A DNA stretch of 64,000 bases, taken from the NCBI RefSeq assembly GCF_041146795.1, contig NC_135187.1:1985501-2049500 (forward strand). Direction: 5' to 3'. Both the position numbers and the translations under genes were made by a program. This DNA is from Maylandia zebra. Lineage: Eukaryota > Chordata > Actinopteri > Cichliformes > Cichlidae. Below are positions 1-64,000 of this stretch, one piece after another; within the stretch, counting starts at the first letter, position 1, and each line of letters begins with the position of its first letter. The notes under the pieces were generated by a model. The model was not told where the DNA came from and made no database searches. It saw only the letters and a program-made list of their open reading frames with translations.

Positions 1-784
1 CAGATATAAACCAAGTTTAGGTGGAGTTTATTTTCATGTTGCTGACTTTTTACCGTCAGTTGCAATAACTCATACTGCGTTCTAGCCAGTTTGACGGAGT
101 TTTTATACAGCTGGGTGGGTGCTATGATGTTACTGATAGTGAACTTTATTTTATTCATAAGGTTAGTAGAGTTGCCAACGGCTCCTTAAAAATGGAATGG
201 TCCCTCATTCAGAGAAAATATTACACGTTTCGTATTGAGCTGAGAAGAGACGCAGTTTGTCCCGGACTTTAGCTAGAATGGAAAAAGACACAAAGCTGGA
301 GTTATTCTGTCGTTACGCTGCACAGCTGCCTCTTCTCTCATTCTCTCCCCCTCCCTCTCCTGTTGCTACTTCAATCATGAAACTGATCAATGATCAGCTG
401 ATCGGCTTTTCTCTCTCGTTTTTTTATCGCCCACTTTGCGCCAGAAAGAGGAAACCAGCAGATGTTGCGCTAAACAACAGCAGCACGTTTACGCTTGATC
501 AGCTGTTGTTAGAATGTATTTAATATTAATTTCTAGTATCAGCTGATGTTTGCTGGAGCCACAGCTGTAAAGCTGCTGGTCATTATGTCGGTTTGGATAT
601 GTGGTGAGAGGGAAACATGAAGATGAAACCAGGAGATGTCCTTACTGAACCATCAGAGCTGAACAGGTGATGGAGAAACAGGTTTACCTTTTAGGTGACA
701 TGAATGAGTTGAAGTTATGAACTGTTTCTGAGAGACAAATAACACCAGGATCCTTTTTTATGTAGCTGACAGCTGGTAACTATG
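1..784. other. Unassigned non-coding stretch left of gene A exons
   Basis: I see no lectin exon, RNA gene or complete transposon here. An 88-codon open frame at 257-523 has no recognisable domain and is low-complexity. Because gene A lacks its tail and membrane exons inside the window, this stretch is either an intron of gene A or the flank of a truncated copy. The sequence does not decide between these. Confidence 0.4.
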
Positions 785-1732
785 CAGGGGCGGGTCTAGC
801 AAAGTTTAGCCAGGGGGGCAGGTAGGGCATTAACAGGGAGAGGGGGGCACAAAGAAATACTTTTCTTTCTTATTCTCATTTAAAATATCTAGTTTTTATT
901 AAATAATTATCTAAATCTTACAACCAAAGTTTTTATCTGACGTAAAATGTATAGAAATCATACATATACCAACAAGACTGTGTACATCACTGTCACAACA
1001 GGGTTTGTTTTCATTCAAAGGCTTTATGGCTTTAATACCTGCTGGGTCGGTCTGTAGTAAAAATGCCCAATTTTTTTGTCCCAGTCCAGCCCTGCAGGTT
1101 AATACTGGCAGTGTCACCATGCCAGCTGACTGTATTTCATCATCAGCCAGTGTTGTTCTTTATCAATATTACTAAAGTTTACCATAAGGCAGCATAGAAA
1201 GTATTTACTTGCTTTCAGGTTTTATTCAAATATTAGTCTTTTCAGTTGTTTCTCCACTTTTTTCCTGTTTCAAAATCAAACACCAGTTTGTGAGAAGATT
1301 ATCTTCTTTTTTTAACAGGCAGATAAAGTTTTACATTGGCATTGGCTAATTTGTCAATTGTATGTTACAAATGTTCGTATTTTAATATTCAAAAATGTTT
1401 TTGTCCAAAACATATGTGCAGTATATGTCAGTAAAAATACTATGCAAATATTGCTGTCCTTGAATGCTGAGTAAACACTGACAAAGCACTGATTGTATCT
1501 CTTGTCCTTTATCAACGCAGTATCTAAAAACTTTGCACCGTAGTGGTTAAAATCTCATTCTAATAAGAGTTAAAAGTGCATTTGGTTATTAGGTTTATAG
1601 GATTATTGAATTATGGTTAACGGTTGGTAGAATGTTTTTTTAAACATTATCTGCCAATTACATCTGCCACCCTTCTCCAAATCTGTGCCCCTACCTGGCC
1701 CCCCCAACAAAAATTTTCTAGACACGCCACTG
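785..1732. mobile_element. Non-autonomous DNA transposon with 23-bp imperfect TIRs
   Basis: The left end at 785-807 (CAGGGGCGGGTCTAGC...) and the reverse complement of the right end at 1710-1732 (CAGTGGCGTGTCTAGA...) match at 19 of 23 positions. A G-rich run follows the left TIR and a C-rich run precedes the right one, as expected for paired ends. No transposase is visible in the 948 bp. The 8-bp flanks (TAACTATG and ATCGTGCG) do not match, so the target duplication has decayed or is absent, and the superfamily stays open. Confidence 0.6.
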
Positions 1733-2261
1733 ATCGTGCGTGGGAAGAAAACTTCTTTTTACAGCGAAAAAAACCCCTAAACTTCCGAGCAAGCACCGAG
1801 TAGCTACGACGTGATGGGAAACTCACAGAGAAACTCACGGCTTCTTCAACTGACCGCAGCACACCTGCACCAGGGTAAACCTCCGCCTACCCTGCTCCTG
1901 CTTTACAGGTGAAAATAGAGCAAAAGGACCGCTGAGTCTTTGACTTTATTTATTTTCTGCTGTGTTTTACTTGCATCTATTTGAAAGACTGAGTGTAAAC
2001 ACAAAAAATATTTTATTTTATGTGCTGGAATGTGCAGAAAATAGGTTTAAATGTTAAACTAATTTATTCAAGTCAGAGAATGTTGCATATAATTAAATGT
2101 TTTGCTTGATGCATAAAGTTAAAAGATTAAAACTAATAAAACAAGTTAAAAAAAAGAGACTTTTCCATTTGATTACATTTTGTATGATGGATTATGTAGA
2201 AAAAGTAGAATTGGGCTGAAAGATCTATCACTTTATCACCTCTTCAGGTTGTAAATCGTGC
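1733..2261. other. AT-rich spacer, nothing recognised
   Basis: This is AT-rich sequence between two transposon remnants. No exon, RNA gene or repeat boundary could be supported. Confidence 0.4.
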
Positions 2262-2408
2262 TTTTAAAAAGTAACTAAGTAACTAAGTAACTAAGTAATT
2301 AATTACTTTTGAAAATAAGTAATCAGTAAAGTAACGGGATTACTTTTTTGGGGAAGTAATCAGTAATTAGTTACTGATTACTTTTTTCAAGTAACTTGAC
2401 CAACACTG
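2262..2408. mobile_element. hAT-like transposon end fragment
   Basis: The stretch ends in AGTAACTTGACCAACACTG; read on the minus strand this is a CAGTGTTGGTCAAGTTACTT terminus of the kind found on fish hAT-type elements. It contains tandem GTAACTAA units near 2270-2297 and several AGTAATCAGTAA units. It abuts exactly the point where homology with the gene B copy begins (2409 versus 15328), and the B copy lacks it. The other end was not found. Confidence 0.5.
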
Positions 2409-2554
2409 CTCGTCACGTATCACTTTGAAGATCACAGCTGGCTCCAGTTTTATGTAACCTAATGTATTTAATACTAAATCATATGTCAGGCTTGATGTGC
2501 TCTCATATGTAGTCGCTTCGATCTCTGTCTCTGCCTGGAAGTAGAGAAACATTA

Positions 2555-3293
<739 letters not shown>

Positions 3294-3309
3294 AAGACTT
3301 TTGCAGCTG

Positions 3310-3575
3310 ATCAAACACACACATCCACACATGTGCAATAAGACTAAGTGCAATACTCTTCTCTGACAAAGTTGTATTTTTACTCAGTTGTATAAAGCAT
3401 TTGCATTATATTTTTATCCTATTGTATATTTTATTCTATTTTACTCTATTCTTTACAGTTGGGTACAGTACATTATTCGTATTATATTCTAAGTTTTGCT
3501 ATATAACTTTTGCACTGTCCGCTTCCTGCTGTGAGAAAACAAAAAAAAGGTTATCTTATCTTATCTTATATCAAC
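3310..3575 (+). mobile_element. LINE 3' end with (TTATC)n tail
   Basis: The sequence ends in ACTTTTGCACTGTCCGCTTCC, a short A-run and then GGTTATCTTATCTTATCTTA, a LINE-type 3' tail of short tandem repeats. A related 3' end lies on the minus strand at 48568-48720 (AAGATAAGATAAGATAACC...). No coding part is attached. It is duplicated at 16232-16497 in unit B. Confidence 0.55.
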
Positions 3576-3805
3576 AAAGCAGACAGGCAGCAGCATCTGC
3601 TGCAGACTGATACAGGTGCAGTCACACTATGTTAGACAGTGGCCTGGTCTGTCATTATGTCAACTAGTTAGTTCACTTGGTGTATTAAACAGCTAGCTAA
3701 CAAGTTCATGTTAGTTCCATTCATCTAAAGTGAGAATAAAAAAGTCCATCTGGGAAAGTGCAATGATTTTAAATTAATTTCCTGTTTTGTTGCATTTCTA
3801 ACCAG

Positions 3806-6800
3806 ATATTTTAGTGAGTTTGGAAAAAGAGCAGCTGCAGAAAGAAGTGAAGCTGAAGGACAAGATGGAAGGTAAGAAACTATTAAGAAGTATTAAAGTT
3901 GGAGATGACTGTATTTGAGAGTGGGTTAATTTTATGTTTTAAATCAGATTCTTGTGTAAAGATAATCTGATAAAAAGAAACAAAACAAGTTGCAGCTGCT
4001 GACCTCCCAAACTAACATAAACAGGAGAAAACTGTTCAAAGTCAAAGGCAGCTCAGCCCTACAAACTATCAGGTTATGTTGTCCACGGTGTGGTGGAAGC
4101 TTCAGGACCCAAATGCAGAACATGGTGGGCAAATGTTAAACATAAAGTGTGTTTATTCCAGGAAAGTACAGATGGTCCGGAAAAGAGAAACAAAAATCCA
4201 TGAGGTACAAGAAAAACAGACAAAAAGAGTAGGAACAGCACAGCTAGTGAGACGACTGGACAAAGGGCGAGGGAAACAATGGGAATGAATACTAGTGATA
4301 GGAATTCTGTCTCTTTTTAGAGAACTGGCTCTTTCGGCTCCCAACCCTCTCTTTAGGTTGTTTTGTTGGTTTAATTAATTAATTATTAACAACAATGTAA
4401 AATTATGCACAAAATGAATTACTAATATAAAAAATATGTTTTATTTATGTATGTTTATTATAGGCAGCTCAGTCTATAATTATAAAATACAAAAACCAAC
4501 TATTTACAATTCCAGTTTTATTAACGATTTAAGTTTTCAGCTTTTACCTTTTAAACTAATTGAAAGTGAAACGACAACAAAAACCCCACAACACAACAAA
4601 ATATAAATTAACATGCAAAACAAAAAGAAGATGCACGTTCTCTGTCATATAGGCCCGGGATGATTTTTTGGGAGAGTGTTTTCCTGCTTGGAATTGCATA
4701 CATAGGATTCAGTGCATGAGTAAACTTTCTGAAAGTGCAATCATTTTTGCCAGCTCTTTATCAATTGAGTTCTGTCTTGCTGGGGTCACAGACTTCTGCA
4801 AAAACTGTTTAACAGAGCTCTGCGTTGGTTTAGGCGGTGGACAGTTCTCAGGTGCCTGTGCAGGTTGTTTGTGGAGCCGGCTCTATATGATATCCTTTTC
4901 TTGCAGACTCTACACTCTGCCTTTTGTTGCGAAATCAGTTTCACCCGGTTCTTTTTATTCCTCGGGCATCCAGAGACGGCACCAGAACTCAGTAGTCATT
5001 TCACAAAACCTTTATTCATCTTTATTCATCTTCATTTAAGCATGCATCTTCTAGAAGGGAAGACGTGCAAGGCCGGTGTCCCTCTGCAGATCTTCACTCC
5101 TTTGTCTGTTACAGCCAGCTTTATAGAAGTGACCCCATCATAAAACCCCCACGGTGTGCTGCAAACTCTGTGTCTGTGTGTATGCACGAGCACGTGAGTG
5201 CCTGTGTGTGCGCATACCCGTGTGTACATGAGTGAGTGTGCATGTAGGTGTGGGTGTGTCGTAACAGTCAAAGCACTTTGTGTCTGTGTGTCTGTATACG
5301 TGACGTCCTGGGGGTCATAAAAGTAATCTCACCCAAGCTACACCAAATTCCTCTACACAACATAGAAAACACAGTTAACATATTACAAACACTGAGACTC
5401 CCACTCTGCATCCACTGGGCCAGTGGCCTCTTGTTGTCTTACATTGACAGATAAGGTGGAGAGTCTCCTGCAAACCTACTTCTAAGTTTAGAACAATTAT
5501 GAGTTTTATTAAAGGTACAAACATCAGCATCAGCAACCCCCAACTGTAGCTTCCTGACTCCTTCTATGGCAGGCAGACCCCAGTGTCCATAAATTCCTTT
5601 CCTTCTAAACAATTACACTCTCAGCCTACAGCTAAGCCAAACTGAAACACAGACCAATCCTTCCTTATTCCTCTGATCTAAACAAATTTAACACATCATA
5701 TTATAATAATTATTTTCTTGCACTCACACTTTGTACTGTCAATGAAATATAAATGGTTCCAGATTGTGCTTCTTTTCTTGATGTCACTCATTTTCATTAC
5801 TACACCTTTCTATTGTGGTGATGTTGTCTATTGTTGTTGTCCCTGGCTCTCTCTCTCTCTCTCTCCCTCCTGCTCTGTTCCTGTGCTGCTGCGAGTGTAA
5901 CTACCGCCCCTCCCTCCTCTGCTCAGCGCAAACACAAGGCTCGCGTGTGGAGTGAAGCAAAAAAGAGATGAAACAGGAGGGGAACACAGCTGAACCTAAT
6001 CACAGAAAAACAGACAAAGAAAGTAAACTAAATACCAAACACAGCAGACAGGTTAAACAAAGGTTAAACAGGAAGTAATCAAACAAAGGAAACATCACTG
6101 ACTGTAGGGCCAAACATCGCTAATCGAAGATCAAGAAGATGAGTGACAGGTGCTCTGACCTGTGCAAAGTGTCCATTAATCTTTTGCTTGAAATTAAAAA
6201 TTTAACCTTTATTGTTCTAATTTCAACAACATCGATCCAACATTTGCCTCAAGCTCAAGTTTCCATATTCCAATTTCTGAAGATGACACCAAAAGGATCT
6301 CACACGACCTGATTCACACTGATACACGGTCAAAACACTGTTTGCCTCTGTCCCATCTCATCACACCTGAGCACCACTGAACCTGGATTAAAAGGTTATG
6401 GCGACAGTGGCAAGTAGGGTTACTACTCCCTCTTGTGCTGAGAAATTGCAATAGCACCAAAAACATAAAATGGCTCCAACACTGACAGAAACTTTACACA
6501 AAAGGGCAGAACACTGAAAATATAACATGCAAAAGTAGCATATGAATATAAACCCAAAGAGTTAAAGTTACATAAAAATAATAGAAAGGCCAAAAAAAAT
6601 CTAAATCACATATAACAGACCCAGGACCATAACACAACCTGCTTCAAACTCATCAGGAAACACAGAGTGAGAGCTGCACAGGTGTGGCAGGTTGGAACAA
6701 GGAAAAGCTGAATGAGTCGTCTGCAGACGGCGGCCATCTTGGCTCTTTATGTAATCATTAGGCTGCATGTTGGTGCACCAATCACAGCAGAGTACCTGCA

Positions 6801-9800
6801 CATGCCCGTTATCATCCTCTCATTCAGTCACAGCTGAGGCGCAGCATGCAGAGCTTTGCATGAAGGACAGAAAAACACAGCAGTTACACAAAATGACACA
6901 AATATGATGACAGTCATAACAACAGGTCAAAGTTCAGTCTGTTACTGTATCATAGACACTGATGCTGTGTGTGCTATATGAGATGCTGCAGGCAGTCAGT
7001 GTGAGTCTTCAGCAGTCTGAGCTACAAAGATGGGATCTTGGCTGCAAATGAATGTATGACTGATACTGAATCCCAGCAGCCAACAAACATGCAGCTTCAC
7101 AACCAGAACGTGTCCTTCTGCCACAGCAAATACAGGAAGTACCTGATCACATGGAAACACCTTTGATATGAGGAAGTGTTGAAGCCTCAGAGCAGCTTTG
7201 ACTGAATGTAAAAAGACATATTTTCAGTGAGAACAGGCACATGTCACATGAGTCAGCATCTATTCTTTCAAAGCATATAGATAACATCTCTGACTACAGG
7301 TGTAGAAATGCTGTTTGACTCTTCACCTTCTTCCTCCACACTGAAGCACAATTATTCTGAATCTTGTCAGTGGTTTTTGTTCACAGTTGATACGTATTTA
7401 GCTCATCAGATTTCCTGTAGTTCTAACACCTCCACCCACAGGACATGTTAAAGAGCAATGGCTGCAAGTTTCTGACTCTTATTGATATATTTGACAAAGC
7501 AGAGGAAGAAGATTATTTCTGTTCAACGTTTCACTCATTTTATTTTATTTTATTTTATTTTGGTTTCACTGAAATATTTCAGATGCTTTGAACAAGAGTG
7601 AATTCAACAAACTTCACTTCAAACACAATAAACTGAACCACAGTTACAACGAGCTACAGACTGAACATCAAGGTAAGAAAGTATTTAAAATTAACAAGAA
7701 AATACTAATGTCAGATAAAATTTATATTTACATTTTTTAACATGTTTTTTTCTACAGAGACAAAACGACTCAACAGTCAGTTACAGGAAGAAGTGAAGAA
7801 GCTGAAGGAGAAGATAGAAGGTAATAAAGTTTGAATAACTGATAGAAAACATCAGTGTTACACAGTGATAACCTGATTGTGTCTTTGTTTTGAATCCTAA
7901 ATGTTTGATGCTGTGTAACAGTTTCTCTGTATAAATGTAAGTTTCAGTTCATTATGAATAAGAGAGAAAACCTGAGTTTAAATGAAGCATTTACAGGGAA
8001 AATGACAGGAACCAAAGATTAATGTGATACAACAGGACACAAAGTCTGACTTTAAAACATGTGTTTGACTTTAAGAGAAGTGTCCTGAAGGATGGATGAG
8101 ATTTGGAAGCAAGTTTTACTTTAAATCCACTGAGAAGAAAACTTGGTCTGAGAGCAGGAGAGCCTGTCAGGATAAAGGAGCTGATCTGGTGATGATAAAC
8201 AGCAAAGAGGAACAGGTGGGTGTGTTTGTTCATGTCTGTGTGATCTTTGATGGAGCTGACAGTCATCTGTTACTTGTGTCTTTGACCTGCTGTCAGTCTG
8301 TGACCTGCTTCCTGTCTCCACTCTGATGGATTTCTTGGATTCTCCTTTTTTGTTGCAGACACATTCAAACGTAAAGTTTTTACACATTTGACAAACATTT
8401 AATTTACACAGAAATGTTATAAAATGAGAGAAATCCTCATAATCCAGATTATTTTTCTGATTCAATCCAACTGAATCAAATGATTTGTTAACACTGATTC
8501 CACTGCAACACTGACTGAGCTACAGGAGGAGCTGATATTCATTGATTCTTTGGCTCTTTCTGATTTCTGCACAATGGAAGAAACGTTTCATCACAGTTAT
8601 TCTTCCTTCAGACATGTTCACAAGATGATGTCACTACAACAGAAGTGCTGAATTATGACTGGAGACAATATTTGTGTCTCTTCTCAAACAGGAATTTGTC
8701 AGTAAATTTGGAGGACACTCTTGGATTGGTCTGGAAGCCAAACAGACATCAGGAGGATATGAATGGGAATGGGTGGACGGATCAGCGCTGACAGAAACGT
8801 GAGACATTAGTTTGTTTCTATTCCAGAGTCATTATTTAGAAGTGAAACACTGATGTTTTGGAAGATAGATCAGCAATACATGAGCTGAGCTATTTTCCAA
8901 CAGCCCCACAAACTGAATGTAAAGAAAAGCAGAAATCCTCCTTTGAATGAACAGCTGTGCTTGAACTCTCTTCATCTGCAGTCTGTGATGACGTTCAGTT
9001 ACAACAAGTCAGTTTGAAGGAATCAGGATTGAAACATGTTCAAAGCAGCGACCGACACATTTCACTTTGTTCAATTTGTCTTCATGTTTTTGTGCTGTAA
9101 TCAGAATCAGAATCAGAATCAGAATGGGTTTATTGCCAGATGTTGAGGTTTACAACATTAGGAATTTGCTGCGGTGCTTCAGTGCAAGCAATAAGAATTA
9201 AAGTGCTATGTAGAAAGAAAGATATGTGCATGAGATATATACATGAGAATAAGAATTAAGAGTGCTACGTAGAAGGATATATACATGAGTGCAGGTGGTG
9301 ATCAGTGCCAGACATGAAATGATGCAGTGACAGTGTTCATGTGTCCAACAGCAGAGGGGAAGAAACTGTTCTTGTGGCGAGAGGTTCTGGTGCGAATGGA
9401 CCGGAGCCTCCTGCCTGAGGGGAGCAGGTCAAACAGACTGTGTCCAGGGTGAGAAGGGTCAGCTGAGATCCGAGCTGCACGCCCCAGTGTCCTGGAGGTG
9501 TACAGGTCCTGCAGAGATGGGAGTCTGCAGCCAATCACCTTCTCAGCAGAGCGCACAACACGCTGCAGTCTCTGTTTGTCCCTGATAGTGGCTCCAGCGT
9601 ACCACACGGTGATGGAGGAGGTGAGGATGGACTCGATGATTGCAGTGTAGAACTGCATCATCGTCCGTGTTGGCAGGTTGAATTTCTTCAGCTGCCTCAG
9701 GAAGTACATCCTCTGCTGGGCTTTCTTAATGACGGAGGTGATGGTGGGCTCCCACTTCAGGTCCTGGGTGATGGTGGTACCCAGGAAGCGGAATGAGTCC

Positions 9801-11764
9801 ACAGAGGTGATGGGGGTGTCAGTTAGGATGATGGGGGGGAGTGGGGCTGTGTGCTTCCTGAAGTCCACAATAATCTCCACTGTCTTCTGGGCATTCAGCA
9901 CCAGGTTGTTGTGGCTGCACCAGGACACCAGACGTTCAACCTCCCTCCTGTAGGCAGACTCGTCCCCGTCCGAGATGAGTCCAATGACGGTGGTGTCATC
10001 TGCAAACTTGATTAGCTTGACAGACTGGTGGGTGGAGGTGCAGCAGTTGGTGTACAGGGAGAAGAGCAGAGGAGAAAGAACACAGCCCTGAGGGGAGCCG
10101 GTGCTGATGGTCCGGGAGTCCGAGACATTCTTTCCCAGCCTCACATGCTGCTTCCTGTCCGTCAGGAAGTCAGTAATCCACCGGCAGATGGGATCAGGCA
10201 CATTCATCTGGGAAAGCTTGCCTCGGAGATGGTCTGGAAGGATGGTGTTGAAGGCAGAGCTGAAGTCCACAAACAGGATCCTGGCGTAGGTTCCTGGGGA
10301 GTCCAGATGCTGCAGGATGAAGTGTAGGGCCATGTTGATGGCGTCATCTACAGACCTGTTGGCTCTATATGCAAACTGCAGGGGGTCCAGGAGGGGGGCC
10401 GTGAGGGTCTTGAGATGGGAGAGAACTAGGCACTCAAAAGACTTCATGACCACAGATGTCAGAGCCACGGGTCTGTAGTCATTTAGTCCAGTGATCCTAG
10501 GTTTCTTGGGGACAGGGATTATGGTGGAGGACTTGAAGCAGGCAGGCACATGACATGCCTGCAGTGAGGAGTTGAAGATGCCAGAAAACACTGGGGCCAG
10601 CTCGTTTGCACAGTGTCTGAGGGTGGCAGGAGACACACCGTCTGGGCCGGGAGCTTTCCGAGCATTCAGACTCTTAAACTGCTTCCTCACATCTGCTTCA
10701 TGAATATGAAGAGTTGTGGTGGGAGGAGGTGGTGTGAAATCCTCTTTTGTGTGGGGTGAGGAGGGGGGTGTTGTAGGTGAACAGTTTGAAGGTGGTGATG
10801 GCTCTATGGAGGGGGGAGAGGTGGGGGAATGAGTGTCCAAAGTGCCTCTATTGTTGGGGCCGTTGGAGGTGTGAAGGCTGCCTGATGGCTCGTCAAAACG
10901 GCAGTAGAAGTCGTTGAGGGTGTTGGCTAAGAGCAAGTCATCAGTGGAGTGGGGGGTTTTAGGCTTGTAGTTTGTAATATTCCTAAAACCTTTCCACACA
11001 GAGGCCGAGTCATTCTCTGAGATCTGCTGCTGCATCTTCTCAGAGTGCTGATGTTTGGCAATGTCCACTTCCTTAGTGAACCTGTACTTGGCCTCTCTGT
11101 AGCAGTCCCTGTCTCCGCTTCTGAACGCCTTACTCTTTTCCAGCCACAGCTTTTTGAGTTTAGGAGTAAACCAGGGTTTGTCATTGTTATAACTCACCCT
11201 GGTGTGTGATGGCACAATGTTTCTTTTCTCACAGAACAAAAAGTGTTTCAGAGAATTCCTGTCTCTTCTTCTTTGGTGTTTGTAAAACTTCAGAACATAT
11301 GAAGGAAGAAGCTTCAGTAAATATGACCTGATAGACACACATTTCAAAGTGATGTCTGTAAACAGCTGACAAAACAGTTTCAAACAGCAGAAAGTCAGCT
11401 CTGACTTCTTTTTATTCTCCATTTTTACAGCAGGAAGATTTCATATTCATCAAAGCTTGAAAGCTGTTTTAGTGTGCATGATGATTCTCAGAGAAAAGTC
11501 TAAAGGAGGGAAAGTGGGCGAGAAACCTGGGAAAGAAATACAGCAAATATTGGAAATATTCCAAAAGAGACGCATATTTATATGAATGTGACAATAGTTA
11601 TGAGTTTAGTCCAGTTTCATATCAGATTTGATCTCTCTGACAGGTTCTGGGCAGAAGGATGGTCAGATCCTTATTCTGGATACCGTGGAGTCTGCTGTGA
11701 CCGTGATGGGAAATGGATATATTCATCTTATTCTCATTCAACGACCTTCATCTGTGAGAAATGA
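3806..11764 (+). CDS. Gene A: CD209-like C-type lectin receptor, 3' part (six exons)
   Basis: Exons with AG/GT borders and matching phases: 3806-3871, 7583-7672, 7758-7820 (coiled-coil stem), 8076-8215, 8692-8798, 11644-11764 (C-type lectin domain, ending FICEK then TGA). They pair one to one with exons 3-8 of gene B. Tail and membrane exons are not in the window, so the gene starts to the left or is 5'-truncated. The frame is open throughout, so I do not call it a pseudogene. Oddities: the second Cys of the domain's N-terminal pair is replaced (FGSKFYF instead of FGSSCYF), leaving the Cys of KCPEGW unpaired, and the last intron carries a 2.1 kb antisense LINE. As in B and C, EPN/QPD and WND motifs are missing, so Ca2+-dependent sugar binding is doubtful. 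Likely role by family: type II surface pattern-recognition receptor of leukocytes. Confidence 0.85.
4070..6130. mobile_element. Old transposon-derived intron sequence of gene A
   Basis: The intron between the first two visible exons contains repeat-like pieces: a GGACCCAAATGCAGAAC...TTTATTCC segment (4086-4170) related to segments at 37400-37450 and 44290-44350, and a hAT-like segment (about 4293-4890) starting AGTGATAGGAATTCTG with AACTGGCTCTTTCGGCTC and later GAGCCGGCTC. Boundaries are not sharp. The stretch is duplicated almost unchanged at 16993-19055, so short open frames here are repeat-derived and not genes. Confidence 0.4.
6131..7582. other. Intron of gene A, conserved with genes B and C
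   Basis: No exon is visible. From about 7045 onward the intron is also shared with gene C (51331 onward), which shows that this 3' block was duplicated more than once. A (TTTTA)n run just before the next exon lies at 7537-7560. Confidence 0.5.
9102..11218 (-). mobile_element. Rex1-like (CR1-group) LINE, 5'-truncated, antisense in gene A intron
   Basis: A 2117-bp insertion absent from the same intron of genes B and C; the uninterrupted site reads GCTGTAATGTTTC at 22017-22029. A 3-bp AAT is repeated on both sides (9099-9101 and 11216-11218). The 3' tail of CAGAAT/ATTCTG units sits at the left edge. The minus strand has one open frame through a reverse transcriptase domain with LFVDFSSAFNTI (motif A), STGSPQGCVLSPLLF (motif B) and KFADDTTVIGLI (motif C), then the LINE C-terminal region. 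The endonuclease is missing, so it is 5'-truncated and not autonomous. The open frame continues upstream into host intron (to 11422), but those about 69 codons are host sequence also found in B and C. Rex1 naming is from memory of the family. Confidence 0.88.
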
Positions 11765-11992
11765 GTTTGGTGCTTTGATGTAAATGTTTGAATAATCCAA
11801 CCAAAGACACCTCACTATGAAATGTCCTGCATGAGCCTCAGACTCAGCTTACAGTCTTTACTTGTTCATTCTGCATCATATATTGATTACATATATTGTC
11901 CCTCTGTGCTCTGTGCTGTACAGTAAGGTTGGAAGTCATCCACACAAAACCTTGAAGTACTTCATTACTCTGTAGTTCCAGCAAATTGTTCT

Positions 11993-11998
11993 AATAAA
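11993..11998 (+). promoter_or_regulatory. Poly(A) signal of gene A
   Basis: AATAAA lies 229 bp after the stop codon. The same site occurs at 22800 in gene B and 58189 in gene C within near-identical 3' UTRs. Confidence 0.75.
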
Positions 11999-12120
11999 AG
12001 TCAAAGTGCAGCTTGTCTTTACTTTGCTTTACTTGGTTTATTCATCAGTCTGTTGGTCCTAAAACTTCAGTAAATGTCTTCTTCAGTTTCTCTCAAACAG
12101 CTGAAAGTTGCTGCTTCTTA

Positions 12121-12656
12121 CTTTTAGCTACAAATCAGGAACCAAGAGACTGAAACCAGCACAAATTCAGTTTGTCAAACTTACAACGTGTGAATAAGTG
12201 AAGATGAATCCGTTTAAAACAACTTTCCTTCTTCTTCTTCACTTACATCAAAACACAACTTTACCTTCCTGCTTAGTTTGCAGCGAGCTGCCTGCACAGC
12301 GTTAACACACTGAAGGTCAAAGTTCATTTCAGCATGACAGAAAGGAAAAGTCCAGAAACAACAACCCTCACAGTGGACACGGTTAAAGTCTGTTGATGAC
12401 TCTGAACATGACTCGGGTCTTTTTGTAACGTGGGCCTTAGTCGTCTTCATGAATCAGACAGTTTCAGAGCCAGTTTCCATGTGACACACTTCCTGCTTTG
12501 GACCCTTTACCTGCAGCCTGTATGTGTCCACATGTGATTGGTGCAAAGCTTTTAACTAATGACCACAGACCCTGGTTGTGTTTCGCTTCAGATGATTTTC
12601 AGCATTTCATTGAATTCTAACTGCATCAAAGACATTTCAGCGTTTCAATTCATCAA
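12121..12656. other. Intergenic spacer between genes A and B
   Basis: This is unique sequence after the A/B homology ends. No exon or transposon is recognised; an antisense 78-codon frame at 12214-12450 has no domain. Confidence 0.4.
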
Positions 12657-13560
12657 AATGACTTCAGATCTTGTTGCATGCTGTGAGTTTCTCTGCTGGT
12701 AAACTCGAAATAACTGAAGTTCACACTGACGCCATATTTCCTGCATCAGAAACATTCGCTCATTACTAACATTATATATTGTGTGATGACAGCAGCTTCT
12801 GAGAAAGCTATTTTTATGTTGCTGCTGCTAAGTTCAAGCTCAGTGTCTGTGCATTATGACAAACATTTCAAATACATTTGTGTCTTTGCTTGTATTGGTG
12901 TACAAGTATCTATGTATTAATGCATGTAATGGAAAAGTTTTCCAAATAAATGTAGAAAAGTATTTAAGCTGTCTGTGTTTGTGCTTTATTCTGCTGTTCG
13001 TTTCTGACTCATTCACATTTGTAATTAATCACAACGGCATCAATGAAATCTCAGTAATTAAACTGATAAATCTGAACTTCAGGTCTTGTTGAAATCTGTT
13101 TGTTTGTCTGTTTCCAACTGGAGACGGTGACAGTGACAGAGCGAACCTCTGCAACGCCGTGACGCCCCGTTAGCTTAGTTCACACTGACGTCATATTTCC
13201 TGTGTCACAAACTCTTCTTCTCTCTTCTCATTCTGTGGACTTACAACATGTAGAAACTCATGAAAGCAGCATCTAACAAAGGCATTGATGTGCATGTTGC
13301 TGCTGCTGAGTTCAGCCTCAGTGTCTCTGAGATATTCAGACAGGAAATGTTCAGAATGTTCTGGAGGTGTTTTAATGACTTTTTGAAGTCTTTGTTGTGT
13401 TCGTGGTTTGTTCTGCTGTTTCTGACTCGTTCACATTTGTCATCAATTAAAACTGCATCAGTCAAAGTTTTGCATTTGAAGTGAACTGAACTTCAGATCT
13501 TGTTGGATGCTGTTAGTGCTCCTAAATAACTCAGCGTTTCACACATCATGACGTGACAGG
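12657..13560 (+). repeat. Degenerate tandem ~415-bp repeat upstream of gene B
   Basis: Landmark phrases recur about every 415 bp: CTTCAGATCTTGTTG or variants at about 12662, 13078 and 13493; CACTGACG(C/T)CATATTTCCTG at about 12725 and 13184; and ATGTTGCTGCTGCT(A/G)AGTTC in the first two units. This gives two and a fraction units ending just before the gene B 5' UTR. A copy of the last part lies inverted at 43945-44110, so the block may be the gene's promoter region. Confidence 0.65.
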
Positions 13561-13672
13561 AAAACTGTGGCTCTCTTCTGGTTTGACTTCCTGGATATTT
13601 TCAGTTCAAAGCTGCCTGACTCAAAGAAACAGGCAGACAGTGACGGACGGTCAAATATCTTCTTAGCTTAAG
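13561..13672 (+). promoter_or_regulatory. Gene B proximal promoter / 5' UTR
   Basis: The 112 bp before the ATG are conserved in two places: ahead of gene D (CCTGCCTGACT...AGAAACAGACAGTGA, 60535-60563) and, inverted, at 43945-44040 (CTCTCTTCTAGTTTTACTTCC against CTCTCTTCTGGTTTGACTTCC here). The ATG context is TTAAGATGT. No clear TATA box is seen. Confidence 0.5.
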
Positions 13673-22571
<8,899 letters not shown>

Positions 22572-22799
22572 GTTTGGTGCTTTGATGTAAATGTTTGAAT
22601 AATCCAACCAAAGACACCTCACTATGAAATGTCCTGCATGAGCCTCAGACTCAGCTTACAGTCTTTACTTGTTCATTCTGCATCATATATTGATTACATA
22701 TATTGTCCCTCTGTGCTCTGTGCTGTACAGTAAGGTTGGAAGTCATCCACACAAAACCTTGAAGTACTTCATTACTCTGTAGTTCCAGCAAATTGTTCT

Positions 22800-22805
22800 A
22801 ATAAA
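22800..22805 (+). promoter_or_regulatory. Poly(A) signal of gene B
   Basis: AATAAA lies 229 bp after the gene B stop codon, in a 3' UTR essentially identical to that of gene A. Confidence 0.75.
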
Positions 22806-22985
22806 AGTCAAAGTGCAGCTTGTCTTTACTTTGCTTTACTTGGTTTATTCATCAGCCTGTTGGTCCTAAAACTACAGTAAATGTCTTCTTCAGTTTCTCT
22901 CAAACAGCTGAAAGTAGCTGCTTCTTTTTATAGTTAAAAAATAGGAACTTTAAAAGAGATTGAAATGCAGAAAAAGCATGTTCGG

Positions 22986-23727
22986 CAAATCTAAATTTAA
23001 TTCTTTATTAAATTTAGATTTAATATTGCATTCAATATGGAAGTTGTTTTTCAATTTTTTTGTAAGATGGATATGGAAGCCAAATATTTCGCATGAGGTT
23101 TTTTGTCTTGATGACTTTGTATAGTTGTTGTTGCACTACAGCATTAGGTCAGACCACAAGTGTGTTGTTCTTTTACAATAAACAGCAACAATCAGAAAGT
23201 GTGTTTGGATTGACAACAACTGTGATGACACATTATAACCTGTTATTAAAGTTCTGCCCCTGCTTTGATCAAATGTGGGTTACTGCTGGTTAGTTAGTGT
23301 GACTTCATACAAACCTGTGTGTTACACCAGTGGAAGAAGCTTTTCCTTCATCAGTCTTCTTGTTTCTTACTATAGGGCTGAACAGCTACACTAACACTCT
23401 CTGGCTCTATGCTGCCCCCCTGTGGTCACAGTTGTAGTCAGTGTTGGTATGAAATGTTTGAAAGCTTCAGCACCACAGACAGCTACAGGCAGCTCCACCC
23501 TCTCTGTACCATGTCTTTCTTAGATGTGAATAAGAAAATAAAAACAGTGGAAGAAAACTATAAAAGGTCTATTCAAATATGAAATAGACACAGCGGTCTG
23601 CAGCATCAGAAGTGACACAAACAGGTGCTGAGATGAAGTGAACATAGAGCAGCATCATTATTTTTCAGACTAGTGGATTTTCAATAATACATACAAATAT
23701 TTAGATGTTTATTTCACTACATGTTCA

Positions 23728-23728
<1 letters not shown>
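22986..23728. other. Intergenic spacer after gene B
   Basis: No gene is recognised. A 66-codon frame at 23093-23293 has no domain and is probably chance. Confidence 0.4.

Positions 23729-23784
<56 letters not shown>
23729..23784. repeat. (CA)28 microsatellite
   Basis: A perfect CA dinucleotide run followed by a TATACACATATATATA tract. Confidence 0.95.
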
Positions 23785-23792
<8 letters not shown>

Positions 23793-24179
23793 TATATATA
23801 CATTAGTGGTGCAGCGGATCACGGTTGATCCATAATCCGAACTGATCCCACTCCACGGTTCGGCACGCACGTGATCCAAAGATTTGAAAAAGAAGGAAAA
23901 AAACTTTGTGTATGATGTGCGTTGTCAGTCTGTCTGGACCCACACCAATTCACATACTAACAGATCGAGACCGAGGACGCTATAACCAAAGGTGAGCTCT
24001 GGCCCAGGGCTCACCTTTCCCTGGGCTTAAATCTCCTTAATTACTGACATGAGTCAGCTGTGTAAAAGGGAAAGGTGGCACCTCAGGCAGAAGAGGTAGT
24101 GTGACACGCCCACACAGGCACCTTCAGGAAGAGAGAGGCCCTGCTAGGGCCGTAACAAAAGATAATCGATTTAACTGTC

Positions 24180-24690
24180 CAGGGAGTGAACGCTGGAGAG
24201 CGGGATGGATGGAAGTGCCCGGCGGAGAATGGTGTGCATCAAACAACCTGGCACTTAACACCATCAAGACGAAGGAACTCATCCTGGACTTCAGGTGGAA
24301 CAGAAGTGCCCCTGCCCCCCTGCATATCAACAGAGAATGTATCGTGTGAGTGGAGTCCTTCAAATTCCTTGGCGTCCACATCTCTGCAGACCTCTCCTGG
24401 GCAGCTAACACCAGGGCCCTAGTCAAGGAAGCCCAGCAGCGGCCACTCTTCCTAAGGGAGCTCAGGACGGAGCAACTAAACACCCCGTGTTTGGTGACCT
24501 ACAGATCCACCATCGAGAGCCTGCTGACCTATGCAGTGACAGTGTGGCACGCCAGCTGCACGGAGGCAAACAAGACATCTTTTCAACCTAATGCCCTCTA
24601 TAGATCCATAAGGGCCACAACAAACAAACTCAGGGATTCTTCTTCCACAAAGCCATCACCATACTCAACACAAACTTGTACAAAAGTAAT
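24180..24690 (+). mobile_element. Rex1-like LINE, decayed reverse transcriptase C-terminal fragment
   Basis: Plus-strand translation gives WCASNNLALNTIKTKELILDF, a stop at 24346-24348, then ESFKFLGVHISADLSWAANT and YRSTIESLLTYAVTVWHASC. These match the post-catalytic region of the element at 9102-11218 (there SFRFLGTTITQDLKWEPTIT and AIIESILTSSITVWYAG). Catalytic motifs A-C are missing and there are stops and a frameshift near 24590. It is a dead fragment of a related but different LINE family. Confidence 0.75.
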
Positions 24691-24699
24691 CTGCTCTGA

Positions 24700-25965
24700 A
24701 ATATCATCACTTCTCTGCCTGTCTGTCTGTCTCTGTGTCAGCACTGTACTGTGTATTTATATTTATAGTAAGTGTATAGTTAAATTATTGTATAGTTTTT
24801 ATGATATGCTATAACCCCTAACCCCTAGGTTAACCCTTTGCTTTGCCTTCTGACAATAGGTCACAACATGGTCAAAGGTCACACATTAGTACAGCAAATA
24901 GTACAGTTTTTTGTGATAACCTTATGATATACATGTGAATAATACTTGACCTAACTACATCAAATATATGGGTTAATTGCATTATAAACACTCCAGTGTA
25001 GGTTAATAGCAATATTAACAACAGCTCCCCAAAAATGAAGCCAAAACGTCTCTATCGCCCCCTGGTGACTGGCTGCTGTATAGGTCATAAACCCCGCCTC
25101 CTCCCTCTTAGCGGATGGGACTGGGGTCAGACTAAAATAAATTAATTCTCCACAGATAATATTTTCCAGAGATTCTTTTTTTTGTTATCAATAGTTCTCA
25201 TTACGCCGATTTATGTCCAACGGTCTCCTTTCCCATAAGTTTGATTCTACTTCCTACCACAGTGATGTTAAATTGGGGTGTAACGTCATCATAACAGCTT
25301 TGACTGGCAGCTGCAGTCACGGAGAAACTTGCGTATCTCTGTTCGGGAATAGCAGATAGAGCGTAAGCTCTGAAAGGCGGGCCAGCGTTCATGCTACGAA
25401 AACATGACCGACTGTTTTAACCTGACAGCCTGAGGTGTTCTTCAGTAAACTGGACTACCGACAGAAGGACCCGAGGCCCCGCTGCACGTTTTCGGTAAGT
25501 TAAACGTGTTTGTAAGCTAATCTGTAACTACCGTCCTTAGCTAGCTCCTGAGACCTAGCTAGCTAAGATGAGCACTTAGCTATTTGGAAACTTGTTTTGC
25601 AAAGTTCGTTTAGCTAATCTGTGCAGGTGAATGAATTTACCCTGACTAAAGAAATCAAGACGGGCTGCTCAGTCACTGTTACTGTACTTTTATTACAAGT
25701 GTTTTACTGTAAAAGCAACAGGCTGCATCCTGCTTCAGCTCCTGTGCAGAGCTGATTATTAAATATGTGCAAACAACAGCATGTTTTCAGTCTCCACATG
25801 TGTAAAGACAGTAACACCATTTTTTAAGCTTGTATTTCAGTACCTCCTCATTAATCTGTAACGATGGATTAAACTGTAGAACTGAAAAAATGTAAGAGAA
25901 GAGCTTCAGATCCTGAGTGTGTGGGACAGAGAAGGATCAGCTTTATTTCAGATTTGAGAGTAGGG
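24700..25965. other. Unassigned intergenic stretch
   Basis: No gene is recognised. A segment around 25040-25130 (TATCGCCCCCTGGTGACTGG) looks like an interspersed repeat. The GT at 25495 (TTTTCG|GTAAGT) resembles a splice donor after a CpG-bearing stretch at 25380-25494, but no exon could be joined to it. Confidence 0.35.
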
Positions 25966-26883
25966 CTGGGCGATATATCGAGTTTTTTTTAAAAATATCG
26001 ATATATTTTCATACAAGATATAAGATGTGACAATATCCTTTTTTATCGATATAGTCTATGTTACATTATAATTATACTTGTGGAGCCGCAAGTTTGCCTC
26101 CCTTCCGTCCACTTTTGTCTCTACGCAAGGTTACTCGGCCTCCCTCTCCTTCACTGAACACGACTCCCCCTCCCCCATAGCTTCACCTGCAGGCAACTAC
26201 AAGATGAACACGGCAAATATCGAGCTACCGCGGATCGCCCAGTGTTGCCAACTCCTCAGTAAGGAAAATCGCTGTCCTAAAAGTCGCTAGAAGTCGCTAA
26301 ATGATGTCATCGCCTAATCTGCATAATTGATCATGCTAATGTAATTGTAACCTATGTTGTTGGAGAGAGAAATAACATCGTGGAAGAGACATAAAGTGAG
26401 TAAAAAACGTCCTAAATGCATTTAGAGTTTATTTAGAACTACAAATTACATTTCTTTTAGCAATTATTGCTTTTTTTAATGCCACAATTCCAACCCTGCT
26501 CCTTTACCCGGGCTTGGACCGGCAAAAGTGACCCGAAATAGGCACTCTGGTGGAGTTACTTTGTGTGTGTGTTTATAAGTAGTTTTAAACCTTGTGATCC
26601 ACAAAACAACATAAGAGTAAAAGAGTAAAAGAAGAACTGACTGCGTTACAGCACCCGCTGCTTTTTGAGAGTAAAAGCGATACGCGCTTTCACGTCTTTT
26701 TTAGCGACTTTATTTTAGAAAAAAAGTTGCTAAGGGGTCTGAAAACTCGCTAAATATAGCGACAAAGTCGCTAAGTTGGCAACACTGGGATCGCCCCGTG
26801 TGTGGGGCTGGACGGCGTCAATGTGTTAGCGAGCTAACCGCGCTAACGAGCTAACCGTACTAACGACATGCAGGGGCTGCATG
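25966..26883. mobile_element. hAT-like element fragment (TAGGGCTGGGCGATAT end)
   Basis: It begins TAGGGCTGGGCGATATATCG, a common fish hAT-type terminus; the matching right end is not seen before the next element at 26884. Its internal part (CGGCAAATATCGAGCTACCG and GTGTTAGCGAGCTAACC) recurs inverted inside the hAT element at 27495-29193, near 27955-28045, so the two belong to related families. A separate 548-bp MITE is inserted in it at 26240. Confidence 0.55.
26240..26787. mobile_element. hAT MITE with perfect 8-bp target duplication
   Basis: TIRs are CAGTGTTGCCAACT on the left and, in reverse complement, CAGTGTTGCCAACTTAGCG on the right. Target duplication is GGATCGCC at 26232-26239 and 26788-26795. 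There is no transposase. It is inserted in the element at 25966. Confidence 0.85.
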
Positions 26884-27000
26884 GCCTAAAATCCTTTCAT
26901 TTTCAGCAAACCTTATGTATGAATTCTGGTTGTGCTTACTGACCGCGAACCGATTTTATGTGGTACACGGCGCTCAGCAATCTGTCAAAAAATTTTTAGT
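26884..27000 (+). mobile_element. Pogo/Tigger-like element, left fragment
   Basis: TTATGTATGAATTCTGGTTG onward matches the pogo-like element in gene C (55855 onward). It is cut after TTTTTAGT by an L2 LINE and continues at 33841 with TAGTACGACTTTGCTAAGC, where the gene C copy reads straight through (TTTTAGTGTGACTTTGGTAAG). The left terminus is missing. Confidence 0.7.
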
Positions 27001-27494
27001 AAGGCAAGGCAAGCCAAGTTTATTTGTATAGCACAATTCAACAACAAGGTGATTCAAAGTGCTTTGCAGAGACATTAGAAACAAAAACAAATAAAAAGCA
27101 TGATTTTAAATTGATTAAAACTAACTAGCTTACTAACAAACAAACAAACAAAACAGTATATAAAATCAAAAATCAAAACAGATAAAATCAGAACAATAGA
27201 TAAAATCAGTAGTTAAAATGTAAGTTTTGAAATTTAAGCTTAAAAGTGTGGATTTGGTGCTTTATTCAAATGCAGCTGAGAACAGGTGAGTCTTCAACCT
27301 GGATTGAAATAAACTGAGTGTTTCAGCTGATCTGAGGCTTTCTGGGAGTTTGTTCCAGATATAAGGAGCACAAAAGCTGAATGCAGCTTCTCCGTGTCTG
27401 GTTCTGACTCTGGGAACTGATAAAAGACCGGATCCAGATGACCTGAGGGATCTGGAAGGTTCATACTGGGTTAGGAGGTCACTGATGTATTTTG

Positions 27495-29193
27495 TAGGGG
27501 TGCAACAATATTCGTATCGATATTGAACCGTTCGATACAGTGCTTTCGGTTCGGTACGCATATGTATCGAACAATACAAAATTTTTAATTTATTTTATCA
27601 ACTTTCCTTCTGACGATGCTGTCTGTGTTGAGCGCTCAGTGAATCTGCGTTCAACTGCTCCGCCTAGGCTCGACAGTGCAGCCTAGGCGGAGTAGTCGAA
27701 CGCAGATTCACTGAGCGCTCAACACAGACAGCATCGTCAGAAGGAAGAGCGCAGGGCAAGCTAGCGAGACAGAAGTTAAGCTCTCCTTGCAACATGGACC
27801 TCCCCCACCCTCATTCAGATCTGGCGTTTGGAATTATTTTGGTTTTCATGTGACGTATGACCCTGAAGGTAAGCGAGTCATGCACTAAAGTAAAACAGTA
27901 TGTTGGATGTGCCACGCAATGCTCAATTACATGGGTGGGAACTAGTGTGTTAGCGCAGTTAGCTCGTTAACGTGTTGGCCATCTAGCCCCATGCACGGGG
28001 CGATCGACGGTAGCTCGTTAACGGAGATTTGCCGTGTTGTGGCGTTAAGGTCATTTCAACGAGATTAACCTGAAAGCACTAGTGGGAACACAACGAATAT
28101 GACTGCACATTTACGCCGACATCATCCTAGTGCAAAGACAAGTGGAAGCAGAAAAAAAACAAGCAAGCATGCTACTAACTTTAGCCGAGTCATTTAGACA
28201 GCTGTTAGCACATGATTCTCCTTATATGTTTAATATGCTGCTGAGAATATAGCCCAGAAGAAGCGGATAGTATAGCTTTTATTTTGGAAAGAGACATTTC
28301 TCTGTAATAAACTCTCTTTTCCAAAGATGAGTGATTCCTCAATCAGATACAGGGCTCGCAATATCGCTAGCCCGACGTTCCGGGGCTAGCGATCTTTTCA
28401 GTCGGGCTACCAAAATCTATCTCTGCCCTGCCCGTCGGGCTATTGTAGGAAGGAAAAATATATGTCAATGCTTTTGCATTCTTTCAGAAATGTAGCTGGG
28501 TAATTATGTCATTGGCATCGGTGAGCCACTGTCAATATGTGACATATTGAAATCGCGTTTGAATTTGCGCTTGCTTTTTTGCTTTCACTTTGCAATGACA
28601 GCACTGATCTGTGAGTGATGATAATTTGTGCACCAATTCCTCTGACATCGTCTTATTAATTGTTAGCTTACTATGCAAACATGACAAGTGAAATCTCCCG
28701 CAGCTTAAACATGTGAGAGGTTGATCGCGCAGAGAATCGCTGAGCTTATGTGAGTCCGTGTGTAAAAGTAGCAGTATATATATTTTAGTTCTGCTGAGCC
28801 AAATAAGACAGGTCAGGGTGAAGAAGTGACAGCCAAAGAAAAGCTTACCACAAAACGGAGAAGTTATGACAAATGAGACTATAAGGCAAAAAGAAAGTGC
28901 AGCTTTATGGTTTCATGGACAAAAGAATTTCTGTGGCTGCAATATGACGAGCTAAATAACCAGGGCTGCACATAAGTGGTCCGCAGGTGCGCATTCGCTG
29001 TCAAAATAAAAAACATGCACAAGGGTTAGGGTTAAATTTAAAAACTGTACTTTTGAGTTAAAATATATATTTATAATTTTAATAAATGACAAATTAAAAA
29101 GGCATGAACATTTTTTTTGTATCGAAAAAATATCGAACCATGACACCAAAGTATCGAACCGAACCGTGAATTTTGTGTATCGTTGCACCCCTA
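27495..29193. mobile_element. Non-autonomous hAT element with internal long hairpin
   Basis: Perfect 12-bp TIRs (TAGGGGTGCAAC at 27495; its reverse complement ends at 29193) and a perfect 8-bp target duplication GTATTTTG (27487-27494, 29194-29201). Sub-terminal sequence (CGATATTGAACC on the left, GGTTCGATAC-type on the right) is also inverted. It interrupts the outer L2 frame within a conserved GPKYISD stretch. There is no transposase frame in 1.7 kb. A repeat-like stretch at 28352-28450 with alternating GCTAGCCCGACG/CGGGGCTAGCG could be a further nested element. Confidence 0.9.
27604..27746. repeat. Near-perfect inverted repeat, 67-bp arms, 9-bp loop
   Basis: Left arm 27604-27670 and right arm 27680-27746 are reverse complements except at two positions; the loop is CGACAGTGC. 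It contains GAGCGCTC and CCTAGG sub-palindromes. It lies inside the hAT element near its left end. Confidence 0.92.
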
Positions 29194-29327
29194 GTATTTT
29201 GGTCCTAAACCATTCAGAGCTTTATAGACCAGCATCAGGACTTTAAAGTCTATCCTCTGACGGACAGGCAGCCAGTGTAAAGACCTCAGAGCTGGACTGA
29301 TGTGGTCCACTTTTTTGGTCTTAGTGA

Positions 29328-32300
29328 CAACAACAACAACAATAATCTTTATTTATAGAGCACATTTAAAAGCCTTGGGCATACCAAAGTGCTTTACATA
29401 AAACAATAAAAGGTTCAAACATTGATAACGGATAAATAAAAATAACGAGTTATGTTCATAGATAAAAGCTACCAATAAGAATGACTACAGCACATGGGTA
29501 ATAGCAAGATAAAAGCTGTACCACCATAATAAAAGACACCAATAGAAAGATAAGAGGGAATTAATACAAGAGGTCAATAGGTCACAGCAACCAAACAAAC
29601 AAACAAACAAACCAGCAATTAAAAGGTGGAGAAGGCAAGTTTAAAAAGATATGTTTTAAGCTGAGATTTAAAAGAATGAATAGAATCAGATGCCCGGATG
29701 CCAATCGGGAGATTGTTCCACAGCACAGGTGCGACAAGAGCAAACGATCGATCACCTCTAGTCTTAAGTCGAGATCTGGGCTGAGCCAGCAGTAACTGTG
29801 ACGATGACCTTAAAGCCCTAGCAGGAGCATAAGGGTTTAAAAGGTCCTTAAGGTAGCTGGGTGCAGTGTTGTTAGTAATTTTAAAAGTAAACAACAAAAT
29901 TTTAAATTGAATACGATATTTGACAGGCAACCAGTGCAGATCGGCAAGGACAGGAGTAATGTGGGCAAACTTGCTGGTTTTAGTTAGAATGCGAGCTGCA
30001 GCATTCTGAACTGTCTGTAATCTCTGTAAAAGGGAAGAGTGGAGACCACAATAAAGTGAATTACAATAGTCTAGCCTCGACGTTACAAAGGCGTGGATGA
30101 GCTTTTCGAGATCTTTATGCGGGATATAGCGCCTAGCCTTAGAGATAAGACGAAGCTGCTAAAAACTAGATCTGACAACAGCAGACACTTGTTTGTCAAG
30201 TGAAAAGGAGCTGTCAAATAAGACACCCAGATTCCTGACAGTATCAGAGAGAGAACAACTAAGAAAACCAAAGGCATCCCGGAGTTTGGCACGAAGGGCG
30301 TTACTACCAAAAATCATAATCTCGGGTTTCTTCTCATTAAGGATAAGAGAATTCGACAACAACCACTTCTTGGCCTCAAACATGCATTCTCGGAGGCTAT
30401 TCAGAGACAGAGCAAGATCGTCGTTTAGCTCAAAATAGAGCTGGATATCATCTGCATAATAGTGATAAGCAATATGGTATTTCTCAAAGATGGCACTTAA
30501 GGGAAGCAAGTATAATGAGAAAAGGGTAGGGCCCAGCACAGATCCCTGGGGGACACCACAGCAAACAGGTACAGCCGAGGAAGAGGATGTAGCCAGATGT
30601 ACCGTAGAGAGCCGATTGGAGAGATAGGATTTAAACCAATCCAGGGCAGCGCCCTTGATGCCTACAGTGTGCTCAAGTCTCGCTAATAAGATATTATGGT
30701 CAACCATGTCAAATGCCGATGATAGATCCAAAAGCACTAAGACTGAGGGGCGTCCGTTGTCAGCCATTAGTAGGAGATCATTGAAAACACGAAGCAATGC
30801 TGATTCTGTGCTGTGATGTTGTTTGAAGGCCGATTGAAATTTATCATTTATATTATTCTCATCAAGGTAGGTCTGCAGTTGGAGCAGAACCACCTTCTCA
30901 AGTATTTTAGCCAGAAAGGGAAGCTTAGAAATTGGCCTAAAAGTGGCAAAATCACTAAGCTCAAGGTTCCTTTTTTTTAGAACAGGTTGGATTATGGCAT
31001 GCTTGAGAGCTGAAGGTACATAGCCAGAAAGCAAGGAGAAGTTCAATATGGACAATAAACAAGGTCCAATTACACTGAAACAATCCTTAACAATACGGGA
31101 TGGGAGAGCATCATGTACACAGTTAGTGTTGTTCAATTTATCAATTAGACGCTTCAGAGTGGAGAGAGAAACGGGTTCGAATTGATAAAAAGTGGCCGAA
31201 CAATCAGGGGTAGACATACAATCAGTCACCAGAGGAAGAGTAGATCTAAGGGATAAAACTTTATCTAAAAAATAGTTTGAGAATTTTCCACAAAGACCCG
31301 GGGAAGACAGCAGTGGCATAGAGGGACAGGGGTTCACCACAGAGTTAAAAAATTTAAATAGAATTCGTGGATTATCACCATTAGTGGAAATAATTTTAGA
31401 GAGAAAAGCCGCTTTAGCCGTTCTGGCAGCAGTTTGGAACTTCGAGCGGCTAATACGTAAAATATCATAAGAAGACTGAAGTCTATCACTCCTCCACTTC
31501 CTCTCATCACGCCGACATATACGTCGAAGGGCACAAACAGAATTATTTAACCAGCATTGTGAGAAAGTTCTAGGGCGTTTCATTTTGATGGGTGCAACAA
31601 TGTTAAGAATCGAGGAACAGGTGGTTAAAAGAGTATTAGTAGAGTTCTCAAGTGTGTGTGGGGAAGAACAATCCAGCATACTAAATGGGGAGTTAACAAA
31701 AGACGTAATAAAGTTGACCACAGTATTGGCATTAATAGTGCGCGTAGGATAAAGAGGAGAGTTTAGGTATTGTCCAGTATCACCCAGGTCTACATCGAAA
31801 ATGACCGGGGAATGATCAGAGAGACCAGTATTCCTGATTTCCTTAATGCAAATGTCCACATTGAATGAAAAAACCAAATCAAGGGTGTGGCCTTGAACAT
31901 GGGTAGGCTCATTCACCCACTGAATAAGATTAAAGGAATCAGTCAGCACAAGAAAATCTTTAGCCAATTGGTCATTCATACAGCAAACATGAATGTTAAA
32001 ATCTCCAGAAACAATAACAGCATCATATTTAAAAAGAACGGATCCCAAAAAATCAGCAAATTCAGAGATAAACATCTTATGATATTTAGGCGGGCGATAA
32101 ACCACGACACACAAAGTGGTCCGAGAGCCCGTCAGTTCCAATAGCTGAACTTCAAAACTGGAATAGGTTGGAGAGGATAGCAGCCGTGCATCATGTTTAT
32201 TTTTGAAAACCGAGGCTAAGCCACCACCTCTACCAGTTAGCCTAGGTGAGCTAAAGAAGGCACAGTCAGGAGGTAGAAGCTCAGAGAAGGGGATGAACTC

Positions 32301-33016
32301 ACCCGGAGAAGTCCAGGTCTCCGTTAGAAATAGGACATCCAGTCCTGAGGTGAGAAAAAAGTCATTTAGGAGGAAGGCCTTATTTGAAAGAGACCTGACA
32401 TTAAATAAGGCCAACCGAATCCGGGGGGCCAGGACCTTAGTAGTAGCCCGTCGCAAGGAGCAAAGGTTGTTATGTTGAACACCGCGGCCAGGCGGTGTTA
32501 TCCAAAATCGGGCAGAGTGGTAAGCCACTGGGCGAGGAGGGTAGGTTTGAAGGCCGACGGAGCAAATCCAACGGTGGGTTAGCAGTCTAGCCGCAGAGTG
32601 GCTGCTGAGATAGTGGAAGAAACGGGATAGCTCACGGCCTGTAGAAGGGAAGTCCATAGCCATGGCTCTGATATAAGCCTTAACGCGGACACGGACGCCG
32701 CTCCTCCTACCCCGTTTCCTGAGGCGTTTCCTACGGAGCATGGGAAGAGGAGGATAGGTCACATAGGTAGGGGAGACAGGCATCAGGGGGATAGCGGCAC
32801 CGGCTGTAACGCAGTCAGGTCGTTGAGAACAGGAAAACCGAAGATTCAGGAGCGTGTCTCTGTCATAAGTTATTAGTGTACAATCACCTAGAGAACATAA
32901 AACCAAAGATAAAACAACGAGAAGTACAACGCCAAGGTGAAGACGTGGTCGGAGACGGTCAGCCATGCACACCGGCGCCATCTTGCTTCCACTGTACATA
33001 CGGTAAAGTGGAAGCA
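29328..33016 (-). mobile_element. L2-group LINE (inner), nearly full length
   Basis: Inserted in the outer L2 with a 5-bp AGTGA duplication (29323-29327, 33017-33021). 3' tail of CAA/TTG units at 29328-29340. The minus-strand frame from about 32980 encodes, in order: an N-terminal hydrophobic stretch and LITYDRDTLLNLRFS; an APE-type endonuclease with LFLTETW, VSGDFNIH and GLSDHSPV; and a reverse transcriptase with [30 protein letters not shown] and YHYYADDIQLYFE. One TAG at about 30159 splits the frame; reading resumes with QLRLISKARRYI and continues to the natural C-terminus at 29619 (FKSQLKTYLFKLAFSTF). About 3.7 kb with only that stop makes it among the best-preserved elements here. Confidence 0.92.
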
Positions 33017-33018
33017 AG
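32982..33018. repeat. 12-bp inverted repeat at the 5' end of the inner L2
   Basis: CTTGCTTCCACT (32982-32993) and its exact reverse complement AGTGGAAGCAAG (33007-33018) flank a 13-base loop, exactly at the element's 5' boundary. The last two bases overlap the target duplication. Confidence 0.85.
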
Positions 33019-33840
33019 TGAGGACTTGAGCAGCAGAGTTCTGAATGAGCTGTAGTTGTCTGACTGATTTTTTAGGTAGACCTGTAAAGATGCTGTTACA
33101 GTAATCAAGCCTACTAAAGATGAAAGCATGGACTAGTTTTTCCAGGTCCTGTTGAGACATCAGATCTTTTATCCTTGAAATATTCTTGAGGTGATAGTAA
33201 GCTGATTTTGTTATTGTCTTAATGTGTTTTTCTAAGTTTAGGTCTGCATCCATCACTACACCCAAATTTCTCGCCTGGTTTGTGGTTTTTAGATGTATAG
33301 ATTGAAGTTCTCTGGTGACCTGTAATCGTTTTTCTTTGGCGCCAAAGACTATTACTTCAGTTTTGTTTTTGTTTAGCTGGAGAAAATTGTGGCACAACCA
33401 GTCATTAATTTCCTCAATGCATTTACCAAGAGCCTGTACAGGGCCTCGGTCTCCTGGTGACATTGTGATATATATTTGTGTGTCATCTGCATAGCTGTGG
33501 TAGTTTATTTTGTTGTTCTTTATAATCTGTGCCAGTGGGAGCATGTAAATGTTAAACAGAAGGGGTCCCAAGATGGAACCTTGGGGAACTCCACATGTGA
33601 TACTTGTCTGCTCAGATGTGAAGTTACCCATTGATACAAAATATTTCCTGTTTTCTACGTATGTTTTGAACCAGTTTAGTACAGTTCCTGAGAGACCTGC
33701 CCAGTTCTCCAGTCGTTTGAGTAATATGTTGTGGTCTACTGTATCAAATGCTGCACTGAGATCCAGTAAAACTAAGGCTGACATTTTTCCACTGTCTGTA
33801 TTCAGACGTTTGTCATTGAACACTTTGGTCAGCACTTTGG

Positions 33841-34110
33841 TAGTACGACTTTGCTAAGCTACAGAGCTGCCCCGCTTGATGGATTGTCGGAGCATTACAG
33901 CTACCGTAGTCAGGAGCCTCGCGGAGTGATACGTACTGTGCTTCAACGTAATATTACAGTATTGTGTGTGTGTGTGTGTATAAGGACCATAAATGGCACC
34001 TGTAAGAGACGTGGTTACGAAGCGGATTTCAAACTCCAGGCTGTCAGTCACGCAGTAGAAGTTCGGAACAGTGCAGCTATGAAATCTGTCTCTTTGTTGT
34101 TGCGCTCAGC
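33841..34110 (+). mobile_element. Pogo/Tigger-like element, right fragment with HTH remnant
   Basis: It continues the fragment at 26884-27000. The first part matches gene C's pogo-like element (GATGGATTGT(C/T)GGAGCATTAC, CCGTAGTCAGGAGCCTC). Further on the plus strand reads RRGYEADFKLQAVSHAVE, the start of the Brinker/CENP-B-type DNA-binding domain found at the N-terminus of pogo/Tigger-like transposases; a (GT) run precedes it. The frame ends soon after, so the transposase is dead. Confidence 0.65.
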
Positions 34111-36709
34111 ATCTTTTAGTTTACATTTTGACTGCACAATTGTGAGCTTTTTGCTATGCACAAAAACAACATAGTTTTCTTTTATTTATGGAGCATTATT
34201 ATTTAATAAATGCTGATAATTTATTTTTGAGTAATGTCTTCATGTACATCTATGCTGTATGTTAAGTGCCTGTGTGACATCTGGGACACAGCTTTGGCTA
34301 ACAGGGCTCTAGACTAATGGGCGCACTCAAATTTTTCAACTGCATCGCTTAACACCGCAGTTTTATATGTGCACTTTTTTTTTGGGGCGGGGGAAGTTGA
34401 AATCCATACAGACAATATTCATTTCTAAATGATTAACTAACAATCTTGTTCTTAAAGTACTGTGTCAATATTGTAGAAAATGTTAATCATCATCTCGGCC
34501 TCCTCTGATGACCTGTTTGCTGTTGCATGCTGCTGAAAGGCAGTGGGGAGAGGGGACACTTGGGCAGTGCATTTATTGCAGCATATAATGTGTTTTCTGG
34601 ATACACTGTGCTTTTTCAGCATTCAAAGATTGATGGCTCCGTGTCAGAGCTGGCTATGAATTTCAGACAGATCAGGCCTTAACTTAACAAAAAAGTTATC
34701 AATAGTTCTTTTCATCTTTTCTTATTACCCACAGCTACATCCACTTCTGTCAGGCCTAGGCTGCTCACTACGGCTGGGTATCATCACTGATCTCTATAAT
34801 CCATTCGATTCCGGTTCTCAAAGTCCTGATTCGATTCAATTTAGCCTCAGACAGTCAGAAATTTTATAATTCTGATCATTTATCAGTACTGACACATGTG
34901 AGACTTCATCAGAATTGTGAACATCACAGCAGATCGCTTTGTGTCAAAGTAACTGAGAATAAAACACAGAAAAACATGAAGGAGATTGAAAGTTTAAATT
35001 TCTTCAGTATTGAACAGCAGAAAATAGTCTTTCTTGTCCAAGGTCATTTAAGGGGGAAAAAAAAAAGAAAAGAAAAAGACAGCGGCTGACAGCGCTGTAA
35101 ACAACAGTAGACTGGTGGGTAATAAGTGAAGGAATAATGCAGAAAACAGATTAGAGACGGGAAACTGTTCTTGAAGTACAGAGAGAGAGGGAGAGAGAGC
35201 TAGCTGTGCATGAAGTGTGATTTTTATCATGGTGGAAGCAAAACAGCAAAACTCAGAAGGAATTCATGACGATGTTCATCAAATGTGAAGCGTAGTTTGC
35301 TGCTTCTTTTGCTGCTGGCTCGCCGAATTTTGGTTGCACAGCTTCTATTTTAAACACTTGATGTACTCAGCTGCATGAAGAGCACGTTTGAGTTTCTCTG
35401 ACACAATTAAATAAAACCTGATGAAGGTCAAAGGTCGCCACTTGTATGTTGAACTACAAACTTGTCATCTGGAATTCTTTCACAATTTTTTGCAGATAGT
35501 GTGTTATTTATCATAAAGTGATTCAGAGTTATTCATACCAGAGTAACCAGAGAGGATCATATATTTTTAAATATATAACTTTCTACAGGACTGAATATAA
35601 TATCTTTATGTAAAAGTCCGGAGCCTCTGGGGAGTATCCGAGTATTTATAACATTACACAAACCAAGGGTCTCATCACAGTCTTCATGAAATGCTGGGTT
35701 TATCCATCTTCTGAGGCGAGCCTACAGAGGAGCTCTGAAGATTTCCCTGTGAGGGAGCTGCTGGTGACGATGATGAGTCCTGCTTGATCAGTATGATGAG
35801 CTTCAGTGTTCCTGTTTCTTAAATGAAGCCTCTCTCAGTGGATCAACAGAACTTGTTGATCAGAAACAGAAAGTGTTTGCTGTTGATATAATATGGACTC
35901 TATTATTAAATGAAAAGAACAAATCACACTACACTACTGAAACATTCTGCTGATGCTTTTAAAGTTTCCATGTTACCAGGCTGTAGAGGGCTCTGAAAAT
36001 GTAAACAGTTTTAGATCCATTACACTCACAGTCTTATGTTAAAATCTCAAAGGACAGCGTTATATTTTTGATATTAACAGTAACTCTTGGCCTCCTTGGA
36101 GTGTGTAGCTGATCTCATCGCTGTCTAAGAATGTATAATAAGACCTAAGGAGTGCTGAATCCTTCAATAATACAGACTATTAGAGTAACAGGTGTGTAGC
36201 ATCGCTAACACAGCTAGCAACAAGCCCCCAACACATTGCGTATGCTAGCGGCTAATCTAGCAAACAAATTAACAGTGGTTTTAGATGTTGATAAGCTGTG
36301 TGTCTTTTTCATAACAGTGACGTGGTTGCATTTACCTTAATTAAACGAGTCGTCAGTCGCGGTAAACCAGCTAAAAACTGGAGCAGCCGGGCTACGTAAA
36401 AAGTGTAGGGGGGTGTGTTTGCGGTCACGTCCAGCGGGTGTGTGGGCGGGAGCATTACACAGTCGCTCCACCTCAAGTCACTACTGCGCAGACTCTGCCT
36501 CCAAAAATGCAAGATGGCAGCCTCCACAAGCAGGATATTTTGGCTTCATTTTTGCACAATGGGAGGAGGCGGTGTCGCTTCGTCCATGTTTTCTATAGTC
36601 ATTGGTTTATAGTATGTGTGTGTACATGGCAGTAATTTTATTATGTTGTTTTCTGTATCTGTTATCATGTTACTATTTTTAAGTTTCATGAATGTGCTGC
36701 ATGAAAAAC

Positions 36710-36714
<5 letters not shown>
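34111..36714. other. Transposon-rich intergenic stretch, mostly unassigned
   Basis: No host exon is visible. A hAT-like terminus (CGGCTGGGTATCATCACTGA, about 34770) is present without a clear partner. The stretch around 36180-36600 contains GCTAGC-rich sequence and AAGATGGC motifs as in some repeats and promoters, but no exon could be supported. Confidence 0.35.

Positions 36715-36779
<65 letters not shown>
36715..36779. repeat. (GT)n microsatellite, about 32 units
   Basis: A pure GT run. Its antisense translation produces a long His-Thr repeat, which should not be read as a protein. Confidence 0.95.
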
Positions 36780-36781
<2 letters not shown>

Positions 36782-36799
36782 AGAAACACCCTGTGCCTA

Positions 36800-38340
36800 A
36801 AACTATGTGAAAGTTACCGTATATATGTTCAGTGCAGATAGACATATACTGCATATAGTTATATATGTCATACAAAAATCCACCACAGCATGGAACAAAA
36901 TACACCCACATGTAACAGTAATAGCTAAAAATGTAGCAAAAGAAACCATAACAGACAAAACAAAACCTTTCCATTGCCCAAATACTGATGTCATCCACCC
37001 CTCCAGAGGATTGTCAATTTCAGAATGCTCATGCATTTCTTTGGATAATGTTTGGAGGCCTTCCAGGGCTGTGGTTACAGAGCCGTCTGCGGCCATATTG
37101 TTGGGAATGAAAGTGCAACACATACCTCCAAACATTACACAAACACACCCTTTTTCCATCAAGAGCCAGTCTATTCTGAACTGCCATGAGTGATGAGGGA
37201 CCCAGCTGTTCGGCCAATCCCTCCATCGCATCCCGAGTCAGATTGGCCAACCTCAGAACATTGTAATGGACGTAATTAATTTGTTCAACATTCTTATTTT
37301 TAGTCACTGGGAAAAGAGCATTATAGGCATGTTTTTAAACCCTGCTGCAACCTGATCTAGTAATTTTGTGATGGTGGGCTGAGTGGCAGGCAGGAAAAAG
37401 CACCCAAAATGCAGGACTCTCAAAACAGGACTGGAACTCCAAATGCAGCTTTATTGCGGGCAAAACTTACTCGTGAAATAAAACTCAGAAAAGAGTCACT
37501 GGAGGACTGGACATAACGAACACACAGCATGTTGAGGGTACAACACGACAGAGAGCACAGGAAAACACAGGGCTTACATACACAGGGGAGTAATCAGGGA
37601 ATGAGAAACAGGAGGGAGACACAGCTTGGAGAAATTAGGCTAACGAGACGGGAGAAGTAAAACTGAACACATTGACATGAGACATGAACTTTCAAAGTAA
37701 AACAGGAAACAAGAAGCAATTTACTAAGACACAGACTTGACAGAGAGACAGAATTGACAGAAAATATGAACTGTAATACAAAATCAGATCAGCCCAACTC
37801 AAGAATCAGAACATAAATCATAATCTAGAAAAACACCAAAATACAAGACAGAGAAAGCTGGGTCAAAATGACCCAGAACCGTGACAGATGTATGATCACT
37901 CAGGACTCACCTAGGGACCCTATGGCATCTATATATGTTGGAGACTCAACAGATAAATCAAACGAGGAAGTGGACCTTTTAAACAGCACATGGCGTCTAC
38001 GCCGAGCGGTAAGCTGTCGTACCCTGTCTCCTGAGACTCTCACCCTCTTTTCACCCACAAGTATCAGCGGCGCTCCTAGGCTCACCATGCAACACAACTC
38101 AATGTTCCTCTGGTAATTCTAGCATATAGTCTGTATTCCCCACAATAATAATAGAAACCTGATCCGGCCCAGGGGTCAATATAAGTTCCATTTTCCCAAG
38201 AGGAATTAGCTTCTTGCAACCAAATCTGTGTGTGTGTATATGTGTGTATGCAGCATTTTGCATATCAGCATAAACACTTGTTAGCACCAGCGTGTGCATA
38301 TGTATTCGTGCGTGCATCACTTTTAACTGAGTCAGCGTGT
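36800..38340 (-). mobile_element. Endogenous retrovirus env remnant, frameshifted and interrupted
   Basis: Minus-strand pieces, in order from high to low coordinates: a surface-subunit C-terminal piece (38340-38100); a basic furin-like RRRRH cleavage site followed by a fusion-region stretch (about 38030-37905); then, after a 0.5 kb insertion, a heptad region, a QNRLALD immunosuppressive-type motif with a nearby Cys cluster (about 37160-37100), and a membrane segment (VMVSFATFLAITVTCGC, about 36925-36870). The transmembrane subunit is spread over two frames with a stop and at least two frameshifts, so no functional envelope is encoded. The order and spacing match an Env transmembrane subunit of gamma-like fish retroviruses; the clade is my inference. 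Confidence 0.75.
37372..37888 (-). mobile_element. LTR-like or repeat insertion inside the env remnant
   Basis: About 517 bp separate two adjacent env parts. On the minus strand it begins TGTCACGGTTCTGGGTCATT, carries an AATAAA (37450 region) and ends CCCACCATCACA, so it has TG...CA ends as a solo LTR would. Related segments appear at 44268-44520 and, in the opposite sense, 47250-47760. No matching 4-6 bp target duplication is seen, so another repeat class is possible. Confidence 0.4.
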
Positions 38341-38429
38341 AGGTGTTCATCACTTTCCTGTTCTGGTGTCTTGGGTAAACCACAGTCTGAAGCGTGCCCT
38401 GGGGTCCTGCCCTCCTCCTTTTCAGTCTG

Positions 38430-39160
38430 TTTGCGACCACTGCTACTGCTGCTCACAGTGCTGTCCACCCTGGTTCTGACTCCAATTGGGGCAGTCCTTT
38501 CTTCAGTGTCCATGCTCGCCGCAGGTGAAACCTACATCATTGCTCCTTCTGTCTCTGCCACGCCCTTTTCCTGTGCTGCCCAATCCTCCGTGTTGGTCTG
38601 TCACCGCCCTGCACAGTGTTAATGCAAAGTTATGGAGGTCAGCATTCTGTTGCTAGACCTCACTTTTCATTGGAGCTTGATGGGCGTGTCGTCACAGCTC
38701 TGTCAGCTGAGGTCTTCTGGGGATCTCCTCCTGTCTAGTGAAGCGGGCCTTGGGTTTAGTGCCCTCTGTCTCTGCTGGGTGAGGCGCCCCTCCTGCAGCT
38801 CAGTTGGGATTTTCAGGTTGTTGTTGTGGGTCAAGCTGCTGCAGAGGTTAGTCAGGGTCACGTCGAAGAGGGTAGAGGGGAGAGCAGGAGTCCAGGTCAG
38901 CTTTGGCTTCCAGGGCTTGCAGAGCAGCCTGTAATGGGGCATAAGTAGAAGAACAGACAGGGGTGGACAAACAGGAAAATGATGCACTATCTGGTGTATT
39001 ATACCGAGAGTGGAGAAGCGCCGGCCCAGGCTCTGTGTCAGCTCTCTCTCCCTCCCCTCTTTCCTCCTTCTCTCCTATCTCACTTTTAGGCGTTTCTTTA
39101 GGCAGTTCTTCTGAAGTTGCTTCCCCCCCCCCCCCCCCCCCCCCCCCCACTGCCTCTTCT
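38430..39160 (-). mobile_element. Endogenous retrovirus gag remnant
   Basis: The minus strand shows an acidic, Pro/Ser-rich stretch (TEPGPALLHSRYNTPDSASF; then ALQALEAKADLDSC and PLYPLRRDP) and, at about 38545-38500, a zinc-knuckle-like string (FTCGEHGH, stop, RKDCPN) in which the first Cys is lost and a stop interrupts. Multiple stops lie between. Polymerase sequence between gag and env is not recognisable, so an internal deletion is inferred. It is on the same strand as the env remnant and upstream of it, as expected for one provirus. Confidence 0.55.
39123..39148. repeat. Poly-C run (26 bases)
   Basis: An uninterrupted run of C, near the 5' side of the gag remnant. Such runs are length-unstable and hard to sequence, so the true length is uncertain. 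Confidence 0.9.
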
Positions 39161-40235
39161 ATCCACATCGTCAGATACCTTTTTAAAAATATAATCATCT
39201 CATCTTTTCTCTAATCTAATTCAACTAATTTCCATATCAATTTATAACTCACTCATGTTGGTCAGTCAGCGGAAAACATCCCACATTTTTACTATCTTAA
39301 CAACTAAATTATCTGATCATTGGTTGGTCATACCAGTCTCTTTTACAAAAGTCACATTGTTGTCCTGCAACCTGGAGAGTTATCTGTCAGCAGTAAACAA
39401 ATCTAACATTTAATAACAAGTGTTCAGTTTCCCTGCTTTAGTATTGCTGAGAGATATTGACGTGTTCTTAAGTGTAAGGTGATCTTCATTGCATGTGTGT
39501 GCGTTAGTTGGCAGGTTAATAGTATGTGTTCAGTGGAACTACTCTCCCCTTGCTCGTTTTTTTCCCCCCCAAAAAATGCATCTCCTTAAAAGGTGCCTTT
39601 CTTTTGTTCAATAACACTTTTGATCCGTCTATCCACATTTTAACACGTCTCTTTCATCACTCATTCTACTCACATCAGCTGAGTTCCTTCAGGCTGCCAC
39701 ACACACTCTTCACATCACTGCATTCCTCAGCATAATGATTCATAATGATTTTACTTAATGATACTATTTTTCCCCCTTTCTATTTTTCAGCATTTCTTTT
39801 ACTTCCCTTTTTGCCTCTTCACCCTGTGTTTTAGGCACTTTTCCCCGTGCAGTCACGCAGACTTCCTCCCCTAACTTGTCTTCCACCCAGAGCCAATCTC
39901 CACTTCCTCTCTCGCCTTCATGGCCGACTGCCTTCTCCTCTCCAAGAATGTGACATGATGCCTGTCAAATTCTACTCGACACACACACAGCTGCGGAGAT
40001 CAACCATGCCAATCTAATCTGCCTCTTTTTCTCAACGCAGCTGCTATTAAACAACACAAAATAATTCACTCGCCTGTGGGACGGGTCACAACATATCGGG
40101 CTCTTAAAATCCTTTTAATTTAAACAGTCACCGTAAGTTTTACACTGTTTGGCAAGCAGACATCAACCTGTGGTTATTAACAAACGACTCTTGCTCTGTG
40201 CTATTCTAGAATGGTTTGAGGGTTCTCAATTCTCA
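39150..40235. other. Unassigned stretch between ERV remnant and L2
   Basis: This may hold leader or LTR sequence of the minus-strand provirus, but I found no TG...CA pair, primer-binding site or frame that supports it. Confidence 0.3.
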
Positions 40236-40239
40236 GGTT

Positions 40240-43010
40240 ATAAACCTAGACCTGCAGACGCCGCTGGTCCGACACTACATCCAGATGCCAGGCCCCTGTA
40301 GCTGGTGCAGCCGAAGATAGCGTAGGCCCTGCCAGCTGTTCCCCGGCAGACCCCAAGCAGCTGGGGAAAGAGGGCGGCTGGGCGACGGTGTGGAGGAAGT
40401 GTAGTCTTAAACAGAAGCCCCAGGTACACCACCAACCCGTTCATGTGTCTAACCGTTTTTCCCCACTCGGCGACACACCCACTGGGGGTCAAACTCTGGT
40501 AATTGGTGATTCTGTTCTCAGACATGTGAAGCTAGAGACACCGGCAACCATAGTCAGTTGTCTTCCAGGGGCCAGAGCAGGCGACATTGAAGGAAATTTA
40601 AAACTGCTGACTAAAGGTAAACGTAAATACAGTAAAATCATAATTCACGTCGGCAGTAATGACACCCGGTTACGCCAATCGGAGGTCACTAAAATCAATA
40701 TCGAATCGGTGTGTAACTTTGCACAACAATGTGGGACTCTGTAGCTTTCTCTGGTCTCCTCCCCAATCAGACCAGCAGTGACATGTTTAGCCGCATGTTC
40801 TCCTTAAATTGCTGGCTGTCTGAGTGGTGTCCCAGAAACGATGTGGGCTTCATAAAAAATTGGCAAACCTTCTGGAGGAAACCTGGTCTTGTTAGGAGAG
40901 ACGGCATCCATCCCACTTTGGATGGAGCAGCTCTCATTTCTAGAAATATGGACAAATTTATTAAACCCCCCAAAATATGACTATCCAGAGTTGGGACCAG
41001 GAAGCAGAGTTGCAGTCTTACACGCCTCTCTGCAGCTTCTCTCCTCCTGCTACCCCCCCAAAAACCCATCTCCATAGAGACTGTGTCAGCTCCCAAACAG
41101 ACAAAAAACAAACTAAAAACCAGCAACAAACAACTTAAACATAAACAATCACAAAGAAAGAACAATACAGTATCCACATCTGAACCAAAGAGTAAAACAG
41201 TGAAATGTGGATTATTAAATATTAGGTCTCTCTTCTCCAAGTCTCTGTACATGACTGAATAATTGATCAACAAATCGATTTACTCTGCCTTACAGAAACC
41301 TGGTTGCAGCAGGATGATTATGTTAGTTTAAATGAATCAACACCCCGAGTCATTCTAACTACCAGAAACCTCGAAGCACAGGCCGAGGGGGCGGTGTGGC
41401 AGCAATTTTTCACACCAGCCTATTAATCAACCAAAGACCCAGACAGACTTTTAATTCATTTGAAAGCCTGATGCTTCGCCTCGTCCACCCCAGCTGTGAA
41501 ACTCAGAAACCAGTCTTACTTGTTATCATCTATGGTCCACCTGGGCCTTACACAGAGTTTCTGTCTGATTTCTCAGACTTTATATCTAATTTAGTTCTGA
41601 GCTCAGATAAAATAATTATTGTGGGTGATTTTAACATCCATGTAGATGCTAAAAATGACAGCCTCAACATGGCATTTAATCTGTTATTAGACTCAATTGG
41701 CTTCTCTCAAAATGTAAAAGAACCCACCCACCACTTTAATCACACTCTAGATCTTGTTTTAACATATGGCATAGAAACGGAACATTTAACAGTGTTTCCT
41801 GAAAACCCTCTGCTGTCTGATCATTTCCTGATAACATTTACATTTACAATAATTGATTACACAGCGGTGGAGAGTAGACTTTATCACAGTAGATGTCTTT
41901 CTGAAAGCGCTGTAACTAAGTTTAAGAATATAATCCACCCACTGTTATCATCTTGAATGCCCTGTACCAACACAGAGCAGAGCAGCTATCTGAACGCTGC
42001 TCCAACAGAGGTCGATTATCGTGTTAATAATTTTACCTCCTCACTACGTACGACTCTGGATACTGTAGCTCCTGTGAAAACTAAGGTCTCTAATCAGAAG
42101 TACCTGACTCTGTGGTATAATTCTCAAACACGTAGCCTAAAGCAGATGACTCGTTTGCTGCTTTATAAGAAAGCCCTCCGCAAAGCCAGAACATATTACT
42201 GATCGTCATTTTAATCTTAAATATGATCAACCTATCTCTAATAATCAGCTATGTACCACAGGCCTTCAAGCTGGCTGTAGTTAAACCTTTACTCAAAAAG
42301 CATCTCTAGACCCAGCAGTCTTAGCTAATTATAGGCCAATCTCCAACCTTCCTTTCATATCAAACATCCTTGAAAGAGTAGTTGTCAAACAGCTAACAGA
42401 TCATCTGCAGAGGTTTATTTGAAGAGTTTCAGTCAGGTTTCAGAGCTCATCACAGCACAGAAACAGCTTTAGTGAAGGTTACAAATGATCTTCTTATGGC
42501 CTCTGACAGTGGACTCATCTCTGTGCTTGTCCTGCTAGACCTTAGTGCAGCGTTCGATACTGTCGACCATAATATCCTATTAGAGCGATTAGAACATGCT
42601 GTAGGTATTACAGGTACTGTGCTGCAGTGGTTTGTATCATATCTATCTAATAGACTCCAGTTTGTGCATGTAAATGGAGAGTCCTCTTCACACACTGAGG
42701 TTAGTTATGGAGTTCCACAGGGTTCAGTGCTAGGACCAATTCTGTTTACATTATACATGCTTCCCTTAGGCAGCATCATTAGAAGACATAGCATAAATGA
42801 TCACTGCTATGCAGATGACACCCAGCTCTATCTATCCACGAAGCCAGATAACACACACCAATTAGTTAACCAATTAACAATTAACTAATTGCATTAGTTA
42901 AATTGTCTTACATACCTAAAGACCTGGATGGCCGCTAACTTTCTGCTTCTTAATTCAGATCAAACTGAGGTTATTGTACTCGGCCCTGAAAATCTTAGAA
43001 ATATGGTATT
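40240..43010 (+). mobile_element. L2 LINE with ORF1 esterase, endonuclease and RT parts, decayed
   Basis: In order: ORF1 (about 40388-41076) with an SGNH-esterase layout, [11 protein letters not shown] (nucleophile GDS), [13 protein letters not shown] (GxND) and [12 protein letters not shown] (DxxH), broken by a frameshift at about 40743; APE endonuclease (about 41265-41950) with CLTETWL, IIIVGDFNIHVD and LLSDHFLI; reverse transcriptase (about 42230-43000) with [33 protein letters not shown] and [11 protein letters not shown]. Part of the linker between endonuclease and RT is deleted near 42200, stops occur at 41954 and 42886, and the 3' end after DQTEVIVLGPENLRN is missing. Dead copy; it is the reference for recognising the antisense ORF1 pieces in genes A and B. 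Confidence 0.9.
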
Positions 43011-43944
43011 TCGAAAGTTTTAAGAGACATCGTTGACTGGAAAAGTTCTCCGCCAGTTTCTTCATCCCACAGGGATTCTGTTAGGCTATGCCCACTGTGG
43101 ACCTGCATAATGCCAGCAAGGACAGGAATCCTAAAGTAAGCATCCAAATACTCTTCTTCCTTCTAAATTGGTGCAATCGAGGATGATTTTCTTGATAGGG
43201 TATGGCATGAAAAGGTCAAAAGAAGACTTGATGTGTTGTGCATGAGTAACTGCCAAGCGTGTAGGTCCTAGGGTCATCCAAATCACATTGGCAGCCATGA
43301 GGGGGGGGGGTTCATTTCTTGAGCAGGAAGACTATTCAGTTTTTGCCTTGTTTTGACATCCATACAGTGTTATTTGCAAGCTGCTGAGAGTCTGGCCCTA
43401 TAGCTGGGTGCTCACAGGCTCATCCTGAGGCTCTCTGACTCTTCCAATATCAACTGTAACACAGTCTGAACAGAGAATCACTTTGCCATCTTGATCAGTT
43501 GTGGTATGGAACCACAATGACAGAGATATTTGTAGTTTCATGCCTCCAAGATTCGTTCCTGCAAGACAGAGGGTGAAATGTGCGGGAATGTGGGTGCAGA
43601 ACAGTGTTGGTTGCTCCAATTTTGCAGCAATGTTGTAACCTTGTGTGGGAACAGCACTGATGGGTCACACCTGGGTCAATTCACATGCTTTTCTCTCTCT
43701 CTCACACTCACACACACAGATCATTTTCACTAGCCACGGGTCCAGTGGACCTGAAGACCCTGTATGTGGTGCAAATGTGAAAGGGGCGGGAGGTCAATGT
43801 GAATGTTTTCTGAGTTATGTTCCTCACTGAAAATGAGTCACAGCCAATTAATCTTAATTTGAGAAAATAATTATTTCTATAATTTTTCTTAAGCTAAAAA
43901 CTGAAAACGGTTCATGTGGACCCAAAGCCCTTATAAGGGGTAAG
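43011..43944. other. Unassigned stretch
   Basis: No gene is recognised. A 10-base G run occurs near 43301-43310 and a (TC/CA)-rich patch near 43691-43722. The 61-73-codon frames here lack domains. Confidence 0.35.
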
Positions 43945-44110
43945 TCAGACAGCTTTGAAGAGAAAACGCAGAGGAAGTAAAACTAGAAGAGAGACACAGT
44001 TCTTCTGACACGTCACAATGTGTGAAACTGTGAGTTATGTACAAATGAAAACAGCATTCAACAAGATCTGAAGTTCAGTTTCATAAATTTAAAACACTGA
44101 AATTAAACTG
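43945..44110 (-). promoter_or_regulatory. Inverted copy of the gene B upstream/5' UTR region
   Basis: Reverse complement matches 13480-13625: CTGAACTTCAGATCTTGTTG, then AACTCA(C/G)(A/C)GTTTCACACAT, GTGACGTG, CTCTCTTCT(A/G)GTTTTACTTCC and TTCAAAGCTG(T/C)CTGACT. Homology stops at 43945, just before the position of the 5' UTR end, so no first exon is attached on the minus strand. The upstream part continues at 47150-47225 after a transposon nest. Confidence 0.75.
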
Positions 44111-44748
44111 AGACATTATAATAACATAAAAATATAAATGACAGAAACAGTTCATTAAAATACCTCCAGAAAGTTTCTATTTTTAATATTGTCTATAATA
44201 TCACAGAGATAATAAGGGTTAACTCAGCAGTTGCAATATGTACATAATAACATGGCCTTGTTGTCATGTGTGGCTGTGTGGCAGGATGTAGGACCTGAAC
44301 GCAAGACTCAAACATGGGAAGTTAACTGAAAACGGCAGCTTTATTCCTGGAAATAATTCTACACTTTTGCAGAAAACCAAACCGAAATAAAGGAACTAGA
44401 AATGAGAAACTCAAACCAAAAAACAAAGGAACTAAGAAACTAAGAAACTACATTGGGAAACAGAGTGCTAGCAAATTACTAGGAGCATGGAGGTAACACA
44501 CAGCAAAGAGGGTGTACACTGAAAAAAAGAATATGTTGGATTTACTTAATTCAGTAGTGGCCAGTATTTGCAGACAGATGTTTTGCACGGGCAGTTATTC
44601 ATAGGGCTGCTCAATTAATCGAATTTTAATCACGATGACGATCTGGGCTTTCAACTATCATTAAAAATGACTGAGCCGATTATTAGCCCCTCCCTCATGC
44701 TTTACTCTCGCACTGCTCCGTGTGGCAAAGCGTCACAACAATTAAGAG

Positions 44749-45068
44749 CGGCGGTCCCCAACCCCCGGGCCTCGGACCGGTACTGGTCCGTGAGTCGTTT
44801 GGTACCGGGCCGCGAGAGTAGAGGCTCAGGTGTGAAATGTATGGTTTTCAGGGTTTTTATCGGTTTTCAGCGTTATTTTGTTATCGTTTTTATCGTTAAC
44901 TCTGTTTTCCTGGGTCTTTTGACGTGTGTTATGAATAAATCTTCATTTTTTCGGTACCGGTACTGGTTTTATTTTGTTGCATTTATCCGCAACACCTTAA
45001 AGGCCGGTCCGTGAAAATATTGTCGGGCATAAACCGGTCCGTGGCGCAAAAAAGGTTGGAGACCGCTG
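44749..45068. mobile_element. hAT MITE nested in 44602-46179
   Basis: TIRs CGGCGGTCCCCAACC and, in reverse complement on the right, CAGCGGTCTCCAACC. Perfect 8-bp duplication ATTAAGAG (44741-44748, 45069-45076). Internal GGACCGGT/ACCGGTCC units flank an AT-rich core. 320 bp, no transposase. Confidence 0.9.
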
Positions 45069-45232
45069 ATTAAGAGGACCCGAGGGAAGCTCGGAAAGCT
45101 AAGCAGAAGTTATTTGGAGAGGAGAGTGACTGCTGTTGGTTGAAAAGAGAGGTAAAAAAAAACTTCAGTGGTGTTGCACACTATTTTATATTATTTTTTT
45201 AAAGTCATTATTCAATACATTGTTATTGTTAA

Positions 45233-46093
45233 CCCTTTAAAGCCGGTCAGAGCAGCACGCTCCGTGTTGTGTAACTATTTTTAAATCCCTGTAGAACCTG
45301 AACCGTGTAAGCTAGCGCAATAATTTGTTTTGCATATGAAACCAGAGGAGTTGTACTTACATCTGATGCCATCAGCTTGTCCTTGGTCACAGTTTCCTTC
45401 CACATAAAGCTTTGCAAAAACTGCATAAAAAGAGCTTGCAGGAACAAAAACATAATATTCCAGAAACACGCTTTGCCGATCCGATCAGCTGTTCCTAACA
45501 CTTCCCACAGTGAAACAGACGTCAGCGCGAACGATCGCATGTCCGCCATTTCCTGCCCGAAACCGGAAGTGACGTCATTTTCGCAGAAAATGTAGTTTTT
45601 TACTTGTAGGCCGTAAAAGCCTTTCCTTGTCATGTTTGACTTTTCTGAATAGTTTCTGGGATGCTTAGAACTCAAACTGCACTGCTGGAAATAGTTTATT
45701 TTGATGCTGTTTTCTTTGCAAATTTGCATCATAGGATTGTTTTTTCGTTTTTCCTGCAGTATATACAAATTGCTCCAAATCTCCAAAATAAAACTATGAA
45801 GACACTCAAAATAAATTTCCTGTTGTTGTAAACTATTGTTTGCAACTTTTATGTATTTAAAGTTTTGAGGGATAAACCTCTTAAATTTCTCCAAGTAGAA
45901 ATATATGTAAAAAAACCCAAAACGATTTTAAATTTTTTACTATGTTTACTATGGACTTAATGCATACATATTATTAAAATATGGGCTATAACAGTTGTAT
46001 AGCAACTTGAAATGCTCCCACAAATGGCACTACAACATGTAAAAAAAAAATAAAAGCTCTGGCGGACTTGGTTCTATAGTAGGTCTTAAAGGG
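45233..46093. mobile_element. PiggyBac-like non-autonomous element nested in 44602-46179
   Basis: TTAA stands on both sides (45229-45232, 46094-46097) and the ends are CCCTTTAAAG on the left and, in reverse complement, CCCTTTAAGACC on the right. TTAA duplication with a CCC-start terminus is the piggyBac signature. A 215-codon minus-strand frame (45894-45247) spans most of it but shows no transposase motif I recognise; I treat it as probably non-coding. Confidence 0.8.
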
Positions 46094-46427
46094 TTAAATA
46101 AATATCGTCAAATAATCGAGATCTCAATTTGAGTGAAAATAATCGTGATTATCATTTTTGCCATAATCGAGCAGCCCTAGTTATTCATATTCTATAAACC
46201 TGGGCATTTTCTGTTGATAAAATGTGATTGAAACATGTTTAGATGAAGTAAGTTGAGCTCTTGGAATATGTTAACCTTCAAAATTTTCTTTATTCCAACA
46301 CTATTCAATAACCTTTAACCCAATACTACTTTTTCACTTAAATACTACATGTTATCTTCATATTACATAATGTTCAACAAAATCTAGAGTCTGGTTAGCA
46401 TACATTTTCAATTGGTTTACTATAACT

Positions 46428-46720
46428 TCCACTCCATCCATCCTCTTATCATTTTCAGGGTTGGGGGGGGGAGGGGAGGGAGGGGAGGGTGGGACCTATC
46501 ACAGATGTGATAGGAATAGAGGCAGGGCTCTCACATTTGCACTCACATTCACACATAGTTTAGAATCTTCAGTTAACCTAACCCTAATAACTACATGACT
46601 TCAAATGTGGAAGGACTCCTGAGTACCAAGAGAGAACCCAGGGGATTTGAACCCAGGACCTTTTTGCTGGAAGGAAACAACGTTAACTACGGCACCACCT
46701 TGCTGTCAACCCAGACTTAC
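46428..46720 (-). mobile_element. Interspersed repeat fragment
   Basis: Segments such as CACTCACATTCACACATAG, GAGAGAACCCAGGGGATTTG and AACCCAGGACCTTTTTGCTG followed by GGCACCACCTTGCTG match the general pattern of a common fish LINE/SINE-type repeat with a tRNA-like box B region (GGATTTGAACCC). Family and ends are not fixed. Confidence 0.45.
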
Positions 46721-47149
46721 CAAAATTAGGAAAGCTACGATTACAAGGCTTGATGCAGAATTTTCATTACGTTTTTGTCCTTGACAGGTTGAACCAAATA
46801 TAAACAGCAAACACATGTGGTGTGTGTATAGTTGTCTGCCTCTTATAATTCCAGTGATTTTCCTTTGGAAAATCCCGTGTGACCTTGTAAATTTCGTGAG
46901 TCCAGGCAACCAACCACTCTTGCAGGATTGTATAATGTCATCTCAATAAGAACAAATAACTAAATATGGGAGGCACAGGAGCAAACCCTAAGAACTCAAA
47001 ATCACAAAACACTGAAGGACTTAGAGAGCTAGAAAATGCAAAAGACTAAACCATGAAAAAAAAACCAGACTAAAATCACAGAATAGAAAATAATCAAAAC
47101 ATAAACATTGACTACCCAGACTCAGGACCATGATATTTGTTAGACGCTG

Positions 47150-47225
47150 CCTTCTACAAACTGTAAGTACATTGAAGCAGCAGAGAGAAGAAGTGTTTGT
47201 GACACAGGAAATATGTCAGAGTGAA
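47150..47225 (-). promoter_or_regulatory. Second part of the inverted gene B upstream copy
   Basis: The reverse complement (GTTCACTCTGACATATTTCC, TGTGTCACAAACACTTCTTCTC) matches 13178-13240. In the gene B copy this lies about 250 bp before the part found at 43945-44110; here the two are 3 kb apart because of the transposons between them. Confidence 0.65.
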
Positions 47226-47249
47226 CTATTTATTCATCTTTATTTTTAC

Positions 47250-48567
47250 CAGCACAGAAACTAACAGGGCAGCGTGGTGCTGCAGTGGTGAGCACCATCA
47301 CTTCTCAGAAAGAGAGTTCCTGTTTTGGGTGGAGTCTTTCTGTGTGGAGGCTCATGGTCCTGGTCTGTGAGCCAGCGTTTGTGTTTGACGTCTGATTCTG
47401 GTTCATTTCATGTTCTGAGGTGAAGTTTTGGTCATGATTGTTGTGTCTCTGTTTGTGTCCCAGGTCTTAGTTTGTTATCTAGCCTCAGGTTTTGTGTTAT
47501 CATCCCCCCTCTGTGTCCCCGCCCTCTTCCTGTGTTAGTATCTCTCTGTGAAGTCAGTCTTGTCTCCATGTTGATTGGCCTGTTCCCCAGTCGTGTCTCT
47601 GTTTCTCTCACTAGTTCTCTCTTGTCTCTTGTCCTGTGTGCATCTTGTTCGGTTTTGCTTCCCAGTCTCATTAGTTAGATTATGTTCAGCTGTGTTCGCA
47701 TCTATGGCCTTTTGCCTCGTTCGCCCTAGTGTATGTTTATTGTCTGCATTTTTCCTTGTGTTCTTTGTTGTGTTGCGGAGTAACGGAGTACATGTACCAG
47801 TGTTGCATATTTAAAATACAAAATATGAGTAACTGTATTCCGTTACAGTTTCCCTTGAAGAAAGTGATATTCAGAGTACAGTTGCTTTGTTGAAATAAAT
47901 GGATAACATGGCGGCCTTTTCCTGTTTCATATGTTATGCTATGCCCTCTCTATTTTTTGGTAATTCCACGCCGGTGGAAACCCAAACAAAAGACGTATTA
48001 GCAGGCTCTAATCCCTGGGCCTCAATCTTGCGGCCCGCATAATGAAGTGATGAAATATTTGTAACAATTATTATTAAAAAATGATTTAATATGAAGGCAT
48101 AGCTCTAAAGAATGCAGCCTCATGGGCAGTGTACTCCGTGCTGCAGGGAGAATGGACTGCCATTAGTGGTGTGCAATACTACATATTTTGGTATCGATCC
48201 AATACCAAGTAAATATGGGCCAGTATTGCTGATATCGAAAATAAGGTGGATGCTCTTTGAATTGCTAAATCTCAATAAATTTTCATGACCTCAAGTGTTT
48301 TTTGTGATGTTGCGGTTTTTTTTATTATTAAATAGTTAAAACCCAGGACTGTGCTCTGCTTGTGTTGTTGTTTTTGGTGGTAAAGTGTACGGCTGGCAGT
48401 GGGAGAACTGCAGGCATTGAATGTAGTGTTACAGCAACCGTGTGATTATTGTAAGGGTGGGACCTCCCAAGCTGGAGACAGAGGTCGAGGTGTGTGGGGG
48501 TCCTACCACGCCCGAGGGTGGCATGCTGAGGTGAGGGCTCGGGGAACCACCTCGTCACCAGCGCCGC
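47250..48567. mobile_element. Mixed transposon debris
   Basis: 47250-47760 is a T/C-rich segment related in reverse sense to the LTR-like insertion at 37372-37888. 47775-47870 (GCGGAGTAACGGAGTACATG, AACTGTATTCCGTTACAG) resembles hAT-type MITE ends. 48176-48250 (GGTATCGATCCAATACC) is another inverted-repeat fragment. No host exon is visible. Confidence 0.4.
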
Positions 48568-48720
48568 TTGATAAGATAAGATAAGATAAGATAACCTTTA
48601 TTAGTCCCACACGTGGGAAATTTGTTTTGTCACAGCAGGAAGTGGACAGTGCAAAAGTTATGAGGCAAAAATTAGAATACAATAAGAATAAATACAGTAC
48701 ACAACTGTACAGAATGATGC
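48568..48720 (-). mobile_element. LINE 3' end with (AAGAT)n tail
   Basis: Tandem AAGAT units (48569-48592) are followed by AACCTTTATTAGTCCCACAC and CACAGCAGGAAGTGGACAGT, the reverse of the 3' end found at 3310-3575. No coding part is attached. Confidence 0.6.
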
Positions 48721-49597
48721 GTGCGTGATCGCCAGAGTGGACACTTCCCTGGGTCGGAGCATGGGGCGCCGATCGTTCGGGTCACTTCTCTCGCCTGTTT
48801 GCGGAGTGGAGAGTAGGTTTGGTCGGGGCTCACAGCCTTGGTGGTTTATAGTTACCAATTTTTATTTATTTATTTCCTTTTTTTTTTTTCTTTTAGAAAG
48901 ATCTTACATAAAAAGTGTGCAAAAAACAGTAAAAAATTAAAACAAACAAGTACTGTTGAGAAACTATAATACAGAAATTACAATTAAAATTCTCAACAAC
49001 AAAAATAACAACTGGTGAAAATATAAATAATATGTAAACAACTTAACAACCCCCAAAGCGTCTTAAGTCACGTCACGTCACGGCGCAACATCTAAACACA
49101 AGAGGGGGGAGGGGGAGCAAAGTGTGCCTGCTGTGCGCTGACACAGGAGCAGCGAGTCCAGTGACCCGGCTGTTTCGTCTTTGCTGGAACCGCAGCATAG
49201 AAAACAAGAGCGGAACTTTACCCTCCTGTTATGTTGGTGTCCAGGAACACCAATTATGTTCCTGGGTCAATTTGACCCGGGACATGTTTACTCGTCTAAA
49301 AGTGTCAGAAACACTGGCATTGATTATTTTACAATTTTCTTGTATAATTTTAATTTTTTTTCGTTTTCTGTAGTTATGCAGATGGGGATAGGTTAATTGG
49401 ATAATCCAAATTGCCATTAGGTGTGAATGTGCGAGTGAATGTGTGAGTGAATGTGAGTGCGAATGGTTGTCTGTCTCTGTGTGTTGGCCCTGCGACAAAC
49501 TGCCGACCTGTCCAGGGTGTACCCTGCCTCTCGCCCTACGACAGCTGGGATAGGCTCCAGCGCCCCCTGCGACCCTGAAAAGGATAAGCAGAAGTGA
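48721..49597. other. Repeat-rich spacer
   Basis: 49210-49285 has TTATGTT...CTGGGTCAATTTGACCCGGG, a partly palindromic fish repeat segment. 49480-49597 (GTCCAGGGTGTACCCTGCCT, GATAGGCTCCAGCGCCCCC) is the end of a common fish interspersed repeat that runs into the GGAT microsatellite. No gene is recognised. Confidence 0.45.
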
Positions 49598-49641
49598 ATG
49601 GATGGATGGATGGATGGATGGATGGATGGATGGATGGATGG
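49598..49641. repeat. (GGAT)11 microsatellite
   Basis: A tandem GGAT run at the 3' end of an interspersed repeat. Confidence 0.95.
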
Positions 49642-50284
49642 AAGATAATTAATTAACATGCATGACTGAATAACTGAGCTGCTGGAATACACGGGCTGAG
49701 AGATCAGACTGGGAATTTGAGCTTGTGATGTGGAGTAGCTGAGAGAGGCAAGTATAAACTGATTTGAAATATACTGTGCCTGGATTTATTGTTAACTGGA
49801 GAAAATTCCAGGCACACTTAGATGACTGTTAAATAGCGAGAGAAAAAAGAATGACAGCCAGAGACAACTGAAATTGGATTTTACCCTGGCAATACTCTTC
49901 TGCAAACATTAAAGACACATGGAAGCCCAGGGATGGATGAATTTGTTTGCGCTGCTGTACGTGGCATGAATGCTGATTGGCCTGGAGAAGGCCAGGAAAA
50001 GGTCATTGGACTAGACCAGTGATAACGCAAACAGCTTGACAGTGTGGGAAAGTGGAAGTGATAAAGCTTAGATTTAGTCAGCAGCGCCTGGCAGTGGACA
50101 GATGTGAGGCCATAGATCTTCCTTACTGAACTTGTGCATAAGTTTCATTTTGATGTTAATTTACGAGCTAAAAAATGATCGTATACTTTAAAAACAACTT
50201 GGTAACTTTAGTCACATGAAATCTTAAACAGTTTAACAGTTTGTTTTCTATCAGGAAATAGAAAAACGTATTACTGACAAAGAG

Positions 50285-50698
50285 ACATTTCCTGCTTTGT
50301 GCACATGAGGTGCACACGTGTGAGCATGACGTATGTGTGTTTTTTTTTCACCACAAGCTCACCTTTTGTTAAACAAAGAAAATGCATTTATTCCTGTTTC
50401 ATGCAAATGTTTTCACATGTTTCTGAGGGGCTTTGCAAATATAAATACCATGAAATGTTCCATTTGTGTGTTCAAGCACACTCGAGGTTTTTATGCAATC
50501 AAATGAAAGTGTTGGTCTGTGGTCCTTTGCATGATGTCACTTCCTCAGAGTTTCTTCCTGTCTGAAAGCAGACAGAAGGCTGGACAAGAACAGTACAGCA
50601 TAGCACCATATATACAAGGGTTAGTACTGCAGAACTGTTAAAGTATAGTTTAAACTCTGTAAGTGCAGCTTCTGCTCAGCTGTCTCAGTCCTCTCACG
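50285..50698 (+). promoter_or_regulatory. Gene C upstream region and 5' UTR
   Basis: About 300 bp (50285-50600) recur in diverged form at 61840-62160: CTTTGCAAATATAAA, TTTGCATGATGTCACTTCCTC and TTCCTGTCTGAAA are shared. Conservation of an otherwise non-coding stretch beside a start codon suggests a promoter. ATATATA at 50608-50614, 85 bp before the ATG, is a possible TATA box; GATGTCACTTCCTC holds CRE-like and ETS-like (TTCC) sequence, as often in leukocyte promoters. Function is inferred only. Confidence 0.45.
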
Positions 50699-53600
50699 AT
50701 GTCCTCAGATATTTATGCTGAACCAGATCTATCAAAGAAGGTGAGATACAGCAGAAAGGAGGACGGAGCAGAGTGGGAGCAGAGGGAGGTGGATACCTAC
50801 GAGAGTACAGATGAGATCAGAGATAGTTATGATCATTTTCAGTCGCAGGAAGGAGGTAAGTCAATTATACAAATAAATGTACTTCCAGTTTGTTACAGTC
50901 AGCTTTTAATGCCAAATAACTGCAGCTCATCAAACATCTGTTTCTCCATGTGCTGTATGAACCTTTGTAGTTTACGTTTTTTTCCCACGTTGGTTTGTAG
51001 AGCTCTGTGAACAGCAAATTGATTCAGGCACTTTAGTTACAGTGCAGATGTTATATTTCCTTGTTTTTTGGCAACCGACCCTTTTATGAAGCTAAGTTGA
51101 TACAACCACAACCACAGGTCTATTAAACACAGAGTGACAGGAAATAAGCACAGACCAACATCCACACTGCTTTCTAACAGGACCACAGACTCTGAATCCT
51201 CCTTCAGTCCTGAAGGGCTCTTTCAGATGTGCTACACTGGGTCTAAGAGTGCTGTGCCTCCTGATGTTAGCTGGGATCATCATCCTGTCCATATGCTGTA
51301 AGATAAGATACAACCTCTGAACTTCTCCTGCAAATGAATGTATGACTGATACTGAATCCCAGCAGCCAACAAACATGCAGCTTCACAACCAGAACGTGTC
51401 CTTCTGCCACAGCAAATACAGGAAGTACCTGATCACATGGAAACACCTTTGATATGAGGAAGTGTTGAAGCCTCAGAGCAGCTTTGACTGAATGCAAAAA
51501 GACATATTTTCAGTGAGAACAGGCACATGTCACATGAGTCAGAATCTATTCTTTCAAAGCATGTAGGGCTTTGGAGTTGACGTCACGCCGCAATGCATTG
51601 TGGGAGCGCGGCACCATTTTCGGGGTCTACGAATCAAAACAAACACACTGTTGGAACGACGATTACAAGATGCTTAAAAGCAGCTCAAAAGAGAACGGAC
51701 TGTATAGAGACCGATTGCGTCCAGAGGCGAAGCAGCTGTACTTGCAGAAAAGAGCCTGCATTGGAAATGTGGATCCGTATGAAATACGGCAGTGGAGTAG
51801 AAACCCTGGAGACCAACCGCTACTGACGTAGCCTGACATAGTTCATACCTTATCTGTGGAGTCAGCGCGTACAAGTCGTCATTCGAACAAAGGTAAGTCA
51901 GCTCGAGTACTGCGAGTGAAATGCGTTTGATTTTCCTGCAAACATTCACATTAGTGCAGCATAAATTCATTCATGAGGGGAAATTACAGTGAGAACATGT
52001 GGAGGCTGTTAGAGGGATAACATAGTGAGTTCAGTGCATTGATGAGACATTGTCCTGAAGGATTTAGTTATTCTTTATGGTTAAAGAAATTGCAATGATT
52101 TATTCATATTTATTATAAATAATCCTAATTATACATCTTGCGTCAATATTTGTATCTTGTGTCACTAAAATACATTTTATTTTAGTTTTATACATTGATC
52201 AATGACCTGCAGAATCTCATATCATATTAAGTGATTCATAACTGTCAATTTATGCTTTCTCCATCTCTAAAGTGATGACATCCTTGCATTACATACTTTA
52301 GGTTCATTTTCTGCAGGCAGGTTTCTGACAGAACAGGCAGATTTACACTATAACCTGCAGCGATGGACACATAAAGAAATGAAAAATGACATGTATGTGC
52401 TAACTTTCTAAACACTTTGTTACATTTATGATAAAGTAGATTAAACACATTTGTGTCGGCCTTGGCTCATAGTTCTTGTCTTTAAATGAACTTTGTCTGT
52501 GTGTGTTTCAGGTCCTGCACTCTCAAAGACTGAATGAACCAGCATTGCAGCCATGGGTCACTGTGAGCATCACAGGGAAGGTTGAAGTCGCCCGCTGCAC
52601 CTGCATGGCCGGAGTCACGGAGACCTGCACCCACGTCACTGCTCTTCTGTTTAATGTAGAAGCAACAGTGTTGATCTGTGGCACAAGGACTGTTACAGAT
52701 GAACCTGCATACTGGGTTTTGCTGGGTAATATGACCAAGATACAGCCAGAGGTTGGCCATAAGATAGACTTCTCCTCTTCAGCTGCCCAAAAAAGGCTCT
52801 TGATCAAAACATAAACAGACCATCTGTAGTGACGGGGAAAAGGAGCCTCAAAACAGAAAAATCCCACCTGCTACTGTGGAGGAGTCGTCACTGCTATAAT
52901 GCCATAATGTTTTATCTAGGGGTCTAGATTTATGCCTGTAGTGCACTGCCGTGTAAATAATTTGCATTTACTGAATATGTACTGACTGAGTCCCGCTGTT
53001 CAAAAGTTGAATAAAGAAACAAACTAATTTTTGCCTCTTTTTTTTTTTTTAAATTAAAACCACTTTATAGAACATCACATTACATGTAGAATCCATGTCA
53101 TTTACAGTTTACAAATGACAAAATGTTTACACAAAATCATGTGTTTACATGATATCACCCACTACTAACATTACTTTATTTACTGTATCTTTTGAAAAAA
53201 TACAGCTATTTATACAGCAAAAGACTTAAGAATATTTAACAGGAGCAGGTTTCATTTTTCCCTTGTTTTATTATCACACTGTTCACCAAACGCAGCAAAC
53301 CTTCACCATCTTATCCTGAAGGGTCACCTCTTCACCCTCACATGGAAGAAGTAATCTGATTGGCATGGTGGTATGTTTGAAGCAGGTTCCTTGTGTAGCG
53401 CTGGAACTCAGTCACGATGTTTCATCCATTTCATTGGCTGGTTTGCTGCAATAATGCCAAATAATTAGCAACTCTATAAATAGAAGGTAGTTCTGCAAAA
53501 TCACTCAGTAGGATGTTTGTTCTAATTTGCTATGACCTCAGAGCGCATCAAAAATAAAACTAATAGGCTATAAAGATATGAACATATTTAGAACTTACCA

Positions 53601-56600
53601 GATTTAGAACCAACAGATATTTGGAGATGGAAGAGAACTGGATATCAGCTCACGGCTGCTATCCAGGCTACACGCCTTCGTTTGGTAACATCGACACACG
53701 AGCTGCTTCATGTTGCTTCCAGGTTGGGAAAGAATGAAAAGATAAACCATTTTCAAGCTTATTCTCTTGCCGGTTGTGCGATTGAACATTGCAGCGGACC
53801 ACACAGCAAGAACGAACTGTTGTGTGTGACTACTTTTTCGCTTGCGCTTTGTTTAGACCCCCAAAATGGCGGATCGGGACAAAATCCTTTCCACGCCCAC
53901 CCCCGTGACATCACGTTCCAAAGCCCTACATAACATCTCTGACTACAGGTGTAGAAATGCTGTTTGACTCTTCACCTTCTTCCTCTACACTGAAGCACAA
54001 TTATTCTGAATCTTGTCAGTGGTTTTTGTTCACAGTTGATACGTATTTAGCTCATCAGATTTCCTGTAGTTCTAACACCTCCACCCACAGGACATGTTAA
54101 AGAGCAATGGCTGCAAGTTTCTGACTCTTATTGATATTTGACAAAGCAGAGGAAGAAGATTATTTCTGTTCAATGTTTCACTCATTTTATTTTATTTTGC
54201 TTTCACTGAACTATTTCAGATGCTTTGAACAAGAGTGAGCTGCAGGATGAACTTCAAGGTAAGCAAACACCAAGTTCTTATATCACAGATATATTTGTAG
54301 AACATTTTAACTTAATTTTAATCTGTTTTACTCTAAAGGCACAAAAACCAGCCTGACTCGGTTACAGAGCCGTTATGATGAACTGAGTAAAAACCACAGT
54401 CAGTTACAGGAAGAAGTGAAGAAGCTGAAGGAGAAGATAGAAGGTAATAAAGTTTGAATAACTGATAGAAAACATCAGTGTTACACAGTGATAACCTGAT
54501 TGTGTCTTTGTTTTGAATCCTAAATGTTTGATGCTGTGTAACAGTTTCTCTGTATAAATGTAAGTTTCAGTTCATTATGAATAAGAGAGAAAACCTGAGT
54601 TTAATAATAATAAAAATAATAAACTAAGTGCTGCACATAAGATAACAAGTCATGAAAAGTTTTTTCTTTTTAAAAAGACAATATAAAACAGGCAAAAATT
54701 AACCAAAAGCAGTTCTGAGTTTTTTTTAAAATCAACTACTGAGTCCACAGTTGTTAATGTTTGGGGGAGAGAGTTCCACAGCTGAGGGGACACAGTGGCA
54801 AAAGCTCTACCACCCTGTGCCTCACCCTCTTAATATTTTTCATAGCAAGTAAGCCCTGATCAGATGACCCTAGGGACCTTCTGGGGACATAGTGCTGTAG
54901 CAGATCAGAGATTTAGGCTGGTGCCAGTCCATGCACAGCTCTGTATGTCAAGATCAGGATCTTAAAATGGCCTCTAAATTCAACAGGAAGTCAGTGTAAC
55001 CGAGCAACAGTGTCACATGTGAATACTAGGAAGGTTTTGTCAAACGTCTGTCTGCAGCGTTTTGCACAACCTGCAGACTGTCCACAGAACCTTTGCTTAG
55101 ACACATAAACAGCGAGTTACATTAGTCCAACCGTGAAGAAATGCATGCATAACAATCTCCAGCTCAGAGCCACATTTCTTAAATGATTAAAAACAAGACC
55201 AAACCAGAGATTTCAATGACCATCCAACGCGAGAGTCGAGTCAAAAGTGACACCTAAATTCCTGATAGAGGATTTAATATAAACAGACAAATGAAGCATT
55301 TACAGGGAAAATGACAGGGACCAAAGATTAATGTGATACAACAGGACACAAAATCTGTCTTTAAAACATGTGTTTGACTTTAAGAGAAGTGTCCTGATCG
55401 ATGGACGAGATTTGGAAGCAGCTGTTACTTTAAATCCACTGAGAGTAAAACTTGGTCTGAGAGCAGGAGAGCCTGTCAGGATAAAGGAGCTGATCTGGTG
55501 ATGATAAACAGCAAAGAGGAACAGGTGGGTGTGTTTGTTCATGTCTGTGTGATCTTTGATGGAGTTGACAGTGATCTGTTACTTGTGTTTTTGACCTGCT
55601 GTCAGTCTGTGACCTGCTTCCTGTCTCCACTCTGATGGATTTCTTGGATTCTCCATTTTTGTTACAGACACTCACATTCAAATGTAAAGTTTTTGCACAT
55701 TTGACAAATTCGAAGCAAAAATTTAAATTACACAGAAATTGTATAAAATCAGAGCAATCTTCATAATCCAGATTTTTTTTCTGATTACTATATTTTCCAC
55801 ACTATAAGGCGCACTTAAAATCCCTTCATTTTCTCCAAAATCGACAGTCCGCCTTATGTATGAATTCTGGTTGTGCTCACTGACCTCGAACCAATTTTAT
55901 GTGGTACAGGGCGCACAGAAATCTGTCAAAAAATGTTTTAGTGTGACTTTGGTAAGCTATGAAGGCGCACTGTTTGATGGATTGTTGGAGCATTACGGCT
56001 GCCGTAGTCAGGAGCCTCACGGAGTAATCTGGGTCCAAAACTCCGTCGTCTTCAGGTCCCAAAGTCAAACAAACACTGTGGCATCACTGAGAGTTAAAAA
56101 GTGTCTAAATTCTTTCATCTTTAATAAAATGATCAGCGTTGCTGCTTTACCAGGTGCAACAATTAAGTTTAACATCCAGGCATCCATGAAAACAGAATTT
56201 ATTACATTTAACAGAGTTAGAAGTTAGCAGGGAGTTAGCTCACTAGTTTCCACCTAAACATGATATAGCATGTTCTGACAGAGAGATTTCTGAAAAAAAT
56301 CAAACGTACAGCTCTGCTATCACTTCCAACATAAATGAAGACAGAAAACTAAACAGCAGTGACGTTTGTAGGGTTACTGAAGTTGGGCTAGCTGGTATAT
56401 AATGATGTGCTACGTGATCGCTAACAAAACAGCTACGTTAGCATAACATTAGCACAGTGAAGCTGGAGGATAAACGCTGGACAAAAGTTAACGTGAGGGT
56501 TCCTGATGGTTAGGGACAAATGCAATTACATGGGAGGATGATGTAAACGGAACAAACTGCAGTCAGGAGAACAACTGAGATAATCCATCCACAATACCAG

Positions 56601-57966
56601 GTTAGTCATTAACATACTGCAACAACATGGGAACAGAGCAGCTGCAGAGAATTCAGCATTAATGAATCAATGGTAGGGAAGTGGAGGAAGCAAGAAGAAT
56701 AAGTTGAGTAAAATATGACTTATCTGACTGTTTGGTTTTCACCTTATAATCTGGTGCGCCTTATGGTGTGAAAAATACAGTAAATCCAACTGAATCAAAT
56801 GATTTGTTAACACTGATTCCACTGCAACACTGACTGAGCTACAGGAGGAGCTGATATTCATTGATTCTTTGGCTCTTTCTGATTTCTGCACAATGGAAGA
56901 AAAGTTTCATCACAGTTATTCTTCCTTCAGACATGTTCACAAGATGATGTCACTACAACAGAAGTGCTGAATTATGACTGGAGACAATATTTGTGTCTCT
57001 TCTCAAACAGGAATTTGTCAGTAAATTTGGAGGAGAGTCCTGGATTGGTCTGAGAGCCAAACAGACATCAGGAGGATATAAATGGGAATGGGTGGACGGA
57101 TCAGCGCTGACAGAAACGTGAGACATTAGTTTGTTTCTATTCCAGAGTTATTATTTAGAAGTGAAACATGGATGTTTTGGAAGATAGATCAGCAATACAT
57201 GAGTTGAGCTATTTTCCAACAGCCCCACAAACTGAATGTAAAGAAAAGCAGAAATCCTCCTTTGAATGAACAGCTGTGCTTGAACTCTCTTCATCTGCAG
57301 TCTGTGATGACGTTCAGTTACAACAAGTCAGTTTGAAGGAATCAGCATTGAAACATGTTCAAAGCAGCGACCGACACATTTCACTTTGTTCAATTTGTCT
57401 TCATGTTTTTGTGCTGTAATGTTTCTTTTCTCACAGAACAAAAAGTGTTTCAGAGAATTCCTGTCTCTTCTTCTTTGGTGTTTGTAAAACTTCAGAACAT
57501 ATGAAGGAAGAAGCTTCAGTAAATATGACCTGATAGACACACATTTCAAAGTGATGTCTGTAAACAGCTGACAAAACAGTTTCAAACAGCAGAAAGTCAG
57601 CTCTGACTTCTTTTTATTCTCCATTTTTACAGCAGGAAGATTTCATATTCATCAAAGCTTGAAAGCTGTTTTAGTGTGCATGATGATTCTCAGAGAAAAG
57701 TCTAAAGGAGGGAAAGTGGGCGAGAAACCTGGGAAAGAAATACAGCAAATATTGGAAATATTCCAAAAGAGACGCATATTTATATGAATGTGACAATAGT
57801 TATGAGTTTAGTCCAGTTTCATATCAGATTTGATCTCTCTGACAGGTTCTGGGCAACAGGATGGTCAGATCCTTATTCTGGATACCGTGGAGTCTGCTGT
57901 GACAATAATAGGAAATGGACGGGGTCATATGATCCTGAATCAAAGACCTTCATCTGTGAGAAATGA
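50699..57966 (+). CDS. Gene C: CD209-like C-type lectin receptor, complete, chimeric
   Basis: Seven exons join in one frame: 50699-50855, 51181-51297, 54220-54258, 54339-54443, 55385-55524, 57011-57117, 57846-57966; 786 nt, 261 aa. Layout: tail 1-72 beginning MSSDIYAEPDLSKKVRYSRK, with a possible YxxF endocytic motif (YDHF); membrane segment about 73-91 (GLRVLCLLMLAGIIILSIC); coiled-coil stem 92-139 with an NHS sequon; C-type lectin domain 142-260 ending FICEK. The tail is the kind seen in fish CD209-like proteins and unlike that of B and D, whereas from 51328 on introns and exons match units A and B. The first lectin exon is identical to B over all 140 nt, the last is closer to A. EPN/QPD and WND motifs are absent and the CC pair is present. 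Three transposons sit in its introns. Confidence 0.9.
51563..53929 (+). mobile_element. ISL2EU-like DNA transposon with SWIM zinc-finger exons, in gene C intron 2
   Basis: 2367 bp with TIRs GTAGGGCTTTGGA on both ends (right end in reverse complement GTAGGGCTTTGGA) and a 2-bp AT duplication (51561-51562, 53930-53931). Units A and B lack it. Inside, 51671-51828 encodes RLRPEAKQLYLQKRACIG then NVDPYEIRQW, and 52509-52811 encodes VLHSQRLNEPALQPWV and CTCMAGVTETCTHVTALLF, a CxC...CxH SWIM zinc finger. In fish these strings belong to SWIM plus YqaJ-exonuclease proteins, and ISL2EU elements are reported to carry a YqaJ-domain gene; both are from memory. Neither a YqaJ domain nor a transposase is visible here, so the copy is internally deleted and non-autonomous. 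Superfamily is inferred from TIR, AT duplication and cargo. Confidence 0.65.
52476..52814 (+). pseudogene. SWIM zinc-finger exon of the ISL2EU-like element
   Basis: An AG acceptor (TTTCAG at 52507-52512 region) precedes an open frame with the SWIM motif CTCMAGVTETCTHV, then DEPAYWVLLGNMTKIQPEVG and a stop at 52812. In full-length relatives a nuclease domain follows, which is missing here. An upstream exon at 51671-51828 ends PLLT with a stop. I read this as a broken cargo gene of the transposon and not a host gene. Confidence 0.6.
54605..55290 (-). mobile_element. L2-like LINE 3' end, decayed, in gene C intron 4
   Basis: About 686 bp absent from units A and B, where GAGTTTAAATGAAGC reads straight through. 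The left end is an (ATA)n-like tail. On the minus strand a diverged C-terminal LINE region is recognisable (an AVPQLWNSLP-like string at about 54800-54760 and a leucine-rich region typical of the end of L2 ORF2). Many stops. Confidence 0.65.
55788..56780 (+). mobile_element. Pogo/Tigger-like non-autonomous element in gene C intron 5
   Basis: 993 bp with TIRs CTATATTTTCCACACTATAA and, in reverse complement on the right, CTGTATTTTTCACACCATAA, both going on to GGCGCAC. A TA duplication flanks it (55786-55787, 56781-56782), as for Tc1/mariner/pogo elements; unit B has no insertion. The internal part matches 26884-27000 plus 33841-33950. It has no intact transposase, only a 123-codon frame without motifs. 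Confidence 0.8.
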
Positions 57967-58188
57967 GTTTGGTGCTTTGATGTAAATGTTTGAATAATCC
58001 AACCAAAGACACCTCACTATGAAATGTCCTGCATGAGCCTCAGACTCAGCTTACAGTCTTTACTTGTTCATTCTGCATCATATATTGATTACATATATTG
58101 TCCCTCTGTGCTCTGTGCTGTACAGTAAGGTTGGAAGTCATCCACACAAAAAGTACTTCATTACTCTGTAGTTCCAGCAAATTGTTCT

Positions 58189-58194
58189 AATAAA
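58189..58194 (+). promoter_or_regulatory. Poly(A) signal of gene C
   Basis: AATAAA lies 223 bp after the stop codon, in a 3' UTR shared with genes A and B (6-bp shorter here). Confidence 0.75.
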
Positions 58195-58385
58195 AGTCAA
58201 AGTGCAGCTTGTCTTTACTTTGCTTTACTTGGTTTATTCATCAGTCTGTTGGTCCTAAAACTTCAGTAAATGTCTTCTTCAGTTTCTCTCAAACGGCTGA
58301 AAGTTGCTGCTGCTTTTTATAGTTACAAATTAGGAACTTTAAAACAGATTGAAATGCAGAAAAAGCATGTTCGGCAAATTTCAAT

Positions 58386-58753
58386 TGTGTGAATTAGTGA
58401 AGAATATTGATTTCTGATGCAATAGTAAAGTAATCATGTTGAAATCTGGGCCTACACCCTCATGTAATACCACTTTGAACCACAAGATGGTACAGTAAGG
58501 CAGCATCTAGTCTGAACTGAGCTCAAATTTGTACTGTTGCTTTTGCACTACAGCAAACTCTGGTTGTGTGCTGCCCGAACAGTTTTATGTAATATTGGCA
58601 TGAAATATTAATACTGACAGGAATGGAAGCAATGTCAGATTTAAAAAGCCTGAACTCTTAAATGTACCCCTACATTTAAAATAGATAAATAATACAATAA
58701 AAATGGCAATTAACATAAATGGTATTTTGTTGAGTCAAGTCTGTGTCTTAGAT
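58386..58753. other. Intergenic spacer after gene C
   Basis: No gene or repeat is recognised. Confidence 0.4.
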
Positions 58754-59450
58754 CAGTGGTTCTCAAACTTTTCACAATAAATACCCCCTCGTAAAATATG
58801 GCTCTTGAAGTACCACCCTTATGACCGACATTAAAGTACAGTAGTGTAGGTCTATTTAACACCATATACTGCTTACACCAGACAATTGTATTTCTCATAA
58901 GAGTGTTATTTATTTTAACTGTGATAAACAGGATGTGACAACTCATAATGATAACAACTGTACTGCATTAAAACATTCACAGCAGGTGGGATGTCCGGTC
59001 TTTAGGTGATGACCTATGAACCCTGCTACTGGGTTCAAACTACTCTGAATTCATCAAGGCTTCTTTTTTTTTAAACAGATTTTAATGCTTTGTATCTTGT
59101 TTAATTTAATCTGAACAAGCCCCTAAAAACAATCAGTGATCACTGTTGGCCTCTCTCGGTTTTTATTACCACTGTTCATTTTAAAGCTCAGTTTTTAAAA
59201 CTACAGCCGAGCCCATGTAGCAGTGTATTGATGACTAACCTCGTATTATGGATGGAAGTTTGGTCCGTTTACAGCATCCTGCCATGTCATTGCATTTGTC
59301 CCTAACCATCAGTTACTGAGTGGAAAAAGTTGGCGTTCATCCTGAACACGGTATCTTATTTAATCTTAAACATTTGGAGACTTCCCACATACCACTAGAG
59401 GGAGCCCATGTATAGCCAGTGGTACATGTACAACAGTTTGAGCACCACTG
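58754..59450. mobile_element. hAT MITE with perfect 8-bp target duplication
   Basis: TIRs CAGTGGTTCTCAAACTTTT on the left and, in reverse complement, CAGTGGTGCTCAAACTGTT on the right; target duplication TCTTAGAT (58746-58753, 59451-59458). 697 bp without a transposase frame. Confidence 0.9.
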
Positions 59451-59458
59451 TCTTAGAT

Positions 59459-60439
59459 GATACAATGAATATACTGGGCATGTATCTGTTACTTTCTGAT
59501 GTGGGTGTAGTGATTTTTTGTCAATAATCTAAATCTAAACTCTTGATCAAATACAAAATGCACTAATGTAAAGGAATGTACACAGAAAAGGTTAATCAGC
59601 AGCTTATCTAGGTTCAGATCGCAGAGGGGTCACTTCTTTCAGGTGACACAGAGGTGATACCAAGCCAGCTCAGGATTTCGGTTACGTCCACACTAGCCCG
59701 GATAGATTTAAAAATGGCGTTTTTCTCTGAAAATGCTCCGCGTCCACACCAGCGTTTTCAGTGTTTTCACAGAATTGTGCGTCCATATTGAAACGGCCCA
59801 AAACACTTACGTTCCAGTCCTGCGCATGTGTGAGACACAAGAAGATTCAAACTGCCTCATTTCTGTCTGCCATTTACTTACCCTCCGGCTCTTTGAAACA
59901 TCATGGCCACCAATCTATGAAGGAAGCTAATTTCTGCCACATATATGCACAGCCTCACTCTTTCCGGCTGTTTGCTGATCTCCAGTTCAAATCACTCCTC
60001 AAACAGGCCTACCTTTATCTATATGATCACGCACTGTCACACTGTTTGATTTGATGTAAAAGCTCGAGTAGGAAAAGTGCCATATGACCTCTGGTTTTTG
60101 TGAAGAAAGTGAAATTTTTCAAACTGCATGAGGAAGTAAACACCAATGGCATGAAACACAGATTTAAAATGAGTTGAGGGCATTCTTCAGTTGGCCACTA
60201 GCTGAAAGAATCTCCTTTGTCTCACTGAAGCTCTGTTAGACATGTGAGGTGTTCCCGTGTTGGAAAAACTCTGAAATTGGTGTGCTTCTGTCTATTCACA
60301 GTATGTACTAATTCAAGACAAAGGTATTCTTGTTTGTACATGTATGTATTTCTGTTAGTTTCAAAGTTCCGTGTTGCAACAGCCAGTAAAAATGACAATG
60401 TTTGTTTGTTTTTTATTTGACATGTGCTCTCACTCAAAG
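59459..60439. other. Spacer upstream of gene D with a MITE-like fragment
   Basis: 59681-59830 (GTTACGTCCACACTAGCCCG, GCGTCCACACCAGCGTTTTC) resembles a repeat found in many fish with GTCCACAC termini, without a clear partner end. The rest is unassigned; open frames at 59733-60054 have no domain. Confidence 0.4.
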
Positions 60440-60592
60440 GTCTGCGAACCACATTGTAAAGTACAATGAAGTTAGCCTCTCTGTGTTTGTGGTTTGGTCT
60501 GCTGCTACTTCCTGTTTGATGCTGATGATTAAAACCTGCCTGACTGACAGAAACAGACAGTGAAAGCTGCTCAAATACTTTCACCCACCAAG
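60440..60592 (+). promoter_or_regulatory. Gene D 5' flank and 5' UTR
   Basis: CCTGCCTGACTGACAGAAAC and GTGAAAGCTGCTCAAATA before the ATG parallel GCTGCCTGACTCAAAGAAAC and GGTCAAATA before gene B. The shared 5' UTR supports the start choice in both genes. Confidence 0.5.
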
Positions 60593-61427
60593 ATGTCTGC
60601 AGACAGTCAGACTGCAGCCGATTTTAGAGTGAAATACAGCAGAAGGATCGACAGTGATGGACGAGAGCAAGAGCACAGTGAGGTTGAGATGCTAGATGAT
60701 GGAGAACAACATCCTGATGTTGGGCTGCAGGCAGCTGGTAAGCAGGAAATAAATAAACTATTGTACTATTGCAAGGTCTTGACCTCACAAAACAAAGTGC
60801 CTTGAGCCAACTGTTGTTGCGATTCTGCGCTATATAAATAAAACTGAATATGAGGGAATTTAAGTTGGTTTAATATGTTTAAAAACTGTTCAGTCGTCAA
60901 AAAATTACAGAAAAGGAGGGAAGTTCCACAAGACTCTTATCTGACAGATCCGAGGCAAAGGTAGAAATATTAAAAACAAGGAAGCCTTCTTAGACACTGT
61001 GTGGTGCAAGTGAAACCACAGGAAACAACTCGAGAGTGGTCTTCATGTCTACAGAGCTAATTGTATTTTTAAGCTTATTTTCGACCATACTGACAGATAT
61101 ACTGGCCTTTTTCTGGCCCACATGCTCTAAGAATCACCTAGAAATATTTCTCCTTCTCAAACACTGTTTCTCTGTTTTCTATATGTTAAACATTCTCCTG
61201 TAAATATGAGACTAACACGATGAACTTGTTCAGCTCATTCTCAAGATGAGTGCAGTCTGATTACGACGTATTAATTAAAATAATACAATAATTAAATCTC
61301 AATTTTGTCTCTGTAGAATTAAACATCCAGATGAAGCTTTTAGCTGTGAAAAGAAGATGGTTCAGAGCTTTTGAAGTGAATCTTGGGCTGCTGTATCTTT
61401 TGATTCTGTCTGGAATCACCACACGAT
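60593..61427 (+). CDS. Gene D: CD209-like C-type lectin receptor, first two exons only
   Basis: Exons 60593-60737 and 61317-61427 have the same lengths (145 and 111 nt) and phases as gene B exons 1 and 2. Exon 1 codes 48 residues with VKYSRRIDSDGREQEHSEVE and MLDDGEQHPDVGLQAA; exon 2 codes a juxtamembrane stretch and the membrane segment VNLGLLYLLILSGITT, ending in the same split codon before GTGAG. It is thus the closest relative of gene B for the tail, although C lies between them. Stem and lectin exons are not present up to 64000, where an L2 LINE and a relic of the gene C-type promoter occur; the gene either continues beyond the window or was cut off by a rearrangement. Confidence 0.8.
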
Positions 61428-61575
61428 GTGAGTAATTTTATTAAAATATAGCCTGGTGGATGTAATATTTTACAGATTAGATGTTGATGTAGACTTGCTT
61501 TTGTTTGGCTCCTATTCTTATTCATATTTTAGTTAGAAACAGTCACCTGTTCCCCCTCTACATGGGAAATGGGTG

Positions 61576-61619
61576 ATATTTGACACTACTGGTCATATTT
61601 GACCAGTAGTGTCAAATAT
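61576..61619. repeat. Perfect palindrome, 19-bp arms, 6-bp loop, in gene D intron
   Basis: Left arm 61576-61594 and right arm 61601-61619 are exact reverse complements around the loop ATATTT; GACCAGTAGTGT then repeats directly at 61619-61631. Confidence 0.9.
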
Positions 61620-61839
61620 GACCAGTAGTGTTTTATTGTTTATTTATTATTGTTTTCTTTTCTTTTTATTGTTTTTAAATAGAAAGGTCTGCAAGAAGAA
61701 GAATGAAAAGGAAAGTTTTCAGCCTTCATTAGTAAAGTAATCAATGCTGATCCCAAATGTAACTTTATTTAAGGCATATGTGATGAAAGTTATGACACAG
61801 TTTCTCTATAAGGCAAAACAGTGTTGCCCTTTAAAAAGC

Positions 61840-62160
61840 ATTTCCTGGTTTGTATGCACCGTGAGACTGAGGTGTGAATGTGTTTTTCCTCTCTCTCTTT
61901 AAGAGCTCCTCTTTGGTTGAACAATGAAAAATAATTTATTCTTGCCTTGCAAATTGTTTGATAGTCTAATGGGCTTTACAAATATAAAGAAAAGGGAATT
62001 CTCCGTCTAGCGTTCAGCACACTGGAGGTTATCACTCATATTAATCACATTCATTTATAGGCCTGTGTTTCTTTGCATGCTGTCACTTCCTCAAAGCCAT
62101 TTCCTGTCTGAAACAGATAAGAAACAGAAAGCCAGCACAGATCCAAAAACTGCAGTTCCT
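61840..62160 (+). promoter_or_regulatory. Diverged copy of the gene C upstream region
   Basis: It shares order and wording with 50285-50600 (CATTTCCTG, GGGCTTTACAAATATAAA, CTTTGCATGCTGTCACTTCC, TTTCCTGTCTGAAA). No gene C-type first exon follows: after 62160 the sequence diverges and a LINE begins near 62480. Confidence 0.65.
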
Positions 62161-62479
62161 TTAATGACCACTAAAGGCTGATTCTGAAAGTGAGTCAGTC
62201 CCCACAGACTACCATGTTATGATGAGCACCTTTCCAGCATTAAAAGCATGTTTCCATTCAGGACAAAATGAGTTTTGGTCTCTGAGATTAGTTTCCCTCT
62301 TCATAAATGGCTTTTAGTGGATTCTATTTAAATGCATTTTAAATAGAATTCTCTGATCAGTAATATGAGCTGCTGTGTGGTACAGCCTGACCAACAAGTT
62401 TGTTTTGCTGACTGAGCTTCTAGTATTTCATGAGTCTCTTACTTAGCATTGAATGCACTGATTGATTGAGCGGTTAAGA

Positions 62480-63999
62480 GATGGCCCAGTGTGTGTGACG
62501 AGTTATCTACTGCTCTCTCTGTTGTTAGTCCTGTGCATCTTTCATCATGTCAGCTTATTAGTAATCTATGATTGCCAAGCTCTCTCCTCCCTTCATCCGT
62601 CTACCGCAAAATTTCTGCACTGCCATCAAGAAAGACTTGATTTCTTACCCCTGCTCTTGGCTGGAGTACCAGCTTACCTTTGCCAAGAACCACAACCATC
62701 TCGCTGGAGAAGGCGCCACTGATGTCGTGGCGAGCGGCTGGTGAGGGTCCTAGACTTTTTACATCTTGGTGTTCCCTGGACCCTTTTGGACCCGGTCCCC
62801 TTCACCTGGTGTCAACCTTGGGTATCTGCGGCATCATGCACAGATTTCACCTACTTCTCCCACTGCTGCTTCTACAGACGTGGTGCCCATTAGAATAGGT
62901 CTGGTGAATTTAAGGTCCATCGTGAATAAAACTTTTATCCTTAAGGAATGTTTCATGTCCCAGAGTTTGGACCTTCTCAGCGTTACTTAAACACAGACCT
63001 CTCCGGGTGAGTCCAGTGTTTTTTCAGAATTATTACCCCACTGTCACTCATACTTTAATACTCTGAGGTCCTTGGGTCATGGAGGAGTTTTGCCGACTGT
63101 TTTCTGCAGCTTTGAACCGAGCCTTTTACGAGTTGAGCCTCTTCCGTCCGCTGCTGTGCAAAGCGATCTATTGGTCACCAAAGTATACAACAAAGATTTT
63201 TTGTGGGAATTTTCAGACTTCTTGGATGAAATTATGTCAAAATATGAGCAAGTTTTAATTGTTAGGCGGAGTTAAAATTCACATGTGCTACTCTGGAAAG
63301 CCTCTGGTAAAAGACTTCTTAGACTTATTGGACTCCTTTGGCCTCACTCAGTTGGTGAACGGCCCGACCCATGAATGTACCCACACACTGGATCTTGCTT
63401 TATCTTAAGGTTTACCCATTTCTAATTTATTCAAACTCTTTGCTCTTGCTCGGTGCTGACATGTTTTTACTCTTCAACGGCTGTTCATGTCTCCACTGTT
63501 TTTAATAATTTAGACTTGCAGCCCTCTGTGTCTTCCAGCACTGAGGAGCTTTCCCTGTAATTTAATTCCTTGTGCCGTACGCCATAATACTGTTGTAAAT
63601 TCTGTGGCTCCAATTAAAACCAGGCGATCAAAGCCCAGATCAGACCCTTGGTTAAGTGATCATACCCGTGCCATCAGATGGGAGTGCAGGAGAAATGAAA
63701 GTTGAAGATGGACAAACTGCAAGTCTCTTCTGAGACTGAGAGCTGGTGTTGTTTTCAAAGAGCTGTGGAAACTGCAAGAGCAAAACATTTTTCCGACATC
63801 ATTGCTGCTAACGCTCACAACCCCCTTGTCCTTTATAATACATTAACACTGCTTTTAATGCCCACGTCCCTCTGAAAGCTTACAGAGAACTCTGATAATT
63901 TTGTTAACACCGGAGCTTGTATTTCTCTTGCCTCCCATCATCGGTCCATCTTGCTCCCCTGCCTGGCTGTCTTTGATCACTTAGAGCTTATTTCCCTTT
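62480..63999 (+). mobile_element. L2-group LINE, decayed 5' half
   Basis: Plus-strand pieces line up with the inner L2 at 29328-33016: LVIYDCQALSSLHPS (there LITYDRDTLLNLRFS), RIGLVNLRSIVNKTFILKE (there RLALFNVRSLSNKAFLLND), then an endonuclease region with PTHECTHTLDLAL at about 63366-63404. Stops and frameshifts occur throughout (for example after LLSVT at 62988). It runs to the window edge. Confidence 0.75.
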
Positions 64000-64000
64000 C

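What the first reader, a model, noticed from the sequence alone, without database searches (positions are those of the whole stretch)
11644..22571. Last lectin exon is hypervariable inside near-identical flanks
Exon 11644-11764 (A) against 22451-22571 (B) differs at 24 of 121 bases by hand count; only two changes (CCT/CCC, GGA/GGT) are silent. The 200 bases of intron before and over 200 bases of 3' UTR after differ at 0-1 positions. Substitutions 20-fold denser in the exon than beside it, and almost all amino-acid changing, point to diversifying selection on the binding face, or import of a divergent exon by conversion. The changed residues are those between the WVDG core and FICEK, where C-type lectins bind ligand.
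Basis: seen in the sequence. Interest (0 to 1): 0.88.

Follow-up and report, generated by a model that had tools for sequence, protein, structure and literature searches.

The report
Mosaic hypervariable lectin-domain exons in cichlids
In a cichlid fish, neighbouring copies of an immune-type lectin gene are almost identical except in the exons for the ligand-binding domain, where short variable segments seem to have been exchanged between gene copies and kept different by selection.

Summary
In detail: copies A and B differ at 24 of 121 exon bases, against 1 of 200 before and 0 of 284 after. All three lectin-domain exons are hot (8/141, 9/107, 24/121; noncoding 32/7039), the neck exons are not (0/184). 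The genes belong to a haplochromine cichlid CD209-like/cKLR cluster; Maylandia zebra protein P0003 carries copy A's lectin domain.

The two variable stretches of the last exon lie where some relatives carry EPN and WND sugar/calcium motifs, absent here. Fast amino-acid change alone fits poorly: silent sites are raised too (B/C 13% against 0.3-0.7%), genealogies differ between exons and introns, and cichlid lectin domains carry a mosaic signal that no-recombination simulations do not reach (0 of 150; 0-2 of 300 on a stricter set).

Best reading: short-tract gene conversion moves binding-site segments among paralogues, and diversifying selection keeps them apart while flanks are homogenised. Not shown: dN/dS inside exon 3 is not significantly above 1 (p 0.36, 0.09, 0.19), and no donor DNA could be examined.

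The parts
8075..8215 (+). Copy A lectin exon 1 (counted stretch; splice acceptor probably after 8075)
   Evidence: A/B 8 of 141 differences, all replacing; B and C identical here
8692..8798 (+). Copy A lectin exon 2 (WIGL, WVDG)
   Evidence: A/B 9 of 107
11644..11764 (+). Copy A lectin exon 3 with stop; variable stretches HV1 about 11649-11691 and HV2 about 11702-11742
   Evidence: A/B 24 of 121; 34 variable columns among the three copies
7576..7822 (+). Copy A neck (coiled-coil) exons, about 7576-7680 and 7757-7822
   Evidence: tblastn; 0 A/B differences in the 184 bases counted
13673..14045 (+). Copy B 5' exons: cytoplasmic 13673-13816, transmembrane 13935-14045
   Evidence: 100% match to M. 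zebra P0066
20499..20746 (+). Copy B neck exons, about 20499-20603 and 20681-20746
20999..21139 (+). Copy B lectin exon 1
21616..21722 (+). Copy B lectin exon 2
22451..22571 (+). Copy B lectin exon 3 with stop
50699..51296 (+). Copy C 5' exons: cytoplasmic 50699-50857, transmembrane about 51180-51296
   Evidence: 100% match of 53 residues to M. zebra P0028
54335..54451 (+). Copy C neck exon
   Evidence: 94% match to P0028
55384..55524 (+). Copy C lectin exon 1, identical to copy B's
   Evidence: B/C 0 of 141
57011..57117 (+). Copy C lectin exon 2
57846..57966 (+). Copy C lectin exon 3 with stop
   Evidence: A/C 17, B/C 30 of 121
60593..61426 (+). Fourth gene, first two exons only (60593-60736, 61331-61426); its lectin exons were not found in the window
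   Evidence: transmembrane exon matches A. calliptera P0001 at 100% over 32 residues

Best explanation
These are tandem type-II membrane C-type lectin genes of the cichlid CD209-like/cKLR cluster. Short-tract gene conversion, or an equivalent unequal exchange, among paralogues moves segments of tens of bases within the three lectin exons and also homogenises introns and 3' UTRs. Diversifying selection on the ligand-binding loops keeps exon variants apart while their surroundings become identical. The binding positions lack the EPN and WND motifs, so the ligand is probably a protein or another calcium-independent target. Shown: exon-restricted hypervariability, raised silent divergence in the exons, a mosaic signal in the family, the position of the variable stretches. 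Inferred: gene conversion as the agent, selection as the retaining force, the ligand.
For: Divergence confined to lectin exons 1-3 (8/141, 9/107, 24/121 against 32/7039; neck 0/184). Silent sites raised in exons 2+3: 10.0, 4.2 and 13.2% (A/B, A/C, B/C) against 0.65, 0.48 and 0.32% noncoding; strictly silent codons 3, 1, 4 against 0.31, 0.23, 0.15 expected (p 0.004, 0.21, 2e-5); with 71 more 3' columns p 0.008, 0.25, 4e-4. Pattern of relatedness differs between exon 1 and its flanks and between the two exon blocks. All 6 residues that set A's exon 1 apart recur in other M. zebra or A. calliptera proteins in other combinations. Four-gamete conflicts 18 of 36 pairs among 9 exon-1 haplotypes. Mosaic signal: 0 of 150 no-recombination simulations as low; on 12 rows without three odd ones 2, 0 and 0 of 300 for windows 1, 2, 5. 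Variable stretches lie at the EPN and WND positions.
Against: dN/dS within exon 3 is not significantly above 1 in any pair; of the three whole-domain tests only A/C reaches p 0.035, uncorrected. For A/C the silent excess is not significant. Tree tests on exon 3 do not reject A+B+C (p 0.495) or A+B (p 0.19) as clades, so greater age of the exon lineages than the species split is only suggested. With three copies, the relatedness patterns alone could arise without exchange if one copy changed fast. No donor tract was seen: the genome search did not complete. Copy A shows no 5' exon in the window.
Confidence: 0.68

Rival explanations
1. Accelerated point substitution under positive selection after recent duplication, without exchange: each copy gained its residues independently.
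For: Changes mostly replacing, at binding positions; variable columns by codon position 13, 14 and 7. The A/C pair has little silent excess (1 strict codon, p 0.21). Exon 1 of A differs from B by 8 replacing and 0 silent changes.
Against: Silent divergence raised in A/B and B/C; mosaic signal; A's exon-1 residues all occur in paralogues.
Confidence: 0.2
2. A and B are two haplotypes of one locus put in tandem by the assembler; the exon difference is allelic.
For: A/B background divergence of 0.45% is low enough for allelic copies; reads were not available.
Against: A holds a private 2.1-kb insert, the repeat starts after B's 5' exons, and copy C, with 17 of 342 noncoding differences next to exon 1, shows the same hypervariability. 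Even if true the exon hypervariability would stand, as allelic diversity.
Confidence: 0.06
3. A targeted mutator (adenine-directed reverse transcription or deaminase) acts on the exon.
For: Very local excess; a reverse-transcriptase frame lies in the intron of copy A.
Against: 15 of 34 variable columns hold no A in any copy; A/B changes are 12 transitions and 12 transversions. The insert is in copy A alone. Untemplated mutation would not place the same residues in paralogues.
Confidence: 0.02
4. Relaxed constraint or pseudogene decay in redundant copies.
For: Copy A has F at position 14, where 69 of 81 relatives have cysteine, and no 5' exon was found for it in the window.
Against: Loss of constraint alone cannot exceed the neutral rate of the flanks, and the exon is 44-fold above it. 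The frames of all three copies are open and the WIGL, WVDG and ICEK core is kept.
Confidence: 0.02

Closest known systems
Cichlid killer-cell-like lectin receptors (cKLR) of Paralabidochromis chilotes and Oreochromis niloticus
   Same: Cichlid multigene C-type lectin cluster without canonical calcium/carbohydrate residues (described in PMC514892, passages; 26 genes in PMC1193534; 28 loci in PMC6400144)
   Different: The original papers were not seen, so exon-restricted mosaic variation may or may not be described there; the passages seen do not mention it
Accelerated segment switch in exons (ASSET), snake venom three-finger toxins
   Same: Short exon segments at the target-binding surface differ radically among gene copies (PMC2711939, abstract and passages)
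   Different: There the authors call recombination unsatisfactory as mechanism; here a pool of paralogues and mosaic signal point to exchange; membrane lectin, not toxin
MHC, Ly49 and KIR-type families diversified by conversion and selection (recalled)
   Same: Tandem immune receptors, variable binding site, conserved scaffold
   Different: Here the low background divergence of the flanks makes the exon restriction unusually sharp
Bacterial diversity-generating retroelements with lectin-fold variable proteins (recalled)
   Same: Hypervariable residues on a C-type lectin fold
   Different: No adenine-directed pattern here; unrelated host and element

Membership tests
C-type lectin-like domain proteins | Pfam Lectin_C match above cut-off | tested here: met
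   57.2, 57.7 and 58.6 bits against 22.6 (3 of 3 copies); model matches CD23 and CLEC10A lectin domains
Cichlid CD209-like/cKLR cluster | Close cichlid relatives in tandem | tested here: met
   33 of 39 hits carry a cichlid name (5 other fish, 1 without name; 5 of the 33 clusters also carry a Mustela label); three lectin-domain copies and a fourth gene start in the window. The link to the published cKLR sequences was not tested
Calcium-dependent sugar-binding C-type lectins (DC-SIGN/CD209 sensu stricto) | EPN/QPD and WND motifs | tested here: not met
   Copies read WSD/HGN/WSD at 89-91 and WIY/WRR/WTG at 107-109
Type II membrane receptor | Cytoplasmic, transmembrane, neck and lectin exons in order | tested here: met
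   Found for B and C; for A no cytoplasmic or transmembrane exon found in the window
ASSET-like exon evolution | Exon segments far more divergent than introns between recent gene copies | tested here: met
   24/121 against 32/7039
Gene-conversion mosaic | Segment-wise conflicting relationships | tested here: met
   at protein level; DNA donors not examined
Positive selection | dN/dS significantly above 1 | tested here: inconclusive
   Exon 3 p 0.36, 0.09, 0.19; whole domain p 0.14, 0.035, 0.33
Diversity-generating retroelement | Adenine-specific variation from a template repeat | tested here: not met
   15 of 34 variable columns without any A; no search for a template repeat was made

The most novel reading that the evidence does not exclude
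The cichlid cluster is a germline segment-shuffling system for innate receptors: a shared pool of short binding-loop cassettes is copied between paralogues that carry different cytoplasmic tails, so that recognition surfaces and signalling ends are combined freely, at a rate well above ordinary gene conversion.
Probability: 0.2. Interest if true: 0.8.

Novelty: new variant of a known kind. Interest (0 to 1): 0.55.

Why it matters
Variation is confined to the recognition exons of nearly identical tandem genes and centred on the former sugar-binding motifs. Silent sites and a paralogue pool can decide a disputed question: whether rapid segment switching in exons, as in venom genes and immune receptors, is templated exchange or piled-up point mutation. 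In haplochromine cichlids, with young species and several sequenced genomes (recalled), turnover of receptor surfaces could be followed directly.

Tried and rejected
A protein search on the exon-3 end of B gave 4 proteins among 6 candidates, P0001-P0004, at 65-71% identity. Tree tests on exon 3 did not separate the hypotheses. Ten paper searches: no title or abstract start in the listings reports this pattern in fish lectins; six papers were looked into by term only. Sato et al. 2003 is not held; Kikuno et al. 2004 was not looked up.

Rejected: adenine-directed or deaminase mutagenesis, relaxed constraint, selection on point mutations alone as the whole story.

Corrected: the first A/B alignment gapped the exon wrongly and was replaced by ungapped blocks. 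The first four-gamete run took a wrong stretch for P0032-P0034 and was redone; the residue list is not changed by it, as the correct stretch of P0032 and P0034 equals that of P0066.

Left out of counts: the 3' columns beyond 12048, where A loses homology soon after 12119 (71 of them put back); columns with gaps; 4 columns with three different bases and all sites beyond 11742 (switch test); P0045, P0046, P0051, P0052 and P0023 from the mosaic test (13 of 18 proteins plus B and C), and also P0008, P0009 and P0050. The family alignment A3 took 83 of the 132 proteins listed; itself listed 120 of 1042 matches.

Full report
Check of the observation. The last lectin exon of copy A (11644-11764) differs from that of copy B (22451-22571) at 24 of 121 bases without gaps. 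The 200 bases before it differ at 1, the 284 bases after it at 0, and the following 71 bases at 3. Over the aligned A/B blocks, noncoding differences are 32 of 7039 (0.45%), so the exon is 44-fold denser (Fisher p 7.6e-29). The densest 100-base stretch holds 24 differences; in 2000 shuffles the highest was 9.

All three lectin exons are raised between A and B: 8/141, 9/107 and 24/121. The neck-exon regions are not (0/184), so this belongs to the lectin domain and not to coding sequence in general. Copy C shows the same in exons 2 and 3: A/C 8, 6 and 17; B/C 0, 8 and 30 differences in exons 1, 2 and 3.

What the genes are. The domain is a C-type lectin (Pfam Lectin_C, 3 of 3 copies). Of the 39 proteins of the first search, 33 carry a cichlid name, 5 another fish and 1 none; 5 of the 33 clusters also carry a Mustela putorius furo label, presumably a mislabelled record. 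P0003, annotated from Maylandia zebra, has copy A's whole lectin domain. Gene B's two 5' exons match M. zebra P0066 at 100%, 53 residues of gene C's first exon match M. zebra P0028 at 100%, and 32 residues of a fourth gene's transmembrane exon match Astatotilapia calliptera P0001 at 100%. The window is therefore from a haplochromine cichlid, most probably M. zebra or a close relative (inference). B and C have cytoplasmic, transmembrane, neck and lectin exons. For A no cytoplasmic or transmembrane exon was found in the window, so A may be truncated. B and C have different types of 5' end and nearly identical 3' parts.

Where the variation lies. In an alignment of 83 relatives, EPN/QPD-type motifs start at domain position 89 (8 sequences) and WND-type motifs at 107 (7 sequences). 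The variable stretches of exon 3, residues 85-99 and 103-116, cover these places; A, B and C read WSD, HGN, WSD at 89-91 and WIY, WRR, WTG at 107-109 (sequences). The 33 positions that vary among A, B and C have mean family entropy 2.55 bits against 1.39 for the other 89 (p 1.5e-7). The AlphaFold model of P0003 has mean pLDDT 90 and matches the lectin domains of CD23 and CLEC10A best; the loop with the first stretch is its least certain part (blocks of 73 and 67).

Point mutation with selection, or exchange? Positive selection on new mutations raises replacement changes only. Here silent sites are raised too: in exons 2 and 3, 10.0% (A/B), 4.2% (A/C) and 13.2% (B/C), against 0.65, 0.48 and 0.32% in noncoding DNA of the same block. 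Counting only strictly silent codons gives 3, 1 and 4 against 0.31, 0.23 and 0.15 expected (p 0.004, 0.21, 2e-5). With 71 further 3' columns included the p-values are 0.008, 0.25 and 4e-4. In A/B and B/C the exons thus look older than their flanks; in A/C this is not significant. Relatedness also changes along the gene. Around exon 1, noncoding DNA sets C apart at 17 of 342 columns, but the exon sets A apart at 8 columns with B and C identical. In the exon 2-3 block only 1 of 1240 noncoding columns sets C apart (p 5e-11). In exon 3, the first stretch groups A with C at 16 of 18 columns; the second has 8 columns setting C apart, 4 A, 1 B and 3 with three bases. The order of patterns is non-random (0 of 20000 shuffles for the exon-1 block; p 0.00015 for the exon 2-3 block). 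With only three copies, such patterns could also arise if single copies changed fast, so they are supporting rather than decisive evidence.

Evidence from other cichlids. All six residues that set A's exon 1 apart recur, in other combinations, in M. zebra or A. calliptera proteins. Nine exon-1 haplotypes (11 M. zebra proteins plus A, B, C) show four-gamete conflict in 18 of 36 informative pairs, a minimum of 4 exchanges. In 15 distinct cichlid lectin domains, neighbouring informative sites conflict far less than distant ones (ratio 0.45; 0 of 5000 permutations as low). In 150 no-recombination simulations with site-specific rates and residue profiles the ratio averaged 1.01, minimum 0.67. Without three odd rows (12 rows, 300 simulations) 2, 0 and 0 simulations were as low for windows of 1, 2 and 5 sites. 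Repeated mutation at the same residues could add some conflict; it would not make neighbours agree. B's first stretch is closer to an Oreochromis protein (15 of 20) than to A (11 of 20), but tree tests do not reject a clade of the three window copies (p 0.495) or of A+B (p 0.19). An age beyond the species split is therefore suggested only.

What is not shown. dN/dS within exon 3 is above 1 in each pair but not significantly (p 0.36, 0.09, 0.19). For the whole domain the values are p 0.14, 0.035 and 0.33, uncorrected for three tests. Third codon positions are not significantly under-represented among variable columns (7 of 34, p 0.08). Selection is inferred from variation concentrated at binding positions in an otherwise conserved fold. 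No donor tract was found, because the genome search did not complete.

Alternatives. An assembly product is unlikely: A carries a private 2.1-kb insert with a reverse-transcriptase frame, the repeat begins after B's 5' exons, and C repeats the pattern. Adenine-directed or deaminase mutation does not fit (15 of 34 variable columns without A; 12 transitions and 12 transversions). Relaxed constraint cannot exceed the flank rate.

Comparison with what is known. Cichlid KLR clusters without canonical calcium/carbohydrate-binding residues were described in 2003-2004; I know them here only through passages of PMC514892, PMC6400144 and PMC1193534, which cite 28 loci and 26 genes for Nile tilapia, and PMC4691118. 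ASSET in venom genes is the closest pattern; its authors find recombination and other mechanisms unsatisfactory (PMC2711939, abstract and passages). A C-type lectin family 4 gene was reported duplicated in a Malawi cichlid (PMC3944005, passages). In ten paper searches no title or abstract start reports exon-restricted mosaic variation in fish lectin receptors, but the library is partial and the two founding papers were not seen.

Verdict. Real, strong, and wider than described: a new variant of a known kind, in which tandem immune-type lectins most likely evolve by exchanged and selected binding segments. Interest 0.55.

Noticed in passing
window 9102-11215: Copy A's intron between lectin exons 2 and 3 holds a 2.1-kb insert absent from B and C, with a long minus-strand reverse-transcriptase frame (Pfam RVT_1) and a CAGAAT repeat at one end; LINE-type by inspection.
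   Followed up: partly
window 8799, 21723, 57118: The splice donor GTGA after lectin exon 2 makes an in-frame stop if the intron is retained. Several annotated fish proteins end exactly there (for example P0012, P0066, P0087, P0093 at TET or TQT), which may be truncated models or real short isoforms.
   Followed up: no
copy A, residue 14 of the lectin domain (exon 8075-8215): F replaces a cysteine present in 69 of 81 relatives, probably leaving a partner unpaired. The family also has adjacent cysteines at 100-101 (47 and 49 of 81) and the window copies lack a cysteine after the WND position.
   Followed up: partly
window 3808-3912 and 16731-16835: Weak match to the neck part of P0022 in both A and B units (58% and 56% identity): perhaps an unused or extra neck exon.
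   Followed up: no
window 30159-33853 (-) and 40250-42888 (+): Further long frames that look like reverse-transcriptase elements by eye.
   Followed up: no
window 37029-37334 (-): Short frame that resembles a retroviral envelope transmembrane fragment by eye; no Pfam match.
   Followed up: partly
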